Below are positions 1-64,000 of a DNA stretch of 64,000 bases, piece after piece. The stretch is from Hydrogenophaga sp. (GTDB lineage: Bacteria; Pseudomonadota; Gammaproteobacteria; Burkholderiales; Burkholderiaceae_C): contig NZ_JAILWB010000002.1 in NCBI RefSeq assembly GCF_025699295.1, forward strand, positions 248,001 to 312,000. Reading direction: 5' to 3'. The position numbers and the translations under genes were made by a program. Under the pieces are notes generated by a model that saw only the letters and a list, made by a program, of their open reading frames with translations, was not told the origin of the DNA and ran no database searches. Each line of letters begins with the position of its first letter. Positions within the stretch are counted from its first letter, which is position 1.

Positions 1-306
1 CTGATCGCCATCAGCAACCAGCATCGCGGCAGCGGCGAAGACCGCGAGGAGCGTGCGGTGTCGATCCGCTGGACCCTCTGGGGCAAGCTGGCTGAACACG
101 CCGCCGAGTACCTGGGCAAGGGCTCGCACGTGAACGTGATCGGGCGCTTGCACAACACCCAGTACCAGGACGGCGAAGGCCGCGAGGTCCACGGCATGGA
201 GTTCACCGTCGAAGACATCGATTACCTCGACAGCAAGGCCGAGAGCGAAGCCCGCCGCAGCCGCCACACCAATGACTCCCAGGGCTGCCAGCCGGCCACC
301 GCCTGA
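1..306 (+). CDS. ssb: Single-stranded DNA-binding protein, 5' end outside window
   Basis: The frame is open from base 1 to a TGA at 304-306, so the N-terminus is cut by the window edge. The visible 101 residues contain the second half of an OB fold of the SSB family: the stretch around SIRWTLWGKLAEHAAEYLGKG, then a strand with GSHVNVIGRL, and a final strand with GMEFTVEDIDYL. The protein coats single-stranded DNA. The usual acidic DDDIPF-type tail is missing; it ends in a short polar tail, as some plasmid-borne SSBs do. It lies on the side of the predicted oriT that would enter a recipient first, a common place for plasmid ssb genes. Confidence 0.88.
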   Translation: MIAISNQHRGSGEDREERAVSIRWTLWGKLAEHAAEYLGKGSHVNVIGRLHNTQYQDGEGREVHGMEFTVEDIDYLDSKAESEARRSRHTNDSQGCQPATA

Positions 307-384
307 AGCCCCACACCGGGCGGTTCGGCCGCCCGGTCTCCCTCATCCCGTTTCTCCCCTATTCACTGATCCAGGAGCGTCACC

Positions 385-1245
385 ATGATCTCGTCCGCCC
401 ATTCCCCCCGTCTGGCTGCCCGCTTTGGCCAGAGCACCTTTGTCATCCGCAGCGAGACCCCACTGGCCGAAGACCAAATGCGCCGGGCCGCGCCGTCCAT
501 CTTTGCCGAAGGCAAACACGGCAGCCGTTCCGAGCGCTACACCTACATCCCCACCATCGACGTGCTGCGCGGCCTGCGCCACGAAGGCTTCGAACCCTTC
601 ATGGTGGCCCAGAGCAAAAGCCGCATCGAAGGCAAGACCGAATTCACCAAACACATGATCCGCATGCGCCACCTGGGTCAGGTCAACACCCGGCCCGAGG
701 CCAACGAGATCATCCTGATCAACAGCCACGACGGCGCCAGCAGTTATCAAATGCTTGCTGGTCAGTTCAGGTTCGTCTGTTGCAACGGTCTGGTGGTCGG
801 TGATGTGGCCAACGACATCCGCATCCCGCACAAGGGCAACATCCGCGACGAAGTGATCGAAGGCGCGTTCCGGGTGCTGGAGGACTTCGAGGTTGTGGAA
901 GCGTCCACAGACAGCATGAAGGCCCTGCCGCTGCAGCGTGAGGAGCAGCAGGCCTTTGCCACCGCCGCCCTTGCGCTGCGCTACGGTGAACGGGGGGAGG
1001 GCGAACCACCCGCACCGGTGACCGCCGAGCAATTGATTGAAGCCCGACGGCCCGAGGACTGCGGCAACAGCCTGTGGACCACGTTCCAGCGGGTGCAGGA
1101 GAACGCCTTGAAGGGTGGCCAGCCGGGCAGGGGCGCCAAGGGCCGGCGCCTGCACACCCGCCCGGTGGCCAGCATCGACCGCAGCGTGAGCCTGAACCGC
1201 GCGCTGTGGGTGCTGGCCGAAGAGATGCGCAAGCTCAAGGTTTGA
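385..1245 (+). CDS. DUF932 domain protein (plasmid/ICE accessory)
   Basis: This 286-residue protein matches my recollection of the DUF932 family found on plasmids, phages and integrative elements, often next to ssb. Characteristic stretches are the YIPTIDVLRGLRHEGFEP region near residues 52-70, the EIILINSHDGASSY segment near residue 115, and the FRFVCCNGLV segment near residue 130. No catalytic motif is recognised and the function of the family is not established. It follows ssb by about 80 bp on the same strand and precedes parA, so it belongs to the leading-region and maintenance block. The start ATG is the first in frame. Confidence 0.75.
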   Translation: MISSAHSPRLAARFGQSTFVIRSETPLAEDQMRRAAPSIFAEGKHGSRSERYTYIPTIDVLRGLRHEGFEPFMVAQSKSRIEGKTEFTKHMIRMRHLGQVNTRPEANEIILINSHDGASSYQMLAGQFRFVCCNGLVVGDVANDIRIPHKGNIRDEVIEGAFRVLEDFEVVEASTDSMKALPLQREEQQAFATAALALRYGERGEGEPPAPVTAEQLIEARRPEDCGNSLWTTFQRVQENALKGGQPGRGAKGRRLHTRPVASIDRSVSLNRALWVLAEEMRKLKV

Positions 1246-1456
1246 TGAGGTCCGGCGCTGGATTCAACCCCGAATCCAGCGCTGGCCATGCGGTGCTCCG
1301 CGCCCATCATCGGGCAGTGCGTGCGCGTGAAATTCCAGAACGCGCTCGCCGGCCGGCGCCGGCTCGCGCGATCCCGGCCGCTGGCGCATCGAGCGCGGCG
1401 CCCGGGAAACGTCCTCCGCCTCGACCTCCCTTGTCGGTCGCGCTGGAGGAAACCCC

Positions 1457-2314
1457 ATGAAGACCCTTGTGCTCGCCAACCAGAAGGGTGGCGTCGGCAA
1501 ATCCGCCGTCGCCACCTTGCTGGCCTACTACTTCCGCAAACTCGGCTGCCGCGTGCTGGCCATCGACCTGGACCACCAGGGCAACTTCTCCGACCCGCTG
1601 CGCAAGTCCCAGCGCGCGGTCGTGGCCGAAGTCCCGGCCAGCGCCTTGCTCACGCAGACGAGCCCGGTCATCCCGCCCGCGGACTTCGTCCTCGTCGCCG
1701 CCGACCAAGGTCTCTCCGGGCTGGAGCGCCAGCCCAGCCTGCACAACGACTTCGCGAACAATCTGAGGGCGTTCCTGAAGTCGATGGATGACCGGTTCGA
1801 TGTCTGCCTCATCGACACCAACCCCAACCCGGACATCCGCATGATCGCGGGGCTGGTCTCGGCCGACTGCGTGCTCTCCCCGATCCAGCTCAACCAGGAA
1901 GCCCTGGACGGCGTGCACGCCCTGCTCAACCACCCTCGGGTGGGGGTGCGCAAGATCAAGACCATGCTCAACCCGAAGCTGCACCTGATCGGTTTGTTGC
2001 CGGTCATGGTGGAGGCTAACCCCTTCCAGCGGGAGAACTTCCTGCAGCTGGTGCAGAAGTTCCACCCCATCCTAATTCCCTACGGCACCAAGCCAGGGCA
2101 GTACGCCTCCATGCCGCGCCGCTCGGCCGTGGCCGAAGCGCAGGCCGAAGGGCTGGTGCTGTGGGAGATGAAGAAGACCGCCGCGCGAGACGCCTGGCGC
2201 GAGATCGAAGTGGCCATGGTCGTGGTCGCCAAAGCCGTGCTGGATGGAGCGCCGACACAGACATCCCCCATCACCCCCATCAACGGAGCGGACCATGGCC
2301 CTGTCGCTGGATAG
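1457..2314 (+). CDS. parA: ParA-family partition ATPase
   Basis: The 285-residue protein begins with the deviant Walker A motif KGGVGKS at residues 10-16, the hallmark of ParA/MinD ATPases, followed by a Walker A' region with AIDLDHQGN and a switch region with LIDTNPNPD. ParA ATPases bind DNA non-specifically when ATP-bound and move ParB-bound plasmid copies apart. There is no N-terminal helix-turn-helix, so this is the short (type Ib-like) form. The stop overlaps the parB start by 20 bp, which indicates translational coupling. A GGAGG-like ribosome site sits just before the ATG. Confidence 0.9.
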   Translation: MKTLVLANQKGGVGKSAVATLLAYYFRKLGCRVLAIDLDHQGNFSDPLRKSQRAVVAEVPASALLTQTSPVIPPADFVLVAADQGLSGLERQPSLHNDFANNLRAFLKSMDDRFDVCLIDTNPNPDIRMIAGLVSADCVLSPIQLNQEALDGVHALLNHPRVGVRKIKTMLNPKLHLIGLLPVMVEANPFQRENFLQLVQKFHPILIPYGTKPGQYASMPRRSAVAEAQAEGLVLWEMKKTAARDAWREIEVAMVVVAKAVLDGAPTQTSPITPINGADHGPVAG

Positions 2315-3251
2315 TCTGGACCTGCTGCCGCCGACCGGGGGCGAGAGCGGTACCCCTTTGCAGATTCCGGTGGACACCATCGACGAAGACCCGGACCAGC
2401 CCCGGCAGGAGTTCGACGAGCAGAGCCTGGACGAGTTGGCTGAGACCATTCGCGAGCGAGGTGTGCGCCAGCCGGTCTCGGTCCGCACGCATCCCACCAT
2501 GCCGGGCCGCTGGATGCTCAACTTCGGCGCCCGGCGCCTGCGGGCCTGCCAGCGGGTCGGGCTGTCCGAGATCCCCGCCTTCGTGGACCAGACCGCCAGC
2601 AGCGTGGACCAGTTCATCGAAAACGAACAGCGCAAGGGACTGACACCGCTGGAGATCGCGCTGTTCGTGCAACGGGCGCTGAACCAGGGGCAGACGCAGG
2701 CCGACATCGCGCGCGCCATCGGCAAGAGCCGGCAGTACGTGACGCTGGCGACGGCGTTGATCGATCCGCCGGACTGGTTGATGGCCGCGTACCGGGAGGG
2801 GCGTTGTCGAGGGCTGACCGAGCTGCATGAACTGCGCAAGCTGGCCGGGGAACATCCGCAGTACGTCGAGGCCTGGGTATCGGATCGCCAGGCCATCACG
2901 CGCGACATGGTCCTGTCACTTCGGTCCGACCTGGCAGAGGGTTCGGGCAGTGTGAGGCGCGGCACTTCGGCATTGATCGAGTCCGTGGAGGCCAGCCTGG
3001 TGAAGGGCGCCGATCAAGGCGTTCTTGTGAAGATCCGTCCAACAACAGGCGCCAGCGCCGAGACCAGGCCTCGTGTGCCCCTGCAAGCCTCATTGCGATT
3101 GCTGGCGAGCTTGGATGGTGTCGAGGTGGTGCTCAACGCCCTGCAGGCCCCAGCGCAGGCAGGGCAGGTCTATGTGGTGCCTGTGAAGGGTGGCCAGCTG
3201 CAAGCGGTGCAAGCCAGCCGCCTGACCTTGATTGGTTGGTCCGGGTTGTGA
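2295..3251 (+). CDS. parB: ParB/KorB-family partition DNA-binding protein
   Basis: The 318-residue protein has an N-terminal ParB/Srx fold (residues about 20-110, including PRQEFDEQSLDELA and a GARRLRACQRVG box) and a central helix-turn-helix (QTQADIARAIGKSRQYV, about residues 133-150). The C-terminal 70 residues form a small beta-rich domain like that of KorB. The ATG at 2295 was chosen because it gives the usual N-terminus and overlaps the parA end; longer in-frame extensions lack homologous character. Two large palindromes begin immediately after its stop codon and are the obvious candidates for its binding sites. Confidence 0.88.
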   Translation: MALSLDSLDLLPPTGGESGTPLQIPVDTIDEDPDQPRQEFDEQSLDELAETIRERGVRQPVSVRTHPTMPGRWMLNFGARRLRACQRVGLSEIPAFVDQTASSVDQFIENEQRKGLTPLEIALFVQRALNQGQTQADIARAIGKSRQYVTLATALIDPPDWLMAAYREGRCRGLTELHELRKLAGEHPQYVEAWVSDRQAITRDMVLSLRSDLAEGSGSVRRGTSALIESVEASLVKGADQGVLVKIRPTTGASAETRPRVPLQASLRLLASLDGVEVVLNALQAPAQAGQVYVVPVKGGQLQAVQASRLTLIGWSGL

Positions 3252-3272
3252 GTTGTCAAGCAGCTTGACAAC
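3252..3272. repeat. 21-bp palindrome after parB, copy 1 (candidate ParB site)
   Basis: Arms GTTGTCAAGC and GCTTGACAAC form a perfect inverted repeat around a single central A. It starts one base after the parB stop codon. The same 21 bp recur at 3383-3403. Position and symmetry suggest a parS/operator site for the KorB-like ParB, although a transcription terminator is possible; no T-tract follows. Confidence 0.6.
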
Positions 3273-3376
3273 TCATCGGGCGAAGCAGCCTCGAACTATT
3301 CATCTGAATGCAGTGGCGCCCCGGCTTTGACGCCGTCGGCTTGCTGCAAATCTCCTGCTGATCGCTTTCCCTGCCT

Positions 3377-3409
3377 CACCGGGTTGTCAAGCAGCTTGAC
3401 AACCCGGTG
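3377..3409. repeat. 33-bp palindrome, copy 2 of the candidate ParB site
   Basis: The same 21-bp core as at 3252-3272 is extended here to 16-bp perfect arms (CACCGGGTTGTCAAGC and GCTTGACAACCCGGTG) around one central A. The two cores are 131 bp apart. Repetition of the exact core outside any gene argues for protein binding rather than only RNA structure. Confidence 0.62.
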
Positions 3410-3500
3410 GGCGTCCGCTTGCCTGTGTCTTCTGGATTTCAGGGTGAATCCAGCGCCTCGGCTCTGTCGATCCTCGGTGAACATCAGTGCATGGGTGATT

Positions 3501-3522
3501 GCAGGATAGGCGCCGCGGCGCC
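3501..3522 (-). other. oriT: Predicted oriT: nic core TATCCTG^C next to a palindrome
   Basis: On the minus strand the sequence CCTATCCTGC (3510-3501) carries the TATCCTG|C core known from IncP-type (MOBP) nick regions. Directly 5' of it on that strand lies the perfect 14-bp palindrome GGCGCCGCGGCGCC (3509-3522). The relaxosome genes start 50 bp away. If the nick falls between 3502 and 3501, the parB-parA-DUF932-ssb side enters the recipient first and the relaxase side last. The nick site is inferred from motif similarity only. Confidence 0.62.
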
Positions 3523-3530
3523 GGTTGTCC

Positions 3531-3558
3531 GACACGTCACCCCGGGTGATCACGTGTC
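3531..3558. promoter_or_regulatory. Nested inverted repeat just upstream of mobC (operator or oriT arm)
   Basis: The outer arms GACACG and CGTGTC enclose inner arms TCACCC and GGGTGA around a central C. The element ends two bases before the GGAGG ribosome site of the downstream gene. It could be an operator through which the MobC-like protein represses its own operon, or part of the relaxosome binding region of oriT. Confidence 0.45.
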
Positions 3559-3569
3559 TGGAGGCGATC

Positions 3570-4142
3570 ATGGAGTCCCATTCTCGCGAGCGCATCAGCA
3601 TCGACCTGCAAGGCCTGAAGGGCCTGCTGCTGGACCGGTCTCAGGCCTTGGGCATGTCGCCCTCGACCCTGGTCAGAACGGCCCTGGTTCAAGCACTGGG
3701 GGTAGCTGCAGAACCCGAGCCGGTGGGACTCGGGCACTCGCAGCACAAACGGTTGTCGGGCAATCCGCGCTTGTGCCTGCGCATGCCCCGCGAAAACATT
3801 CAGACCATCCTGGCTGCTGCGAATCAGGCGGGCCTGAGCCCTGGTAGCTACGTGGCGGAACTGGTGGCGGGAGCACCCTGGCTCGTGAGCGGCGCCAGCA
3901 AGGCGGAGCAACTGGCCGCACTCACAGGCTCCAACGCCCATCTCGCCGACCTCAGCCGCAACATCCACGCCCTCACACGCCTGCTGACCCAGAGCAACGT
4001 GCCCAAGGCATTGGTTTATCGGGACATGCTCGACACGCTGGATGGCGACGTTCGGCGACACCTCTCCCAGGCAGCGGCCCTGCTGGCCGATCTGCGGCCG
4101 CGTGGGACACCCTCACAGACTTCTCGGCACCTGAGCCGATGA
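3570..4142 (+). CDS. mobC: MobC-like relaxosome accessory protein
   Basis: The 190-residue protein has a short N-terminal segment (RISIDLQGLKGLLLDRSQALGMSPSTLVRTALVQALG) that looks like a ribbon-helix-helix DNA-binding module. The C-terminal half resembles MobC/TraJ-type mobilisation proteins (NAHLADLSRNIHALTRLL). Such proteins bind oriT and help the relaxase nick. The ATG at 3570 was chosen over an upstream in-frame start at 3525 because GGAGG precedes it at proper spacing. The relaxase gene follows after 16 bp, so both are co-transcribed. Confidence 0.7.
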   Translation: MESHSRERISIDLQGLKGLLLDRSQALGMSPSTLVRTALVQALGVAAEPEPVGLGHSQHKRLSGNPRLCLRMPRENIQTILAAANQAGLSPGSYVAELVAGAPWLVSGASKAEQLAALTGSNAHLADLSRNIHALTRLLTQSNVPKALVYRDMLDTLDGDVRRHLSQAAALLADLRPRGTPSQTSRHLSR

Positions 4143-4158
4143 CCAACAGGAGGACACC

Positions 4159-5130
4159 ATGACCCAGACGCCCAACATCGACGGGGTGCTCATCCAGTGG
4201 GGTGATCGCCTGTTCTACTCGGGCAACCGGGTGGTCAAGGTCAAGCCACAGCCAAAGCTGGGCGATGGAGGCATGCGCCAGCGCGCAGACGCCATCCGCA
4301 AGCGCATTGAAGCCACCGTGGTGAAGAGAGCGCCCCAAGTCATGGTCAAGGTCACCGGGGGAGGGCGGGGCATGCTGGCCATTGCTGCCCACTTCCGCTA
4401 CATCAGCAAAAACGGCCGACTCGACATCGAAACCGAACAAGGCGAAACGGTGCGCGGCAAATCCGCTGTGCACGAGCTGGGCGAAGACTGGCGCTACGGC
4501 GGTAGCCTGATTGGTGATGAAGGCTTCCGTCGCGAGGCCTTCAACATCATGCTGTCCATGCCCCGGGGCACCGACCCGCTGATCGTGCAGAAAGCTGCGC
4601 GCGAGTTCGCGCAGACCGAGCTGGCGGCCCATAAGTACGTGATGGTGCTGCACGACCACCAGGCCAACCCACATGTACACATCAGCGTACGGGCAGAGTC
4701 GATGAGCGGCAGGCGCCTCAACCCGCGCAAGGCCGACCTGCAGCGATGGCGCGAGACCTTTGCCGAGAAGCTGCGCGGCTATGGGGTCGAGGCCGAAGCC
4801 ACCCGACAAGCCACGCGAGGACGAAACACCAGCTATCCGGACCTCTGGCGGCTGAAGGCCAATGAGGGCGGTCGGTTGAGAAAGGTCCGACCAGTGAATA
4901 ACTCAGGAGCCAAGGCGCGAACCAGCCGGGAAGCGGCCATACAGGGCTGGCTACACATCGGGCAGGCCTTGGCGGCGTCACCTGATGCACAGGATGTCAA
5001 GCTGGCCGCTTCGATCGCGAGATTTGTGCATGAGGCGACTGCGACGTGGAATCAGTCGAAAGCCTCGCAAGATGCTGGAAAGGTACTGCAGCGGCCGTTG
5101 CCAACCATTGGGCCAGAGACTCGACGTTGA
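4159..5130 (+). CDS. Relaxase/mobilisation nuclease (VirD2/MOBP-like)
   Basis: The 323-residue protein has the relaxase three-histidine motif HDHQANPHVHISV (about residues 164-176) and the preceding helix typical of relaxase/VirD2-like nucleases. The catalytic tyrosine is expected in the N-terminal third; Tyr19 and Tyr76 are candidates. It would nick the predicted oriT, stay attached to the 5' end, and pilot the strand through the VirB/VirD4 channel. It is short compared with relaxases carrying helicase or primase domains, so it is a nuclease-only relaxase. AGGAGG lies just before the ATG. Confidence 0.85.
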   Translation: MTQTPNIDGVLIQWGDRLFYSGNRVVKVKPQPKLGDGGMRQRADAIRKRIEATVVKRAPQVMVKVTGGGRGMLAIAAHFRYISKNGRLDIETEQGETVRGKSAVHELGEDWRYGGSLIGDEGFRREAFNIMLSMPRGTDPLIVQKAAREFAQTELAAHKYVMVLHDHQANPHVHISVRAESMSGRRLNPRKADLQRWRETFAEKLRGYGVEAEATRQATRGRNTSYPDLWRLKANEGGRLRKVRPVNNSGAKARTSREAAIQGWLHIGQALAASPDAQDVKLAASIARFVHEATATWNQSKASQDAGKVLQRPLPTIGPETRR

Positions 5131-5356
5131 TGACTGCTGCCAACACGGTGCGGTCTGGATGGCCGGTCGAGGCTGGGCCCTGACTTTCGCCCTCATCGCG
5201 TGGCAGGCTGCTTCCGACCCATAAGGGTCATCGCCAAGTCAAGCGCAGAACAGACCTCAACGTAGCCTCTGCAACAGGCGGGCTTCCTAAATTCACCGTG
5301 GGTGCGGCACTACTGGGTTTGCATAGGGCTTGTTGCCTATACCGCCCGGCTTACGA

Positions 5357-6769
5357 CTACTTCTTCTGAGGCGCTGATGCTGCAGATGAAGCTGGCGTCG
5401 TGTGCACAGCTTTCATGTCCTGCTTTGCCAATTCGACAATGGGTTTCGGTGGCTCGGATGCCGATGCCGATGCCGATGCTGGTGCTGGTGCTGGTGCTGG
5501 TGCTGGTGCTGGTGCTGGTGCTGGTGCTGCGCCTATTCCACTAGTCGTTCCTGATGGCTGCTGGACTGTTCCAGCAGCTCCCGCATTAGGTTTGCCTAGG
5601 CTCTCTGCGACAGGCACTTTGTGAAGATCCGGATTTGAGTACCAAACAAGGAGCCCAGTCGCCAGAACCACGGAGAGAAAGACAAAGCTGCGAAGAATGC
5701 TTAGAGTTTTAGTTTGCGATAGAGCCCTTCTTTGCAAAGCTTCGAATCCGGATTTGAATTTTCCTGCCATGCCATCGGGTTGAGCATCTACCTTAATTTT
5801 TCGGAGCCGTATTTCCTCATTGATCGCATCAACAGCATGGTGCTGATTTCTAATTAACAAAATCATCAGACCGGAAAAAACGCATGCACCAAGCCAGACT
5901 ACGACGTTTTTGATGCTAAGCCCAGTGTCTGGCGTCATCTGACCACCCACCAATACTAGAGCAACAGGCATTGCTAGAAGTTGGTTTTGAATTTCTGAGA
6001 GAGTCTTATTCAACTTCAAAGTCGAGTCCAGATTGTCTTTCTCAACTTCGGCCTTAATTTTTTCGAAAGAGAACTCGGCCGCATACATCGAATAGTTGCT
6101 TCGGGCGTTTTCGACAAGCGACTCGAATTGTGGAAGGATTTCACCAATCGTGATTGATTTCTTGCCCTTAAAGGCGTCGAGCAAGACCGAACGCAAGATG
6201 CTGTATTTTTGATCTCTATGGCTATCTGTTACAACAAATACCGTCTCGAAGTACGACAGTGAGGGCAATGGCGTTAAGTCCTCAGCCTGATAGGAAAGCT
6301 TGACTTCGATACGTGATTCGGGACTCTTGATGAAATGCAGCAGAGCGCCGTTGTTCGCAGTCATGTCTGCCATCAATGGCAAAAGGCCACAAAGCTTTAC
6401 TGCGGAAAAATAGTTCGCCACCTGCGGCGGTATCGCCCCCTGATGCACTGCGTGTGCGTCATAGGTGAAGTAGATGTCCCTCACGGCGAATCGTGGCGGA
6501 ACACTTTTCAGATTGTTAGGGTAAGCAAACATCTCGTTAAGAGATCCGTATACCCCAGCCCGCTGCGGATAGAACTCAATTGTTCTTGCGACCTCGTCGG
6601 TCATGCCAATGAGCTGGCCGCCGTCGCCGATCGCAGCAATAATCTGACTGAAGTCCCAAGCCACAGGAAGCTTGCCTTCAATGTGTCCAAGAGCAAGCAC
6701 CTGCTGGGCTTCTAGATTTTCTAGGAGCCAGACCGCCCAATCATGAGAGTTATCAATCTGCGGCGCCAT
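5357..6769 (-). CDS. Membrane protein of unknown function with Ala-Pro tail
   Basis: The family is not recognised. The 470-residue protein has a soluble N-terminal domain of about 260 residues, hydrophobic segments near residues 263-275, 288-306 and 358-378, a charged loop, and a C-terminal low-complexity tail of alternating Ala-Pro then Ser-Ala (about 414-438). The tail is encoded by hexamer repeats. Its start overlaps the end of the NdpA-like gene by 17 bp, so the two are translationally coupled. The DNA is clearly more AT-rich than the flanking conjugation genes, a sign of separate acquisition. A function in element defence or DNA tethering at the membrane is possible but unproven. Confidence 0.7.
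   Translation of the reverse strand: MAPQIDNSHDWAVWLLENLEAQQVLALGHIEGKLPVAWDFSQIIAAIGDGGQLIGMTDEVARTIEFYPQRAGVYGSLNEMFAYPNNLKSVPPRFAVRDIYFTYDAHAVHQGAIPPQVANYFSAVKLCGLLPLMADMTANNGALLHFIKSPESRIEVKLSYQAEDLTPLPSLSYFETVFVVTDSHRDQKYSILRSVLLDAFKGKKSITIGEILPQFESLVENARSNYSMYAAEFSFEKIKAEVEKDNLDSTLKLNKTLSEIQNQLLAMPVALVLVGGQMTPDTGLSIKNVVVWLGACVFSGLMILLIRNQHHAVDAINEEIRLRKIKVDAQPDGMAGKFKSGFEALQRRALSQTKTLSILRSFVFLSVVLATGLLVWYSNPDLHKVPVAESLGKPNAGAAGTVQQPSGTTSGIGAAPAPAPAPAPAPAPAPASASASASEPPKPIVELAKQDMKAVHTTPASSAASAPQKK
5457..5528. repeat. Hexamer tandem repeat inside the membrane protein gene
   Basis: Four GATGCC/GATGCT units (5457-5480) are followed by eight perfect GGTGCT units (5481-5528). On the minus strand they encode the Ser-Ala and Ala-Pro dipeptide runs of the C-terminal tail. 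Copy-number slippage would change tail length in two-residue steps without shifting the frame. Confidence 0.9.
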
Positions 6770-7826
6770 TTTCCAAAATCGATTGTTTGAGCGCCTCAGG
6801 AGGATTGTTCAGGATAATCGCGTTCCGATCAGCGTCAAAGCTAACTCGGTGTGTCTGAATGTCCTCTACGTCGAAAGCGACGGAAATCGTCTGTCCAATC
6901 TTCCCTGTGATCCGGTAGAGCCGGCGGTAAGTAGGCTTATGGGGCTGGAAAGTGTGATCGATGTGAAAGTCAGCCGCTTGGGGAGACTGTAAAAACTGGA
7001 TGAATTCCTCCGGCCCCTCAGGCCGAATCGCTGCAGCTGCGGTAGCTATCACGAGTTGTACAGGGTTTTGCTGCATGCATTCGCTCAGTCTCTTGCGCAT
7101 TTGCATACGCTCTTCAGCCTTCTGCTCCATGCTCAAATCTACCCTGGATGCAACAAATGCTTCAGCCGCTTTAATCAACTGCTCAGTGTGGTGTTTTGAA
7201 TCGGTGAATGTCACGCAGGCCAATGCCTTGCGGAAATACTCGGTGATGTCACCTTGCTTTGCCTTGCCCTTGACGAAGGTGAGGTAGGGCTGAGTGTTGT
7301 TAGCCAGACGAGTAAGGTTGACGCGTGCAGCTTCGTGCAAAAGCTTGAGATCAATATTCAATGTTGGCTGCAAGCTCAAAGTTGCTTCATCGATTCCCGC
7401 GCCCGCCTTCAATTTCAACATTGCAATAAGCAAAAATTCAACGTTATCTTGCTCATAGCGGAGAAAAAGCGCATATCCACCGTTGGCGAATATTGCATCC
7501 TTCATCGCCTCTTTTATCAGGGTGAGCGCCGATACTGTAAATACTTGAAAATCCGTTTCGCCGTCAACATAGCTGGCAAGCGTCACCGGAAAGGCGTGAA
7601 TAAGAGGATCTTGTCCGAGGGTGCCGTTACTATTGACGGAAGTTGCGTACAGGCCAAGCAATTCTCTGCAAAGCTCTTGAAGAACTTCATCGATTGGAAG
7701 AGGCTCTGGCCGCACTTGCTCAGTAACACTGCCCTCACCGACAGTTTGTGCAGCTTTGATGAGTTGGTGGATTGTTGCTTCCCGAATAATCACTTCTTGC
7801 CGTCCCTTAAATATTGTTGTCGCCAT
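6753..7826 (-). CDS. NdpA/YejK-like nucleoid-associated protein
   Basis: The 357-residue protein has the size and pattern of the 37-kDa nucleoid-associated protein (NdpA/YejK) family: an N-terminal region with VIIREATIHQLIKAA, a central alpha-beta domain with QDNVEFLLIAMLKLKAGAGID and IDLKLLHEAARVNLTRL, and an FVKGKAKQGDITEYFRKAL segment. YejK-type proteins bind DNA on the nucleoid. Here it is the first gene of a two-gene minus-strand cassette with the membrane protein. Codon use is AT-richer than that of neighbours. Family assignment is from pattern memory, so the molecular role is not firm. Confidence 0.68.
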   Translation of the reverse strand: MATTIFKGRQEVIIREATIHQLIKAAQTVGEGSVTEQVRPEPLPIDEVLQELCRELLGLYATSVNSNGTLGQDPLIHAFPVTLASYVDGETDFQVFTVSALTLIKEAMKDAIFANGGYALFLRYEQDNVEFLLIAMLKLKAGAGIDEATLSLQPTLNIDLKLLHEAARVNLTRLANNTQPYLTFVKGKAKQGDITEYFRKALACVTFTDSKHHTEQLIKAAEAFVASRVDLSMEQKAEERMQMRKRLSECMQQNPVQLVIATAAAAIRPEGPEEFIQFLQSPQAADFHIDHTFQPHKPTYRRLYRITGKIGQTISVAFDVEDIQTHRVSFDADRNAIILNNPPEALKQSILENGAAD

Positions 7827-8256
7827 GGTTCAACCAAAGGTCTCTTTGGCAGTCAGGGTCACTGTAACAAACGGCGACTTTCAGGTGACTGACGTAAACC
7901 CGGGCGAGGCCATCTTCATCGAGGAATTAATCTGTTATTTTATACAGTATTTGTATGAGTCTCTGTTAGGCCATCTTAAGCTTCGAGGATCACTCTTCTT
8001 CCTCATAATTTTTCGCGTCGTCAAGAGTTCCGTTGAGCAGCACTTCATCGGAACCGTGAAGTTCACATCCACTCAGAAGATTGAGTTCATTTAGGCGCGC
8101 CTAGTAAGCGCAGGAGCCACTAACAGGATGGTGCGTCCTAGACTGGGCTCAAGTACTTCCAGCTCTTCGAAGTGCTTCGCCTAAGGTCTGCTCTTGGCCG
8201 ACAGCAGTCAGCGGAGTGCCCTGAGCAGATGTCCGAGCCCGCTGCAGTCCTGTCCT
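7827..8256. other. Intergenic region upstream of the NdpA-like gene
   Basis: These 430 bp hold no gene I can support. They should contain the promoter of the NdpA-like/membrane protein pair, which reads away to the left. A 12-bp palindrome TAGGCGCGCCTA lies near 8092-8104. A plus-strand open frame (7756-8094) crosses the region but is antisense to the NdpA gene start and has no family signal. Confidence 0.5.
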
Positions 8257-9417
8257 TCAGGTCGTCGGCGCCACCACCGCGGCAGGGATGAACCCTTCAT
8301 CCGTCAGCGCACGCACCACGCCACGCAGCAGCATGTTGTGGCTGAACCCGATGCTGTATTGCCGGGCGCCCGGGTTGATGGGTTGCAGCATGCCGCCGTC
8401 CACCAGCTTTCGTATCTGGTAGGTGCGCTGGTTGGCGTTGAGGTCGGGCATGGCGGCTTCCAGGTCACCCGCCTTCACCGTACCGGCTTTGATGGTGGTG
8501 GTCAGAACGGCCTGTTCCAGCGGGGTGATCAACTCCCGTTCGCGGGCGTAGTTCACCGCAGGCAGCAGCACCTTGGCTTTGAGGTGTTCGTAGTCGGCCA
8601 GGCGGTCCACCTTTGTCAGTTCGTCGCGCACACCGCTGAGCACATACACACACCAGCGCTCCAGCGCTTCGTCGGTGCCCACATCGGCGTCACCAAGCCG
8701 GGCGTAGTAGGCGTTGCGGTCGGCGCAGAACACCGCGGCCGGGTTGAGCAGCCGGCCCACCGCGTTCACGCGGAAGCCGTACTTGATGAGCATGGCGTAG
8801 GTGAGCAGGCGCACCACGCGACCGTTGCCGTTGCCGAACGGGTGCACCCAGGCGAACCGGTGGTGCGCCAGCGCCACCTTCATCAGGTCGTACTTGGGCG
8901 GGTCTGCCCGATTGATGAAGGTGACCAGTTCGGTCATGTAGTCCGGCACCTGGGGTGCCTCGGGCGGCAGGTGGTTAGCCTGGGCAATCTTCACCGCGCC
9001 CTGGCGGTAGGCGCCGGGGTTGGTGTCGCCTTCACGTTTGAGCCCGTCCACAGTGGTGGCATGCAGGCCGCGCAGCAGGTGCTCGGTCAGCGGGGCGCCG
9101 GGCTCCATGCTGTCTTCCACCTGCTGCATTGCGTGTTCGATGTTGGCAATTTCCTGCAACTGTTCGGACCGGTTCGGGCCGTCGATCACCCGCGCTTCCA
9201 CATAGTCGGCCAGCGTGGTGTGGTTGCCCTCAATGCGGGCCGAGGCCAGGCTCTCCAGCACGTGGAAGACCTGCTTGAGCTGCATGAACACCGGTAGCGG
9301 CGTGGTGCCCTGGATCTGCAGGCGCCGCAGGTGCTCCAGGTCGGTCAACACGTCCAGCAGTGGCGAGTCGAAGCTGGGGTTCAGCAGCCGCAGCGGATGG
9401 TGAACAAACTGAACCAT
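8257..9417 (-). CDS. fic: Fic-domain protein with N-terminal inhibitory motif
   Basis: The 386-residue protein carries the Fic core [12 protein letters not shown] at residues 192-203 and a class II-type autoinhibitory motif SARIEG at residues 59-64 (S/T-x-x-x-E-G/N). Fic proteins usually transfer AMP from ATP to a target hydroxyl. The usual Asp/Glu of HxFx(D/E)GNGR is Asn196 here, which would alter metal binding. A winged-helix-like C-terminal domain (about residues 290-370) follows, as in many bacterial Fic regulators. It stands alone between the NdpA cassette and the transfer operon. Whether it is an active AMPylator is uncertain. Confidence 0.85.
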
Positions 9418-9489
9418 GGTGGCAGGTATCTGGAATGAAGGATTGATTTATCTGGACTCTACGGCAAAAAATCGTTTAACGATATGGTT

Positions 9490-10803
9490 TTATGCGTTTG
9501 TTTGAATTCTGGTATCTGGAAATGTCTTGGTATCGGATCTGGAAAAGGCTTCCTGAGGAAGCTGGATCGGGCTGGTCTTCAGCTGGCGCGGCGGTAGCGC
9601 TGGCATGTCGCCGAGGGCAGGGCGCCAGCGCCAGGTGGTGCTGTCACCGCCGGACTCCGGGCTTTCTCCCAATGCGGCGCCGTCAGGGCCAACATCACGG
9701 TCGATGAACAGAGGGAAGGGCGCCACACCGCAGTCCAGAAGACTGGCACAGACCAGTGCCTGGTTGCCGGGCACGTTGTACCGAAGGCTTTTGACCAAGC
9801 TACGGCCCTGCCGCACCAGTGCCCCTACCAGTTGCCGGTCCCAGCCGTCGTCCACCGGCAGCCACTGCGCGGTGGTGAGCATGAGGGACAGTTCCACGAT
9901 GCCTGGGGTGCCGGCTTCGTCCACCCGGAAGGTGGCCACCATGACCAGGTGAAGGTCAGGCTCGGTGCCCCAGAGGGTGAGTTCGTGTTCAAAGCTTCTG
10001 CCCAGGCGCCTGTAGAGCGCATCGTCCAGCGCGAAGGCCTGGTCTGGCAGGTGTTTGAAGACCGCCTTGTGCCCGAAGCGGGCGGGTGCGATGTCCTTGA
10101 CCTCGGCCACCATGAGCAGCAGGGCTTGGGGTTGTCCGGGTCTCGGGGCGCCATGGGCCCACAGCCGTTGGCGGCGGGACTGGATCGCGTCGCGCTGTTC
10201 CACCGAAAACACCTCGGGGATGTAGAGGCTGCCCAGCAGGGCATGGCCGTGGACGAACTTGTTGTCGGCGGCCTGTAGCAGGTGCCGGCGCACGGTGCCC
10301 CAGGTGCGGCGACCGACAAAACCGGGCTTCCAGTGGGTCAGTTCGGCCTGGTCCCACAGGTAGTGCAGCAGGGCGCGCAGGCCGAGCCGATGGCCGTGGG
10401 CAACCACGCTGCTGCTGGCGCTGGCCGATGGGGGTTGAACTGCTCGCCCGGGCAGCTTGGACATCGGGAAGTCCAGTTTGAGTGTCGTCATGCCGGTGGC
10501 TGGGTTCTCGACGATGGCGGTGTCGACCAGCGGGCCGAGACCGCTGAAGTCTGCCGGTGGTTCGTAGGACGAGCAGGTGGTGGCGTGTTGGCTACCCGTG
10601 TTGGGCATGCGCTTGACGGTGTAGCCGTTCAGGACGCGCGCCACGTACATGTCAACGCCCAGCCCGCCGGGCTGGCAGAGGCAGCGGGGGCGCAGGTGGC
10701 GCTCGTGTGCCTGAGCGATGGCGTCTGCGAAGCCGGGGGCGTCTCGGCCCCATCGTTGATCGCCGATGGCGTAGGCCGCCTCCACGGCCGCTGTCGTGTT
10801 CAT
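9490..10803 (-). CDS. DUF1173-family conjugative element protein
   Basis: The 437-residue protein resembles DUF1173 proteins that accompany VirB-type transfer regions. The N-terminal 80 residues contain cysteines and histidine (PRCLCQPGG near 39-47, HATTCSSYEP near 73-82) that could bind a metal. The middle contains GLRALLHYLWDQAELTHWKPGFVGRRTW, conserved in that family as I recall it. No enzymatic motif is clear. It is the last gene of the minus-strand transfer operon, 9 bp downstream of the LPD7 gene. Confidence 0.65.
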   Translation of the reverse strand: MNTTAAVEAAYAIGDQRWGRDAPGFADAIAQAHERHLRPRCLCQPGGLGVDMYVARVLNGYTVKRMPNTGSQHATTCSSYEPPADFSGLGPLVDTAIVENPATGMTTLKLDFPMSKLPGRAVQPPSASASSSVVAHGHRLGLRALLHYLWDQAELTHWKPGFVGRRTWGTVRRHLLQAADNKFVHGHALLGSLYIPEVFSVEQRDAIQSRRQRLWAHGAPRPGQPQALLLMVAEVKDIAPARFGHKAVFKHLPDQAFALDDALYRRLGRSFEHELTLWGTEPDLHLVMVATFRVDEAGTPGIVELSLMLTTAQWLPVDDGWDRQLVGALVRQGRSLVKSLRYNVPGNQALVCASLLDCGVAPFPLFIDRDVGPDGAALGESPESGGDSTTWRWRPALGDMPALPPRQLKTSPIQLPQEAFSRSDTKTFPDTRIQTNA

Positions 10804-10812
10804 CTCACCACT

Positions 10813-11982
10813 TCAGCGGGCAGGTGCAGCGCGTTCGCGACCGCGCTGCTGGTCTTGTTGCGGTGTCACGACCGGACGTTGGGACGGTGCGTTCTTGTCG
10901 AAGACACGGACCTTGGGGTTCTGGCCATCGCGGATGCGCTGGGCGAGCTTTTCGGCGGCGGCCACCATCACGGCTTCTCGCCGCTTCTCTGGCACCCGAT
11001 TGGCGACGAGGATGGCTTCAATGGCGGCCAGCACCGTCTTGCGGCCACCACTGCCGCGCCCCGAAGGCTTGTCGGTGTTGGTGGCGGCCTGGGGCGCGCT
11101 GGCGTCACGGGTGGGCTCGATGCGGTTGGTCAACCGCTGATCGCGCTCCACCTTGAGGCGTTGCAGGTCGGCGGGGTTGGGCTCGTAGCCAAGGGCCTTT
11201 ACACCGCGCGCTGCGGCTTCGAGCCAGACCAGGCGCCGGAAGTCCTCGCTGCCCGTGACCCGAAGGGACCGCCAGTTGCGGGCTTCGGCCACATCGACCA
11301 TGGAGCGGGCCACCGAGGGGCTGTTGGTGTCGGTGGCGAGTCGGAAGGTGGATTCCGTGAAGGCGACGCGCGAGGTGTCACCCCGGAAGCGGTATTCGGT
11401 CAGGCCAAGGCTGACATCACCCAGCGTGACCGGTGCGCGTTTGATGATGTAGCGGTCCATCAACGCAGCCTCCAGCCGGGCGACGAGTGCTTCGCGTTCG
11501 GCCTGGGCGTCCATGCGGGCGCTCGCCTGTTGGCTGGGCGTGTCGGCTGTGTCAGTCCCTCTGTCTTTGGAGGGGAGTGGGATGACGTTGGATTCCGTCG
11601 TCTCGCGCGCTGGATCGGTGTTCACCGGTTTCGCTGGCTGGGCTGTCGACGGGGGCGGTACTTCAGGGGCCTCATCCCGCTGCCATTGGCCGTCGATCTT
11701 GTGAACGAAGGACTTTTTCCCCCGCACATCCACGACGACGAACCGGTTGGCACCGAGCTGGTCGGCCTTGGTCACCATGTCCTGGTAGCTGTCGGTGCGG
11801 TAGGTGAGTTCGGCGAACGGGTCGCGCAGTTCGAATCGCTCGCCGAGTTCAGGCTCGGGTGTCTGGAAGGTCTTGATGGCGATGGCGGCGCGATCTACGG
11901 GTTCCACTGTGCCGCCCAGGGGTGTGTTGGCGTCCGCCGTGGTCTGATCCACACGCCGGGCCGGTGCTGCTCTTTCGTCCAT
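10813..11982 (-). CDS. LPD7-domain protein of the transfer operon
   Basis: The 389-residue protein has an N-terminal segment with FELRDPFAELTYRTDSY and DQLGANRFVVVDVRG, and a central block with ALMDRYIIKRAPVTLGDVSL, DTSRVAFTES and MVDVAEARNW. The latter matches the large polyvalent protein-associated domain LPD7 seen in relaxase-linked proteins of conjugative elements. The linker and C-terminus are low complexity and charged. A strong AAGGAG site precedes the ATG. It may act in DNA processing, but no catalytic residues were identified. Confidence 0.68.
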   Translation of the reverse strand: MDERAAPARRVDQTTADANTPLGGTVEPVDRAAIAIKTFQTPEPELGERFELRDPFAELTYRTDSYQDMVTKADQLGANRFVVVDVRGKKSFVHKIDGQWQRDEAPEVPPPSTAQPAKPVNTDPARETTESNVIPLPSKDRGTDTADTPSQQASARMDAQAEREALVARLEAALMDRYIIKRAPVTLGDVSLGLTEYRFRGDTSRVAFTESTFRLATDTNSPSVARSMVDVAEARNWRSLRVTGSEDFRRLVWLEAAARGVKALGYEPNPADLQRLKVERDQRLTNRIEPTRDASAPQAATNTDKPSGRGSGGRKTVLAAIEAILVANRVPEKRREAVMVAAAEKLAQRIRDGQNPKVRVFDKNAPSQRPVVTPQQDQQRGRERAAPAR

Positions 11983-12021
11983 GGTGGTCTCCTTCGGAGG
12001 CTGTTGCCAGCAGGTGAGGTG

Positions 12022-12666
12022 TCAGAGTTGGGGTGGGGCAGAAGACTGGGCGGGCACCGGGGGAACCCGGTACACCTCGATCTCGACGCGGCGGTTGAGG
12101 TTTCGGCCTCGCTGGCTGCTGTTGTCGGCCAGGTGGTCCCCGCTGGGCTGGTGGGTGGTACGGATGCGCGCAGGGTCCACGCCAGCGGCGACGAGGTAGT
12201 CGCGCACGGCGTTGGCCCGGGCCTGTGCGATGCGGCTTTCAACCGACGAGTCGCTGGTGCCGTCAGTGCGCCCCCTCAGCACCACGAGTGGCGCGGTCTT
12301 GGCTTCTTCCACCAGAGCCGGTGCATCCTCGGCGGGGATCGAGACCCGGGTGCTGTTGAAGCCGAAGTGGACGATGCGAATGCTGTTGGCCTGCGCTTTT
12401 TCCTGGATCGAAGCCATCAGTTGCTGGCGTGCTGCCATGTGGGCCAGCGTGGCGGTGGCGGTCTCTGCAAGGCGGCTGGATTCGTTGGCCTGGATGCGTG
12501 TGTTCTGCAGATCGTTCTTGCACACCTGCAGATCGACGGCCATCTGCGCGTTGGCGGGCCGCTTCTGAGATTCGTCCACGGTGGGGGGCTTGGGTGGTGA
12601 GCTGCAGGCGCCAAGAATTGCCGGGAACAAGGCGGTCAACACGGTGCGCGGTGACAGGATGGTCAT
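12022..12666 (-). CDS. OmpA-family lipoprotein of the type IV secretion operon
   Basis: The 214-residue protein begins with a lipoprotein signal peptide ending in the lipobox LGAC (Cys21). The C-terminal domain (about residues 95-205) has OmpA-like peptidoglycan-binding features: VHFGFNSTRVSI, VVLRGRTDGT, and NRRVEIEVYR. It should anchor in the outer membrane and contact peptidoglycan. No separate VirB7 lipoprotein was found in the operon, so this protein may take the lipoprotein role in the outer-membrane core. Its start overlaps the virD4 stop by 4 bp. Confidence 0.82.
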   Translation of the reverse strand: MTILSPRTVLTALFPAILGACSSPPKPPTVDESQKRPANAQMAVDLQVCKNDLQNTRIQANESSRLAETATATLAHMAARQQLMASIQEKAQANSIRIVHFGFNSTRVSIPAEDAPALVEEAKTAPLVVLRGRTDGTSDSSVESRIAQARANAVRDYLVAAGVDPARIRTTHQPSGDHLADNSSQRGRNLNRRVEIEVYRVPPVPAQSSAPPQL

Positions 12667-14714
12667 GGCTGTTCCTCCAGGGTTTCGAGCCGGATAGGGG
12701 CAGTGCTTCTGGCGAAGGACGGCGTGGAAAGTGAGGCTGGCTCGGGCTCGGCGTTGTCGCGCTCAAAGACTGGCTCTATGGACCCGCCTTCACCGACAGC
12801 GGCGAGCCCGTCGTCAAAGAAACCGATGCAGGTCTCTGCCAGCTTCTCGGGCGGGCCTTCCATCTGGTCTTGGGTCAGCTTGACGTCGTGATTCAGAACA
12901 CCGATGTCCATGCCGGTTTGCCCGGGCGGCAGTTCGTCGTCTGCGTAGCGCCAGCGCTGCTGGACTCTGGCGAGGTGCTGGTCCATGTTCATCTGCGGCA
13001 CCTTGGGCGCCGGCAGCAGGCGTGACGTGAACGCCTTGTTCTGGAAGTAGCGGATCTTGTCGCCAAGGATGGGTTTGCAGCTTTCGGCGATCACCACCAG
13101 CCGGTCTTTGCCCAGTTCCTTGAACTCCTGGGGCAGCAGCAGGGCGCGGCGCTGCTCGCTTTCGTTGCGGCTGACGGAGCTGTGGCCGTGACCGATGAAC
13201 GAGCGGCTGCGCCCCCGGGTGGTGACCCGTTGGGTGAAGTAGCCCAGCATGGCGCTGTACTCGTCGGCGTCCCGCTGTTCGCGTGGGGCGAACAGGATCT
13301 GCAGACCGTGGTTGGTGGCGAAGGTGCGGGCTTCCTTGTCGCCGTAGACCGCGTCCAGCTGCGACATGGCCTGCACCACGGTGAGCAGGCGCAGGTTGTA
13401 GCCGGCCAGGAAGGCGGCGGAGTGCGTGATGATGCCCACGCGGCCCATGGCGGTGAACTCGTCGTTGACCAGCAGGCACTGGTATTTGAGCGACGGGTCG
13501 TGCTCCGGCAACTGCTGGGTGTTGAGGCTGACCAGTTGCGAAAAGAACAGGGTGAGCAGCGGCCGGGCATTGGCCAGCCGGTGCGGTGGGATGCACACAT
13601 AGACCGACATGCGCTGACGGCGCAGCTGGCTCAGGTCGAAGTCGTCGGCGCTGGTCGCGGCATCGACCACAGCGTCCGCAAAGATCGTCAGTGGCGCGTG
13701 GAAGGTAGCCACCACGCTGGAAAGCGTGTTTTCTGAGTTGCACAGCAGGCGTTGCAAGGCATCCACACATTCATCGGTGAACGGCTTGCCGGTTTCCTGG
13801 CGTTGTTCGATCAGGGTGTTGAGGTGATCCTTCAACGGTCGGCCTTGTCCCGACGACTGGCGCAGCATTTCGCCGACGGTGCGAGGCAGAGTGGGGGTTT
13901 CCAGCAGCAACAAGCCCAGCCCCAGAAACAGGTTGCGGGCCTGGTCGTTGAAGAAGGCTTCAGACGATGTTCCGCTGCCGTCGTTGGGATAGAACACTTG
14001 GCCAATGCCCAGCAGATCGCCCACGCGGTGCAAGGGACTGGTGCGGACGGCGGTGAGCGGGTTCCAGCGGTGGCTGCGAGCTTCTTTGTCGAAGGGGGCA
14101 AAAGCGTAGACGGCCTGTTGGTATTGAGCCCGGTAGCCAGCCGTGATGGCGTGGTTCTCGCCCTTGATGTCGAGCACGACCACGGAGTCTGGCCAGGTTA
14201 GCAGGTTGGGCACCACGACGCCCACACCTTTGCCGCTGCGCGTGGGGGCTGACAACATGACCGAGAGCTGACCGGGCAGGGCGAGAAAACGCCCCTGGAA
14301 GCGGCCAATCAGGATGCTGGGGGGAGGCGCTTGTTTGCCGCTCAGCAGCAGACCTGCCTTCTTAGCCTCTGAGATGGTGGCGAACCGGGCATCGCCGTGC
14401 AGCGCCCGCCGCGGACGGCTGGTCGAGATCAGGGCCACCGGCAAGAGCACCAGCGTGAGCAGGTAGGCCATGCCAATAGACACCAGCAGCCGCTTGCGCA
14501 GCGCGGGTTCGTCGGCGTAAATCAGCCAGTAGTCCACGATGCTGTTCCAGCCGGCCACTCTGGGGTTCGACTTGCTCAGGACCAGAAACAGCACGCCCGA
14601 CAGGTACAGCGCCGCGACCACCAGCGCAGCGATCCCGACGAGCATGAAAACACCGGCCGCGACCTTACGCGCAGTCGGCCAAGACGCCATGGGAAATGCC
14701 AAGGACGCGCTCAT
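12663..14714 (-). CDS. virD4: VirD4/TraG type IV coupling protein
   Basis: The 683-residue protein has two N-terminal membrane segments (about residues 20-45 and 82-100), a Walker A motif SAPTRSGKG (about 155-163) and a Walker B region around LVNDEFTAMGR. These are the marks of the inner-membrane ATPase that brings the relaxosome to the secretion channel. The length is typical for VirD4/TraG. The start overlaps the virB11 stop by 4 bp and the operon continues into the OmpA lipoprotein gene. Confidence 0.93.
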   Translation of the reverse strand: MSASLAFPMASWPTARKVAAGVFMLVGIAALVVAALYLSGVLFLVLSKSNPRVAGWNSIVDYWLIYADEPALRKRLLVSIGMAYLLTLVLLPVALISTSRPRRALHGDARFATISEAKKAGLLLSGKQAPPPSILIGRFQGRFLALPGQLSVMLSAPTRSGKGVGVVVPNLLTWPDSVVVLDIKGENHAITAGYRAQYQQAVYAFAPFDKEARSHRWNPLTAVRTSPLHRVGDLLGIGQVFYPNDGSGTSSEAFFNDQARNLFLGLGLLLLETPTLPRTVGEMLRQSSGQGRPLKDHLNTLIEQRQETGKPFTDECVDALQRLLCNSENTLSSVVATFHAPLTIFADAVVDAATSADDFDLSQLRRQRMSVYVCIPPHRLANARPLLTLFFSQLVSLNTQQLPEHDPSLKYQCLLVNDEFTAMGRVGIITHSAAFLAGYNLRLLTVVQAMSQLDAVYGDKEARTFATNHGLQILFAPREQRDADEYSAMLGYFTQRVTTRGRSRSFIGHGHSSVSRNESEQRRALLLPQEFKELGKDRLVVIAESCKPILGDKIRYFQNKAFTSRLLPAPKVPQMNMDQHLARVQQRWRYADDELPPGQTGMDIGVLNHDVKLTQDQMEGPPEKLAETCIGFFDDGLAAVGEGGSIEPVFERDNAEPEPASLSTPSFARSTAPIRLETLEEQP

Positions 14715-15856
14715 GTCGGCGCTCCGTCAAATAGGCCGGCTTGCTCATCGGTTGCGTTGCCAGAGTGCTTGTCGTCGGTGGTGAAACGCTTGCGGCGCGG
14801 CTCGTAAGTGATCTCGGAAATGAAGCGACCCCGTTCATCCCGGTTGAACTGCACGATGACATCGATCACGATGCCCAGTAGGCCCTTGATCTCGTCCAGT
14901 CGCAGGCCGCCCCCGGCGCCGCTCTCGCGGATCATGAGCGACATCTGCTCCAGCGCCAGAGCACAACTGCCCGCGTGTACGCTGGTGATGCTGCCGGGGT
15001 GGCCGGACGCGGCCAGGCGAATGAAGGAGAAACATTCTTCGCCACGCAGTTCGGCCAGGAAGATGCGGTCGGGCTTCATGCGCAGGCAGGCTTCCAGCAG
15101 CGACTTGGCCGTCACGCGCGCCGTGCCCTGCGCGTCCTTGCTGTAGAACAGATGCACCACGTTCGGGTGATGAGGGATGGTGAGTTCGGCCGTGTCCTGG
15201 ATGGTGATCAGCCGCTCATGGAGCGGGACTTCCTCGACGAGTCCCTTCATGAAGGTGGTCTTGCCAGACCCGGTCTTGCCACTGACCACGATGGTCTGGT
15301 GCTTCTGCACCGCCAGACGCAGAAACTCCCCATACCGACCGGCCGCTTTCAGCGCGAGCAACTGCTTCTGGAACGGCTGGAGTCCGTCGTCTTCCGCACC
15401 CAAGGCAGCGCGTTCGCCGATGCGATCGAACAGACCTTCGCTTTCGAAATCGGTCAGCCGCTTGATCAGGTCGGACGGCTTGCGCACCGTGATCGACACG
15501 GTGCCGCGCGTCACCGCAGGCGGGATGACGAACTGGATGCGCTCGCCGCTGGGCAGCGTGGCCGACAGCAGAGGGCGTTCCTGGTTGATTTGCTGATCGC
15601 AGTAAGTGGCCACGGCCGTGGCCAGGGAGAGGCAGCGTTCTTGCGTCATGGCCGGCGCTTCCACGCGCTGCCAGCCGTGCACGGTTTCCACCTGCAGTTC
15701 ACCGGGGCGGTTCACGCACACTTCCAGCACGCCAGGTGCATCCAGCTGTTCGCGCAGTGGGCGCAGGAACTCGACGACCGAGGTCGCATCGCCGCACCAG
15801 CCGTCGGGCTGCAGGTCCTCGAAGAGGGACAAGAGGAGGTCTACCTCGGAGTTCAT
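14711..15856 (-). CDS. virB11: VirB11 traffic ATPase
   Basis: The 381-residue protein has the Walker A motif SGKTGSGKT (about residues 192-200), the Asp box TIQDTAELT, and the Walker B/His region DRIFLAELRGEE followed by SGHPGSITSVHAG. These define VirB11/PulE hexameric ATPases, which power pilus assembly and substrate transfer at the inner membrane. It overlaps virB10 upstream and virD4 downstream by 4 bp each. Confidence 0.93.
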   Translation of the reverse strand: MNSEVDLLLSLFEDLQPDGWCGDATSVVEFLRPLREQLDAPGVLEVCVNRPGELQVETVHGWQRVEAPAMTQERCLSLATAVATYCDQQINQERPLLSATLPSGERIQFVIPPAVTRGTVSITVRKPSDLIKRLTDFESEGLFDRIGERAALGAEDDGLQPFQKQLLALKAAGRYGEFLRLAVQKHQTIVVSGKTGSGKTTFMKGLVEEVPLHERLITIQDTAELTIPHHPNVVHLFYSKDAQGTARVTAKSLLEACLRMKPDRIFLAELRGEECFSFIRLAASGHPGSITSVHAGSCALALEQMSLMIRESGAGGGLRLDEIKGLLGIVIDVIVQFNRDERGRFISEITYEPRRKRFTTDDKHSGNATDEQAGLFDGAPT

Positions 15857-17172
15857 CGTGCCACCGGCTGCAGTGCGTAGACCGACGAGAAGTCCACGTC
15901 GCGCGCGACGTAGATGCCGACGATGCCGCCCTGGTTCTGGTAGATCAGGGGCGGGATGTTGATAGTGCTGTCGAGCACCTTTTCGGCCAGCTTGCTGGTG
16001 TTTTCTGTGGTGGACGGCAGGACGATGGTGTCCGCCTCGCGGTCCTGCATCTGGTTCTGAATCACCAGCTTGACCGAGTCGTCGATCAAGGAGAGCAGCA
16101 TGGCCGCGCCGATGCGGTCACCCCAGCGGTTGTCCACGTGGCCGTCCATGCCGGACTCACCGAGCTGACCCGTGCCGGGCGATTCGATGTCCACCGTGAC
16201 GCCGTTCGGCGTCCGAATGCGTGTCCACAGGACGGGAATGCGGACGGTACCGGGGCGCAGCGAAGCGATCCGATATTCGCCGTCCAGGTGTGAGCCGCGC
16301 TCGATAAGCAGTACCCGCCCGTTGTCGCTGTACACATCGCGCTGCACTTGGCAGCCCACCAGGCCCGAGGTGGCGCTGATAACCCGGGTTTTGAGTGCAC
16401 AGGCGAAGGCCATGCCTTTGGGCAAGGTGAGACTGCGGTCGCCCAGGGTGGAGGCCTTCACGCGTGGTGTGGCGGAGCCCTGCAGCTCGCCACCGAACAG
16501 CCCCGCCACGGCCGATCGAAGGTTGGGGTCGTTGTCTGGCGGTTGTGGGGACGCATTGGCTGCAGCGCCCAGACCGGCCGGCAAGGCGTTGCCTTGGGTC
16601 AGGTTGTCCAGAAGCCCTTGCAGCCGGCGCTGGTAGTCCTGCAACTGCCTGGACGTGGAGGCTGCAGGGTCGTTGGACGTCTGCGTTGAGTCGGCGCTGT
16701 TGCCAGGGATGCCACCCGGGCGGGACGATACCACCAGCACGGGCGCGTCGTCCGGTGACCAGGTCTTGGGTCCGGATGGGGCAGCCGTGCCTGAATGCCT
16801 CAAGCTGATGGGGTCGGCCGCCTCTGCAGGGGTAGGCTCCAATGCGGGTACGCGGGGCTTGACCGGCTGGGTCATGTCCAGTTGCCGGGTGCCTGCTCCC
16901 GCAGCTGATGGGCGATCCCGCAGCAAGGACTTGTCCTTCTCCGCATCGCCGCTGCCGGCGAAGTAGCGGTACCCGTACAAGATGCACATGGCCGTCACCA
17001 TGAGCACCACCAGGCCAATGACCGAGATGTTCTTCCAGGACAGGTTCAGCGGTTGCCGCCGGGCCACGTTGGGGATGCCCGCTTCGCCCGGCAAGGGGCT
17101 GATGGTGTTGCCGCTCTCTTGCGGCGAAGGCGCTTCGTTCGGTGCCGATGAACCTTGTGTGTGCTCGGTCAT
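15853..17172 (-). CDS. virB10: VirB10 channel scaffold protein
   Basis: The 439-residue protein has a cytoplasmic Pro/Ser-rich head, one membrane segment at about residues 48-67 (ISVIGLVVLMVTAMCILYG), a proline-rich periplasmic linker, and the conserved VirB10/TrbI C-terminal domain (from about residue 245; GMAFACALKTRVISATSG, GSHLDGEYRI, and the DNRWGDRIGAAMLLSLID segment). VirB10 spans both membranes and gates the channel. Overlaps of 4 bp on both sides show tight coupling. Confidence 0.93.
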   Translation of the reverse strand: MTEHTQGSSAPNEAPSPQESGNTISPLPGEAGIPNVARRQPLNLSWKNISVIGLVVLMVTAMCILYGYRYFAGSGDAEKDKSLLRDRPSAAGAGTRQLDMTQPVKPRVPALEPTPAEAADPISLRHSGTAAPSGPKTWSPDDAPVLVVSSRPGGIPGNSADSTQTSNDPAASTSRQLQDYQRRLQGLLDNLTQGNALPAGLGAAANASPQPPDNDPNLRSAVAGLFGGELQGSATPRVKASTLGDRSLTLPKGMAFACALKTRVISATSGLVGCQVQRDVYSDNGRVLLIERGSHLDGEYRIASLRPGTVRIPVLWTRIRTPNGVTVDIESPGTGQLGESGMDGHVDNRWGDRIGAAMLLSLIDDSVKLVIQNQMQDREADTIVLPSTTENTSKLAEKVLDSTINIPPLIYQNQGGIVGIYVARDVDFSSVYALQPVAR

Positions 17173-18089
17173 GGTTTGGCTCCCAGCGTTGAGGGCGACG
17201 AAACGGAGGCATCGGATTTCAGAACCCGTTGCACACCCGGCACCGTGGTGGAGCCTTTGGCCGGCGAGCCCTCCAGGTCGAAGGCTTCGTTCCAGAGGCC
17301 CACCACCGCCGATCCGGCACGCAGCATCAGGCGGCGGCTGACCCGGTCCACCACCAGGGTGTCCTCTTCCATGCGGGCGTTGACCTGGGTTTCGCTGCCA
17401 TCGCCAAGGACATGAAAGACCGCAGGCACCTCGCGATTGCCCGGGAAGCGGAGGTAGGTGAACCGGCCATCGTCGTAGACCAGCGTGGGGACAATGTCCG
17501 CCGATCCGGCGGCTTCGGCCAGCGCGTACTGGGTGTTGAGCACTGTGGGCTTGGCCGCCAGTCGCTCAGCCACGATCTGCTGGGCCGTTGGTGGGGGCGG
17601 AATCGGTGGAAGACTCGCCAATGCGGCCAGTTCCCTTTCCGCCAGACTGGGTGGGGCTGCTGCAGGTTTTGGGGACCGGATGGCGAGGCGATAGACCGGC
17701 GGCTGGCGGTCGCTGTCCGAAAGGATCACGAAGCGAAGCGTGTGTGATCGCCGATCGGTGATGACCGCCAGGTTGTTGGGTGCATCGGCGGCGCTTTTGG
17801 CCTTGACATACAGGTGGTGCCCACCCGGTTGGGCGGCCACGCACCAGGCGGCATCGGGCTTGCTGCAATCACCACCCTGGCCCACAGCCACTTCGGTGAT
17901 GACCTCGTCCTTGTCGAACTCCACCAGCGTCACCATGCCGCGTTTGACCGGGACGGTGACCACCGCATTGGCGTCGTAGACCACCTCCCGCAGTCGAGGG
18001 TCGGCCTTGTCGACGGGCTGAGCCGCCAAGGTGTGCAGAGGAGCCAGGGTCAACGGCACCAGCACCAAGGGAAGTACCAGGAGGTTCAT
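17169..18089 (-). CDS. virB9: VirB9 outer-membrane core protein
   Basis: The 306-residue protein begins with a Sec signal peptide (cleavage near LHTLAAQ) and contains VirB9/TrbG/CagX features: VTLVEFDKDEVITEVAVG, HHLYVKAKSAADAPNNLAVITDRR, and a C-terminal block with FTYLRFPGNREVPAVF. The ATG at 18089 is preferred over the far-upstream frame opening because it gives the signal peptide, has a GAGG-like site (CTGGTACTT context upstream) and overlaps the virB8 stop by 4 bp. VirB9 forms the outer-membrane ring with VirB10 and a lipoprotein. Confidence 0.92.
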   Translation of the reverse strand: MNLLVLPLVLVPLTLAPLHTLAAQPVDKADPRLREVVYDANAVVTVPVKRGMVTLVEFDKDEVITEVAVGQGGDCSKPDAAWCVAAQPGGHHLYVKAKSAADAPNNLAVITDRRSHTLRFVILSDSDRQPPVYRLAIRSPKPAAAPPSLAERELAALASLPPIPPPPTAQQIVAERLAAKPTVLNTQYALAEAAGSADIVPTLVYDDGRFTYLRFPGNREVPAVFHVLGDGSETQVNARMEEDTLVVDRVSRRLMLRAGSAVVGLWNEAFDLEGSPAKGSTTVPGVQRVLKSDASVSSPSTLGAKP

Positions 18090-18856
18090 GGCTTCACTCC
18101 GGTGGTCGGTGTGTTGATCTCGGGGTCGGACCGGTAGGCCGTGACCACGAAGCCAAAGGGGTTCTCCAGCCGATCTGCTTCTTTGGCCAGCACCTTGGGT
18201 TGGTACTGGTAGACCACGCTGGCCACGTGCCGGGTGGTCACGTCGGGCAGATTGCGGTCGGTCATGTGGACGACCTTGTCGTAGGTGACCGTGGCGTCGC
18301 TCTGGTTGCCGCTGCGGCCCGAGGCGCGCAGCCGCACGCCGACGATATTGATGCGCCATTCTTCGGTGGAGCCGACCTTCTTCTGGAGCGCCCCGTCACC
18401 CTCGAACTGCCGGTTGTATTCCGCGAACACGGCGGGCACCGCCATGCGGGCCACCTGATCAAAGTCCCGCTGCAGGAACATCCAGCTGTATGCCTCGCGG
18501 GCGCGGACAAAGGTGGCCAGGTTGTGTTTGTCCAGCACCTCCATGGCGGGAATGGTTTCTTCGCTCAGGCGCTGCTGGATGGTGGTTTCACCGGTCACCC
18601 GGTCCACCACGATGGGGATTTCCACCACCTTGCGCAGCGGCCCCTGCACGAAGACCGCCGCGATGCCGATCAGGCCAATCGCCAGACCAGCGGCAGCGGC
18701 GGCCCAGGCCCGACGCTCGGAGCGCTCCAGCATCAGCGCGCGGTCGATTTCCCAGTCCCGATTGGCCTGCAGCGACGGAGTTTCAGGCTTCGGCACGGGC
18801 GTTTTGGGCTGTTTCGGCCATGCGGCGGCCTCACCTGACATCAGGATGGCACTCAT
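18086..18856 (-). CDS. virB8: VirB8 inner-membrane assembly protein
   Basis: The 256-residue protein has a cytoplasmic N-terminus, one membrane segment (about residues 50-70, WAAAAAGLAIGLIGIAAVF), and the VirB8 periplasmic NTF2-like fold (VVEIPIVVDRVTGET, LATFVRAREAYSWMFLQRDFDQV). VirB8 nucleates assembly of the secretion channel. It overlaps virB9 by 4 bp and follows virB5 by 23 bp. Confidence 0.92.
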   Translation of the reverse strand: MSAILMSGEAAAWPKQPKTPVPKPETPSLQANRDWEIDRALMLERSERRAWAAAAAGLAIGLIGIAAVFVQGPLRKVVEIPIVVDRVTGETTIQQRLSEETIPAMEVLDKHNLATFVRAREAYSWMFLQRDFDQVARMAVPAVFAEYNRQFEGDGALQKKVGSTEEWRINIVGVRLRASGRSGNQSDATVTYDKVVHMTDRNLPDVTTRHVASVVYQYQPKVLAKEADRLENPFGFVVTAYRSDPEINTPTTGVKP

Positions 18857-18879
18857 GGGGGACTCCGGTGGTGTGGTGC

Positions 18880-19575
18880 TTACGGCAGGAAGTCGGAGAC
18901 CTTGCCGGTCCGACCCAGCATCTGGTACTGGCGTTCGCGCTCACGGCTTCGGGCGATGCGCTCCTCGCTGTCGGCCATCCCCTGCAGCATCTGGATCTGC
19001 GAGGACTCGTGCGCCAGCAGAGCGTTCTCTGCGCCGATGCGGGCCTGGATCTCCTGCACCGACTTCTGGTCTTCGGTGGCGTTGATCTGGGTCATCAGCG
19101 ACTGAATCTGCTCCAGCCGCATGGCGGCCGACTTCATGGCGTCTTGCAGCAGGCCTTTCTGCTGGTAGGGCTGCGCCAGGGTGGCCTGGCACTCTGTGCG
19201 CGCATCGCCACTGCGGTCCAGGCAGTTGTAGAGCATGCCGACATCGCGCAGGGTTTTGGCCGTGGCGTTGAGGCCGCTGTACCCCGAGGTGTTGATAGCG
19301 TTGAGGTAGGTGTAGGCCTCGGCCGGGATGTAGTTCTTGAGCAGCGGGTTGTTGAACACTTCGCCCAGATTGCGCATGCCGTTGATGCTGTCGATCTGTG
19401 CTTGCAGTTGTCGGATCTGCCGGATCTGGTTGTTGATCTGGGTGATGTCGTTGATCACCTGCTGCACCGCCTGGAACAGGTTGGCGACATCGATCACGGG
19501 GATGCCGGTGGCGCGTGCGTGCGTAGCGCCCAGCGAAATCAACACGGCGGCGGCGACCTTGAGGCGGTACTTCAT
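18880..19575 (-). CDS. virB5: VirB5-like minor pilin/conjugative transfer protein
   Basis: The 231-residue protein has a signal peptide ending near ATHARAT, then long amphipathic helices with IPVIDVANLFQAVQQVINDITQINNQIRQ-type pattern and a C-terminal helical bundle. This is the TrbJ/VirB5 pattern. The ATG at 19575 was chosen over an upstream in-frame start (19734) because it gives the signal peptide and has AAGGAG at good spacing. VirB5 proteins sit at the pilus tip and help contact recipients. The order virB6 then virB5 is swapped compared with Agrobacterium. Confidence 0.85.
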   Translation of the reverse strand: MKYRLKVAAAVLISLGATHARATGIPVIDVANLFQAVQQVINDITQINNQIRQIRQLQAQIDSINGMRNLGEVFNNPLLKNYIPAEAYTYLNAINTSGYSGLNATAKTLRDVGMLYNCLDRSGDARTECQATLAQPYQQKGLLQDAMKSAAMRLEQIQSLMTQINATEDQKSVQEIQARIGAENALLAHESSQIQMLQGMADSEERIARSRERERQYQMLGRTGKVSDFLP

Positions 19576-19600
19576 GGTGTGCTCCTTGGCAAGTGGATGA

Positions 19601-20668
19601 TCAGGACCGGCCGCGCAAGGCGGCAAGTCGGTATGCCGCAGACCGTGCGGCTCCGTAGCCCTTTCGGGCCATGTTTCCGGCGTATCGGCCCGTGGCTGCG
19701 GCTGCAGCACCGGCCGTAGCGGTGGCGCCGGCACCTGAACGGATCACGCCTCCCTGGCCCGTGCCGGTGGCGGCCGAGCGTGCCGAGGAAGCAGAGCGCA
19801 GGCCCGAGACCATCATGGCGTTCTGGATCATTTGCACGCCTTGCTGGATGGCGGCGCCACCGGTCAGGGCCGAGGCAAGGCTGGGCGCCTGGAAGCAGAG
19901 GATGGCCATGAGGATCATGAGCACGCAGTAGCGCGTGGCCTCGCCCAGCACGTTGAAGGTGCTCCCGAGGAAGCCACCACCGTCGTTGATGGCCTTGAAC
20001 ATCGCGGCGCCCATGTAGGCGCTCAGGCCCAGCGCGAAGAAGGCGAACCAGGTGAGCACCACCGCGTTCAGCAACATGGACAACCAGCTGTCGAAGAAGC
20101 GCGCAGTAGGACGCCAGGCCAGGCACAGGATGAACAGTGGCCCGATGGCAATCACGAAGGTCAGGAACAGTTTGGCCAGCGTGACAACGAAGAGTGCGAT
20201 GCAGAGGAAGAAGACCGTGCCGATGGAGAAAATGCCGCCGGCCAGCAGCAGATCAAGCCGGAGCACGCTGGCCTCTTTCATGATGTCGGCCACCTGGGCG
20301 CTGGCGTCGTCGTTGAACTTGTCGAGCAGGGCGTAGGGCGAGCTGATGGTGGCCGGGTCCACACCCGAAGGCAGAAAGGTGCTGGCCACGCCCATGGCCA
20401 GACCATTGGCCGTGTCCGACACGTTGCTGATGTAGAAGCCCGACTGCAGGGCAAAGGCCAGCACCAGCCCGATCTTGAAAACCTTCCAGACGAAGGTGGG
20501 CACGGTTTCGGACACCTCGTTGCGCAGCACCGCCCAGCCGTAGAGCGCCACCCACACCGTCATCGCCGACAGCGCGATCGGCGTGATCGCTGACATGAGC
20601 GACGACACCACGCCGAGCACGTAAGTGCTCAGAATCGCGTCGAAGTTGGAACCGACCCAGGCGAACAT
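19601..20668 (-). CDS. virB6: VirB6/TrbL polytopic inner-membrane protein
   Basis: The 355-residue protein has about six hydrophobic segments, including regions near ITPIALSAMTVWVALYGWAVL, LLLAGGIFSIGTVFFLCIALFVV and LVLTWFAFFALGLSAYMGA, then an Ala/Gly-rich polar tail from about residue 290. This is the VirB6/TrbL layout. These proteins form part of the inner-membrane passage for the DNA-protein substrate. It follows the small cysteine-rich gene by 12 bp. Confidence 0.9.
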   Translation of the reverse strand: MFAWVGSNFDAILSTYVLGVVSSLMSAITPIALSAMTVWVALYGWAVLRNEVSETVPTFVWKVFKIGLVLAFALQSGFYISNVSDTANGLAMGVASTFLPSGVDPATISSPYALLDKFNDDASAQVADIMKEASVLRLDLLLAGGIFSIGTVFFLCIALFVVTLAKLFLTFVIAIGPLFILCLAWRPTARFFDSWLSMLLNAVVLTWFAFFALGLSAYMGAAMFKAINDGGGFLGSTFNVLGEATRYCVLMILMAILCFQAPSLASALTGGAAIQQGVQMIQNAMMVSGLRSASSARSAATGTGQGGVIRSGAGATATAGAAAAATGRYAGNMARKGYGAARSAAYRLAALRGRS

Positions 20669-20680
20669 GGCATCGCTCCT

Positions 20681-21109
20681 TTATTGCACCGCCGGGTAGG
20701 GCAGGTTGGTCGGTGGCGACGCAAAGACCTTGACGCATTTGCTGCCCAGGTCGGGGTACTGGCACTGCAGCCACTGGCCTCCAGCCTTCACCACCCAGAT
20801 GCGCGATAGCTTGGTGGTACCGTAGCTGGAGGCGCGGCAGGTACCTTCGCGCGCATAGACCTCGGTGCATTCCATCAGCCCGTCGCGTGTCTCCACCATG
20901 TGCCAGGGGCCGGCGTGACAGCCCGCGTGCGCCATGCAGGGTTTGGACTTGAGGATGGGGCCGGCGCTGGGCAGTGGCGCCAGCTCGACAATGCGTTCAC
21001 CGCTGGTCGAGGTGCGAACCGCCTCGTTGCCTTTGACGGTCTGGGCACTGGTGTTCGCGCTGCCTATGGCGATGGGCAGCAGGACAAGCATGAGGTGAAA
21101 CCGGTTCAT
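20681..21109 (-). CDS. Secreted cysteine-containing protein between virB4 and virB6
   Basis: The family is not recognised. The 142-residue protein has a signal peptide (about residues 1-23, ending near ANTSAQ) and six cysteines in the mature part (CMAHAGCH, MECTEV, GTCRAS, LQCQY, KCVKV), which suggests disulfide bonding in the periplasm. The ATG at 21109 was chosen because it gives the signal peptide and overlaps the virB4 end by 4 bp. Its place in the operon implies a structural or assembly role specific to this branch of type IV systems. Confidence 0.75.
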   Translation of the reverse strand: MNRFHLMLVLLPIAIGSANTSAQTVKGNEAVRTSTSGERIVELAPLPSAGPILKSKPCMAHAGCHAGPWHMVETRDGLMECTEVYAREGTCRASSYGTTKLSRIWVVKAGGQWLQCQYPDLGSKCVKVFASPPTNLPYPAVQ

Positions 21110-23616
21110 GTCGCTCTCCTGGAGTTGCGGGATTTGCGATCCTGAACCTCGCGCAGCAGCACCGGAAGCCACAGCAACGGATCGTTACCGTGTTGTTCGC
21201 GAACGGTGTCGAGCAGGGCAACGTTGTCGGTGGTGGCCGACAGAACGGTCACGAAGTCCTGCAAGCCGCTGAGGTCCAGCTCGCAGATGGCGCTGCTGTG
21301 CCCCTGTTTGACCAGAAAGCGTCTGCCGCCTTGCGCGCCCAGGCTGCGCACGATGCCGAACTCGGCCTCGCTGAGCCCGAAACCTTCGACGTATTCCTCG
21401 CGCACCGCTTCCGGGTTGGCCAGGAAAATCTTGGTCACGCTCTGTTCGACCATCGTGCGGCCAATGGGATGGCGCAGCACGTCGGACGGGCTCTGGGTGT
21501 CGAAGATGCCCAGACCGTTCTGCTTGCGGATGGTCTTCTGCTTCTGTTTGGCGAAGTCGCTGAAGATGTCGTGGTCCAGTGCTTTCCAGAACTCCGAGAT
21601 CACGTAGATCAGCCGCTCGCCATTGACCAGTTCTTCCATCACCTGGAGCAGGTACAGCATCACCGGCGTCCGGACCTCGGGCAGGTCCAGGAACTCGGTG
21701 GTGTCAAAAGCGATGACCGAGGCTGACTGCAGGTCCATCAGCTGGTCGTTCGCCTGGTCGAACACCCAGCCCAGTGCGCCACCCTCGCACCAGCGGCCCA
21801 GACGTTCATACAAGCTGTTCTCGCCGGACTTCGGCAGGTTCTGGCGGATGGTCGAGAAGCGGCGCAAGGCGGTCGGCATCATCGCCACCGTTTTCACGGC
21901 ATCGGCGATGGCGCGCTCGTCGGCCGGCAGCAGGGGCAGGGCGGGTGTCGCGATGCAGGTGCGCACCAGCTGTTCCCAGAACTGGATGCGGGCCGGCGTG
22001 GGGTCGCGCTGCAGCGGGTTCAGATGCGTGGGCTTGCCGGCTTCGAGTGTGAAGTAGCGACCATTCATGGCCCGGATGGCGATCTCGCAGCCCCGGTCCA
22101 GATCGAACAACACCAGGCGGGGCGCCGGGTTCCACTTGCGCGTCAGCGTCAGCAGGAACATCTCCAGCGTGGTTTTGCCGACGCCGGTTGACCCCATGAT
22201 GATCGTATTGCCGGGCAGCTTCTTGTCGGCGGAATCTTCGCCGTCGGGACTGCTGTGGAAGTTCAGATAGAACGGCTGGCCCGATGGCGTTCTCAGCAGC
22301 GCCAAGGCTTCGCCCCAGGGGTTACCGTCGCGTTTGCCACGGGCGAAATTGTGTCCGCTGGCCAGGGCGGCGAAAGCGCGCGAGGACAACTTGGCATCGC
22401 GCGGGCGCCACTGCCAGTTGCCCGGCATCTGGGCAAACCAGGCCGCGTCGGCCACCAGGTCCACTGGCGACATCTGCAGGCTCGATGACTCGCCCACGGC
22501 GCCGATGGCCTGTGCCGCGCGCCTGCCGGCATCGGCCAGACTGTCTTCACCGGGGTTACCGAACACCACCAGGCTGTAGTGGTACTCGCCCATGCAGAAC
22601 TGACCATCACCCAGTTCGTTCAGCGCTTCGTCCATGTCCGCGATCTGGCTGGACACGACATCGTCGCTGGCGATCAGCTGGTCGCGCTGCAGCTCCAGGG
22701 CGCGAGTGGCCTCGCGGCGCGGCAGGATGGAAAAGCTCTGGGTCTCGATGAACTCGCTGTCTTCGTACAGCAAAGCGTTGAGGATGCCCGGCTCCACTGC
22801 GTCGGCGTATTCCTTGATGTCCACCAGGGCCGCGCAGCGCCGCTGATCGCCATTTCTCAGCTCCAGCTTGTCGCCACCAAACGAAAGGCGGGTCGAGGGC
22901 AGGGTGCGATGGAGTGGACCAGCCGTGAAAGGCACGGGCTTCCAGTACCCGTTGACCAGGTAGCCCAGAAACTCGGCCACTTCCGAATAGAGGCGACCTC
23001 GTTGCTCACGGACACCCAGCAACTGTGGGCCGAAGCCACGCAGCACCCGGTGCACAAATGCCGTTCGCTCTTCCATCACACGCAAGGCTTCCGCGTGTGC
23101 CTCTTCGATGGCGGCCTTGGACCGCTGAGGCGACTGCAGTGCCCGGCTGATGCGAGAGGTGTTGGGCCGGTAGAGCAGCGTCAGGTACAGCTCATTGCTC
23201 ATCATCGCCCGCTGGTTCAGGTGCGCCTGATAGGCCTGTGACAGGTCTTTGGCAAAGCCGTCTTCCGTCGGGTCGGTCAGCGAGTCCTGAATCTTGCGGT
23301 GTAGACGGTGAGTCCAGATGGCCCACTGGCCGCCAGAGAGGTTGCGCAGCAGACTGCAGAGCGCTTCGTGCCGTTCTGTGACCAGGTAGTCATCGGCACA
23401 TTCGAAGGCCACACCGTCGAGCCGCCACACCCTCAGAAAGTCACCACCGCGGGTGATCACGTCGTGGTCGCTGAGCAGCGACGAGAAGGGCACGAACCGC
23501 GTCAACGGGTTTTCTGCGAGCGCCTGCGACCAGTGGCGCGGCTGAGGGCCTACCGCTTTGGGGCGGCGCTTCGCGCGGCGTGACCCCTTGCCGAGTCGAT
23601 CAAAGATGCCAGACAT
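21106..23616 (-). CDS. virB4: VirB4 secretion ATPase
   Basis: The 836-residue protein has a VirB4/TrbE N-terminal domain and a C-terminal RecA-like ATPase with Walker A GSTGVGKTT (about residues 475-483) and a Walker B-type region ERLIYVISEFWKAL. VirB4 is the largest ATPase of the channel and energises pilus biogenesis. Its start overlaps the virB3 stop by 17 bp. Confidence 0.94.
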   Translation of the reverse strand: MSGIFDRLGKGSRRAKRRPKAVGPQPRHWSQALAENPLTRFVPFSSLLSDHDVITRGGDFLRVWRLDGVAFECADDYLVTERHEALCSLLRNLSGGQWAIWTHRLHRKIQDSLTDPTEDGFAKDLSQAYQAHLNQRAMMSNELYLTLLYRPNTSRISRALQSPQRSKAAIEEAHAEALRVMEERTAFVHRVLRGFGPQLLGVREQRGRLYSEVAEFLGYLVNGYWKPVPFTAGPLHRTLPSTRLSFGGDKLELRNGDQRRCAALVDIKEYADAVEPGILNALLYEDSEFIETQSFSILPRREATRALELQRDQLIASDDVVSSQIADMDEALNELGDGQFCMGEYHYSLVVFGNPGEDSLADAGRRAAQAIGAVGESSSLQMSPVDLVADAAWFAQMPGNWQWRPRDAKLSSRAFAALASGHNFARGKRDGNPWGEALALLRTPSGQPFYLNFHSSPDGEDSADKKLPGNTIIMGSTGVGKTTLEMFLLTLTRKWNPAPRLVLFDLDRGCEIAIRAMNGRYFTLEAGKPTHLNPLQRDPTPARIQFWEQLVRTCIATPALPLLPADERAIADAVKTVAMMPTALRRFSTIRQNLPKSGENSLYERLGRWCEGGALGWVFDQANDQLMDLQSASVIAFDTTEFLDLPEVRTPVMLYLLQVMEELVNGERLIYVISEFWKALDHDIFSDFAKQKQKTIRKQNGLGIFDTQSPSDVLRHPIGRTMVEQSVTKIFLANPEAVREEYVEGFGLSEAEFGIVRSLGAQGGRRFLVKQGHSSAICELDLSGLQDFVTVLSATTDNVALLDTVREQHGNDPLLWLPVLLREVQDRKSRNSRRAT

Positions 23617-23932
23617 CGGAGGCTCCCCGGAAGAGGGTGGGTGAGTAGCTGCGAGCGCGCCAGAACCGCCCGTTGCGGTCGTGCAGGCGCAGCTTGAGTG
23701 CGATGAAGATCTGACGAAACCGCTGGTCGTCGCGGGACGTCACCCAGCGCATCCAGAAGAGGGTGGGCACAAAGGACATCACCACGCCCAGCGCAATCCA
23801 CCAGCTGACCAGAATGCCGCCCCACATAATCAGCAGCATCCCGCTGCCGAAGAGCACCACGAGTGGCACCAGCGGAATGCCCAGCTTCATGGCCGGGCGG
23901 GTTGCGCCCTTGTAGATGGTTTCGGCCTGCAT
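23600..23932 (-). CDS. virB3: VirB3 inner-membrane protein
   Basis: The 110-residue protein has a short N-terminus (YKGATRPAMKLGIPLVPLVVLF) followed by two close hydrophobic segments and an RFRQI...LRLHDRN tail. This is typical of VirB3/TrbD, which partners VirB4. It overlaps virB4 by 17 bp and lies 18 bp after virB2. Confidence 0.9.
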   Translation of the reverse strand: MQAETIYKGATRPAMKLGIPLVPLVVLFGSGMLLIMWGGILVSWWIALGVVMSFVPTLFWMRWVTSRDDQRFRQIFIALKLRLHDRNGRFWRARSYSPTLFRGASDVWHL

Positions 23933-23950
23933 GGCGGGTACCAGCTGAGG

Positions 23951-24235
23951 TCAGCTGACGATGTAGCTGGCGAAGGCCGCCGCGCCGCCGACTAGGGTGC
24001 CGCCGATCAGGATGTTGGCCACGTCGGCCAGCCGGGCGCCCTGAAAGATCATCTTGAAGCCGGCCCAGATGATCGCGATCGTCACCACGGCCACGGAGAT
24101 CGTCACCAGGATCGCGTTGACGTTGGTGACCGTCGTGTTGACCTTGTCAAAGCCTTGCGCCCACAGCTGGGGAGGCAACAACATAAACAGGCCGAGCGCG
24201 CGGACCTGGGCGGGCGAAAGCTTCTGTTGGTTCAT
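23951..24235 (-). CDS. virB2: VirB2 major pilin
   Basis: The 94-residue protein has a signal-like N-terminus ending near PPQLWAQG, then two hydrophobic helices (NAILVTISVAVVTIAIIWAGFKM and ILIGGTLVGGAAAFASYIV) joined by a short polar turn. This is the pilin layout. The ATG at 24235 overlaps the virB1 stop by 4 bp and was chosen over a longer frame opening. Confidence 0.88.
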   Translation of the reverse strand: MNQQKLSPAQVRALGLFMLLPPQLWAQGFDKVNTTVTNVNAILVTISVAVVTIAIIWAGFKMIFQGARLADVANILIGGTLVGGAAAFASYIVS

Positions 24236-24741
24236 GACGACTCCTTTGGGACATGGTTGGGTTGGTGACGGGAAACCGTGCGGGCTGCAGCCATCACCCT
24301 CTGGACGTAGCCGTGGCGAAAGCCCGACGAGAAGTTGCCGCTGTAATAGCAAGAGAGCGCCATGCGCAGTGCTGACTGATCTGACCGGGTCGGGTCTTTG
24401 CCACCCCTGGCCCGGTCAAAACACTCGGCGAGAACCTCCTGCATGGCGGTCAGGTTCAGGCAGGGGTCAAAGGCGGTGGCGGTGGTCAGGCCCAGTCGGG
24501 CGAAGTTGCCGAGGTTGATCTGCCCCAATCCGACGCTGAAGTTGTGTCCGTGGGCCTGCAGCGCCCGCGCTGTGGCGAGGGCTTGTGCATGGTTCTGCGG
24601 CTGACGAACGAGTGCACCACCCACGACGCCGATGGCCCAAGGGTTGAATGCACTCTCGACCGACACCAAGGCATGTGCCGTCTGCGGGTGCACATGGGGT
24701 GCACAGGCCAGCGCCAGTGTCATGAAAGTGGAAGCGTCCAT
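24232..24741 (-). CDS. virB1: VirB1 lytic transglycosylase
   Basis: The 169-residue protein is a soluble lytic transglycosylase domain. The catalytic Glu is expected at Glu29 in ALVSVESAFNPWAIG, followed by HNFSVGLGQINLGNFARLGL and the ALSCYYSGNFSSGFRHGYVQRV segment. It opens peptidoglycan for the channel. No ordinary signal peptide is seen, which is common in VirB1-like proteins of this size. It starts the canonical virB order, 10 bp after an exported accessory gene. Confidence 0.9.
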   Translation of the reverse strand: MDASTFMTLALACAPHVHPQTAHALVSVESAFNPWAIGVVGGALVRQPQNHAQALATARALQAHGHNFSVGLGQINLGNFARLGLTTATAFDPCLNLTAMQEVLAECFDRARGGKDPTRSDQSALRMALSCYYSGNFSSGFRHGYVQRVMAAARTVSRHQPNHVPKESS

Positions 24742-24751
24742 GTCGAACTCC

Positions 24752-25309
24752 TCAGGGATGCGAATGGCGCCAAGCCGCCTCTTCGTCGTCGTACCGCGTG
24801 TCCCAGGTGCCGAACTGGGACTTGGCTGCAGGACTGAAGTCGGTCACCGTGTCGCCGGAGAAGTTCCACCAGGTCTTCGTGAACGGCTTGTCGTCAATCG
24901 AGACGGAGATGACACCCGTGTAATCACAGCGGTAGAGCGTGGTGTGATCCCGCTCGTAAACGCGGGTGTACTGCGGCGGGCACCGACCGGGTGCCCGTGC
25001 CCACGCATGATTCGCCGAGTTGCCCGCACCCGACATGCCGCAGGTGGGGAAGGGCTCCCCATGCGCCAGGTCGCGCAGGACTTGCCGGATCGGTGGAACG
25101 CACTGAGGAATTGATTTCCAGCTGGGTGCTGCGAAGCACAGCAACACCAGACAGCCGTCCACGGCATGCGCGGCGCTGGGGGCGAACAGGCCCAGGGATA
25201 GCAGAGCTGTGGCTGCCCCCGCCGAGCACAGCTTCTTGACCTTGTCCACCAACAGGGCCGCGCTCCGAAGTGAGGGCGCTTGCCGGTTCCTTGAAGGGAT
25301 GAAGACCAT
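24752..25309 (-). CDS. Exported protein of unknown function at the head of the virB operon
   Basis: The family is not recognised. The 185-residue protein has an N-terminal hydrophobic segment ending in an AHA-type cleavage site (LLSLGLFAPSAAHAVDG, about residues 35-50) and several cysteines in the mature part (CLVLLCF, PQCVPP, FPTCGMS, GRCPPQY). The ATG at 25309 was chosen because GAGG precedes it; an upstream GTG at 25321 is also in frame. As the first gene of the minus-strand operon it probably carries the promoter of the whole transfer region upstream of it. Confidence 0.72.
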   Translation of the reverse strand: MVFIPSRNRQAPSLRSAALLVDKVKKLCSAGAATALLSLGLFAPSAAHAVDGCLVLLCFAAPSWKSIPQCVPPIRQVLRDLAHGEPFPTCGMSGAGNSANHAWARAPGRCPPQYTRVYERDHTTLYRCDYTGVISVSIDDKPFTKTWWNFSGDTVTDFSPAAKSQFGTWDTRYDDEEAAWRHSHP

Positions 25310-25661
25310 CTGACACCTCACAGTTTCCGCATCCGCCGGAGGTGAAGGTCACTTCATCTCGCTGGGTGCCGTGAGGTCAATGTAGGTCTGGGAGATCCGG
25401 GTCCTGCTGCTGGATTTGGGCTGTTTTCCAGCATCTGCACGTTACAACGCATCGGCACCATCGGCACCATCGGCTTCACTGGCAAAAGAAAACCCGGCAT
25501 GAAAGCCGGGCAACTCAAAGTCGCTGTGACACGACTTTCAGGGAGGAGGGCCGACTGTTCAGGCCGACCCGGCTGCAGTATTGATTCAACGGGTGTCGAT
25601 CGTCTACTGTGCCGGGGCGGGCTTGCTCTTGACTTTGCGCCGGGGTAGACAGCACTGCAGC
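25310..25661. other. Region upstream of the virB operon
   Basis: No gene is supported in these 352 bp. The virB operon promoter should lie here, reading to the left. The region has a direct repeat ATCGGCACC (25451-25470) and a minus-strand terminator-like hairpin at 25493-25510. Its far end is one copy of a 4-bp repeat CAGC that flanks the IS1182-family element. Confidence 0.5.
25493..25510 (-). terminator. Rho-independent terminator, minus strand
   Basis: The stem CCCGGC/GCCGGG has a six-base loop. Read on the minus strand it is followed by TTTTCTTTT. It would stop transcripts coming from the IS element before they enter the virB operon. Confidence 0.6.
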
Positions 25662-27343
25662 GAGGCTGTGTGATAACACGCGAAGCACTGGTCCTGCAGG
25701 GGTGTCGCTGGCTGTTCAGGCGGTTTTCTCAGCTTGGTCGCGGCAGCGACCCGTCTGATTGATCTTCGAGGCGATCTCGGGGTGCCTATTCATCCCGCAG
25801 CGACCGTAGATGGCGCTCATGCGCCCAGGAGGCGCATCGCCTTCATGGCCCCCTCAAAGCCCAGGATGCTGAGGACTCGTTTGAAGTTGTACGCCAACAC
25901 GCTCAGGCTCATCTCGGTTGCCACGTTCTGGAAGCCCCGGGTCAGGAAGTGCGTCCAGCCCATCCAGTGCTTGAGCGTTCCGAACACGTGCTCAATGGTG
26001 CTCTTGCGCACCGTCATGGCGTTGGGCATGCGGTCTAGCCGTTGCTGGGTCTGGTCCATGACCTCCTCGTGCTCCCATCGCCTGATGCGCCGGTACTCAC
26101 TCGTCGTGCACTGCGCCTTCATTGAACAGGTGGGGCAGGCGCTGGACCAGTAAATGCTGATCTGCAGTCCAGCTTCTTCTCGGCTGAAGCGGTGAATCGC
26201 GCGCTGACCCGCTGGGCATTGGTACTCGTCGTCGCGGGCGATGTAGACGAAGTCGGTCTTGTCGAACCGGCCTTCGAACCTGGCGTTGGATGTCATCGGT
26301 TTAGGAACAAGCGCGGCAACCCCGACATCCTGGCAGGCCTTGAGCCCAGGGCCGCTGTAGTAGCCACGATCTGCGATCGCTTTCAACCGGCGCTTGCCCA
26401 TCGCATCACGCGCCGCCAGCGCCATCGGGCTCAGCTGCGCGCGGTCACTGCCGTTGTTCGTGACCTCGTGGGCCACGATCAGATGATTCTTGGTGTCCAC
26501 CGCGGCTTGCACGTTGTAGCCCACCAGGGCCGTTCCCTTGGCGCTGTAAGTGGTCATGGCGCGCGCATCAGGATCCGTCTGGGAGATCTGCCGATCCGGC
26601 AGGGTCTCCAACTGCGCCTTGATCACCTGCAGGCCTTGCAGGCGTTGGCGCATCTTCTGGATCTTCCCGTGCAGCCGCTCGGTCTTGGCCTGCATCTCTG
26701 CAGGCTGGGTCCGGTCTGCCGTCTCCAGCGCGTCCAGGTAGCTCTGGATGCTTTCCTCCAGCTCACGCTCGCGCCGCTCGATCTTGCCCGGTGTGAAGTT
26801 GCGCTCCCGGTTGTTGACCGCCTTGAATTTGCTGCCGTCGATGGCCACCACGGCCTCGGTGAACAGCTTCAACTCGCGGCACAGCACCACGAAGCGACGG
26901 CAGACGTTGCGGATGCCCTTGCCGTTGTCGCGCCGGAAGTCCGCGATGGTCTTGAAGTCGGGAGTGAGCCTGCCGGTCAACCACATCAGTTCCACGTTCC
27001 TCTGGCACTCCCGCTCCAGCCGGCGACTGGACTGGATGCGATTGAGGTAGCCGTAGAGGTACAGCTTCAGGAGCACTGCAGGGTGGTATGAGGGTCTGCC
27101 GGTGGAAGCTGGCGTTGCGCCGTCGAATCCCAGCGCCGCAAGGTCCAACTCGTCGATGAAGGCATCAACGATCCGAACCGTGTTGTCCTCTGCAATGAAG
27201 TCGTCCAGGCACTCTGGCAGCAATGTGACCTGCTGCCGATCCTGACCCTCGATGAATCTGGACATATTGACCCCGGTGTTCAATATGTCTGCGGACTCTA
27301 CCGGCCCAGGGAACAGGCCGTGAGAGGGTTTTCACACAGCCTC
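25662..27343 (-). mobile_element. IS1182-family insertion sequence
   Basis: The element is about 1.68 kb with one transposase gene. The left end reads GAGGCTGTGTGATAAC, and the right end, read on the other strand, GAGGCTGTGTGAAAAC, giving imperfect terminal inverted repeats. The bases just outside are CAGC on both sides (25658-25661 and 27344-27347), consistent with a 4-bp target duplication. It lies exactly between the transfer operon and the catabolic genes. Confidence 0.82.
25817..27283 (-). CDS. IS1182-family transposase
   Basis: The 488-residue protein has the IS1182 N-terminal domain (RPSYHPAVLLKLYLYGYLNRIQSSRRLERECQRN), a coiled charged middle, and the DDE nuclease core. AIDGSKFKAVN near residue 148 carries the first Asp, AIADRGYYSG near 310 the second, and the IEHVFGTLKHWMG block near 442 the Glu. 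It appears intact and full length. An alternative start lies six codons downstream. Confidence 0.92.
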   Translation of the reverse strand: MNTGVNMSRFIEGQDRQQVTLLPECLDDFIAEDNTVRIVDAFIDELDLAALGFDGATPASTGRPSYHPAVLLKLYLYGYLNRIQSSRRLERECQRNVELMWLTGRLTPDFKTIADFRRDNGKGIRNVCRRFVVLCRELKLFTEAVVAIDGSKFKAVNNRERNFTPGKIERRERELEESIQSYLDALETADRTQPAEMQAKTERLHGKIQKMRQRLQGLQVIKAQLETLPDRQISQTDPDARAMTTYSAKGTALVGYNVQAAVDTKNHLIVAHEVTNNGSDRAQLSPMALAARDAMGKRRLKAIADRGYYSGPGLKACQDVGVAALVPKPMTSNARFEGRFDKTDFVYIARDDEYQCPAGQRAIHRFSREEAGLQISIYWSSACPTCSMKAQCTTSEYRRIRRWEHEEVMDQTQQRLDRMPNAMTVRKSTIEHVFGTLKHWMGWTHFLTRGFQNVATEMSLSVLAYNFKRVLSILGFEGAMKAMRLLGA

Positions 27344-27597
27344 CAGCGGATGCAGACATTGCTGCAGTGCCTTGATGTAACTCACACGCCGCTTTGCAGT
27401 CATTTGCTCGGCGCCGTTCGAACAAGGTCAAAAGCCCATCATGACTTGTTCAGTCGACGTCACAAGCGCCCGAGCCCGCGTAGGATGGCCGCGTGTCCGT
27501 TCGCTCCTTCGGCGACCAGACACCACCGACATTAAGGGAAAGATGGGGAGAAGCCTTCGATGGTGCAGCCGAGGCAATTCGTATTCGTCATACGACC

Positions 27598-28542
27598 TCA
27601 AACGAGCTTCGAAACAATGGGGTGGAACGTTCGCCCCAAAGACCGCGGCATATCTTGCGTGGCCTTTTTCTGGCTGGAGATGTAGGTAAGCACCCCGATG
27701 GTAGCAAGGTACGGAATAGCCGCCAGCAACTGTGACGGAAACTCTATTCCCAAGGTTTGCGCCTGGAACTGAACGGCTGTGATGGCTCCGAAGAAGACAG
27801 CGCCGAATACCAGCCGGATCGGTCGCCACCCTGCAAACAGGACCAAGGCGATGGCCATCCACCCTCGCCCTGCCACCATGTTCTCTTGCCAAAGCAGGAC
27901 ATATCCAGCGCAGTAGTACGCACCGGCCAACCCTGACATTGCTCCGCCAAAGAGCACTGCGGCATATCGCAGCCTCGTGACAGGAAATCCAATCTGGTGG
28001 GCCACGACGGGAGAGTCACCAACCGCTCTGAGACGCAAACCTGCCCGCGACCGGTACACGAACCACCACGCAGCTGCGCACAATGTCAATGCGAGATAGG
28101 CAAAGAGCGGCAGCCCAAACACCGCGGGCCCGACGATAGGGAGTTCGGACAGCAAAGGGATGTGGACGTTGGGCGTGGGCTGGATGGGTTGAGACGGCGT
28201 CAGTTTCCCAATGAAGGCCGACAGACCAGTGCCGAATGCCGTGATGGCCATACCCGTGGGTATCTGGCTTGTGTAAAGCGTCAGGGTACAGAACCCAAAA
28301 ATGGCCCCCAAGAACAACCCCACCACCAAGCCCGCGAGCATCCCTGCCCACAGGTTGTTCGTCGCTGTCACCGCAACGAAACCTGTCGCGGCACCCGCCA
28401 GCATGGTGCCTTCCGCCCCCAGGTTGACCACACCAGCTCGCTCGCTGACGAGCTCGCCAAGTCCAGCCATCATCAGCGGCAGCGCAGCAATCACGGCACT
28501 TTGAAGCAGCGCCCCCACGACATCATGTCCTGCCATGTTCAC
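27598..28542 (-). CDS. ABC transporter permease, BMP/nucleoside class
   Basis: The 314-residue protein is highly hydrophobic with eight to ten membrane segments and an EAA-like loop. The GLGELVSERAGVVNLGAEGTMLAGA segment is typical of the second permease of BMP-type (nucleoside, purine-like) importers. It overlaps the first permease gene by 4 bp or less and is the last gene of the five-gene minus-strand operon. It imports substrate across the inner membrane with the partner permease and the double-domain ATPase. Confidence 0.85.
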   Translation of the reverse strand: MNMAGHDVVGALLQSAVIAALPLMMAGLGELVSERAGVVNLGAEGTMLAGAATGFVAVTATNNLWAGMLAGLVVGLFLGAIFGFCTLTLYTSQIPTGMAITAFGTGLSAFIGKLTPSQPIQPTPNVHIPLLSELPIVGPAVFGLPLFAYLALTLCAAAWWFVYRSRAGLRLRAVGDSPVVAHQIGFPVTRLRYAAVLFGGAMSGLAGAYYCAGYVLLWQENMVAGRGWMAIALVLFAGWRPIRLVFGAVFFGAITAVQFQAQTLGIEFPSQLLAAIPYLATIGVLTYISSQKKATQDMPRSLGRTFHPIVSKLV

Positions 28543-29669
28543 ACTCCTTGTGCCCCGATAGGGCGGTTGACTTGAGCCTTGCGCTGAAGCTCATAGCGCA
28601 CGAGCAGGTCCATACCCAAGATGCTCAGCAGAAGTACCCCTTGAATCAAATAGCTCAGCGCACTGGGTAGCCCAAGCTCCATTTGCAGGTTAAGGCTGCC
28701 GATGTCAACCAGAGCAAGAAGCACTGCTGAGACGGCGATCGATGCCGGCTTCAATCGGCCCAGGTAGGCGGCCACGATCGCGGTGAACCCATAGCCGGGC
28801 ACCCAACCTGCCTGCAACTGCCCAAGAGACCCCGACACCTCAACTGCGCCCGCAAGTCCCGCTGCACCACCACTGAACAGGAACGCCACCCAGATGGCCA
28901 TAGGCTTTGAAATGCCTGCATAGGACGCAGCTCGCGCGGATTGGCCTGCAACGATGAGTTCATACCCGATTCGACTCTTGTCAATGAACAGGATCGTGGA
29001 GATGACGGCCACGACCGCGACGGCCAAGCCGAGGTTAAGCCGCGTCCCATCCCAAAGCGACCAACCCATGGCTGCCACGCCTGGCAGCGTCACATTGCTG
29101 TTAAAAAGCGCCGTCTCCGGAAAGTTGAGCCCTTGTGGGTCTCTCCAAGGTCCGCCCGTGAGCCAACTGAGCAGTTGCCCTGCGACGTACACCAGCAGCA
29201 GGCTCGATAGCGTTTCGTTCACAGAGAACCTGGTGCGCAGCATTGCTGGCAGCGCAGCCCAGGCGCCGCCGCCAAACGCCCCGCCAACCAGAACAGTGAA
29301 AGTGGCCAGCCATGTCGGCACATCAGGCGGCATGTGCAGTGCCACAGCGGTCGCGCCAATGCCCCCCAGGATGACCTGTCCTTCAGCGCCAATGTTGTTG
29401 ACGCCGGTTCGAAAGGCCACAGCCAGTCCGAGGGCTGTGATGCTAAGAGGGCACGCTTTGAGCAGCACCTCCGCTAAGCCGCCCAGGGACGACACAGGCG
29501 TGACGACCAACGTCACGATGCCTTTGATCGGTGGCGCACCTTGCATCGAAAAGAGCAAGGCGGACAAGAGGACTGTCATCGCGAGCGCCGCGAACGGCGT
29601 CATGCGCAAGGCCCACACTGACGGGCGCAGCCTGGGCGCGAGTTTGAAAGCAAGTACGGATGTATTCAT
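28539..29669 (-). CDS. ABC transporter permease, BMP/nucleoside class
   Basis: The protein is about 376 residues with many hydrophobic segments and the TGVNNIGAEGQVILGGIGA segment characteristic of the first permease of BMP-type importers. The ATG at 29669 starts just after the ATPase stop. An upstream start at 29711 would overlap the ATPase gene by about 30 bp and is also possible. It pairs with the downstream permease. Confidence 0.84.
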   Translation of the reverse strand: MNTSVLAFKLAPRLRPSVWALRMTPFAALAMTVLLSALLFSMQGAPPIKGIVTLVVTPVSSLGGLAEVLLKACPLSITALGLAVAFRTGVNNIGAEGQVILGGIGATAVALHMPPDVPTWLATFTVLVGGAFGGGAWAALPAMLRTRFSVNETLSSLLLVYVAGQLLSWLTGGPWRDPQGLNFPETALFNSNVTLPGVAAMGWSLWDGTRLNLGLAVAVVAVISTILFIDKSRIGYELIVAGQSARAASYAGISKPMAIWVAFLFSGGAAGLAGAVEVSGSLGQLQAGWVPGYGFTAIVAAYLGRLKPASIAVSAVLLALVDIGSLNLQMELGLPSALSYLIQGVLLLSILGMDLLVRYELQRKAQVNRPIGAQGV

Positions 29670-29679
29670 TGGTTGCCCA

Positions 29680-31212
29680 TCAAGCTGCAGCTTCGCTTGT
29701 AGCCGGCTCATCGAAGAGGCCCGCCATCCACAAGCCGAGCCGCTCTGTGTTCATCTGGTGGCGCGAGACCGCGGGGGAGAGCTTGCCCTTGGCGATGACC
29801 ATGATGCGGTCGCACATTTGCATGAGCTCATCAATGTCCTCGGAGCCCACCAGGATGGCGGAACCGGCCTGGGCCAACTCTGTGATCTGCTGGCGGATGA
29901 ACAAGGACGAGGCGATGTCCACGCCCCATGTCGGCTGCGCGACCAGCAGGACCTTCGGGCGTTTGCCCAGCTCCCGGCCGACGATGAACTTCTGCAGGTT
30001 GCCCCCGGACAGCGTGGACGCGGCCGAGTCGGCCCCTGCGCACTTCACGCCAAACTTGGCAATGGTCGCCTGGGCCATCTCTGCCAGCCTGGCTGAACGC
30101 AGAAAGCCAAGATGAGAGAACTCATCCGTCGATGCGCCAGCTTGCGACAACAAGAAGTTCTGCGTCAAGGACAGATCAGGCAAGGCGCCCTGGCCCACAC
30201 GCTCTTCCGGTATGTAGGCGATGCCAAGTGCCCGTCGCTTCTTCACGCCGACGGTGCCGGCCGACTTCCCCCCAACCTGGACCGCCCCTTCGGCCGACAA
30301 CCGCTCGCCACAAAGGAACTCGAACAGCTCCCTCTGGCCGCTGCCTGAAACACCGGCGATGCCAAGAACCTCGCCACTTCTTACCTCGAAATTCAGGTCT
30401 ACGAGCCTGACTTCGTCGGAGGTGCTTGGGGTAGATGAAAGGTGGACCACCTTGAGCACCACATCGCCAGGAGCCTTGCTTGGCCGCTCGTACACGGACA
30501 ATTCACGGCCGGTCATGAGCACCGCCAGTTCGCCCTCCGGCGTGTCGGCCACCGTGACCTCTCCGACGAGCCTACCCCCGCGCAGAACCGAGGCGTGGTG
30601 GCACAGTGACTTGATTTCTGCCAGCTTGTGGCTGATGTACAGGATGGCGCAACCATCGTCTGCCAGCTTGCGGATGCTGTCGAAGAGCGACGCGATGGCT
30701 GGCGCGGGGAGGACCGCCGTGGGTTCGTCGAAGATCACCAACCGCGGCTGCGAGAGCAGGCAACGCACGATCTCCACCTGCTGGCGCTCACCTACAGACA
30801 GGGCCTCTACCTTGCTGTCCAAGGCGAGCTGGAGCCCGTACTTCTGGGCGACCGAGGTCGCGCGCAGCCGGGTCTCCTGTTCCGTGCGGCCTGGCGGCAC
30901 GGAGAGCAGGATGTTCTCCAGCGTCGTCAGGGATTCGAACAAAGAGAAGTGCTGGAAGACCATGCCCACGCCCAGCTCGCGCATCTGCTGCGGGCCGAGA
31001 AAGTCGATCTCGCGGCCCGCCCAGATGATCTGCCCCTCGTCGGGCTGCACTGAGCCGTGGATGACCTTCATCAGCGTGCTCTTGCCGGCGCCGTTCTCGC
31101 CCACGATGGCGCGTATCTCACCCGGACGGACTTTGAGCGATACGCGTTCGTTTGCGATGACCCCGGGGTATCGCTTGCTGACCTCGATCAGCTCCAACAA
31201 TGGCTTCACCAC
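29680..31212 (-). CDS. ABC transporter ATPase with two nucleotide-binding domains
   Basis: The 510-residue protein has two ABC cassettes, as in ribose and BMP-type importers. The first has Walker A GENGAGKST (about 38-46) and the signature LSVGERQQVEIVRCL. The second has a degenerate Walker A (GVSGSGQRE) and the signature LSGGNLQKFIVGREL. The degenerate second site is usual for this class. It is cotranscribed with the BMP binding protein, 11 bp upstream, and with the permeases. Confidence 0.92.
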   Translation of the reverse strand: MVKPLLELIEVSKRYPGVIANERVSLKVRPGEIRAIVGENGAGKSTLMKVIHGSVQPDEGQIIWAGREIDFLGPQQMRELGVGMVFQHFSLFESLTTLENILLSVPPGRTEQETRLRATSVAQKYGLQLALDSKVEALSVGERQQVEIVRCLLSQPRLVIFDEPTAVLPAPAIASLFDSIRKLADDGCAILYISHKLAEIKSLCHHASVLRGGRLVGEVTVADTPEGELAVLMTGRELSVYERPSKAPGDVVLKVVHLSSTPSTSDEVRLVDLNFEVRSGEVLGIAGVSGSGQRELFEFLCGERLSAEGAVQVGGKSAGTVGVKKRRALGIAYIPEERVGQGALPDLSLTQNFLLSQAGASTDEFSHLGFLRSARLAEMAQATIAKFGVKCAGADSAASTLSGGNLQKFIVGRELGKRPKVLLVAQPTWGVDIASSLFIRQQITELAQAGSAILVGSEDIDELMQMCDRIMVIAKGKLSPAVSRHQMNTERLGLWMAGLFDEPATSEAAA

Positions 31213-31223
31213 CGCGCCACCTT

Positions 31224-32303
31224 TCAGCCACCAGGCGTGCCGACGACGCCCTCGACTGTCCAGTCCATGCGGTCACGATCCTGAGAAGGCAGGGAAGCCC
31301 CCGCGGCGACGCGCTGTACCCCTTTGCCGTCCTTGAACGGGCCGGCAAAGGCGTCCAACTTGCCCTGAATCGTCAGCTCGCGGTCGGCCTGGAACCGGGC
31401 CAAGGCCGCTGCAGGAATGAGCTTCTCGTTCAAGCCTCGGATATCGACGAACTTCTCGCGGAGGGAGCCGGCCTCGGCCGAGCTCTTCCAGGTGCCACCA
31501 AGCACCTGTGCCGCCTGACGAAGGTAGTAATCGGACCAATCGGCAACCACCGACCCCAGGCAGGTCTTCGGTCCGAAGGCGGCCATGTCACTGGTCCACC
31601 CGAACGAGTAAACACCACGCTCTTGCGCGACGGCTACCGGCGCGGTCGAATTGGCGTCCTGAAGGATGACATCCGCTCCCCCGTTGATCAGCGTGAGGGC
31701 AGCCAAGCGCTCCTTGCCCGGGTCATGCCACGCATTGATCCACACCACCTTGACCTGGATGGCCGGGTCCACCTTGCGGGCACCCAGCGTGAAGGCATTG
31801 AGGTTGCGGAAGATCTCCGGCAGTGGGACCGGCGCAACAAAGCCCAGCACCTTGGACTTCGTCACCGAGGCCGCGATGCCACCGGCCAGGTAGGTGCCGT
31901 CGTACATGTTGGCCGTGTAGCAGCTCATGTTGGGTGCGGTCTTGTAGCCGGATGCGTTCAGGAAGGTCGCCTTGGGAAATTCCTTCGCGACCTTGAGCAT
32001 CGAGTTCATGTACCCGAAGGTGGTGCCGATGACGAGCTGATGGCCCTGCATGGCCAACTGGCGGAACACACGCTCGGAGTCGGCCGTGTCCGGCACGTTC
32101 TCCACCCTGGTGACAACGACATCGGAGCCGTACTGCTTCTCCAGCGCGCGGATGGACAGGTTGTGCTGGTAGTTCCAGCCGGCATCGCCAATCGACGACT
32201 GGTAGACGATGCCGACCTTCAAAGGCTTGCCCGCCTGCGCGGCAAAGAGCGGCACCGTGCCTGAGAGCAGCGTCAGGCCGGACAGAAAATCGCGACGGTT
32301 CAT
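31224..32303 (-). CDS. BMP-family substrate-binding protein, Tat-type signal
   Basis: The 359-residue protein starts with a twin-arginine signal (NRRDFLSG) and a hydrophobic stretch ending near FAAQAG. The mature part matches the BMP/PnrA family of nucleoside-binding lipoproteins and periplasmic proteins (VGIVYQSSIGDAGWNYQH, VIGTTFGYMNSMLKVAKEFP, YDGTYLAGGIAA). It should deliver ligand to the ABC importer encoded downstream. Family ligands are nucleosides, purines and similar molecules. Confidence 0.87.
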   Translation of the reverse strand: MNRRDFLSGLTLLSGTVPLFAAQAGKPLKVGIVYQSSIGDAGWNYQHNLSIRALEKQYGSDVVVTRVENVPDTADSERVFRQLAMQGHQLVIGTTFGYMNSMLKVAKEFPKATFLNASGYKTAPNMSCYTANMYDGTYLAGGIAASVTKSKVLGFVAPVPLPEIFRNLNAFTLGARKVDPAIQVKVVWINAWHDPGKERLAALTLINGGADVILQDANSTAPVAVAQERGVYSFGWTSDMAAFGPKTCLGSVVADWSDYYLRQAAQVLGGTWKSSAEAGSLREKFVDIRGLNEKLIPAAALARFQADRELTIQGKLDAFAGPFKDGKGVQRVAAGASLPSQDRDRMDWTVEGVVGTPGG

Positions 32304-32318
32304 GTGGGTGGCTCCTGT

Positions 32319-33125
32319 TCACAGCTTCCAGTGCAGGACCAGTTGGGGAACGCGTTCGGTGCTGCCCTTGGCACCGAACTTGTTTTTCCAGTACTGATAC
32401 TCCACGCCCATGTAGACATTGCCGGGCTTACCCCAGAAATCACCCACATCTAGCTTGAGTTGAGGTGCCGTGAGAATTTGTTGCTTGCAGGTGCCGTGGC
32501 CGCCGATGATGTCCATGTACCCGTCGAAGACAAAATTCAGGTTGCCCACCTTGAATGGGGCGCTCCAGTACGGGGTCAGCTGGTAGGTCGTTGTGCGCCG
32601 GCCGCACAGGGTGCCGCCACCGAAGCCGCCGTAGGTGCCCAGGTCGCGGTAGGCCACCACGTCGAAGTTGAAGTACGTGAACTTCGGGACATCGAGTTCG
32701 AAGCCCATGCCATAGGTGATAGCGGACGCGTTGGGCCGGAAGGCGCTGTTCTTGGCGCCATAGTTGTAGCCCACCTGCACGTTGACATCCTTCACCGGAC
32801 CGAAGGAGATGCTCTTGCCGGAGAGCTTCGACAGACTCAGATAGACATCCCCTTCGCTGTACATGCCGGCAGCGCGACCATCTTCTTCGGCCGTCTTCTC
32901 CAGCGTCAGGAAAAAGTAAGTCCGGCCCCAGCTTGACCCCGTCACGTTCTCGACCTCGAAGAGGTCCTTGGCGAACTTCGGCCCACCGGTCGAGCCGTTA
33001 TCGTTGAAGGTATTGCCACGCCGGTACTCGAAACTCGTTGTGCTCCAGTCGGCAGCAGTTGCGGCGACGGTCGTGGCCGATGCGAGGGTCACGGCGGCCA
33101 TCTTGCCCAGGAAACCAAGATTCAT
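32319..33125 (-). CDS. Tsx-like nucleoside-specific outer-membrane channel
   Basis: The 268-residue protein has a signal peptide ending near VAATAAD and an alternating beta-strand pattern ending in an aromatic-hydrophobic C-terminus (LVLHWKL). The pattern matches the Tsx/OmpK family (DWSTTSFEYRRGNTF, LFEVENVTGSSWGRTYFFLTLE, VYMGVEYQYWKNKFG). Tsx channels pass nucleosides and similar solutes. The ATG at 33125 has TAGGAG upstream and gives the signal peptide. It is the first gene of the ABC importer operon, so uptake is covered from outer membrane to cytoplasm. Confidence 0.85.
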   Translation of the reverse strand: MNLGFLGKMAAVTLASATTVAATAADWSTTSFEYRRGNTFNDNGSTGGPKFAKDLFEVENVTGSSWGRTYFFLTLEKTAEEDGRAAGMYSEGDVYLSLSKLSGKSISFGPVKDVNVQVGYNYGAKNSAFRPNASAITYGMGFELDVPKFTYFNFDVVAYRDLGTYGGFGGGTLCGRRTTTYQLTPYWSAPFKVGNLNFVFDGYMDIIGGHGTCKQQILTAPQLKLDVGDFWGKPGNVYMGVEYQYWKNKFGAKGSTERVPQLVLHWKL

Positions 33126-33502
33126 TGCAGAACTCCTATAAGTGGGGAAGTCGAAGGGGAGTGACATTTCTCAGGCCATGTCGTTGTTATTCGTGAAGCG
33201 GGTCTGCGACCTTGGGCAAGGGCACCTACATCGCCCACCGTCAGGGCGCACGAATCCGACCGCTGATGCATGAATCAATCAGCGCTGTGCGTCTGTCGGG
33301 TGGGTCTGCGAGCGGCCTGTTTGATATGGCTCAAGGCGCGACCTGGAGGCCACTGTATGGGGGCACCGTGACCTTGGATAGCAACAAAGCTGCAACGCTT
33401 GAGCCTCAAATATGGAACGCACCGAGCTGGCGCCCCAATAGGCAAGCGCCTGACGAGCAGATGGTGCTCGTCAGGCCCTGGGCTTTCTCAAGCGATCGCG
33501 AA
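33126..33502. other. Intergenic region between tsx-like gene and LysR gene
   Basis: The 377 bp should hold the promoter of the importer operon, reading left. I see no gene. A strong hairpin at 33448-33476 lies just past the LysR stop. No copy of the GTTCCA-N4-TGGAAC element found near 34.5 kb is present here. Confidence 0.5.
33448..33476 (-). terminator. Hairpin downstream of the LysR gene
   Basis: Perfect 12-bp arms GCCTGACGAGCA and TGCTCGTCAGGC enclose a five-base loop, 27 bp after the LysR stop codon. No clear T-tract follows on either strand, so it may be an mRNA-stabilising or weak terminator structure. Confidence 0.5.
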
Positions 33503-34456
33503 CTATCGCCTGGTGCTCGGAGTGAGCACGGACGCCACGTAGTTGTTAAGCTTGCCGATGTCTTCCATGCTCTGGGTGAGCATGTCGACAAACGAACGCA
33601 ACTTCTTGGAGGCGTAGCGGCTTCGCTGATAGGCGCAGTAGATTCGCTTCTGTTCCGGCTTCCACGCAGGCAGCACGGGCAACAGACCACCGCTCTTCAC
33701 TTCCGGTTGCGCGAAGAAGTCTGGCAGCAAGGCAAGCCCGAGACCGTCCACACAGAAGGTCTTCATCAGCCAGTAATCGTTGGTCCTTACTGCCACGCGT
33801 GACTGGTATTTGTGCGAGGTATCGCTGGAGTGCAGCATCACTCGTTCCGAGAATTCGGAGCGTTTCAAGACCACGGAGTTGTGTGCAGTCAACTCCTTTG
33901 GTTCCATCGGCATACCGTGACGCGCCACATATTGTGGGCTCGCGTAAAGACCAAACGAGAGCTTGCCAACTAGCTTGGCTACAACGTCAGGCACGTCAGG
34001 CGCGACCGCGCAGATGTAGCAGTCCACGTCATCAAGCCGGGGCGCATCTGACCGCTCGGCCGCATCCAGTTCGCAGAGCGTGTTCGGATGACTCTCCATG
34101 AACAACTTGATGACATGGCAGACGAACGTCGTGGTGAAGTGGTTGTCCGATAGAACCTTGAGCCGCCCTTTGCCACCCTGCGTCAGCTCTTGCACCTCGT
34201 GCTGGGCCGTCTCCCAACGGCCGCTCAGGTCGGCCAGCAGCGCCTCGCAGTGCGCGTACAGCATCTGTCCTGCCTCGGTGGGAGTGATTGTTCTGGCAGA
34301 CCTAATGAGGAGTTGGACTCCAAGCTCTTCTTCCAATCGCTGCAGCGACCTGCTCAGCGTTGCTTTGGCGACACCTGTCTGCGCCTCCGCCTTTGTGAGA
34401 CTCCCCGCCCTCATGATGGACGCGAATGCTTCGACAAGTTTCAGTTCCATGTTCAA
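33503..34456 (-). CDS. LysR-family regulator of the demethylation/uptake region
   Basis: The 317-residue protein has the N-terminal LysR helix-turn-helix (ELKLVEAFASIMRAGSLTKAEAQTGVAKATLSRSLQRLEEELGV pattern, residues 4-47 or so) and a substrate-binding-like effector domain. It is divergent from the BMP-Rieske operon and shares an intergenic region with two matching inverted repeats (34474-34489 and 34620-34635). The usual LysR role would be autoregulation and inducer-dependent activation of the divergent operon; the inducer is not known. Confidence 0.9.
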   Translation of the reverse strand: MNMELKLVEAFASIMRAGSLTKAEAQTGVAKATLSRSLQRLEEELGVQLLIRSARTITPTEAGQMLYAHCEALLADLSGRWETAQHEVQELTQGGKGRLKVLSDNHFTTTFVCHVIKLFMESHPNTLCELDAAERSDAPRLDDVDCYICAVAPDVPDVVAKLVGKLSFGLYASPQYVARHGMPMEPKELTAHNSVVLKRSEFSERVMLHSSDTSHKYQSRVAVRTNDYWLMKTFCVDGLGLALLPDFFAQPEVKSGGLLPVLPAWKPEQKRIYCAYQRSRYASKKLRSFVDMLTQSMEDIGKLNNYVASVLTPSTRR

Positions 34457-34473
34457 AGTGTGACGCCTCTATC

Positions 34474-34489
34474 GTTCCAAAAATGGAAC
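34474..34489. promoter_or_regulatory. Inverted repeat GTTCCAAAAATGGAAC, copy 1 (candidate LysR site)
   Basis: The arms GTTCCA and TGGAAC are separated by AAAA. It lies 18 bp upstream of the LysR start codon. A related half-site GTTCCCAGAAC follows at about 34505-34515. Such dyads are typical LysR boxes. Confidence 0.65.
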
Positions 34490-34578
34490 TGTTTGTCGAT
34501 CAATTGTTCCCAGAACCCCGCTCCAGTGAAAGGGGGTCGGCATGTCGCCTTGGTTTAAAGGCTGCGTAGTGTTCCTAG

Positions 34579-34610
34579 TGCGCTGGTGCGCTGGTGCGCT
34601 GGTGCGCTGA
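34579..34610. repeat. Tandem repeat of TGCGCTGG, four units
   Basis: Three exact 8-bp units and a fourth with a last-base change (TGCGCTGA) lie head to tail between the two LysR-type dyads. A change in copy number would alter the distance between the dyads. Confidence 0.85.
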
Positions 34611-34619
34611 AGCCGGACT

Positions 34620-34635
34620 GTTCCAAAAATGGAAT
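34620..34635. promoter_or_regulatory. Inverted repeat GTTCCAAAAATGGAAT, copy 2 (candidate LysR site)
   Basis: This copy differs from the one at 34474 only in the last base. It is about 105 bp upstream of the BMP gene ribosome site, a suitable place for activation of the divergent operon. The two copies are 146 bp apart. Confidence 0.65.
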
Positions 34636-34741
34636 GCATCGTCCCCAGGGCACTCTTTAAACGGACCGCGTAGCCCTATAAATTCTCAACCATTCCCGCA
34701 GCATTTAGCTGCTCCGTGTTGCAGTGTTTAAAGGAGCGATG

Positions 34742-35812
34742 ATGAAACGGTCAATGTCTGTATGGCCAGCAAGCTTGGTGGTTGCACTAGCACCATCGCT
34801 TGCCCTGTCCCAGGAACCGACAAAAGTCGGATTTATCTACTTCGGACCTGTTAACGGCGCTGGCTGGACCTACCAGCATGACCTTGGCCGGCAGGAAATG
34901 CAGAAGGCCTTGGGCAATAGGGTGTCTGTCCAAACGGTGCCAAACACATCGGAAGGCCCCGATGGTGAACGCGTCGCGCGCGAGCTGTCGGCCGATGGTG
35001 CCAAGGTTATCTTCGCTGTCGGGTTCGGGTACATGCGAGAGGTTCTGCGCGTGGCGAGAGAGAACCCCGACAAGTGCTACGCCACAGCCAGTGCATACAT
35101 GACCGGCCCAAACGCCAGTGGCTACAACGCCAAGTGGCAAGAGGGCGGTTACCTGGCAGGTCTGGTTGCCGGCAAGATGACCAAAGCTAACCTCATCGGA
35201 TTCGTTGGCGCCAACCCGGTGCCGGACGTCATGTTGTACCTCAACGGCTTCGTACAGGGGGCTCGGTCGGTCAACCCCAAGGCTTCCGTGAAGGCGGTCT
35301 TTGTCGGCTCCTGGTCTGACCCGCCCAAGGAAGTAGATGCAGCCAACGCGCTGATGAACCAGGGCGTCGACGTGATGACCCACTACACGAACACACCGGC
35401 CGTGGTCAGCGCTGCCGATACGCGCAACGTCGCCTCCATCTCGTTTCACTCTGACATGCGCAAGTTCGCGCCCAAGCGTTACCTGACCGGGGTGACTCAC
35501 GAGTGGGGCAGCTACTACACGAGGATGACCTCGGAGGCGCTCGCAGGGCACTGCAAGGGCGGCCTGTACTTTGGCGGCATCAAGGAAGGGAACATCAAGA
35601 TGGCGCCCTTCAGCAGCTGGGTTCCCCAGGACGTGGTGGCGCTGGTCGCGGCCAAGAGCAAAGACATCGCCGAAGGCCGCCTGAAGGTGTTTTCTGGGCC
35701 CATGAAGGACAACCAAGGCAACCTGAAAGTGCCCGCTGGCGCCTCGTATCCAGATGCCGAACTGGGCAAGATGACCTGGTATGCCGAGGGCATCGTCGTT
35801 GGCAGGCTGTGA
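34742..35812 (+). CDS. Second BMP-family substrate-binding protein
   Basis: The 356-residue protein has a Sec signal peptide ending near SLALSQ and the BMP/PnrA fold (VGFIYFGPVNGAGWTYQHD, VIFAVGFGYMREVLRVARENP, WQEGGYLAGLVAGKM). It resembles the other BMP protein in the window but has a different signal peptide and lies with the oxygenase genes. AAGGAG precedes tandem ATGs at 34739 and 34742. It may feed the same ABC importer with the demethylation substrate, or serve as a sensor. It is the first gene of the catabolic operon. Confidence 0.87.
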   Translation: MKRSMSVWPASLVVALAPSLALSQEPTKVGFIYFGPVNGAGWTYQHDLGRQEMQKALGNRVSVQTVPNTSEGPDGERVARELSADGAKVIFAVGFGYMREVLRVARENPDKCYATASAYMTGPNASGYNAKWQEGGYLAGLVAGKMTKANLIGFVGANPVPDVMLYLNGFVQGARSVNPKASVKAVFVGSWSDPPKEVDAANALMNQGVDVMTHYTNTPAVVSAADTRNVASISFHSDMRKFAPKRYLTGVTHEWGSYYTRMTSEALAGHCKGGLYFGGIKEGNIKMAPFSSWVPQDVVALVAAKSKDIAEGRLKVFSGPMKDNQGNLKVPAGASYPDAELGKMTWYAEGIVVGRL

Positions 35813-35825
35813 GAAGGACGCCGCA

Positions 35826-36497
35826 ATGCGCAACATCACCTGGTACCCCGTCGTCCCGTCTCACCACTTAAGGCCCAGCGACAACATCGTCGCCGGGTTC
35901 ACCAAAGGTCAGGAGCTCGCGCTCTGGCGCAGCAAGGACGGGCTTGTTCAAATCTGGGAAAACCGTTGTCCGCACCGCGGAACCCGGCTGACCCTCGGCC
36001 GCATCATCGATGACCGCCTCTCATGCGCCTATCACGGCTGGGAGTTCAATGCGAACGACGGCAAGTGCGCCAGCATCCCCGCACACCCGAACACCCCGGC
36101 GCCCAAGCAGTTGTGCATCAAGACCTATGCGGCGATGGAAGCCGAGGGCATGGTCTGGGTGAGCCACGGCCAACCGTCGAGTGAAGCAGACGATGTCTGC
36201 CCGGAATCGACGGCGACTAAACGGTCGTACATCCGCAGCGTCGGGCTTCGCACCGGGCTCGATGACGTGGTCAGCGGCTTGACCGTTCATGGCTTTACCC
36301 CTTCCGCACCGTTCAAGTGGCAAGGAGCGCTCGCCGGTCACCCGGCCACTGTGTTTGTGACCGATGCGGGTGATGGCCTGGCCTTCGTGCATGCCTGGCT
36401 GGACAAGGGCTCGGACGCTGCAGCCCTGGCGCAAGGCCTGGCGGCGGTGAGCCGCTTGCGCGACGACATCGAGTCTCGAGCATCGTCAAGGAGCTGA
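35826..36497 (+). CDS. Stand-alone Rieske [2Fe-2S] protein (counterpart of the NdmD N-terminus)
   Basis: The 223-residue protein has a Rieske domain in its first 110 residues with ligands Cys48-His50 (CPHRGTRL) and Cys67-His70 (CAYHGWEF). The rest, about 110 residues, lacks the Fe(II)-binding Asn/Asp-His-His motif of oxygenase subunits, so it is an electron carrier and not an oxygenase. In the methylxanthine enzyme NdmD, as I know it, a Rieske domain is fused in front of the reductase; here it is a separate gene. It lies 3 bp before the oxygenase gene that lacks a Rieske cluster. A GAGAAGG site precedes the ATG. Confidence 0.8.
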   Translation: MRNITWYPVVPSHHLRPSDNIVAGFTKGQELALWRSKDGLVQIWENRCPHRGTRLTLGRIIDDRLSCAYHGWEFNANDGKCASIPAHPNTPAPKQLCIKTYAAMEAEGMVWVSHGQPSSEADDVCPESTATKRSYIRSVGLRTGLDDVVSGLTVHGFTPSAPFKWQGALAGHPATVFVTDAGDGLAFVHAWLDKGSDAAALAQGLAAVSRLRDDIESRASSRS

Positions 36498-36500
36498 AAG

Positions 36501-37370
36501 ATGACTTTCCAATGCAACGACCAGTCCATGCTGGACGATTGGCTGACCGTCGGCCCCGCCTCTCGCCTGGCGTCGGCCACCGAAGCGCGCCCCTTCCAGA
36601 CCAGGCTTCTCGGCGCGGAGGTGAGCCTGTTGCGTAGCGGCGGGCGTCCGGTGGCGCGCGTCGATGGCCAGGACGTGATGGTGCTGGAGGCGTACAGCTA
36701 CCTCTGGGTCTGCCCTTCGGGCAAGCCCCGGCGCACCCTGTTCGCCTTCCCGGAGTTCCACGAAGAGGGACGCCGCATCATCGACTGCGATGGCATCGGC
36801 GTGGCCACCTCCGGACTGCGCATGGTCGAGAACTTCCTCGACATGGGCCACTTTCCCTACGTGCATGCGAACTACCTGGGCCAGGTTCCCATGACCGAGG
36901 TGCCGGAGTACGACGTTGAGATCGACGAGGTGAACGACGAAATCTGGGCGAAGAATTGCAGGTTCTTTCAGCCCAGGACGTCCAAGTCGGCCACCACAGG
37001 CATCGAGGTGGGCTACCGCTACCGCGTCATGCAGCCCATGAGCGCGATGCTCTACAAGACGGCGTTCTCACGCCCGCAGGAGCAGGATGCCATCGGCCTG
37101 TTCGTCCAGCCCCATGACGAAGAACACATCACGGCGTTCTGCCTGCTGGCCTACTACGACGACGTGTCGACCGACACGGACCTCATCTCGTTCCAGCACA
37201 CCATCTTCGGGCAGGACAAGCCCATCCTCGAGAACCAGGTGCCCGCTCGGATGCCGCTAGAGCGCGGTGTGGAGATCCCGACACGCTGCGATGCGATGTC
37301 GGTGGCCTACCGCCGCTGGCTGACCGAGCGTGGCACGAGCTATGGCGCCATCGCGGCGAATGCCCCATGA
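36501..37370 (+). CDS. ndmC: Rieske-less non-haem iron oxygenase (NdmC-like)
   Basis: The 289-residue protein contains the mononuclear iron site of Rieske oxygenases: ENFLDMGHFPYVH at residues 110-122, with Asn111, Asp114, His117 and His122. It has no CxH...CxxH Rieske ligands. The N-terminal 80 residues look like a Rieske fold without its ligands. NdmC of Pseudomonas putida CBB5, the 7-methylxanthine N7-demethylase, is the known case of an oxygenase lacking its own cluster and depending on NdmD and NdmE. Size and neighbours match that case. Substrate is inferred, not shown. The stop overlaps the reductase start by 4 bp. Confidence 0.78.
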   Translation: MTFQCNDQSMLDDWLTVGPASRLASATEARPFQTRLLGAEVSLLRSGGRPVARVDGQDVMVLEAYSYLWVCPSGKPRRTLFAFPEFHEEGRRIIDCDGIGVATSGLRMVENFLDMGHFPYVHANYLGQVPMTEVPEYDVEIDEVNDEIWAKNCRFFQPRTSKSATTGIEVGYRYRVMQPMSAMLYKTAFSRPQEQDAIGLFVQPHDEEHITAFCLLAYYDDVSTDTDLISFQHTIFGQDKPILENQVPARMPLERGVEIPTRCDAMSVAYRRWLTERGTSYGAIAANAP

Positions 37371-38338
37371 AGGACTCCCGCGCATTCTTCGTCGAGCGCA
37401 AGTGGATGACGGCGACCGATGTCGCCGGTCTGCTGCTCGTCCCGGAAGATGGCTGCCCGGTTCCCCGGGTGGAGCCAGGTTCGCACATCGAGGTCTTCAT
37501 CGAGCGGCCAGGTCAACCCCTGCTCGTGCGCCAATACTCCCTGTGCAATGGTCCGAACGAAACGAACGGCTACGTCATAGCCGTGAAGCTGGAGGGGCAA
37601 TCTCGGGGCGGTTCGAAATGGATCCATGAACTTGAGGTCGGCAGCCTCGTCAATCTCGGCGCGATCCGCAACCTGTTTCCGCTGGCGCCAGCGGCAACCA
37701 AACACCTGCTCCTTGGCGCAGGCATTGGCATCACGCCATTGCTCGCCATGGCTCAGTCCTTGCACGGCACAGAAGCTGAATTCGAACTGCACTACTTCGC
37801 CAGGGCGAACGAGCACATTGCATTACGCGACAGGCTTCGCTTGCTCGAAAGCACGGGGTGCGTCCATCTCCACATCGGACTGGATGCCTCCGCTGTGGGA
37901 CAAGCCATTGCCACCCTGTTGACCCATCGAGATGCCGGCACCCACCTGTACCACTGTGGTCCCGGGCCCTTCATGGATGCGGTCGAGAAGGTGGCCGCCG
38001 GGGCATGGCCTGCAGAGCGGGTGCACGCCGAGCGCTTCCAGGCTTTGCCGCCACCGACTGCTGCAGGGCATGACACCTTCGTTGTCCGGCTCCACCGCAC
38101 AGGCGCTTCGTGCACCGTCGAAGCGGGCCAATCCATCACGGAGGCCCTGGCCGCGGCCGGGCATGGCATCGATGTCTCTTGCGAGCAAGGCGTCTGCGGC
38201 ACCTGCCTGACCAAGGTCATCGACGGAACCCCGGAGCACCGGGATGCCTATCTCAGCAAGACCGAGAAGGCGCGTGGAGACCAAATGCTTCCGTGCGTCT
38301 CCCGGTCCTGCTCCCCGTTGCTTGTACTCGACCTCTAA
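37367..38338 (+). CDS. ndmD: FMN/NADH oxidoreductase with C-terminal [2Fe-2S] ferredoxin (NdmD C-terminal part)
   Basis: The 323-residue protein has the phthalate-dioxygenase-reductase layout: an FMN-binding barrel (RQYSL at residues 55-59), an NAD-binding fold (GAGIGITPL at 118-126, HCGPGPFMDAV near 196-206), and a plant-type ferredoxin with Cys272, Cys277, Cys280 and Cys310. It passes electrons from NAD(P)H to a Rieske protein. VanB-type reductases share this layout, but linkage to a separate Rieske protein and an NdmC-like oxygenase favours an NdmD role. The gene starts inside the end of the oxygenase gene. Confidence 0.82.
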   Translation: MKDSRAFFVERKWMTATDVAGLLLVPEDGCPVPRVEPGSHIEVFIERPGQPLLVRQYSLCNGPNETNGYVIAVKLEGQSRGGSKWIHELEVGSLVNLGAIRNLFPLAPAATKHLLLGAGIGITPLLAMAQSLHGTEAEFELHYFARANEHIALRDRLRLLESTGCVHLHIGLDASAVGQAIATLLTHRDAGTHLYHCGPGPFMDAVEKVAAGAWPAERVHAERFQALPPPTAAGHDTFVVRLHRTGASCTVEAGQSITEALAAAGHGIDVSCEQGVCGTCLTKVIDGTPEHRDAYLSKTEKARGDQMLPCVSRSCSPLLVLDL

Positions 38339-38351
38339 GAAACACGCCCCC

Positions 38352-38987
38352 ATGAAGCTCTACGACTACGAGCTGTCTGGCAACTGCTACAAGGCCAGGC
38401 TGCTACTGAACTTCCTCAACATCCCTTGCGAGCGCGTCTCCGTGGATTTCTATCCCGGCAAGGAGCACAAGTCCACGCGCTTCCTTGAAGAGGTCAACCC
38501 GCTGGGCCAGATCCCCGTGCTTGAAGACAACGGGTTCCTGCTGCGGGATGCGCAGGCCATCCTCACCTACATCGCCTCGCGCTTCGACATCGAGCAGAAA
38601 TGGTATCCCGATGACGCCAGGCTGCGCGGCGAGGTCCAGATCTGGCTGGGTGTGGCCGGGGACATCACGCGCACGGCCTCGGCGGCGCGCCTGCACGATG
38701 CCTTGGGCTACCCCTTCGATGTCGACGTGTGCCGCGCCGAAGCCCGTGGCGTGTTCCGCATGCTCGATGACCACCTCGCCTCCCGTCAGATGCTGGGTAG
38801 CCAGTGGCTGGTGGGCTCTCACGCCACCATCGCCGACATCGCTTGTTTCCCCTACGTGGCCCTGTCCACCGAGGGCGGCATCCCGCTGGACGAGTTCCCG
38901 GCCATCCGCCAGTGGCTTTGGGCCTTCCGCTCTCAGAAGGGCTTCATCGGCATGGCCGGAATCATGCCCATCGAGATCCCCTGCTGA
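38352..38987 (+). CDS. ndmE: Glutathione S-transferase-like protein (NdmE-like)
   Basis: The 211-residue protein has a GST N-terminal thioredoxin-like domain (KLYDYELSGNCYKARLLLNFLNIP, NPLGQIPVLED and the glutathione-binding DAQAILTYIA) and an all-helical C-terminal domain (GSHATIADIACFPYVAL). In the methylxanthine system, NdmE is a GST-like protein needed structurally for the NdmC-NdmD complex. The location between reductase and oxygenase genes fits that. A catalytic glutathione-transfer role is also possible. The ATG at 38352 gives the standard GST N-terminus. Confidence 0.78.
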   Translation: MKLYDYELSGNCYKARLLLNFLNIPCERVSVDFYPGKEHKSTRFLEEVNPLGQIPVLEDNGFLLRDAQAILTYIASRFDIEQKWYPDDARLRGEVQIWLGVAGDITRTASAARLHDALGYPFDVDVCRAEARGVFRMLDDHLASRQMLGSQWLVGSHATIADIACFPYVALSTEGGIPLDEFPAIRQWLWAFRSQKGFIGMAGIMPIEIPC

Positions 38988-39030
38988 CGCCCACCCGCCT
39001 TTCCACTTTCCCGCCCCACTGGACGTAGAC

Positions 39031-40080
39031 ATGAAACCGTTGATTGAAGACCGGAGCTTTCTGAAGCACTTCTGGCACCCCGTCTGCACGCGCGCAGAAC
39101 TTGAAGAGGCCCATCCATCCGGTCGAGGCCCTCATGCCGTGACCTTGCTTGGACGCAAGCTGGTGGTGGCGAACCTGGGTGGCCGCATCGTCGCGATGGA
39201 CGACCGCTGTGCGCACCGTTTTGCCGCGCTGTCCAAAGGCACGGTGGTGGGCGACACCCTGCGCTGCAACTACCACGGCTGGAAGTACGACACCGAGGGC
39301 AAGGTGGTGAACATCCCCGCGTGCCCAGAGCAGCCCATCCCTAAGAAGGCCTGCGCGACATCGTACGACTGCGAGGTCAAGTACGACCTGGTCTGGGTGC
39401 GGCTGGACAGCTCATGGGACTGTACCGACATCCCCTATTTCAGCGAGTGGGATGCACCGGGCATGCGCAACCTCGTCGTGCCCTCGTACACCTGGAACAC
39501 GGCCGCGGAGCGCCGCTGGGAGAATTTCACAGACCTGTCCCACTTTGCCTTCGTGCATCCTGGCACGCTGTACGACCCAGCCTATGACCGTCCGCCCATC
39601 CCTGCAGTCGACCGCGTGGAGGGCGAGATGCGGTTCGCCATCGAGCCCCCGCCCGAGATGCTGGAGAACCTGCCTGAGAACTGCCCGATGGGCTCCTTCA
39701 CCTACCGGTGCTCGATGCCTTTCTCGATCAACCTGAAGATCCAGCTCTACCGCGACGCGACGGCGTTCACGCTGTGGACGACGAGCTGTCCCATTGACGA
39801 CACGCACTGCCGCAACTTCCTCATCATCAGCCGGGCGCAGAAGGACGACGACCCCGACCACGCACACGCCGCGTTCCAGAAGCTGGTGCTGCAGGAAGAC
39901 CAACCCATCATCGAATCGCAGTGGCCCGCCGAGATCTCGATGGACGAGGTGTCCATCGTGACCGACAAGGTCTCGAACCAGTACCGCAAATGGCTTCGCG
40001 AGCTCTCCATGGCCGCGCTCGAGGGTAAGGACGCCTTCGCGGCTGTCTTGCGCACCCAGGTCATTGACGAGCGTCGATGA
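39031..40080 (+). CDS. ndmA: Rieske non-haem iron oxygenase (NdmA/NdmB-like N-demethylase)
   Basis: The 349-residue protein has complete Rieske ligands (Cys60-His62 in CAHRFAAL, Cys79-His82 in CNYHGWKY) and the iron site ENFTDLSHFAFVH (residues 164-176). The opening LKHFWHPVCTRAELEEAHPS, the RLDSSWDCTDIPYFS segment and the ending VSNQYRKWLREL closely match the NdmA/NdmB methylxanthine N-demethylases as I remember them. Such enzymes oxidise an N-methyl group and release formaldehyde. Whether it is closer to NdmA (N1) or NdmB (N3) cannot be decided here, so the symbol is provisional. Confidence 0.8.
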   Translation: MKPLIEDRSFLKHFWHPVCTRAELEEAHPSGRGPHAVTLLGRKLVVANLGGRIVAMDDRCAHRFAALSKGTVVGDTLRCNYHGWKYDTEGKVVNIPACPEQPIPKKACATSYDCEVKYDLVWVRLDSSWDCTDIPYFSEWDAPGMRNLVVPSYTWNTAAERRWENFTDLSHFAFVHPGTLYDPAYDRPPIPAVDRVEGEMRFAIEPPPEMLENLPENCPMGSFTYRCSMPFSINLKIQLYRDATAFTLWTTSCPIDDTHCRNFLIISRAQKDDDPDHAHAAFQKLVLQEDQPIIESQWPAEISMDEVSIVTDKVSNQYRKWLRELSMAALEGKDAFAAVLRTQVIDERR

Positions 40081-40119
40081 CGCCCGCATCCCATCATCCT
40101 TGCTTGAGGCCTCTTGTTC

Positions 40120-41142
40120 ATGAAGTTCCCGTTCTCTCTCGGCTGCAACGGTCGGGGCGTGGTCCACATCGAAGGGACCCCTATCTCGGTGGACGAGCAG
40201 TTCCGGCTGCTCAAGTCCGCTGGCGTCTACGACCACTTCGACCGCATGCCGCAGCCTGGCGAAGAGCGTGAGTACCTGGATGCCGCCAACCGGCATGGCA
40301 TCCCCATCCGCACCGGCCTGTGGTGGTACACGGCCGGCCAGGACGAAGCGCTGCTGGAGAAGAACCTGCGCATCAGCAAGGAAGGTGGCGCCGAGTTCCA
40401 CGACATCATGCTGCACATCCGGCATGCGCGGGGCACCGTTCTCACCGACGATGACATCGTCGCCTTCTATGAACTGGCACACGAGCTTGGCGAGCGCATC
40501 GGCATCGAGGTGGGCCTGGAGAACCACATCTACATGTGGTCGGAAGACCCCCGGCGTATCACGCCGATCGCCCGCAAGGTCCAAGCGCGGGGCCTGCCGT
40601 TCAAGTACGTGCTCGACCACAGCCACGTGCTGATCAAGGTGGACAACGTGGAGGAACAGGACATCATCGGCATCCGCGCGGACGTCGAGAACGGCAGCCT
40701 GCTGATCGACCCCTATGAGTCCGGCAACGTGCTGGACGAATGGATCGGCATGAACATGGTGCACTGGCTCCAAGTGCGGCCAGTGTCGCCGAACGGCCCC
40801 AAGAACCGCTGGGCCATTAAGAACAACAACAGCTATGACGGTGGCGCGTACGGCCGCCCTTGCCAGTACCCCTTCGTCAAGCCCAAGGCGGGTGAGTGGC
40901 ATTCGCAGTGGCATGCCTATCGGGTCGAGCCCTGCAAAGAGGTGGTCCGCAAGGCGTTTCGCCACCACATCACCACGCCCGACAGCCCCCTGCGCTACAT
41001 CACCACCGACATGATCGACATGGCGGACTACGGCGAGAACGCCAGGTACTCGCTCTTCGAGCAGAACGTCGCCATCGCAAGCTGGCTGAGGTCGACGTGG
41101 GACGACATGGTGGCCGAAGCCACGTTGAAGACCGGGCCGTGA
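40120..41142 (+). CDS. TIM-barrel protein, xylose isomerase/mannonate dehydratase-like
   Basis: The 340-residue protein resembles xylose-isomerase-like TIM barrels. Possible metal ligands appear in GIEVGLENHIYMW (Glu and His), the KYVLDHSHVLI segment (Asp, His, His) and AEFHDIMLHIRHARG. Databases often label such proteins as mannonate dehydratase-like, but nothing here indicates sugar acid metabolism. It lies between the Rieske oxygenase and the formaldehyde dehydrogenase in the same operon. It could act on the demethylated product or on a ring-opened intermediate. I do not know a counterpart in described caffeine pathways. Confidence 0.65.
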   Translation: MKFPFSLGCNGRGVVHIEGTPISVDEQFRLLKSAGVYDHFDRMPQPGEEREYLDAANRHGIPIRTGLWWYTAGQDEALLEKNLRISKEGGAEFHDIMLHIRHARGTVLTDDDIVAFYELAHELGERIGIEVGLENHIYMWSEDPRRITPIARKVQARGLPFKYVLDHSHVLIKVDNVEEQDIIGIRADVENGSLLIDPYESGNVLDEWIGMNMVHWLQVRPVSPNGPKNRWAIKNNNSYDGGAYGRPCQYPFVKPKAGEWHSQWHAYRVEPCKEVVRKAFRHHITTPDSPLRYITTDMIDMADYGENARYSLFEQNVAIASWLRSTWDDMVAEATLKTGP

Positions 41143-41192
41143 CGCCTCTGATGTCCCTTTGACGCCCCTTTGAAATTCGAAAGAAGCTTGAT

Positions 41193-42299
41193 ATGAAAAC
41201 AAAAGCCGCTGTGGCGTGGTCCGCCAATGCCCCCCTCACCATCGAGACGGTCGACCTGGACGGCCCCAGGTTCGGCGAGGTCCTGGTCGAGGTCAAGGCC
41301 ACGGGCATCTGCCACACCGACTACTACACCCTGTCCGGCGCCGATCCCGAAGGCATCTTCCCGGCCATCCTCGGGCATGAAGGTGCCGGCATCGTGGTGG
41401 ACGTGGGCCCGGGCGTGACCTCGCTGAAGAAGGGCGATCACGTCATCCCTCTTTACACGCCCGAATGCCGCCACTGCAAGTTCTGCCTGTCCCAGAAGAC
41501 CAACCTCTGCCAGCAGATCCGCAGTACCCAGGGCAAGGGCCTGATGCCTGACGGCACCAGCCGCTTCAGCCTAGATGGCAAGCCCATCTTCCATTACATG
41601 GGCACGAGCACCTTCGCCAACCACATCGTCGCGCCCGAAATTTCGCTGGCCAAGATCCGGAAGGACGCACCGTTCGACAAGGTCTGCTACATCGGCTGCG
41701 GCGTCACCACGGGCATTGGCGCCGTGCTGTTCACGGCTAAGGTCGAGGCCGGTGCCAACGTCGTCGTGTTCGGCCTGGGCGGCATTGGCCTGAACGTGAT
41801 CCAGGGCGCGAAGATGGTCGGGGCCGACAAGATCATCGGCGTCGACGTCAACCCTGCACGACAGGCCATGGCTCGCCAGTTCGGCATGACGCACTTCCTG
41901 AACCCGAACGACCACGAGAACATCGTGGACACCATCGTGCAACTGACGGACGGCGGCGCCGACTACAGCTTCGAGTGCATTGGCAACACCAAGGTGATGC
42001 GCCAGGCGCTGGAATGCACTCACAAGGGCTGGGGCCGCAGCATCATCATCGGCGTGGCAGAAGCCGGCGCCGAGATCAGCACCCGCCCCTTCCAGCTGGT
42101 CACGGGCCGCAAGTGGGAAGGGTCCGCCTTCGGCGGCGCGCGTGGTCGCACCGATGTGCCCAAGATTGTCGACTGGTACATGGACGGCAAGATCGACATC
42201 GACAGCCTCATCACCCACACCATGCCACTTGAGGACATCAACAAGGGCTTTGACCTGATGAAGCGCGGCGAGTCCATCCGCGGCGTTGTCGTCTACTAA
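41193..42299 (+). CDS. frmA: S-(hydroxymethyl)glutathione dehydrogenase (class III alcohol dehydrogenase)
   Basis: The 368-residue protein is a class III zinc alcohol dehydrogenase. Catalytic zinc ligands are in GICHTDYYTLSG and GHEGAGIV, the structural zinc cysteines in CRHCKFCLSQKTNLC, and the NAD fold in GLGGIGLNVIQGAK. It oxidises the adduct of formaldehyde and glutathione to S-formylglutathione. Its place right after the demethylase genes indicates removal of formaldehyde released by N-demethylation. Confidence 0.93.
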   Translation: MKTKAAVAWSANAPLTIETVDLDGPRFGEVLVEVKATGICHTDYYTLSGADPEGIFPAILGHEGAGIVVDVGPGVTSLKKGDHVIPLYTPECRHCKFCLSQKTNLCQQIRSTQGKGLMPDGTSRFSLDGKPIFHYMGTSTFANHIVAPEISLAKIRKDAPFDKVCYIGCGVTTGIGAVLFTAKVEAGANVVVFGLGGIGLNVIQGAKMVGADKIIGVDVNPARQAMARQFGMTHFLNPNDHENIVDTIVQLTDGGADYSFECIGNTKVMRQALECTHKGWGRSIIIGVAEAGAEISTRPFQLVTGRKWEGSAFGGARGRTDVPKIVDWYMDGKIDIDSLITHTMPLEDINKGFDLMKRGESIRGVVVY

Positions 42300-42306
42300 G
42301 TGGCGG

Positions 42307-43193
42307 ATGGATCGGATGACCCTGGCCACCCTTCACGTAACGGCAGAACACACCTGCTACGGTGGAGTTCAGCGCTTTTATCGTCACGACTCGGCAGAAA
42401 TCGGTCTACCGATGAACTTCTCGGTGTTCCTGCCACCGAAGGCAGTGCTGGAGCCCGTTCCTGCCCTGTTCTATCTGGCCGGGCTCACCTGCACCGAAGA
42501 GACCTTCATGGTCAAGGCCGGCGCACAACGTCTTGCAGCCTCGCTGGGCCTTGCGCTCATCGCGCCGGACACCAGCCCGCGCGGCGCCAACTTGCCTAGC
42601 GAGCGCGAGGCCTGGGACTTCGGCGTCGGGGCCGGCTTCTATCTGGATGCCCCTGGTCGAGCCACTGGCGCATGGAGAGCTACCTGCTCAAGGAACTGCT
42701 TCCACTCGTGGAGGCAATGCTGCCGATAGACGGTCGCCGCATCGGCATCCTAGGCCACTCCATGGGCGGCCATGGGGCACTGACCCTGGCTCTGCGCCAT
42801 CCTGGACGGTTTCGCTCCGTCTCGGCCTTCGCCCCGATCTGTGCGCCGAGCCGGTCCCCCTGGGGCGAGAAGGCCTTTGGCAAGTACTTGGGCCCCGACC
42901 GCGCGGAGTGGCTGCGCCATGACGCGACGGCGTTGATGGGCGAGCAAGTCAAGGCGCCTTACCCGAACGGTATCCTGCTCGACCAGGGTCTGGCAGACAA
43001 GTTTCTTGAAGAACAACTGAGGCTTGCCCTGTTCGAATCTGCATGCCACGCCGTCAACCAGCCTATCACCGTGCGCCGGCACCATGGCTACGACCACGGC
43101 TACTACTTCATCCAGTCGTTCATCGCCGACCATCTGGAGTTCCACGCCGACCGCTTGGGGAAAGGGCGAAGACACCCTCCCTTGAGCTTCTAG
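42307..43193 (+). pseudogene. frmB: S-formylglutathione hydrolase, interrupted by a frameshift
   Basis: Two overlapping frames encode the two parts of an esterase D/FrmB protein. The first (42307 to about 42650) gives FSVFLPPKAVLEP, YLAGLTCTEETFM and the GVGAGFYLDA segment. The second (from about 42651) gives HWRMESYLLKEL, the nucleophile motif GHSMGGHGAL, and the C-terminal HHGYDHGYYFIQSFI with the catalytic His. The frames meet at a run of four Cs after GATG; one additional C restores a single frame reading DAPWSSHWRMESY. This may be a true one-base deletion or a sequencing error. Intact FrmB hydrolyses S-formylglutathione to formate and glutathione. Confidence 0.85.
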
Positions 43194-43215
43194 CGCGCCA
43201 AAGGCAGAAGGAGCG

Positions 43216-43241
43216 ACGGCGAGGGGCCACACCCTCGCCGT
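43216..43241. terminator. Bidirectional terminator between frmB and the VOC gene
   Basis: Perfect 10-bp arms ACGGCGAGGG and CCCTCGCCGT enclose a six-base loop in the short space between convergent genes. It can stop transcription from both sides. Confidence 0.7.
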
Positions 43242-43265
43242 TGGCCTTTCAGGCGCTCTCGATGC

Positions 43266-43712
43266 TCAATCGAAATTCACAACGGACGGCTGCACCCCTT
43301 CTGGCAATGTGGTTGACGTGACCCTGGCGATGTTGTTCTCGGGATCGCAGAAAACGAGCTGCCAATGGCCGTAGTAGGTCGCGAAAGGCCCCTTCACGAT
43401 GCGCCCCCCTAGCTCCGGAACCAGGCGGAAGACGTCGTTGACGAACTCGGGGCGATTGACGACCAAGGTGAACATCGTCGAGATGGGGAAGTCCGCCTGC
43501 TCGGACTGCTTGCGATCTGCCAGCGAGAGCAGGTCGTACGCCTTCCAGCCATTGAAGGCCAGCTGGATTCCCGCACCTGCCAGCACACGGTATATCGGGG
43601 AGGACGCTTCCTTGACCTCGTCCCAGCCCAGGATGGACTGATAGAAGCTGAACTGCCGGTCCACATCGCGGCAGAGAACATTGAACATGGGCTGAGCGGA
43701 ATGCCGCAACAT
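43266..43712 (-). CDS. VOC-family (glyoxalase/dioxygenase fold) protein
   Basis: The 148-residue protein has the paired beta-alpha-beta-beta-beta modules of the vicinal oxygen chelate fold (MFNVLCRDVDRQFSFYQSILGW at residues 9-30, and VVNRPEFVNDVFRLVPELGGRIV then LVFCDPENNIARV). Family activities include glyoxalase and ring-cleaving dioxygenase. Not all usual metal ligands could be assigned. It is downstream of the 2OG-type oxygenase gene by 18 bp and cotranscribed with it. Confidence 0.8.
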   Translation of the reverse strand: MLRHSAQPMFNVLCRDVDRQFSFYQSILGWDEVKEASSPIYRVLAGAGIQLAFNGWKAYDLLSLADRKQSEQADFPISTMFTLVVNRPEFVNDVFRLVPELGGRIVKGPFATYYGHWQLVFCDPENNIARVTSTTLPEGVQPSVVNFD

Positions 43713-43730
43713 GGTGTATTTCCTTCTGCC

Positions 43731-44717
43731 TCAAACTGCAGCTTGGGTGGTCACGGTGCCGTAAGTCTTGGCATACATGTCAGCGATGTGCTCACCGACC
43801 GTGCGCTCACTGTGAGGAAGCGTGATATCGCCCTCGAAATGAGCCAAAGGCTTGATCTTGTAGTGGTAGCTCGGGTCAAAGAACGTGGCCACGGAGTACC
43901 GGTGCCGATTTGGTGCTGTGTTCAGCACACGATGCATGTTCGAGTTGTAGAGCCCTTTGGTCAGGACCGGCACCATATCGCCCAGGTTGATGACAAACGT
44001 CCCGGGAATATGCGGCGCGCGAACCCAATCACCGCTCGCGTTACGCACCTCCAGGCCGCCCACATCGTCCTGAAGCAGCATCGTCAACATGCCCCAGTCC
44101 GTGTGCGCACCGGCTCCAATCTGGTTGCCTTGACCGACACCATTTTGCGGCGGGTAATGCAGAAGACGGGTGGTGAGCATTGGGTGCTCCAGCCCCTCAG
44201 CGAAGTGGTCTTCTGGGAGCTCCAGCGACAGGGCCAGTACCCCCAGAAGATGCTTACCCAGCGCAGTCATCGCCTGAATGTAGTCCTCGGTTTGCGCGCG
44301 CATCTCACCGTACGAGGCTGGCCACTGATTGAGACTGTTGAACTCACCGTTCGTCGTGTACGCCTGCTTTCCGTCGACGCCGGCCATGAAGCCTTCTTTG
44401 AGATCGGGCTGAGAACCGTCGTCCAGTGTCTGACTCGACATCGGCTCATAACCACGCATCGAGGGCGAATGGGCAACGTCCAGCTTGAGTTTCTCGGCCT
44501 GGGGCAGGTCAAAGAACCTTCTGGCGCACTCCAACTGCTTGTCCAAAAGGTCCTGTGGCACCCCATGGTTGGAGACATAGAAAAAGCCGGTCTCTCGGCA
44601 GGCCTTGTGCACCTCCCACGCGACGACCTTCTTGGCATCGGTGTCGCGGGAAAAGCTGCCAGTCAGGTCAATGACCGGGATTGCCTTGGCAGCAGAGGCT
44701 GGGGTGTAAATAACCAT
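43731..44717 (-). CDS. 2-oxoglutarate/Fe(II)-dependent oxygenase, isopenicillin N synthase type
   Basis: The 328-residue protein has the DIOX_N region (IPVIDLTGSF, ACRETGFFYVSNHGVP) and the 2OG-Fe(II) core with HTD in GAHTDWGMLTML (His about 206, Asp 208), the distal His in NSNMHRVLN (about 261) and the RYSVATFF arginine that binds 2-oxoglutarate. Members hydroxylate or ring-modify small molecules. Clustered with the demethylase operon in opposite orientation, it may act on the demethylated product, but no substrate can be read from sequence. Confidence 0.87.
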   Translation of the reverse strand: MVIYTPASAAKAIPVIDLTGSFSRDTDAKKVVAWEVHKACRETGFFYVSNHGVPQDLLDKQLECARRFFDLPQAEKLKLDVAHSPSMRGYEPMSSQTLDDGSQPDLKEGFMAGVDGKQAYTTNGEFNSLNQWPASYGEMRAQTEDYIQAMTALGKHLLGVLALSLELPEDHFAEGLEHPMLTTRLLHYPPQNGVGQGNQIGAGAHTDWGMLTMLLQDDVGGLEVRNASGDWVRAPHIPGTFVINLGDMVPVLTKGLYNSNMHRVLNTAPNRHRYSVATFFDPSYHYKIKPLAHFEGDITLPHSERTVGEHIADMYAKTYGTVTTQAAV

Positions 44718-45217
44718 TTTTCAAGCTCTGGAAGTTGATGAAGCCAAGCACTGTGCTGTTGAAAACAAATCTGGCTCGACACGTACATCAATCTATCCAT
44801 CACCGATGGAAATGGAAGGTATCTGGCTGGAACAATCCGTTCGCGTTCTGAGACGAAGCCTCTTCGAGAGATCTGAATCCCACCAGCCTTCTCGGAGGTT
44901 GAAGCCAAAGAATTGGCTGTTAAGGGCAGGGGTCCCCGTCCGACGTGAACAACAACAATCCCTAGTTCCGCGCCCATCGCCTACAAGTTCTAGCACCTGC
45001 CCTCAATTGCGAATCACTCATTCGTGAAGTCACAGTGACTTGAACTGCTATCTGGCAGCTACTGGGTGCTCGTCGGTGCATCGACACATGGTAAGTCGTG
45101 GCTAGTTCGCTCAGTGGTACTCGGACAGCGCACCGGCACCCGTCACAAATGCTAATTTCAACCCCAGATCCCAGGCGGGGCAGGAAGAGGGCGAGTTGAT
45201 TAGGCATCCATCGGTGT
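44718..45217. other. Intergenic region upstream of the 2OG oxygenase gene
   Basis: These 500 bp hold no gene I can support. They should contain the promoter for the oxygenase-VOC pair, reading left. The only clear structure is the 15-bp dyad AAGTCACAGTGACTT at 45027-45041, with perfect 7-bp arms around a central A, a possible operator. Confidence 0.5.
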
Positions 45218-46000
45218 CTACAACAAGCCGTAAAGACGCGCAATGCGGACGGCAGTTCTTCGATCCGGTGCGCCGAGCTTGGCGTTGACCCGCTGAAACC
45301 GGCAGTCGATAGTTTTGGCTTCCAGACCCATGGCCGTGCCGATGAACTTGCTGCTGTGGCCAGCGGCCTCGTGGCGCAGAAGGTCCAGATCGGCGTCCGT
45401 CAGGCGCACGCCTTGAAGAAGTTCCTCTCGCATCGATTTGGCGATCCAGTGATGGAGTTCCATGGCGAGCGCCCGTGCCAGTACCCGTATCCTGGGATAG
45501 CGGGAACCATCAAATCTCCCAGGATCTGCTGACCCCAGGCACAGGACGCCGACCCGTGAAAGACCGACCGGGCTGGGTGCCGGCGCGATCAGGGCGGACG
45601 CGAAGCCATTCGCAGCCGCCGCTTGAACGAATGCTTCTTCTTCGTTGGAGGCGCAAACCAGCGCGCAGGATCGGGTGGGCTCTGCATCGGTCGATGCGTA
45701 CCGCAACCAGGAATCGTGCTCGAACCAGCGGTGTGATGCGTAGTCCGCCGCCCACGACGGATCGCAGGACCACAGGGACCGAAGTGAGGATCGGGTCGCA
45801 TCGTCCCGGAGGCAGCTGACGAAGTAGCCAGCATCTGCGCCAAGGCCTGCCACGGATTCTCTGAACAAAGACATCACCTCACCGGTGGAAGTCACCTCGG
45901 AGATCCGAGGAAGCAGCTCCAGGAGGCGCACGTCGGCCACGGCAGCGCTCAGTGGCCCGGCCAAAAAACCGGCGTCAGCGTTCGTCTGTGAATGCCGCAT
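45218..46000 (-). CDS. LuxR-family regulator with autoinducer-binding-like domain
   Basis: The 260-residue protein has an N-terminal domain like the acyl-homoserine-lactone binding domain (DAGYFVSCLRDDATRSSL, WAADYASHRWFEHDSWLRYAS) and a C-terminal LuxR helix-turn-helix (LTDADLDLLRHEAAGHSSKFIGTAMGLEAKTID pattern, KLGAPDRRTAVRIA). The ATG at 46000 was chosen because the upstream part of the frame has no family character. It overlaps the upstream gene by 26 bp. No LuxI synthase was seen nearby, so it would be a LuxR solo. Confidence 0.82.
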   Translation of the reverse strand: MRHSQTNADAGFLAGPLSAAVADVRLLELLPRISEVTSTGEVMSLFRESVAGLGADAGYFVSCLRDDATRSSLRSLWSCDPSWAADYASHRWFEHDSWLRYASTDAEPTRSCALVCASNEEEAFVQAAAANGFASALIAPAPSPVGLSRVGVLCLGSADPGRFDGSRYPRIRVLARALAMELHHWIAKSMREELLQGVRLTDADLDLLRHEAAGHSSKFIGTAMGLEAKTIDCRFQRVNAKLGAPDRRTAVRIARLYGLL

Positions 46001-46412
46001 GACCAGAGCGCACCAGCTTGCCGAACAGCAGACCATCTTCAAACCGCATGGGCTCCACGTCGCACCAATGGTCGAAGCTCTTCTGGTCAAAGAACACCAT
46101 GGTCTGCACAAGCCGTATACCCTTCATTTGCCCTTGTGTGCGCTCCATCAGCAGGCCATAGGTGGTGGCGCGAAGCAGGAAGGAGGCGGAGCCATCACAG
46201 CTGGAAAGCAGCGTATCCCCAGCCGCGACCGGTGCATGGGGACGATTGATCGCCCACGAGGCCACGTCCGCGCGTTTGGCGAACAGTGCCGAACGCTTGG
46301 CACCCAGGGGGCGGGCGGGCGCGTCAATCGGGTCGATGCGGCGTTTCACGGAGCGGCCGGTCAACCCCGAAGGTGCTGGCGGCGACATCACGGGAAGTGG
46401 ACGGTTGTTCAT
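45975..46412 (-). CDS. Hypothetical protein coupled to the LuxR regulator
   Basis: The family is not recognised. The 145-residue soluble protein has no signal or membrane segment. It has an N-terminal Pro/Arg-rich region and a compact C-terminal part with MKGIRLVQTMVFFDQKSFDHWCDVEPMRF. The ATG at 46412 has GGAG and GTGAGG upstream; a GTG two codons earlier is also possible. Its stop lies inside the start of the LuxR gene, so both are probably made together. Confidence 0.6.
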   Translation of the reverse strand: MNNRPLPVMSPPAPSGLTGRSVKRRIDPIDAPARPLGAKRSALFAKRADVASWAINRPHAPVAAGDTLLSSCDGSASFLLRATTYGLLMERTQGQMKGIRLVQTMVFFDQKSFDHWCDVEPMRFEDGLLFGKLVRSGHAAFTDER

Positions 46413-46612
46413 CCTCACTCCTGCAGGTCTGGTTGACCAACAGGTCGCGCAGTGCTGATACCGGGCGACCCTCGCATCAAGCCTAAACGGACTGGATGGA
46501 GGGAAGGGTAGTCAAGCGCATTGCGCGGTGTCAAAGGAAATCGGGCCAGGGCGAGCATTTCTGCAGCCGGTTCAGCGCAGCTAAACGGCGAAAGCCCGGT
46601 GCGCGAGCCGTG

Positions 46613-47026
46613 TCAAGCTGTGGCCGCTGCGCGGTTTTTGCTCAGGGCCTCCAACAGGGCAAATGCATCGTCGGCCCGGTCAACCGGTATGAACAGATGG
46701 TCGTGGTGGAAGGCGGCGACCGCATTGCACGGGATGCCTGCCCTGGCCAGCGCTGTGGAGATCGTGGCCAGAAACCCGATGGCCTCCAGCGACGAATGCA
46801 CTGTCAACGTGATGAGCTTGGCCTCGAAGATGAAGGGTACCTTGGCACGCACGGCTTGGGCGCGCTCCACGATGGCGGTCAGGCCTTCCGACTCACGGAA
46901 GGTGCAGATCGGAGAGAGGTCATCGGGAAGTCGATAGTCCTGAAAGGTGCAGTAGACGTAGGTCTCCGGCCGAAGGTCAGGTGCCATCATCTGCTGCAGC
47001 CGAACGTGGTCTGTTTCTCCACTCAT
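46613..47026 (-). CDS. ACT-domain protein
   Basis: The 137-residue protein matches the small ACT-domain family with a tandem ACT-like fold: MAPDLRPETYVYCTF near the start, FRESEGLTAIVERAQA, KLITLTVHSSLEAIGFLATISTALARAGIPCNAVAAFHHDHLFIPV pattern in the second half. ACT domains bind amino acids and regulate enzymes. The ATG at 47026 has AGGAGAAG upstream. It is divergent from the desaturase gene. Confidence 0.8.
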   Translation of the reverse strand: MSGETDHVRLQQMMAPDLRPETYVYCTFQDYRLPDDLSPICTFRESEGLTAIVERAQAVRAKVPFIFEAKLITLTVHSSLEAIGFLATISTALARAGIPCNAVAAFHHDHLFIPVDRADDAFALLEALSKNRAAATA

Positions 47027-47290
47027 CAGATCTTCTCCTGCATAGGGCAACGAGGTGGGTCTTTCGTCCTTGATTATGGGTGGCGGGCGCAGGTCCGGCG
47101 CGTGCAGAAGTGCGCATCCGAGCCCCTGGCAGGGCCGGTTTAGCTGAATTGACACGGAGCCAAAGTTCCTAAACCGCGGCGTTCCCGTGGGATGTCCTGC
47201 TACCGTCTGGCGCAGCCCGGAACAGACCCCGCCATCCACTGCTTTGCCGCCGGGCACCCACGGCAGAGCACAGTGAGAAGGAGTGTCCAC

Positions 47291-48235
47291 ATGGCACCGA
47301 CTTCCGAAGTTCTCGCGGACATGGCCGATCTTCGCCAGCAACTGAGACAGCAGGGCAGCCCCTACAGCGAGTTGTTCAAGCTTCACCCGGCACGCGTGTT
47401 GATCGATATTGCGTTCGACTGGGCGCTCATCTTCGGCGCCGTTGCAGCCGTGGTGTGGCTGGATGCGTTTCTCGCACCTTTGGCAGTGCTGGTGTTGGCC
47501 AACCGGCAAAGGGCACTGGGGAACATCCTTCACGACGCAGGTCACCGGAACATCTGGCGGGAGAAAGCCAAGAACGATTTGATCGCAAGGGTGCTGGTGG
47601 CGCCACTGCTGTTCGCCAGCCTCTCCCGATACCGGGAGACGCACTTTCAACACCACCTGGAACTGGGCCGTGCACAAGGCGACCCTGACTTGATTCCGGG
47701 GCAGGACCATCTGCCCTCGTCCTGGATCTTCAGCTATTCGCGATGCCTGCTTTCCCGAGCAGTCTGGCTGGGCTCACTGGGAGGCCACCTGTTTGACCGA
47801 GAGGTCGGCGGGCGGAGCAAGGCCTTCATACTTGGCTGGTGGGTGTGCTTTTGCGGCTTGTTGATCTGGTTGATCGGCGGTGAATTCACATTGGCCTTTG
47901 TGTCCCTCTGGCTGATCGCGCGTGCGACGCTGTTTCATTGCATCACCACTTTCCGTGAGATGTGCGATCACTTCGGGCTTCTTCCTGGTGGGGTGTTTGG
48001 TTTCACCCGCGACATGGTCTGTCACGGACCTTGGCGTTGGATCATTCATCCCCGCAACAACGGCTACCACCTCACCCACCATCTGCTGCCAGCCGTGCCG
48101 TACTACCGGCTTCCCAAGGCTCATGCATTGCTTCGTCAACTCCCGATGTTTGAGGAGCGATCACATGTCTGCAGCGCCTATTTCCGTCGAGGAAATGCGG
48201 TGACTACCGAGTGGCAGAGCAGGGCGGTGGCATGA
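47291..48235 (+). CDS. Membrane fatty acid desaturase
   Basis: The 314-residue protein has the three histidine boxes of membrane di-iron desaturases and hydroxylases: HDAGH (81-85), HFQHH (118-122) and HLTHH (260-264), between hydrophobic segments. It would introduce a double bond or hydroxyl group in a lipid-like substrate. The ATG at 47291 has GAGAAGGAG upstream. It overlaps the permease gene by 4 bp, so they form an operon. Confidence 0.87.
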   Translation: MAPTSEVLADMADLRQQLRQQGSPYSELFKLHPARVLIDIAFDWALIFGAVAAVVWLDAFLAPLAVLVLANRQRALGNILHDAGHRNIWREKAKNDLIARVLVAPLLFASLSRYRETHFQHHLELGRAQGDPDLIPGQDHLPSSWIFSYSRCLLSRAVWLGSLGGHLFDREVGGRSKAFILGWWVCFCGLLIWLIGGEFTLAFVSLWLIARATLFHCITTFREMCDHFGLLPGGVFGFTRDMVCHGPWRWIIHPRNNGYHLTHHLLPAVPYYRLPKAHALLRQLPMFEERSHVCSAYFRRGNAVTTEWQSRAVA

Positions 48236-49497
48236 TGGAACGCGTTTTGAGCAGTGTCCAGATCGCGGCCTTGTTGGTGTCGGCCAGCTACGGCATTGGA
48301 TTTCTGTTCGGCTCTGGCGAACTGGCGCTGACACACGGAATGGCCGGCAGCATCTACGGTATGGCGACTGGCGTGGGCATGCTGGCGTTGGCGGTGGCCG
48401 CCAAACCGCTGTGGCAGTCCGGCTTGTCGGTATGGGACTTGTTCGGTCGCGCTTACGGATCGAGCCTGCGTGGCTTGGTGGCCGTGCTCTCGCTCGTGTG
48501 GATGGCGGGTGTGCTCGCGGCGCAAATTCATGGGGGCGTGGCCGTCGCTCGCTTGCTGGGCATCCCTGATCCGTATGGTCTGCTCATGGTGCTCGGGCTG
48601 GTCTACGCCGCAGCGCACATGAGCCTCCACATGGCCTCGCGCGTGTTTGCCGGATGTCTGCTGTTGAGCGCGGTGGTCTTGGTGTACACACTCGTCGCCG
48701 CTGACGGTGTGCCCCTTTATTGGCAGGCGGTGCCAAGATTTGTGGAGGACTTGGACACCTACACAGCCTCCCAGGTGAGCACCATGTCAGTTGCCGTCGG
48801 TCTCTTGGTGGTCACCGGGGCGGATTACCACCAGTTCGTGCTCTCAGGTCGAACCGCTCGAAGCGCGGTGATCGGATGTGTCTTGGCGGGATTGGCGCTC
48901 ATCCTCATCGGCTTTTTGCCCGCAGCGGTTGTGGTGGCGATGCAGTCATCCGGAGCGCTGACGAACATGCCCGACGGAAAGCAAGTCATTCCTTGGGTGC
49001 TGTCCCGCAAAGCGGGCGACCTCATGGGCGTTTTGGGGCCGGGAATGTTGGTGGCGCTGTCCCTGGCCGCTCTGGGCTCGGGCGCCGCGATTTTGCGAGC
49101 GATGGCTTCTGCCATCCGCACGATTCTGCCCAGCACAAGGCGGCCAGGTTTCGCTTCGGCTGCAGGGCTGATGTTGGGGGCAATGCTTACCTCGCGAGAT
49201 CAGGGCATCGTACAAACCATGGTGTCGGTCAACATCATCTATCTGGCCAGCATCGGTGTTTGCTTCGTCGCGCTGTTGGCGAACATCCGACTGCCCGCTC
49301 GACAGGCCAGAGCAACCTTGGTCGCTGGATTCGTCGTGTCAGGTGGTGTTTATGTCGCCGGTTGGTGGGGACTGGTGCCGCAGCAGGCCGATAGCACCTC
49401 TTTACTGGCGGGACTCGCTACGTCATTCGGTGTTGCAGTCGGCTTTCGCTGTGTTGCCAGCCATCGCGGTGCTGGTGTGACGAAGTCCTGCCATTGA
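48232..49497 (+). CDS. Permease of the sodium:solute/APC type
   Basis: The protein of about 421 residues has 11 to 12 predicted membrane segments (for example VQIAALLVSASYGIGFLFGSGELAL near the N-terminus). The pattern suggests the sodium:solute symporter/APC superfamily, but the substrate cannot be inferred. Its start overlaps the desaturase stop. Its 3' end overlaps the convergent LysR gene by 75 bp. The neighbouring ArgP-like regulator might control a transport gene, but the orientation is convergent. Confidence 0.75.
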   Translation: MMERVLSSVQIAALLVSASYGIGFLFGSGELALTHGMAGSIYGMATGVGMLALAVAAKPLWQSGLSVWDLFGRAYGSSLRGLVAVLSLVWMAGVLAAQIHGGVAVARLLGIPDPYGLLMVLGLVYAAAHMSLHMASRVFAGCLLLSAVVLVYTLVAADGVPLYWQAVPRFVEDLDTYTASQVSTMSVAVGLLVVTGADYHQFVLSGRTARSAVIGCVLAGLALILIGFLPAAVVVAMQSSGALTNMPDGKQVIPWVLSRKAGDLMGVLGPGMLVALSLAALGSGAAILRAMASAIRTILPSTRRPGFASAAGLMLGAMLTSRDQGIVQTMVSVNIIYLASIGVCFVALLANIRLPARQARATLVAGFVVSGGVYVAGWWGLVPQQADSTSLLAGLATSFGVAVGFRCVASHRGAGVTKSCH

Positions 49498-50433
49498 TTC
49501 GCTCGGTTCGGCAAGCACCAATACCGATTCGTCAGCCACTGGCGAGACCAACTCACGATGAGCCACCTTCACGATCAAGGCCGTCACGTCGTGGGCCAAG
49601 GGCGGTTCCAGTTCCCAGTGGTGCCAATAGAGATCCACCATGACCGTATGCTGGGGACACAGATCAACCAGTTGTCCGCTTTCCACCAGCGGCCTGGCCT
49701 GACTGCTCGGGACCAGGCCATAGCCAGCGCCCATGGCCACGCCTTCCAGCAAGGCGACCGGCGATGGCAAAAAGTGCTTGGTGTACCGGTCAATCGAAAA
49801 CCCGAACCGGCTTTTCAGGAAATCGTCGTGCAGGGAGTCTTTGCGGTTGAAGAGAACGGCTGGTGCGGCCAGAACCGCTGGGACCGTCAAACCGTCCGGG
49901 AAAGCGCGAGAGGCAAATTCGGGCGTGGCATAACAGCGGTACTCCATAGCGCCCAAACGTTCGGCGATAAACCCATCGGCCGCTTTGGGAGCGGTTGAGA
50001 TGCACCCGATGACTTCACCGCGACACAGCAACTGCGAGGTGTGGTCCTGATCGTCTGCAACCACCTCCAGCGCGACCAGGTGGCTCAGCAGGAGCTCCTT
50101 CAGCACAGCCGGGAACCAGGTGGCCAATGAGTCCGCATTCACCGCAATGGACAGCGGAATGGGGGCATGCAGCTTGGGTTGGGGCGTCAGCTCCTGCAAA
50201 GCCGATCCCTCCATGACCCTCAGTGCCTTCACGTACCGCAGCAGAACCTCTCCTGCTGACGTCGGTGAAATGGGGCGGTCCCGGAGCACCAGAACCGTGG
50301 ACAACGATTCCTCCAGGGCCTTGATGCGCTGTGACACAGCGCCCCTGGTGATGCTCAAAGCAGTCGCCGCTTTTTCAAAGCTTTGCTGCTCGATCACCAC
50401 CGCAAAAGTCTCCAACTGTTCACGATCCAGCAT
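49423..50433 (-). CDS. LysR-family regulator, ArgP (IciA)-like
   Basis: The 336-residue protein begins with a LysR helix-turn-helix of the ArgP type (LDREQLETFAVVIEQQSFEKAA, SITRGAVSQRIKALEESL). The effector domain contains LLCRGEVIGCIST and MEYRCYATPEFASRAFP, also typical of ArgP. ArgP proteins sense basic amino acids and control exporters. The ATG at 50433 has GGGAGG upstream; a longer frame start at 50469 lacks support. Its 3' end overlaps the permease gene on the other strand. Confidence 0.87.
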   Translation of the reverse strand: MLDREQLETFAVVIEQQSFEKAATALSITRGAVSQRIKALEESLSTVLVLRDRPISPTSAGEVLLRYVKALRVMEGSALQELTPQPKLHAPIPLSIAVNADSLATWFPAVLKELLLSHLVALEVVADDQDHTSQLLCRGEVIGCISTAPKAADGFIAERLGAMEYRCYATPEFASRAFPDGLTVPAVLAAPAVLFNRKDSLHDDFLKSRFGFSIDRYTKHFLPSPVALLEGVAMGAGYGLVPSSQARPLVESGQLVDLCPQHTVMVDLYWHHWELEPPLAHDVTALIVKVAHRELVSPVADESVLVLAEPSESMAGLRHTSTAMAGNTAKADCNTE

Positions 50434-50679
50434 GGGTACCTCCCAATGTCTGTCTGTCGCTGTTGCCAACCTTCGCCATTTAGGGGGGCGGACGAAAAAT
50501 GTGTCGATGGTTTTCAGGTGTCAATCGCTTCTGAGTGGTAACGAGTGGTGTTTTGTTTTGGCTTCTCCAAGGGGAAGACGGGTCGTGCGCGTCAACAAAA
50601 ATTACATACGGTTGCCGTGCGGTATGAATCAACGGAGGGAAAGTGGCACCCTGCTAAGAGCTGAACAAGGAGACCCACA

Positions 50680-50979
50680 ATGTGGCTGTTGGTCGCTCGG
50701 GAACCAGGGCGGGATGCCCCCCAATGGGTCGGAAGGAAGAGTCTTGCCATGTTGGACGCGGTCGCTTGGCCGTTGCTTGCCGTTCTGATGGTTTTCCAGT
50801 CGCGCGTGCCGCTTGGTGTTGTCGGCCCGTTGTTGGCGGTAGCTGCTTTAGCCCTGTCAGTTGCCCGGCTTCGCCGAGCCATCTGTCTGAACCACCGCTA
50901 CCGCTTCACCACATGGCGATGGGGCGGGATGGTTCTCGGTCTGATGCTGCTTGGGGCTACTCTCAAGATCTTTACTTGA
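50680..50979 (+). CDS. Small membrane protein of mobile-element type
   Basis: The 99-residue protein has two or three hydrophobic segments and the conserved-looking motifs REPGRDAPQWVGRK near the N-terminus and NHRYRFTTWRWG near the C-terminus. I recall similar proteins in integrative elements and plasmids of Burkholderiales, with no known function. GGAG lies upstream of the ATG. Its 3' end overlaps the convergent hypothetical gene. Confidence 0.68.
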   Translation: MWLLVAREPGRDAPQWVGRKSLAMLDAVAWPLLAVLMVFQSRVPLGVVGPLLAVAALALSVARLRRAICLNHRYRFTTWRWGGMVLGLMLLGATLKIFT

Positions 50980-51231
50980 GGGGTTCGACAGTCGCGGCAC
51001 TGTGATCCCGAAACGAGCAGGGTCGTGAAGCCACTCGACCGTGTTGCGCCATATCTTGCGGCGCCACGGTCTGGGCTGGGCCCAGGGAAACGCGTAGCGG
51101 GTTCGAAATACTCCTGCGGCATCTTGCCCCAGCACAATCATGAGCATGTCCGTGCGTTTGGCGTCCGAGTCGTGGATGACCAGGTCGCCAGGCTGCCACT
51201 GTGTGGTGTTCGGATCGTGAATCAGGCCCAT
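50857..51231 (-). CDS. Conserved hypothetical protein of mobile-element type
   Basis: The 124-residue protein has an N-terminal conserved-looking domain (GLIHDPNTTQWQPGDLVIHDSDAKR, TRYAFPW and WRNTVEWLHDPARFGI) and a polar tail. No function is known. The final 40 residues are encoded opposite the membrane protein gene, so the convergent genes overlap by 123 bp. It lies directly downstream of the AlpA-like gene on the same strand. The ATG at 51231 is preferred over one four codons upstream. Confidence 0.6.
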   Translation of the reverse strand: MGLIHDPNTTQWQPGDLVIHDSDAKRTDMLMIVLGQDAAGVFRTRYAFPWAQPRPWRRKIWRNTVEWLHDPARFGITVPRLSNPSSKDLESSPKQHQTENHPAPSPCGEAVAVVQTDGSAKPGN

Positions 51232-51255
51232 GGCACACCCCACTAAGCGCTGTAC

Positions 51256-51420
51256 TCAGTGAGTCACAATGGGCCGAGTCTTGCTCCAAGACTCAATGTC
51301 AGCGCTCCGCCATGCCACGGCGCGCGGAGCGAGCCGCACTGGGTTCGGGAACTCATGGCTCGCCATCAAGCGATAGATCGTTGATCGACCAAGGCCGGTT
51401 ATCTTCATAACAGTGCGCAT
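51256..51420 (-). CDS. AlpA-like excisionase/transcription regulator
   Basis: The 54-residue protein is a MerR-like winged-helix of the AlpA/CP4-57 regulator family (MKITGLGRSTIYRLMASHEFP, then AVAWRSADIESWSK). These proteins control integrase genes and excision in integrative elements. The ATG at 51420 gives the minimal domain; an upstream GTG at 51486 would add 22 residues. The IS66 element sits about 100 to 170 bp upstream and may have removed or changed its promoter. Confidence 0.78.
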   Translation of the reverse strand: MRTVMKITGLGRSTIYRLMASHEFPNPVRLAPRAVAWRSADIESWSKTRPIVTH

Positions 51421-51650
51421 GCGTAGGAGGGCGTCCGCTGGTCGGACACTATTGTCTTGGGGGGGATTGATGCGGGGGTGCTGCACGACGCGTCTCTCGT
51501 TAATAGCAACACCCTCACTGTGAGACCAAAGAGCATCAGTCACACTGCTGGATTCACGTTCAAATCGTGCATCGGGCCCACGATCAGCGGTAATCGTGGC
51601 CTCAAGGCCCTTGTTGCGAGGGTGGCAGGGGCACGTCAGCATGCGTCCAT

Positions 51651-52046
51651 ATGCAAGACAGTGGACATACCCCTGAGTGGTGCGGCCCGAAGGTTGAGCG
51701 CACCCTTCGCAACGGCAAGCACATCTATTTCTCAACCTTCAAGGCTTGGCTGGTCGAACAGGCCAGCAGACCGGGCGCATCGGTCGCGGGTCTGGCGCTG
51801 CGCAACGGCGTCAATGCCAATCTGCTGCGTCACTGGATGAAGCTGGGTCATTGGCAATCGGGCACCCCGACGCTGTTACCCGTGACTGTTCTCGCACAGC
51901 AGCCCTGTGCCGATGTGGTGGCGACCACCCTTGCCCAACCGTCCACGGGGACGGTGGAGATCGAACTGTGTGGCGCCGTCATCCGCCTGAGTGGTCAGGT
52001 CGATGCCGCGCAACTGACGACGGTACTGGCCGCGCTGCGCGCATGA
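51651..52046 (+). CDS. tnpA: IS66 TnpA-like helix-turn-helix protein
   Basis: The 131-residue protein has a helix-turn-helix segment (SVAGLALRNGVNANLLRHWMK, about residues 44-64) characteristic of IS66 OrfA/TnpA. It overlaps tnpB by 4 bp. It is needed for transposition together with TnpB and TnpC. Confidence 0.9.
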   Translation: MQDSGHTPEWCGPKVERTLRNGKHIYFSTFKAWLVEQASRPGASVAGLALRNGVNANLLRHWMKLGHWQSGTPTLLPVTVLAQQPCADVVATTLAQPSTGTVEIELCGAVIRLSGQVDAAQLTTVLAALRA

Positions 52047-52390
52047 TCGGCCTGCCAGCGAACACGAGGGTGTGGATCGTGGCCGGACACACCGACATGC
52101 GCAAGGGCTTCGACGGCCTGGCCGCGATGGTGCAGACCGCGCTGAGCGAGAACCCGTTCAGTGGCCACGTCTTCGTCTTCCGCGGCCGGCGCGGCGACAT
52201 CCTCAAGGTGCTGTGGTTCGATGGTCAGGGCTTGCTGTTGCTCAGCAAGCGACTCGAACGCGGGCACTTCGTCTGGCCCCAAGCCTCGGGCGCTGGCGTA
52301 TCGCTGACACCGGCACAGCTGTCGATGCTGCTTGAAGGCATCGATTGGCGCATGCCAGCGCGCACGCATCGTCCGGAGCTGGCCGCGTAA
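52043..52390 (+). CDS. tnpB: IS66 TnpB accessory protein
   Basis: The 115-residue protein matches IS66 Orf2/TnpB: VWIVAGHTDMRKGFDGLAAMV, HVFVFRGRRGDILKVLWFDGQG and FVWPQA. The family is required for IS66 transposition, mechanism unclear. It overlaps tnpA by 4 bp. Confidence 0.94.
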   Translation: MIGLPANTRVWIVAGHTDMRKGFDGLAAMVQTALSENPFSGHVFVFRGRRGDILKVLWFDGQGLLLLSKRLERGHFVWPQASGAGVSLTPAQLSMLLEGIDWRMPARTHRPELAA

Positions 52391-52450
52391 AGCTGGCGTT
52401 GCGGGTCATTCCCGATGGAGCCGGGCTGGGGGTGAGGCACACTCCAGGCC

Positions 52451-54022
52451 GTGTCGACGCCCACCCCATCACCTGCGAGCTACGAAGAATTGCTGCGCAT
52501 CATCAAGGCGCGCGATAGCGAGGTGGCACTGCTCAAGCTGATGGTCGACAAGCTCAAGTTGCAACTGCTGCGTCGCGTGCGCGCCGAGTTCGGCACCTGC
52601 AGTGAACAGTGGGCGGCACAGATACCTTTGATCGATGGCGACCAAGCCGCATTGAGCATGCGTGCCAAGGGTGTCCCGGTGCCGGCCCCCGCCAATGACG
52701 CGCAGATCGACCGCCGTCTGCCGGCACATCTGCCGCGCGACGTCCAGGAACACCTGCCCCAGGCCAGCCACAACCACCACGACAGTGCTGGCCAGCCCTG
52801 CGGCTGCACGGCCTGCGGAGCCCGGCTGCGCAGAATCGGGCAAGACGTCTCCGAGCAGTTGGAGTACGTGCCGGCGCACTTCAAGGTGATCCGGCATGTA
52901 CGGCCCAAGCTGGTCTGTGTGGCTTGCCAGACGATCTTCCAGGCCAGCGCACCGGGCCGTCCGATTGCGCGTGGTGTGGCCGGCGCCGGCCTGCTGGCCC
53001 ATGTGCTGGTCTCCAAGTACTGCGACCACTTGCCCTTGTACCGCCAAAGCGGCATCTACGCTCGCAGCGGCGTTGAGCTGGACCGCTCCACGCTGGCCGG
53101 CTGGGTCGATCAGGCCGATCAGTTGCTGGACCCGCTGGTGGCGGCGCTGGGGCGCTACACGTTGGATGCCGCCAAGATCCACGCCGACGACACGCCGGTA
53201 CCGGTGCTGCAGCCCGGACGGGGCAAGACCAAGACCGGACGCTTGTGGGTATACGTCAGAGACGACCGCCCGATCGGCTCCAGCGAGCCGCCTGCGGCCT
53301 GGTACCAGTACACACCGGATCGCAAGGGCGAACACCCACAGCGGCACCTGCGGCAATACAAGGGCATCCTGCAGGCAGACGCCTATGGCGGTTGGGGCAA
53401 GCTCTACGGCTCAGGCCAGATCACCGAGGCCGCTTGCTGGGCACATGCGCGCCGGCCGTGGTGGGATCTGTACCTCAGCAGCGGTCGTGACGGCGCGTCC
53501 ATTGCAGCGCAAGCGCTCGGACGCATCGCAGAGTTGTATGCCATCGAGCGCGACATTCGGGGACAACCTCCCGATGTTCGGCGGGCCCAACGCCAGGCGC
53601 GGGCTGGCCCGCTGCTGCAGGAGATGCACGCCTGGCTGAGCCAACTGCTGGGGCGGGTGTCGGCCAAATCGGAATTGGCACAGGCCATCGGCTACAGCCT
53701 TGCGCGCTGGCAGGCCCTGACGCGTTATTGCGATGACGGCCGCATCGAGATGGACAACAACGCCGCCGAACGTGCTCTGCGTGGGGTGGCCTTGGGACGG
53801 GGCAACTACCTGTTCATGGGCTCGGACGCTGGCGGCGAGCGCGCTGCTGCAATCTACAGCCTGGTGCAGACCGCCAAGCTCAATGTGCTGGACCCCGAGG
53901 CCTACCTGCGTGAGGTGCTCAGCCGTATTGCCGATCACCCCATCAACCGCATCGAGGAGCTGCTGCCCTGGAACCTGACGCAGTCAGAGGCCAACCCGGC
54001 ACAACAGCGCCGGGCAGCATGA
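52451..54022 (+). CDS. tnpC: IS66 TnpC DDE transposase
   Basis: The 523-residue protein has an N-terminal leucine-rich helix, a zinc-binding segment (CGCTACGARL near 117-126 and CVACQTIF near 155-162), and the IS66 DDE core (IHADDTPVPVL, ILQADAYGGW, and the IEMDNNAAERALRG region). It starts with GTG at 52451. It overlaps the accessory ORF by 4 bp. Confidence 0.94.
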   Translation: MSTPTPSPASYEELLRIIKARDSEVALLKLMVDKLKLQLLRRVRAEFGTCSEQWAAQIPLIDGDQAALSMRAKGVPVPAPANDAQIDRRLPAHLPRDVQEHLPQASHNHHDSAGQPCGCTACGARLRRIGQDVSEQLEYVPAHFKVIRHVRPKLVCVACQTIFQASAPGRPIARGVAGAGLLAHVLVSKYCDHLPLYRQSGIYARSGVELDRSTLAGWVDQADQLLDPLVAALGRYTLDAAKIHADDTPVPVLQPGRGKTKTGRLWVYVRDDRPIGSSEPPAAWYQYTPDRKGEHPQRHLRQYKGILQADAYGGWGKLYGSGQITEAACWAHARRPWWDLYLSSGRDGASIAAQALGRIAELYAIERDIRGQPPDVRRAQRQARAGPLLQEMHAWLSQLLGRVSAKSELAQAIGYSLARWQALTRYCDDGRIEMDNNAAERALRGVALGRGNYLFMGSDAGGERAAAIYSLVQTAKLNVLDPEAYLREVLSRIADHPINRIEELLPWNLTQSEANPAQQRRAA

Positions 54023-54540
54023 GTGCACCTGGTCTCGACCCGCGGGTGCTGGATGCCCTGCAGAACGCCAGCAGCCTGGAGCTGTTCCAGCTGAGCACGC
54101 TGATCGATCGACTGCTGGCCGATCCGCGGCGCATCATTGCCGTGCGCAAGGACATGCACCTGGGCCAGACAGTGCGCTTTGTGGACTGGCGCGATGGCAG
54201 CCTGCGCGAGGGCAAGGTCGTGGCCATGCGCGAGGCACAGGTGACGTTGCAGGACGTGCGAGAGCGCAAGGAGTGGAAGCTGCCCTACGCCGCGATCGAA
54301 CCGCCGCAGCCCGACCCTGCGGCACATGTTCAAGCGGTGGCGCCTGAACCGCCAGCTGCGCAGCGACCGACGCGCAACGACTTCCGATGTGGCGAGAAGG
54401 TGGCCTTCGAGGACAAGTACCTGCAGACCGTGGTGGGCACCATCGTGCGCATCAACAGCCGCACCGCCACCATCGACCCTGGCGACGGCACCCATTGGCG
54501 CGTCGGCTTCGCCCTGCTGCGCCACGTCCTGGACGTTTGA
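54019..54540 (+). CDS. IS66-associated accessory protein, unknown function
   Basis: The 173-residue protein is translated from an ATG overlapping the tnpC stop and lies inside the IS ends. It has two similar segments (LGQTVRFVDWRDGSLREGKVVAM and GEKVAFEDKYLQTVVGTIVRIN) that look like small SH3/Tudor-like barrels. No function is known to me. Some IS66 relatives carry such an extra ORF. Confidence 0.7.
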   Translation: MSAPGLDPRVLDALQNASSLELFQLSTLIDRLLADPRRIIAVRKDMHLGQTVRFVDWRDGSLREGKVVAMREAQVTLQDVRERKEWKLPYAAIEPPQPDPAAHVQAVAPEPPAAQRPTRNDFRCGEKVAFEDKYLQTVVGTIVRINSRTATIDPGDGTHWRVGFALLRHVLDV

Positions 54541-54582
54541 ATGCCTCCCTCCTCGTCAAGAGGGTGTTGAGGCGACGCTTAC

Positions 54583-55169
54583 GATCAGCGTGAGCCGACC
54601 GGGTTAGTACCAAGGAAGCTTGTGATACCGTCAAGCCACCCTTGAATACCGTCTTCGCCCCCTGGAGCGAGCACCCGATACCGTCATTACGTTACAGAAC
54701 ATGACACTTTCGCTTTCCAAACGCTGTCACGAACCATCAATGAGTGAGATCGGGAGCAAGGCCCCCTGTGAAGGGCTCTCGAACGCGACGGTAGATCTGT
54801 CGGTATCGAGGCCGTTCTCGCCCTGCAAACAGCGCGATTTTCCTCTGAGCCGCGACCGACTATTGACAATAGAGTGGGAGTGATCTGAGACCGTTCAGGG
54901 CCTTTCAACGACGGTCCGAGTTTGGTTACGGTGTACCTGAGGGTATGAAGCGGCGGCATCGCGGCAAGTTTAATGCGCCGCACAGGAGAAGGCAAAGTGC
55001 TTCAAGCTCAGACGGACGGATCGAGTTGATCGTCTGGACACCACCCCATTTGCGCTTTTGTCAGACAGCAGAACCGCTTGAAACCGGAATATGTCACGGT
55101 TGAATATATTGCGGGCGTTTCCGGTGCTAGTTAAACTGAAAATCAAAAATCGGTAACTAAAACATCGCG
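54583..55169. other. Intergenic region between IS66 and the polysaccharide genes
   Basis: No gene is supported in these 587 bp. ATACCGTC recurs three times (about 54624, 54646 and 54671), perhaps remains of an element. The segment near 55127-55143 (AGTTAAACTGAAAAT) recurs near 58867 before the decayed second aminotransferase copy, so the duplicated unit included upstream sequence. The promoter of the aminotransferase operon should lie near 55100. Confidence 0.55.
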
Positions 55170-56390
55170 ATGACCTACAGCCCAAGTATCGATTTTCCAG
55201 CGGAAGTCAATTGGGCTGCATTTGTCCGAAATGGCGGTATTGCAGAAGATCGCCTGGTCGGTTCTCGAGGGGAGACTGAACTACCCCACGACCAGTCGCT
55301 CTTCGTCACACGCCCGGCGCTGCCGCCGCTGCACGAGCTCATGCCGCTGCTTGAAGACATCTGGTCGAGCCGCGTGCTCAGCAATGACGGTAAATACCAC
55401 GAGGCCTTCGAGCGCGAGCTGGCCAGCTATCTGCAGGTTCCACACGTTGTGCTGGTGTCCAATGCGACGTTAGGCTTGCTTCTTGCCTTGCGTGATAGCG
55501 GCATGCGCGGCAAGGTGCTCACCACGCCGTTCTCGTTTGTCGGCACCAGCCATGCATTGACCTTTGCGGGGCTGGATCCCGTGTTTGTCGACATTGACGC
55601 GGACACACTCAACATCGACCCGGTTCGCCTGGAGGAGGCGATGGACGAGACCATCACGGGCATCCTGCCGGTGCACTGCTTTGGCCGCTCCTGTGATGTC
55701 GACAGCATCGCGGTGATCGCCGATCGGCACAGGGTCCCTGTGGTCTACGATGCAGCGCACGCGTTTGGCGTCTGCGACGAGGGCGGCAGCATCCTGCGCC
55801 ATGGCGACTATGCCGTGCTGAGCTTCCACGCCACCAAGGTGTTCAACACTTTCGAGGGCGGAGCCGTGATCTGCCGCAGCGAGGAGAGCAAGCGGTCGAT
55901 CGATCTGCTGCGCAAATTCGGCATCGTGGACGAAACCCATGTCGAACTCACAGGCCTGAACGCCAAGCTGAACGAGTTCCAATGTGCCTTGGGCTGCGTG
56001 CAGTTGCGGCATGTCGATGACTACATCTACCGGCGCGGCCAGATCGATGCCCGCTATCGGCAGCTCATTGCCGAGATCCCGGGGCTGCGCATGCTTGCCC
56101 CCGCGTCCGGTGGCAAGCGCAATCACTACAGTTTCCCCATTCTGGTGGAGCCCGGCTATCCGCTCTCGCGCGATGCGCTGATGCACAAATTGCGCGCGCA
56201 TGGCGTGGTGGCACGCAAGTATTTCAGTCCGTTGATCTCCGACTTGCCGATGTACCGGGATCGGCCATCCGCGGCTGCGCACAATCTGCCGGTTGCACAA
56301 CGGATTTCTTCCAGCATCCTGTGCCTGCCTATGTTCCCGGACCTCTCCGAGCAGGATCAGCAGCGCGTCATCAGCCTGCTCCACCACTGA
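55170..56390 (+). CDS. DegT/DnrJ/EryC1-family aminotransferase
   Basis: The 406-residue PLP enzyme has the DegT pattern: LVSNATLGLLLAL (about 95-107), VVYDAAHAFG with Asp194, and FHATKVFNTFEGGAV with the PLP Lys223. These enzymes transfer an amino group to a nucleotide-linked keto-sugar for surface polysaccharide or glycolipid synthesis. Two glycosyltransferase genes follow on the same strand. A decayed copy of the gene lies at about 58.92-59.22 kb. Confidence 0.9.
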   Translation: MTYSPSIDFPAEVNWAAFVRNGGIAEDRLVGSRGETELPHDQSLFVTRPALPPLHELMPLLEDIWSSRVLSNDGKYHEAFERELASYLQVPHVVLVSNATLGLLLALRDSGMRGKVLTTPFSFVGTSHALTFAGLDPVFVDIDADTLNIDPVRLEEAMDETITGILPVHCFGRSCDVDSIAVIADRHRVPVVYDAAHAFGVCDEGGSILRHGDYAVLSFHATKVFNTFEGGAVICRSEESKRSIDLLRKFGIVDETHVELTGLNAKLNEFQCALGCVQLRHVDDYIYRRGQIDARYRQLIAEIPGLRMLAPASGGKRNHYSFPILVEPGYPLSRDALMHKLRAHGVVARKYFSPLISDLPMYRDRPSAAAHNLPVAQRISSSILCLPMFPDLSEQDQQRVISLLHH

Positions 56391-56402
56391 AGCCAAAGAC
56401 CG

Positions 56403-57482
56403 ATGATGCGTATCAACGCAGCCTTGCTCGCGCGCATGGCACGGCGCATGGTCTGCAGGAGCGCGCCGGACATCAGGTCCCTCACCAGCAAGAACTGGAC
56501 GCTATGTCCCGCTGAAGAGGCGTGGACCCCGCCGGCCATTCACCTGCCCGGCGAAGTGGATCGCATACGTGGTCTGTCGCCCTGGCGTGAACGCAACAGC
56601 GAAATGGGTCTCATCGCCGGAGGCAGGATCAGCCACGCAGCTTCACAGGCACACCTGCTGGAAAACGTGGAACTGGTCGGTGCCTGGCTCTACAAGGGCG
56701 CGGCTGCTGCCCAGCCGGGTTATGGCAAACGCGAGTGGCTACTGCGCAACGCGCCACCAGTGCAACGACTTGTCGAGACGCACCTCATCACCGCCAGCAC
56801 GGGCAGCCATTTTTTCGGCTGTCTGATGCTTGACGACTACCCGCTGGCGCTGCTCCCCGAGGCAGGTGCACATTGCACGCTGATGCTGACGCAGGGGTAC
56901 CCGCATGACATGGCCTACCGGCAGATGCTGGGCCTTGCGCATGGAACACCTGTGGAGCGGGCGCGCATCGACAAACTCATTCTCTACACCGACTTTGCGC
57001 AGAATTCCCTGAAGGCCAGCAGGTATGAAACCCTGCGCGCGAGACTGCACCGGGGTGTACAACGCCCGGGTCTGCCGGGTGCCGGCGTATACCTGCGCCG
57101 CGGTCGCACCGGTGAATTGCGCTTGCTGGAGAACGAGGCGCAGATCGAGCGCACGCTGGAGAAACTGGGATTCGAGATTCTCGATCCGATGGCGCTGGGC
57201 GCCGAGGAGATCGCTTGCCGCACGCTGGACGCTCCGCTGGTGGTGGCCGTCGAAGGCAGCCAGCTGTCGCACGCCATTTACAGCGCATCGCCCGATGCCG
57301 TGTTCGTGGTCTTGCAACCACCGGCCCGTTTTGCCATGGCTTACAAGGAATATACCGACCGGGTTGGTATGCGTTTCGCCTTTCTGGTGGGAGAACAAGC
57401 GGAGGAGGGTTTTACAGTCTCACCCGATCATCTGCTGCGCCTGCTGGACCTCGTGAACACTGTAAGGTCGAAGACCACGTGA
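56403..57482 (+). CDS. GT61-like glycosyltransferase (copy 1)
   Basis: The 359-residue protein resembles the DUF563/GT61 family of capsule and exopolysaccharide enzymes: GSHFFGCLMLDDYPLAL, VYLRRGRTGELRLLENEAQIERTLEKLGF and VEGSQLSHAIYSASPDAVFVVLQPP. No signal or membrane segment is seen. It lies 12 bp after the aminotransferase and overlaps the next glycosyltransferase start. A clearly related second copy is at 59260-60330. The family call is from pattern memory. Confidence 0.75.
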   Translation: MMRINAALLARMARRMVCRSAPDIRSLTSKNWTLCPAEEAWTPPAIHLPGEVDRIRGLSPWRERNSEMGLIAGGRISHAASQAHLLENVELVGAWLYKGAAAAQPGYGKREWLLRNAPPVQRLVETHLITASTGSHFFGCLMLDDYPLALLPEAGAHCTLMLTQGYPHDMAYRQMLGLAHGTPVERARIDKLILYTDFAQNSLKASRYETLRARLHRGVQRPGLPGAGVYLRRGRTGELRLLENEAQIERTLEKLGFEILDPMALGAEEIACRTLDAPLVVAVEGSQLSHAIYSASPDAVFVVLQPPARFAMAYKEYTDRVGMRFAFLVGEQAEEGFTVSPDHLLRLLDLVNTVRSKTT

Positions 57483-58690
57483 TGAACGCTCCAACTGAAC
57501 TCATATTGCTGCCAAGCCTCAGAGCCCGCGTTGGCGCCAAGGGCGGGGTGATGCTGACGCAGAAGTACCTGGACGGAGCAGCGGCCTATGCGCGCGCCTG
57601 GCCGGGGCCGGTGACATCGCTGCTGCGTCCCGACAACTCAACCTCGTGGGACATGGATGCCATCGAGATCGATCCCGGGGACTACAGCCGTGACGGCCAT
57701 GCGGTCGAGATGTTCCCGACCGAAAGCCAGGCGCTGGCGACACGCCTTTCGAACGCCGCCCTGGTGTTTCCATTTCTTGCACCTTCGGAACAGGGCACGC
57801 TGGCAACGTGCCGCCGGTTGCAGGTGCCTGTGGTCTTTGGTACCGAGTATTCGGCTGTAACAGAGCGGCAGATCATCGATTCGGAGACACGCAATCCGTT
57901 GCTGCGCTGGCGCCGCAAGGTCTGGGCGGCGAAAGCCGAGAAAACCCGATTGCAGATGCTTCGCCACGCCGCCGGCGTGCAGTGCAGTGGCACGCCGACC
58001 TATGACGTCTATCGCCATCACAACGTCAACCCGCTGCTGTTTTTCGACAGTCGCGTCCCGCTCGCAGACGTCCTTTCGGAACACCAGATCATGCTGAAGG
58101 CGCAGGCCATGCAAACTGCGATGCCACTGCGGCTGATTTTTGGCGGGCGGCTGATCGCCATGAAAGGCGTGATGGATCTGCCCGAGGTCGCAGCAGAGTT
58201 GCAGCGGCTGGGCGTGGATTTCCAGCTTGACATCTATGGCCAGGGGGATCTTGAACCTCGGCTGCGCAAACGCATCGTGGCTCTCGGTCTGCAGGCCCGC
58301 GTGCGGCTGCAAGGCGTCCTCGATTTCACAGCAGGCTGGCTGCCTCGGCTCCGCCAGCACGCTGACGTGTTCGTTTGTTGCCACCCTCAAGGCGATCCTT
58401 CTTCCACCTACCCGGAGGTGATGTCCTGCGGTGTACCCATCGTCGGATATGACAATGAGGCCTTCGCCGGCATTGTCCGTGAGTCGAAAAGCGGATGGGT
58501 CTCACCGATCGGCGACCCCAAAGCCCTGGCTGGGCGATTGGCGCAGCTTGCCAAGCAACGCGAAGCCCTGGCCGCCGCAGCCCACCAGGCGGTGGCGTTC
58601 GCTCGAGAGCATGCGTTCGAGTGCACCTTCGCCCGGCGCAGCGCGCATCTGATGGCATGCAGCCGGTTACCCGGGAAACCCGAGCGGTAG
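57482..58690 (+). CDS. Glycosyltransferase, GT4/GT1 family
   Basis: The 402-residue protein has a GT-B layout. The C-terminal domain has LRLIFGGRLIAMKGVMDLPEVAAELQ (about 218-243), the IYGQGDLEPRLRKRI segment, and the donor-site STYPEVMSCGVPIVGYDNEAFAGIV (about 308-332). It adds a sugar from a nucleotide donor to a growing glycan. It overlaps the GT61 stop codon. Its first 269 coding bases after codon 5 recur exactly in the truncated copy at 60353-60621. Confidence 0.87.
   Translation: MNAPTELILLPSLRARVGAKGGVMLTQKYLDGAAAYARAWPGPVTSLLRPDNSTSWDMDAIEIDPGDYSRDGHAVEMFPTESQALATRLSNAALVFPFLAPSEQGTLATCRRLQVPVVFGTEYSAVTERQIIDSETRNPLLRWRRKVWAAKAEKTRLQMLRHAAGVQCSGTPTYDVYRHHNVNPLLFFDSRVPLADVLSEHQIMLKAQAMQTAMPLRLIFGGRLIAMKGVMDLPEVAAELQRLGVDFQLDIYGQGDLEPRLRKRIVALGLQARVRLQGVLDFTAGWLPRLRQHADVFVCCHPQGDPSSTYPEVMSCGVPIVGYDNEAFAGIVRESKSGWVSPIGDPKALAGRLAQLAKQREALAAAAHQAVAFAREHAFECTFARRSAHLMACSRLPGKPER
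57497..57765 (+). repeat. 269-bp direct repeat, copy 1
   Basis: Read base by base, this stretch is identical to 60353-60621. It covers the 5' part of the glycosyltransferase gene. Flanking sequence in both directions is only partly similar. Confidence 0.92.
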
Positions 58691-58921
58691 AAACCGGAAC
58701 GGGAGCCCTGCCTCAGGGACGGAGCCGTTCGAGCACATGGCTCGGGTCGCGTCACTTCTTGCGTTGAGCATGCCGCCGGTTCGCGTTGCCTGCGGATACT
58801 GGCGAAACAGCGTGGCGAGGTCGAAGGCGCGGGTGGCATGCACGCCCGAGAGCTGTCCTTCATTGCAGTTAAACTGAAAATGGTGCCACTTCGGAAGATC
58901 GCTCTGATCCAGGCGCGTAAG

Positions 58922-59219
58922 CGAATAGGTGCTCACCACGCCGTCTTCGTTTGTCGGTACCCGCCATGCACTGACCTTGATTGGGCTCGAATCTGTGATC
59001 GACCTATTGCGCAAACTCGGCATCGTGAATGAACCGCAGAAGTGCCATGCGCTCGGCGTGAAGACCTGCAAGTTTTTTTGGCCGTTGATCTCCAATTTGC
59101 CGTCGTATCGGGAGCGGTCATTGGCGAATGTGCCCAGTCTGCCCATTGCTCGGCGGATTTTCTCCATCATCCTGTGCCTGCCCAGGTTCCCTGATCTCTG
59201 CGCGCAGGATCGGTATTGA
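58922..59219 (+). pseudogene. Decayed second copy of the DegT aminotransferase
   Basis: Fragments match the intact aminotransferase in order, with two large internal deletions: the LTTPSSFVGTRHALT segment (intact copy near residue 118), then IDLLRKLGIVNE (near 243), then KFFWPLISNLPSYRER and RRIFSIILCLPRFPDL (near 350-395). The PLP lysine region is absent, so no active enzyme could be made. Confidence 0.85.
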
Positions 59220-59259
59220 ATGGTCAGCTCTTTCACAACGCCTGAAACACGGTACCGCG

Positions 59260-60330
59260 ATGCCGATTAACACGCCTCTGCTGAAGCGCATGTTGAAGCG
59301 CGTGACGGGGGGAAAGGCAGTGGACATCAGGACCCAGGCCAGCAAGACCTGGGTTCTCTGCCCGGCAGAAGAAGCGCATACCCCACCGGCGATTCACCTG
59401 CCCGGCGAGATAGATCGCATCCAGTCCGTGTCGCCCTGGCGCATGCACGATGCGGAGCTGGCAAGCATCCATGGAGGGCAGGTTCGCCACGCGAGCTCGG
59501 AAGCTCATTTGCTGGAGGATGTGGAACTTGCTGGTGCCTTTCTTTACAAGGACGCGGCCGTTTCGCAACCGGGTTTTGGCAAACGGCATTGGTGGCTGTC
59601 AGGCTCCATCCCCCTCGAGCGCTACACGGAGTCACACCTGATCACCAGCCACATGGGCAGCCATTTCTTTGGCACCTTGCTCCTCGACGACTACCCATTG
59701 GCGCTTCTGCCGCCAGAAGGTGCGCACCGCTTGCCGATGTGTACCCAGCCCTCCCGGCACAACGCCCAGTACCGTGAACTCCTGGAACTGCCGATGAGCC
59801 TGCCCGTACAGCGGGCGCGAATCGACAGGCTGATCGTGTATACGGATTTCGCCCAGAACTCGCTGAAGGTCAAGCGATACGAGGTCCTCAGGACCGCGCT
59901 CAGGAGAAACTGCCCTCGCACAGCGACATCCTCGGCGGGTGTCTATCTGCGCCGCGGCCGCTCGGGTGAGCTGCGGCTGCTTGACAACGAAGCCCAGGTT
60001 GAGGAAATGCTGGCTGGCATGGGTTTCGACATCATCGATCCCATGGTACTTACCGCCGCCGAGATCTCGAGCCGCACGCTTGACGCGCCTCTGGTGATAT
60101 CTGTCGAAGGAAGTCATTTGTCGCATGCCATTTTCAGCGCATCAGATACCGCGACCTTTGTGGTGCTGCAACCGCCGGACCGCCTTTGCATGACCTACAA
60201 GGAATACACCGATCAGATGGGCAGCATGCGTTTCGCCTTCCTCGTGGGCGATCGTTCGGCCCAGGGCTTTCGGGTAGAACCCGATCACCTCAAACGTCTG
60301 CTGGACCTGGTCGCAACAGTGGCCCGGTGA
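59260..60330 (+). CDS. GT61-like glycosyltransferase (copy 2)
   Basis: The 356-residue protein aligns along its full length with the protein of 56403-57482, with many substitutions (for example GSHFFGTLLLDDYPLAL, VYLRRGRSGELRLLDNEAQVEEML and VEGSHLSHAIFSASDTATFVVL). The reading frame is intact, unlike the flanking aminotransferase and GT4 copies. It may have kept or changed function. The ATG at 59260 aligns with the start of copy 1. Confidence 0.75.
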   Translation: MPINTPLLKRMLKRVTGGKAVDIRTQASKTWVLCPAEEAHTPPAIHLPGEIDRIQSVSPWRMHDAELASIHGGQVRHASSEAHLLEDVELAGAFLYKDAAVSQPGFGKRHWWLSGSIPLERYTESHLITSHMGSHFFGTLLLDDYPLALLPPEGAHRLPMCTQPSRHNAQYRELLELPMSLPVQRARIDRLIVYTDFAQNSLKVKRYEVLRTALRRNCPRTATSSAGVYLRRGRSGELRLLDNEAQVEEMLAGMGFDIIDPMVLTAAEISSRTLDAPLVISVEGSHLSHAIFSASDTATFVVLQPPDRLCMTYKEYTDQMGSMRFAFLVGDRSAQGFRVEPDHLKRLLDLVATVAR

Positions 60331-60337
60331 ACGGCGG

Positions 60338-60729
60338 ATGACCGCGCCGGCGGAACTCATATTGCTGCCAAGCCTCAGAGCCCGCGTTGGCGCCAAGGGC
60401 GGGGTGATGCTGACGCAGAAGTACCTGGACGGAGCAGCGGCCTATGCGCGCGCCTGGCCGGGGCCGGTGACATCGCTGCTGCGTCCCGACAACTCAACCT
60501 CGTGGGACATGGATGCCATCGAGATCGATCCCGGGGACTACAGCCGTGACGGCCATGCGGTCGAGATGTTCCCGACCGAAAGCCAGGCGCTGGCGACACG
60601 CCTTTCGAACGCCGCCCTGGTTACCCGGAGGTGGCGTTCGCCCGAGAGCATGCGTTCGAGCGCACCTTCGCCCGGCGTAGCGCGCACCTGGTCGCGTGCA
60701 GCCGGCTGCACGGGAAATTCAAGCGGTAG
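60338..60729 (+). pseudogene. Truncated second copy of the GT4-like glycosyltransferase
   Basis: The first 90 or so codons are nearly identical to the gene at 57482, then a deletion joins them to sequence matching the extreme 3' end of the intact gene (the AFAREHAFE...FARRSAH region). The join is out of frame, so the natural frame ends at 60742 with unrelated residues. The whole nucleotide-sugar binding domain is missing. Confidence 0.9.
60353..60621 (+). repeat. 269-bp direct repeat, copy 2
   Basis: Identical to 57497-57765. The identity ends exactly at the deletion join inside the truncated glycosyltransferase copy. The neighbouring GT61 copies are clearly diverged, so this segment was exchanged or copied later. 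Confidence 0.92.
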
Positions 60730-60772
60730 AGGTTGCGCTTGAAGCGCCAGCTTGAGAGCGTCTGTTCCGAGC

Positions 60773-61150
60773 TCAGACGCGGATCACCTCGCCCTTGAGT
60801 GACCACAGGATGGTCAGCACGTCGTTGCGGGTGGTCGCATCGATGCCGTTGCTCTCCAGCGCTGCCATCGCGTCGTCGATCACGGCGACGAATTCCTGCT
60901 CACTGATGTTCATTCCCTTGTGCGTGGCCAGCATGTCCTGGCCGGTGTAGGTTTCGGGGCCGCCAGCACCGGCGCAGAAGAATTCGATCACGCGCTGTTC
61001 CACCTTCTTCATGTCGCGCCCGGCGTAGCGGATGCTCACCAGCGGGTTGGCCATGTGGTTGCCGATCAGTGTGCGCGTGATGCGGGTGATGCCTTCGTGC
61101 CTGCCGAGTCGGTCATACAGCGATGTCGTGGTCTGCGTGGTGGTGTCCAT
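60773..61150 (-). CDS. Group 1 truncated haemoglobin
   Basis: The 125-residue protein is a truncated globin: SLYDRLGRHEGITRITRTLIGN at the start, NPLVSIRYAGRDMKKVEQRVIEFF in the middle, and TGQDMLATHKGMNISEQEFVAVI with the proximal His. Such globins bind oxygen or nitric oxide. AAGGAGCAC lies before the ATG. It is downstream of a possible 60-residue gene on the same strand. Confidence 0.92.
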   Translation of the reverse strand: MDTTTQTTTSLYDRLGRHEGITRITRTLIGNHMANPLVSIRYAGRDMKKVEQRVIEFFCAGAGGPETYTGQDMLATHKGMNISEQEFVAVIDDAMAALESNGIDATTRNDVLTILWSLKGEVIRV

Positions 61151-61201
61151 GTGTGTGCTCCTTGTGGATGAGTTGCGTTGAACTGACGGGGGCGCCGGGT
61201 C

Positions 61202-61384
61202 TCAGTGCGAGGGATGGCGCAGCAGCCGCAGCCACGACGCGTATTCGATGGCGCCAGGGTCACCGTTGGGCAGCGCCCGCTCGTGCGCTGTCCGGTCCGG
61301 CGAGCGGCTGGCTGCTTGTGCGGGCGGCTGCGCGGCGTTACGCCCTGGATAGGGCGTGCAGGAGGCGGTAGGACGGGTTTTCAT
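61202..61384 (-). CDS. Small hypothetical protein upstream of the globin
   Basis: The 60-residue Pro/Arg-rich open frame has a good ribosome site (AAGGAGATTCC before the ATG) and lies 51 bp upstream of the globin gene on the same strand. No family or motif is recognised. It may be a real small protein or a leader; the ribosome site is the main support. Confidence 0.35.
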   Translation of the reverse strand: MKTRPTASCTPYPGRNAAQPPAQAASRSPDRTAHERALPNGDPGAIEYASWLRLLRHPSH

Positions 61385-61496
61385 GGAATCTCCTTGTGAG
61401 GGGGGGTGACAACACGATGCCGGGGCGGTGTTCCTCAAACGTTCCCGTCATCCCAGGGGCTTGCGACGGTGCAGGCCGGGCCCCACACTGCGTGGC

Positions 61497-64000
61497 ATGG
61501 ACGGTTCCGGACCCGATTCGCACGGCGCGCTGCTGCCGACCCTGCAGCTGCGGTTGCTCGGGAGCTTCTGCGCGTGTCTGGATGGCACCGAACTGCCACC
61601 CGAGCGCTGGCCCAGCCTGCGTTCCGTTCAACTGGTGCAGCTGTTGAGCCTGCAGCCGCGTCGGCGGCTTGCCCGCGACCTGGTGATGGATGCGCTGTGG
61701 CCGCAACTGGAGCCCGACGCCGCCAGCGCCAACCTGCGCAAGGCCGTGCACCACGCGCGGCATGCACTGGGCAGGCACGACGCGGTGGTGGTGCACGGTG
61801 GCGAAGTGCTGTTGTGGCCCGGGCGGGCGGTGCAGGTCGACGCCGAGGACTTCGAGCGTGGCGCCGACGCCGCGCTGGCGCGCCGTGACGCCGCCGATTG
61901 CGCCGACGCCGCCCGCGCCTATGGGGGCGCGCTGCTGCCAGGCTCGTTGTACGAGGGCTGGACTGTGGCGGCCCGCGAGCGGCTGCACGCACGGCACCTC
62001 GAGCTGTTGCGCGTGGCCGGACAGTGGGATGCCGTGGCGCGACTGGAGCCGACCGACGAAGCCGCCCACCGCGCGCTCATGCAGCGCGAGCTGCAGGCCG
62101 GCAATCGGGCCGCGGCACTGCGCTGGTACGCCCACCTGCGAGAGGCCCTGCAGGAATCCCTGGGTGTCGCACCCGAGCGGCAGACCGAGGCGCTGTACGA
62201 GCGCTGCATCGCCGGCCTGCAATCCAGCGGACCGGCTTTCGTCGGCCGCGCCTTGTCCATCGCGCAGGCGCTCGCCTGGCTGGGGGTGGAGCCGGCCGAG
62301 CGCACCGGTGGCATCGTGCTGCGCGGACATGGCGGCATCGGCAAGACGGCCCTCGGCCGGGAAATCGCCGCGCAGGCGGCGGCCCGTGGCTGGCGCGTGC
62401 TGCGTGTGCAGGCCGTCGAGGCCGGGCGCGTCTACGCGTTGATCGCGGCGGTGGCCGAGCACGTGCTGCTGGCAGACCGTGCCCCGCTGGACCGCGTGGG
62501 CGACGCCGCGCGCAACGTGCTGGGTCTGCTCACGCCGCTGGCGGCGCCCTCCCATCCGTTGCCGGGTCCGCTCGGGCGCCACCAGGTGGTGGGTGCGATC
62601 CGGCGCTTGCTGGTGGCATGGGCCGCGGGAGCCGACGTGCTGCTCCAGATCGACGACGCCCATCTGGCCGACGACGCGGATATCGATGTACTGATGCAGC
62701 TCGCGATGAGTGGCGCGCCGGTGTGCCTTCTGCTGGGTGTGCGACCGCCCGCCGCCGGATCGGCCCTGGCCCGCGGCATCGTGCGGCTTGAGTTGGCTGG
62801 GGCACTGAAGGTGCTGGATGTGCCTGGGCTGGATGATGAAGAGGCCAGCCGGCTGGTGCAGCGCGCGGCCCCCACGCCTCTGACCCCGGATGTGGCGGCG
62901 CACGTGGTGCGCTCAGCGCGGGGCAATCCCTTTGCCGCGATCGAACTGGCCCGTTGCGCGGCGTCGGCACGCGGCGATCGCCTGCCCACCAGCACCGCGC
63001 AAGCCGTGCTGGCGCGGCTCTGCGATGTATCCGATGAAGCCATGACGCTTCTGAAGTGGCTGGCCCTGTGCGGCGACAGCTTCGACCTGGCCACGATCGA
63101 GGCACTGGCCCAAACCTCACTGGCATCCGCCCTGGCGGCGCTGGACGCGGGTTTGACCGAAGGGGTGCTTGTGCCCACCGGCAGCCGTTATGTGTTCCGC
63201 CACGAACTGGTGCGCCAGGCCCTGCTGGACCCGGTGCCGGCGCACCGGCGCACGCAGATGCACCGCCGCATTGCGGAACTGCTCACCCGGCAGACCGCGG
63301 CGCCAGCCGACATCGCCCGGCACTGGCGCGCAGGCGGCAAGCCCCGCGAGGCCGTTCCCTGGTTGCTGGAGGCGGCGCGCGAGGCGATGCGACTGGCCGC
63401 TTTCAGCGACGCGCTGCGGCATCTGGCGCCGGTGCTCGATCTCGATCCCGCGCACGCCGAAGCACTGCGCTGGCGCGCCGAGGCGCTGGACGCCATGGGC
63501 GACCCGGCGGCGCTGGCGGCCTACCATCTCGCGGCCGATGCCGCAGGCGAACCCGCCGCGCACGACCTGCTGGCCAAGGCCGCGCTGGCGCAGGTCAAGC
63601 AGGGCGATCCCAAGGGTGCGCTGGCGGTTCTGGCAGGGCTGCGCCCGACCAGTGTCGAGGGCCGCCTGTGCGAAGCCCTGGCCTACAGCGGCGCGGCCGC
63701 GCTGGGCGCCACCGACCCCGCGACGGGCACCGCCAAGGCGGCGGTGGCCCGGCGGCTCGCCCTGCAGACCGGCGACACCGCGTCCATCGTCGTGGCTTCC
63801 TGGGCACAGGCGGCGGCTGCCCACGCGCGCGGCGAGTTGCGGCAAAGCGTCTGGGCCGACCTGCACGAGACGACGGCCGTGCCGCACCTGGCGCTGCGCG
63901 TGTTCGACGGGCACCTGTGCATCACGCAACGCTTTCTCTACGGGGCGCGACCGTATGCCGACGTGATCGCCTTCGCCGACGCGCTGGCCACCGAGGCCCG
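61497..64000 (+). CDS. BTAD/AAA-type transcriptional regulator, 3' end outside window
   Basis: The frame from ATG 61497 stays open to the window edge (834 codons, no stop). The N-terminus has a winged-helix-like segment (LVMDALWPQLEPDAASANLRKAVHHARHALG pattern, about 62-92) and a BTAD helical domain ending in LGVAPERQTEALYERC (about 225-240). An AAA/NB-ARC-like ATPase domain follows with the P-loop GHGGIGKT (about 277-284) and Walker B LLQIDDAH (about 382-389), then helical repeats. This is the SARP/AfsR-like or MalT-like architecture of large signal-integrating activators. It is divergent from the globin. Confidence 0.85.
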   Translation, partial: MDGSGPDSHGALLPTLQLRLLGSFCACLDGTELPPERWPSLRSVQLVQLLSLQPRRRLARDLVMDALWPQLEPDAASANLRKAVHHARHALGRHDAVVVHGGEVLLWPGRAVQVDAEDFERGADAALARRDAADCADAARAYGGALLPGSLYEGWTVAARERLHARHLELLRVAGQWDAVARLEPTDEAAHRALMQRELQAGNRAAALRWYAHLREALQESLGVAPERQTEALYERCIAGLQSSGPAFVGRALSIAQALAWLGVEPAERTGGIVLRGHGGIGKTALGREIAAQAAARGWRVLRVQAVEAGRVYALIAAVAEHVLLADRAPLDRVGDAARNVLGLLTPLAAPSHPLPGPLGRHQVVGAIRRLLVAWAAGADVLLQIDDAHLADDADIDVLMQLAMSGAPVCLLLGVRPPAAGSALARGIVRLELAGALKVLDVPGLDDEEASRLVQRAAPTPLTPDVAAHVVRSARGNPFAAIELARCAASARGDRLPTSTAQAVLARLCDVSDEAMTLLKWLALCGDSFDLATIEALAQTSLASALAALDAGLTEGVLVPTGSRYVFRHELVRQALLDPVPAHRRTQMHRRIAELLTRQTAAPADIARHWRAGGKPREAVPWLLEAAREAMRLAAFSDALRHLAPVLDLDPAHAEALRWRAEALDAMGDPAALAAYHLAADAAGEPAAHDLLAKAALAQVKQGDPKGALAVLAGLRPTSVEGRLCEALAYSGAAALGATDPATGTAKAAVARRLALQTGDTASIVVASWAQAAAAHARGELRQSVWADLHETTAVPHLALRVFDGHLCITQRFLYGARPYADVIAFADALATEA

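Follow-up and report, generated by a model that had tools for sequence, protein, structure and literature searches.

A predicted methylxanthine-type N-demethylation operon with an unfused electron chain in Hydrogenophaga sp.

The 7-methylxanthine N7-demethylase NdmCDE of Pseudomonas putida CBB5 combines an iron oxygenase that lacks a Rieske cluster with a GST-like partner, and its Rieske domain, split off the oxygenase, is fused to a reductase in NdmD, as described in the available part of PMC4408171 (2015). The same electron modules are encoded in a 64,000-nt stretch of Hydrogenophaga sp. DNA (contig NZ_JAILWB010000002.1; hereafter the window), with an NdmB-type gene and frmA alongside as in CBB5. 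Unlike in CBB5, two genes on either side of an NdmC-like gene stand in place of the one NdmD. This raises the question of how the Rieske-less oxygenase receives its electrons here, which substrate it acts on, and how the split and fused designs are related. The relevant features are as follows.

27598-31212, minus strand: ABC transporter (BPD_transp_2, ABC_tran; permeases 27598-28542 and 28539-29711, ATPase 29680-31212)
31224-32303, minus strand: second BMP/PnrA-type substrate-binding protein (Pfam Bmp E 1.4e-50)
32319-33167, minus strand: Tsx-like nucleoside channel (Channel_Tsx E 3.4e-9)
33503-34456, minus strand: divergent LysR-family regulator (LysR_substrate E 5e-30, HTH_1 E 7.5e-16)
34724-35812, plus strand: BMP/PnrA-type ABC substrate-binding protein that opens the run (Pfam Bmp E 1.6e-48)
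35826-36497, plus strand: Rieske protein, corresponding to the N-terminal part of NdmD (223 aa; Pfam Rieske E 9e-21)
36501-37370, plus strand: NdmC-like mononuclear-iron oxygenase subunit without the Rieske cluster-binding part (289 aa; VanA_C E 8e-21)
37367-38338, plus strand: PDR/VanB-type reductase with flavin, NAD and C-terminal plant-type [2Fe-2S] parts, corresponding to the C-terminal part of NdmD
38352-38987, plus strand: NdmE-like GST-family protein (GST_N_3 E 9e-14; 50% to the MT178 protein in the NdmE position)
39031-40080, plus strand: full Rieske oxygenase of the NdmB (N3-demethylase) type (Rieske and VanA_C domains)
40120-41142, plus strand: TIM-barrel protein recurrent in ndm clusters (40% to its MT178 counterpart)
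41193-42299, plus strand: S-(hydroxymethyl)glutathione dehydrogenase FrmA (TIGR02818, 629 bits, cut-off 544)
42286-43193, plus strand: S-formylglutathione hydrolase FghA/FrmB split over two overlapping frames, with a break near 42,660-42,680

The genes from the BMP-type binding protein to the formaldehyde dehydrogenase form an operon-like plus-strand run (34,724-42,299), in the order BMP-type, Rieske, NdmC-like, reductase, NdmE-like GST, NdmB-like, TIM barrel and FrmA. The five adjacent core genes (35826-40080), all on the plus strand as the first-pass annotation described, are separated by 3, -4, 13 and 43 bases, in order. No NCBIfam model exceeded its cut-off for any of the five core proteins. 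We compared each gene with its counterpart in the canonical ndm cluster of P. putida MT178 (L048). This strain stands in for CBB5 in the NdmC/D/E comparison; searched against the CBB5 structures, its NdmA and NdmB reach 765 and 785 bits. Identity to MT178 was 43% for NdmC, 50% for the GST-like protein, about 58% for NdmB and 40% for the TIM barrel; the Rieske protein shares 35% with the N-terminus of NdmD and the reductase 40% with its C-terminus. The Ndm reading proposed by the first-pass annotation held up, in that NdmB and NdmA are the top solved matches of the full oxygenase and Rieske ligands are absent from the NdmC-type rows. We consider that the run probably encodes methylxanthine-type N-demethylation with an unfused electron chain; judged from sequence, the best explanation as a whole has a probability of about 0.72.

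All modules of NdmD are present, on two separate genes (35826-36497 and 37367-38338) that flank the NdmC-like gene as first annotated, and the GST-like gene adjoins the NdmC-like and reductase genes. An assembly or frameshift split of an ndmD gene was rejected, since the NdmC-like gene lies between the two halves. Moreover, the five-gene order recurs in other genomes (L001, L003 and L004), which rules out a sequencing split and chance; L007 has the same order minus the NdmB-type gene, and L002 is not independent, as it matches part of L003 at 99.99% identity. The claim that these genes are rarely seen together holds only in part: many Burkholderiales and rhizobial loci combine Rieske, NdmC-type and GST genes, with no reductase gene in the stretch mapped.

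The Rieske ligands C48, H50, C67 and H70, named in the first-pass annotation, were borne out: C48, H50 and H70 are present in 37/37 aligned Rieske rows and C67 in 36/37, the window copy counted. The AlphaFold2 model of the Rieske protein (pLDDT 90.0) aligned with whole Rieske oxygenases at a Foldseek TMq of 0.61-0.74 among the matches listed (50 rows), and in these models and comparisons its C-terminus takes the form of a catalytic-type fold, reduced in size and devoid of iron ligands. A profile of this C-terminus (37 rows) matched NdmC at 76% over a short stretch of 37 columns, whereas 100 column shuffles gave no more than 1.3%. The same 37-row profile reached only 1.2% with the full-length group, by which we mean the full-length oxygenases that the NdmC query retrieved, mostly beside a BMP-type gene. 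A smaller first profile test gave 34% for NdmC, 0.5% for the full-length group and 0.1% for NdmA/B.

The NdmC-like protein shows the reciprocal pattern. The aligned NdmC-type rows confirmed an iron site without Rieske ligands: N111, D114, H117 and H122 are found in 43/43 rows and D239 in 42/43, the one miss being L009, which is ended by its contig end, and any of the four Rieske ligands in 0/43 (L108, at 189 aa, ends before that region). Its N-terminus nevertheless aligns with the opening part of full-length Rieske domains (hhalign 98%, E 6e-14). The AlphaFold2 model has a pLDDT of 81.8, falling below 50 at residues 118-132, which include H122, and superimposes on SxtT with a TMq of 0.81. SxtT also ranked above NdmA/B in the solved-structure search, and no NdmC entry was among the matches. 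SxtT/GxtA are the best solved-structure matches of both halves, and differ in being single full-length subunits; each such subunit carries both metal sites. Here, the metal sites of a complete alpha subunit are divided, with the Rieske ligands in 35826-36497 and the iron site in 36501-37370.

Could the Rieske protein be an ordinary small ferredoxin that shuttles electrons to the NdmB-like oxygenase, leaving the NdmC-like protein as a remnant that is either inactive or supplied by another route? Many oxygenases are partnered by Rieske ferredoxins, and the Rieske protein aligns weakly to carbazole ferredoxin (E 0.008). However, the iron ligands of the NdmC-like protein are conserved, the Rieske protein has a second, oxygenase-like domain, and a Rieske partner, free or fused, accompanies the NdmC-type gene in 42/42 mapped loci, even where the stretch holds no NdmA/B. 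We therefore regard the shuttle as very improbable. A GST-like gene is present in 40/42 of these loci; of the two exceptions, L009 ends at a contig end and L107 overlaps L105, which has one. Independent loci are fewer than 42 because a few overlap.

Taken together, the sequences and models suggest that the Rieske and NdmC-like proteins may be whole oxygenase subunits in which opposite halves have eroded. A simpler origin would be fission, in which one ancestral oxygenase was cut into Rieske and catalytic genes without duplication. The two genes are indeed adjacent and ordered like the domains of a full oxygenase, and the profile match that ties the Rieske C-terminus to catalytic domains spans few columns and is not seen against the full-length group. 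Fission is nonetheless improbable: the NdmC-like protein still begins like a Rieske domain, the Rieske protein carries the shrunken catalytic-type fold, and with each domain present twice a single cut is therefore insufficient.

We addressed the relation of the two halves to full-length oxygenases with trees, for which full-length rows were chosen at 300-500 aa; the divergent L053 Rieske and NdmC rows, L029 and one of the two Ruegeria outgroup rows were left out of later trees where applicable. The NdmC-type rows form one clade (support 100), with the window protein in another branch than canonical NdmC, and so do the Rieske rows (98; 94 without long rows). In a joined tree the pair groups with the full-length group and not with NdmA/B (p-AU 0.006 against the NdmA/B grouping), whereas the single-half trees are compatible with the latter (p-AU 0.57 and 0.55); the deep order thus rests on one joined tree, which has long branches. 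HpxD, annotated as a xanthine hydroxylase subunit, is a full-length Rieske oxygenase linked to purines by name. It shares about 30% with the best-scoring NdmC-type rows and 34-36%, in the best rows, with the full-length group nearest the pair; it was rejected as nearest full-length relative, as the highest scores of annotated HpxD proteins are with other rows.

Among relatives we found separate modules, Rieske-reductase fusions (NdmD), catalytic-reductase fusions and Rieske-ferredoxin fusions. The Rieske-reductase fusions cluster with one change of state in trees without the divergent L053 row, which in the first Rieske tree sat, unfused and long-branched, inside the fused clade. Since the length limit would hide reductase fusions, all 24 full-length-type loci were rechecked without it, and in 0/24 did the oxygenase frame also match a reductase. 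The first-pass annotation had suggested that the split set may be an ancestral or alternative form; the single change of state and the 24 loci support this in part, while a single clade of all split forms is not rejected in the joined tree (p-AU 0.21).

We put at about even odds a model in which NdmC and its Rieske partner are duplicated subunits that alternate in a heteromeric oxygenase. Electrons would cross solely at the Rieske-to-iron interface, the GST-like protein would fill or cap the position left by the eroded domains, and the NdmD fusion would be a later addition to an older two-subunit design, re-wired in at least three ways (Rieske-reductase, catalytic-reductase and Rieske-ferredoxin). 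Such reciprocal erosion of two whole subunits suggests a different origin from the account in the available part of PMC4408171, and would predict the position of the Rieske partner. The NdmCDE complex structure is still unsolved according to the accessible portion of PMC13237722 (2026), and the design is therefore a testable architecture.

The reductase, predicted as an FMN/[2Fe-2S] protein, has the flavin/NAD and plant-type [2Fe-2S] parts, and matches phthalate dioxygenase reductase (2pia, E 1.2e-48) and NdmD ferredoxin (6icm_D, E 2.2e-19). The GST-like protein at 38352-38987 was likewise confirmed, by GST_N_3 and by its MT178 counterpart. Because the Rieske and reductase functions are separate in the unfused version, each electron-transfer step could be assayed alone.

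The full oxygenase was said to resemble NdmA/NdmB, and both are far ahead of other solved proteins: NdmB (6icl) is the best match (E 3.3e-143) and NdmA the second. The protein falls in the NdmB branch (7 rows, support 100/98) and carries Q283/L287 at the N3/N1 specificity pair. This pair follows the branches in 11 rows, with Q/L in the 7 NdmB-branch and N/F in the 4 NdmA-branch rows; a second L004 gene also has N/F, and Q/L likewise occurs in structures titled 'NdmA QL mutant'. The window protein thus shares the Q/L pair with NdmB of CBB5, and differs in presumably being served by an unfused reductase. Unlike in the CBB5 system, a second, NdmA-type gene was rejected here, as the genome search found none; once the NdmB-like protein is set aside, the closest match to NdmA has 36% identity.

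In L001, L003 and L004 the unfused set adjoins both NdmB-type (Q/L) and NdmA-type (N/F) genes, which leaves the NdmC-like pair with N7 as the sole remaining methyl of caffeine. Azohydromonas australica DSM 1124 likewise has both NdmA- and NdmB-type genes. Theobromine and 7-methylxanthine are the likely substrates we predict for the window. Given an identity to canonical NdmC of only 43%, there is room for another substrate. The same build might serve another N-methylated or substituted purine, the NdmB-like gene being the sole true methylxanthine enzyme. The branch position of the window NdmC-like protein fits this, as do the many mapped NdmC-type loci without an NdmA/B gene, such as rhizobial Rieske-NdmC-GST trios that adjoin an amidohydrolase and a BMP-type ABC transporter. 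In contrast, the window and L001-L004 have an NdmB-type gene in the same run and FrmA in the same stretch, and L001, L003 and L004 would then show no N7 enzyme in the stretch. Another purine is thus unlikely, if less so than fission.

For a methylxanthine-type operon, we propose the following mechanism. Substrates would enter through the BMP-type ABC system and the Tsx-like porin, and the NdmB-like protein would remove the N3-methyl. The Rieske and NdmC-like proteins, held by the GST-like protein, may work as a single heteromeric oxygenase, which would take off another N-methyl after the N3 step, most likely the one at N7, to give xanthine. Electrons would pass from NADH to the flavin and plant-type [2Fe-2S] centre of the reductase, on to the Rieske cluster and then to the iron (H117, H122, D239), with D114 of the NdmC-like protein probably forming the bridge between the subunits. 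The released formaldehyde would go to FrmA, and xanthine would be oxidised by a xanthine dehydrogenase encoded elsewhere in the genome (TIGR02965 over cut-off, contig C8). The source strain is accordingly predicted, from its genes, to use theobromine and 7-methylxanthine but caffeine only incompletely, and the unfused parts might be swapped into caffeine sensors and methylxanthine production.

No unfused system appeared in the titles and abstracts searched. PMC4408171, in its available part, cites 18 organisms with ndmCDE homologues from the 2013 'Caffeine junkie' paper, which may already show separate rhizobial Rieske genes. Like the window, the rhizobial trios of Rhizobium sp. Pop5 (L050) and Agrobacterium CFBP7129 (L051) have a separate Rieske gene, followed immediately by the NdmC-type gene and next by the GST gene; they differ in having no reductase in the mapped stretch and in an amidohydrolase and their own ABC transporter in place of NdmB/FrmA. 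The best NCBIfam model of the L050 amidohydrolase is 8-oxoguanine deaminase (368 bits, under the 532 cut-off).

The flanking genes recur as well. A BMP-type gene lies upstream of the Rieske gene in L001, L002/L003, L005 (two frames), L006 and L009, and the TIM-barrel gene, whose window copy has no Pfam or NCBIfam match, in L001-L003, L047-L049, L052, L054 and L099. Of the formaldehyde-disposal genes, frmA is intact and frmB/fghA lies in two frames; 42286-42729 and 42672-43193 correspond to residues 1-112 (49%) and 123-280 (47%) of MT178 FghA.

Within the plus-strand run of genes at 34724-43193 on contig C12 of the 4.69-Mb genome, only small gaps separate neighbors. The first-pass annotation had described five adjacent genes at 35826-40080, the Rieske ligands of one protein (Cys48/His50/Cys67/His70) and the iron-site stretch of another (residues 110-122), and all of these proved correct. 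A LysR regulator, a Tsx-like channel and a BMP-type ABC transporter lie upstream of the run on the minus strand.

34724-35812, +, BMP-type binding protein
35826-36497, +, Rieske protein
36501-37370, +, NdmC-like oxygenase
37367-38338, +, reductase
38352-38987, +, GST-like protein
39031-40080, +, NdmB-like Rieske oxygenase
40120-41142, +, TIM-barrel protein
41193-42299, +, FrmA
42286-43193, +, fghA (S-formylglutathione hydrolase), split over two frames, the break falling near 42,660-42,680

The fghA break is either an assembly error or real decay. The TIM-barrel protein had no match in Pfam and has counterparts in ndm clusters of several genera. A 2-oxoglutarate/iron oxygenase (43731-44717, -) likewise recurs next to ndm clusters of other bacteria, namely Paraburkholderia caffeinilytica (70%), a Klebsiella plasmid (54%) and P. 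putida KF715 (two copies).

We read the Rieske and NdmC-like proteins, from sequence comparison and models, as probable products of an oxygenase subunit that was duplicated and then underwent opposite losses. Alignment of 43 NdmC-type rows (L009 being truncated ahead of D239 and L108 ahead of the Rieske region) showed that the iron site is kept and the Rieske ligands are absent, and the cluster ligands are kept in 37 Rieske rows, one of which has G for C67. Residues 1-75 of the NdmC-like protein still align to the beginning of full-length Rieske domains (98% by hhalign, E 6e-14), after which the alignment skips the cluster-binding part. The NdmC-like model (pLDDT 81.8) can be superposed on SxtT along almost all of its own length (TMq 0.81), with low confidence at 118-132, the loop holding H122.

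The Rieske protein exceeds a ferredoxin in length: in its AlphaFold2 model (pLDDT 90.0), five strands and two helices make up a second domain. Foldseek gave query-normalised TM-scores of 0.61-0.74 against whole oxygenases among the 50 matches listed; the Rieske part alone (117/223 residues) is limited to about 0.52, and therefore the second domain adds to the score. The profile of the Rieske protein aligns with the NdmC catalytic domain around the LFVQP strand (76%, E 2e-5); the maximum over 100 column shuffles was 1.3%, and reversing the profile gave 0.08%. The same test gave 1.2% against the full-length group (whole Rieske oxygenases found with the NdmC query), and an earlier, smaller test gave 0.1% against NdmA/B; these low scores are a gap in the erosion case. 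The middle region of the Rieske protein also occurs in fused NdmD proteins. Searches of an open-access literature library listed no title or displayed abstract dealing with an unfused version or with reciprocal erosion.

Phylogenetic analyses recovered the NdmC-type rows as one clade (support 100) and the Rieske rows as another (98; 94 after long rows were dropped). Joined by locus, the pair formed one clade (100/100) together with the full-length group (100/99). Grouping the pair with NdmA/B instead was rejected in the joined tree (p-AU 0.006) and was not rejected for each half alone (p-AU 0.57 and 0.55). Rieske-reductase and Rieske-ferredoxin fusions formed one group in four trees (89, 99, 100/99 and 97), requiring one change of state in three of them (99, 100/99 and 97); in the first Rieske tree, the unfused, long-branched L053 row sits among the fusions. 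A single clade of split forms was not rejected (p-AU 0.21), and therefore the direction of change rests on the outgroups. No reductase match was found in the oxygenase frame of any of 24 full-length-type loci.

The modules are arranged in several ways among the mapped loci.

Separate genes: window, L001, L002/L003, L004, L007, L053, L108
Rieske, NdmC and GST trio, mapped stretch lacking a reductase: L005, L006, L008, L050, L051, L087-L091, L096, L098, L100, L102, L105 (NdmC-type genes several kilobases from the Rieske-GST pair), L106
NdmD fusion: L010-L013, L047-L049, L052, L095, L097, L099, L101, L103
NdmC (159-434) and reductase (452-761) in one frame, Rieske gene separate: L093, 7447-9732
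Rieske and plant-type ferredoxin fusion of 418 aa, without the flavin part: L104

L054 (frameshifted) and L009 (ending inside NdmC) were left out of these classes. The contig of L002, assigned to a Planctomycetota MAG, shares 99.99% identity with the Piscinibacter MAG contig of L003 over 8,441 bases, so one of the two bins is probably contaminated. By our own sorting of match lists, with the window genome counted in both samples, an NdmC-type protein occurs in 7/250 family-sample and 15/398 phylum-sample genomes; among genomes of the same genus, the match lists contain two (G114 and G208), with full-length-type matches only.

Tandem NdmC-type genes occur in the Aminobacter and Ruegeria loci, L095, L097 and L101; in L010, L011, L012, L013, L095, L097 and L101 the pair lies upstream of a single NdmD fusion. 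In the NdmC tree (L011 and L097 being outside it), the first copies belong to a different clade from the second ones, and the two perhaps provide two specificities on one electron chain. A Komagataeibacter nataicola plasmid from kombucha (L053, 10053-15543) carries two Rieske/NdmC/GST trios and an NdmB-like gene; one of the trios has diverged strongly, and it is there that G replaces C67. The rhizobial-type trios (L050, L051, L096, L098, L100, L102) have an amidohydrolase, in L050 nearest to 8-oxoguanine deaminase, and a BMP-type transporter alongside; their GST proteins retain ES at a residue pair that reads DA in most other rows.

Against solved structures, the 39031-40080 product scored 480 bits with NdmB, 443 with NdmA and 110 with the next match. 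NdmA is represented in the structure collection by two sequences, and in the alignment shown they part at two residues: one has N/F and the other, from entries titled 'NdmA QL mutant', has Q/L. At these positions the window protein carries Q283/L287, the other 6 NdmB-branch rows also have Q/L, and N/F is found in 4/4 NdmA-branch rows and the second L004 gene. Because NdmB is the best structure match and the Q283/L287 pair is present, the protein is best read as a putative N3-demethylase. An NdmA-type gene was sought elsewhere in the genome and not found. Such a gene lies close by in Pelomonas sp. KK5 (L001), the Piscinibacter MAG (L003) and Azohydromonas australica (L004); with N1 and N3 thus already taken, the natural reading is that the NdmC-like set would be the N7 enzyme there.

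The reductase would take electrons from NADH and hand them, via its plant-type cluster, to the Rieske protein, from which they would reach the NdmC-like iron across the interface between subunits. D114 of the NdmC-like protein is presumably the counterpart of the bridging aspartate in other Rieske oxygenases. The NdmB-like enzyme is probably fed by the same reductase via its own Rieske domain, formaldehyde would go to FrmA, and the predicted use is conversion of theobromine to 7-methylxanthine and then to xanthine. In the known system, solubility and activity depend on the GST-like protein (PMC4408171), and the complex structure is described as unsolved (PMC13237722).

Conjugation genes and transposases (9490-27283; 52451-54022) lie on both sides of the demethylase cluster, which suggests that a mobile element carries it.

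12663-14714, VirD4/TraG-type conjugation gene
19601-20668, TrbL-type conjugation gene
21106-23616, VirB4-type conjugation gene
25817-27283 and 52451-54022, transposases

On contig C8 of the same genome, a full-length Rieske oxygenase lies near a guanine deaminase and a BMP-type ABC transporter (L109, 70000-86000). Together with a xanthine dehydrogenase (86373-88694) scoring above the family cut-off, this region is an uncharacterised purine island.
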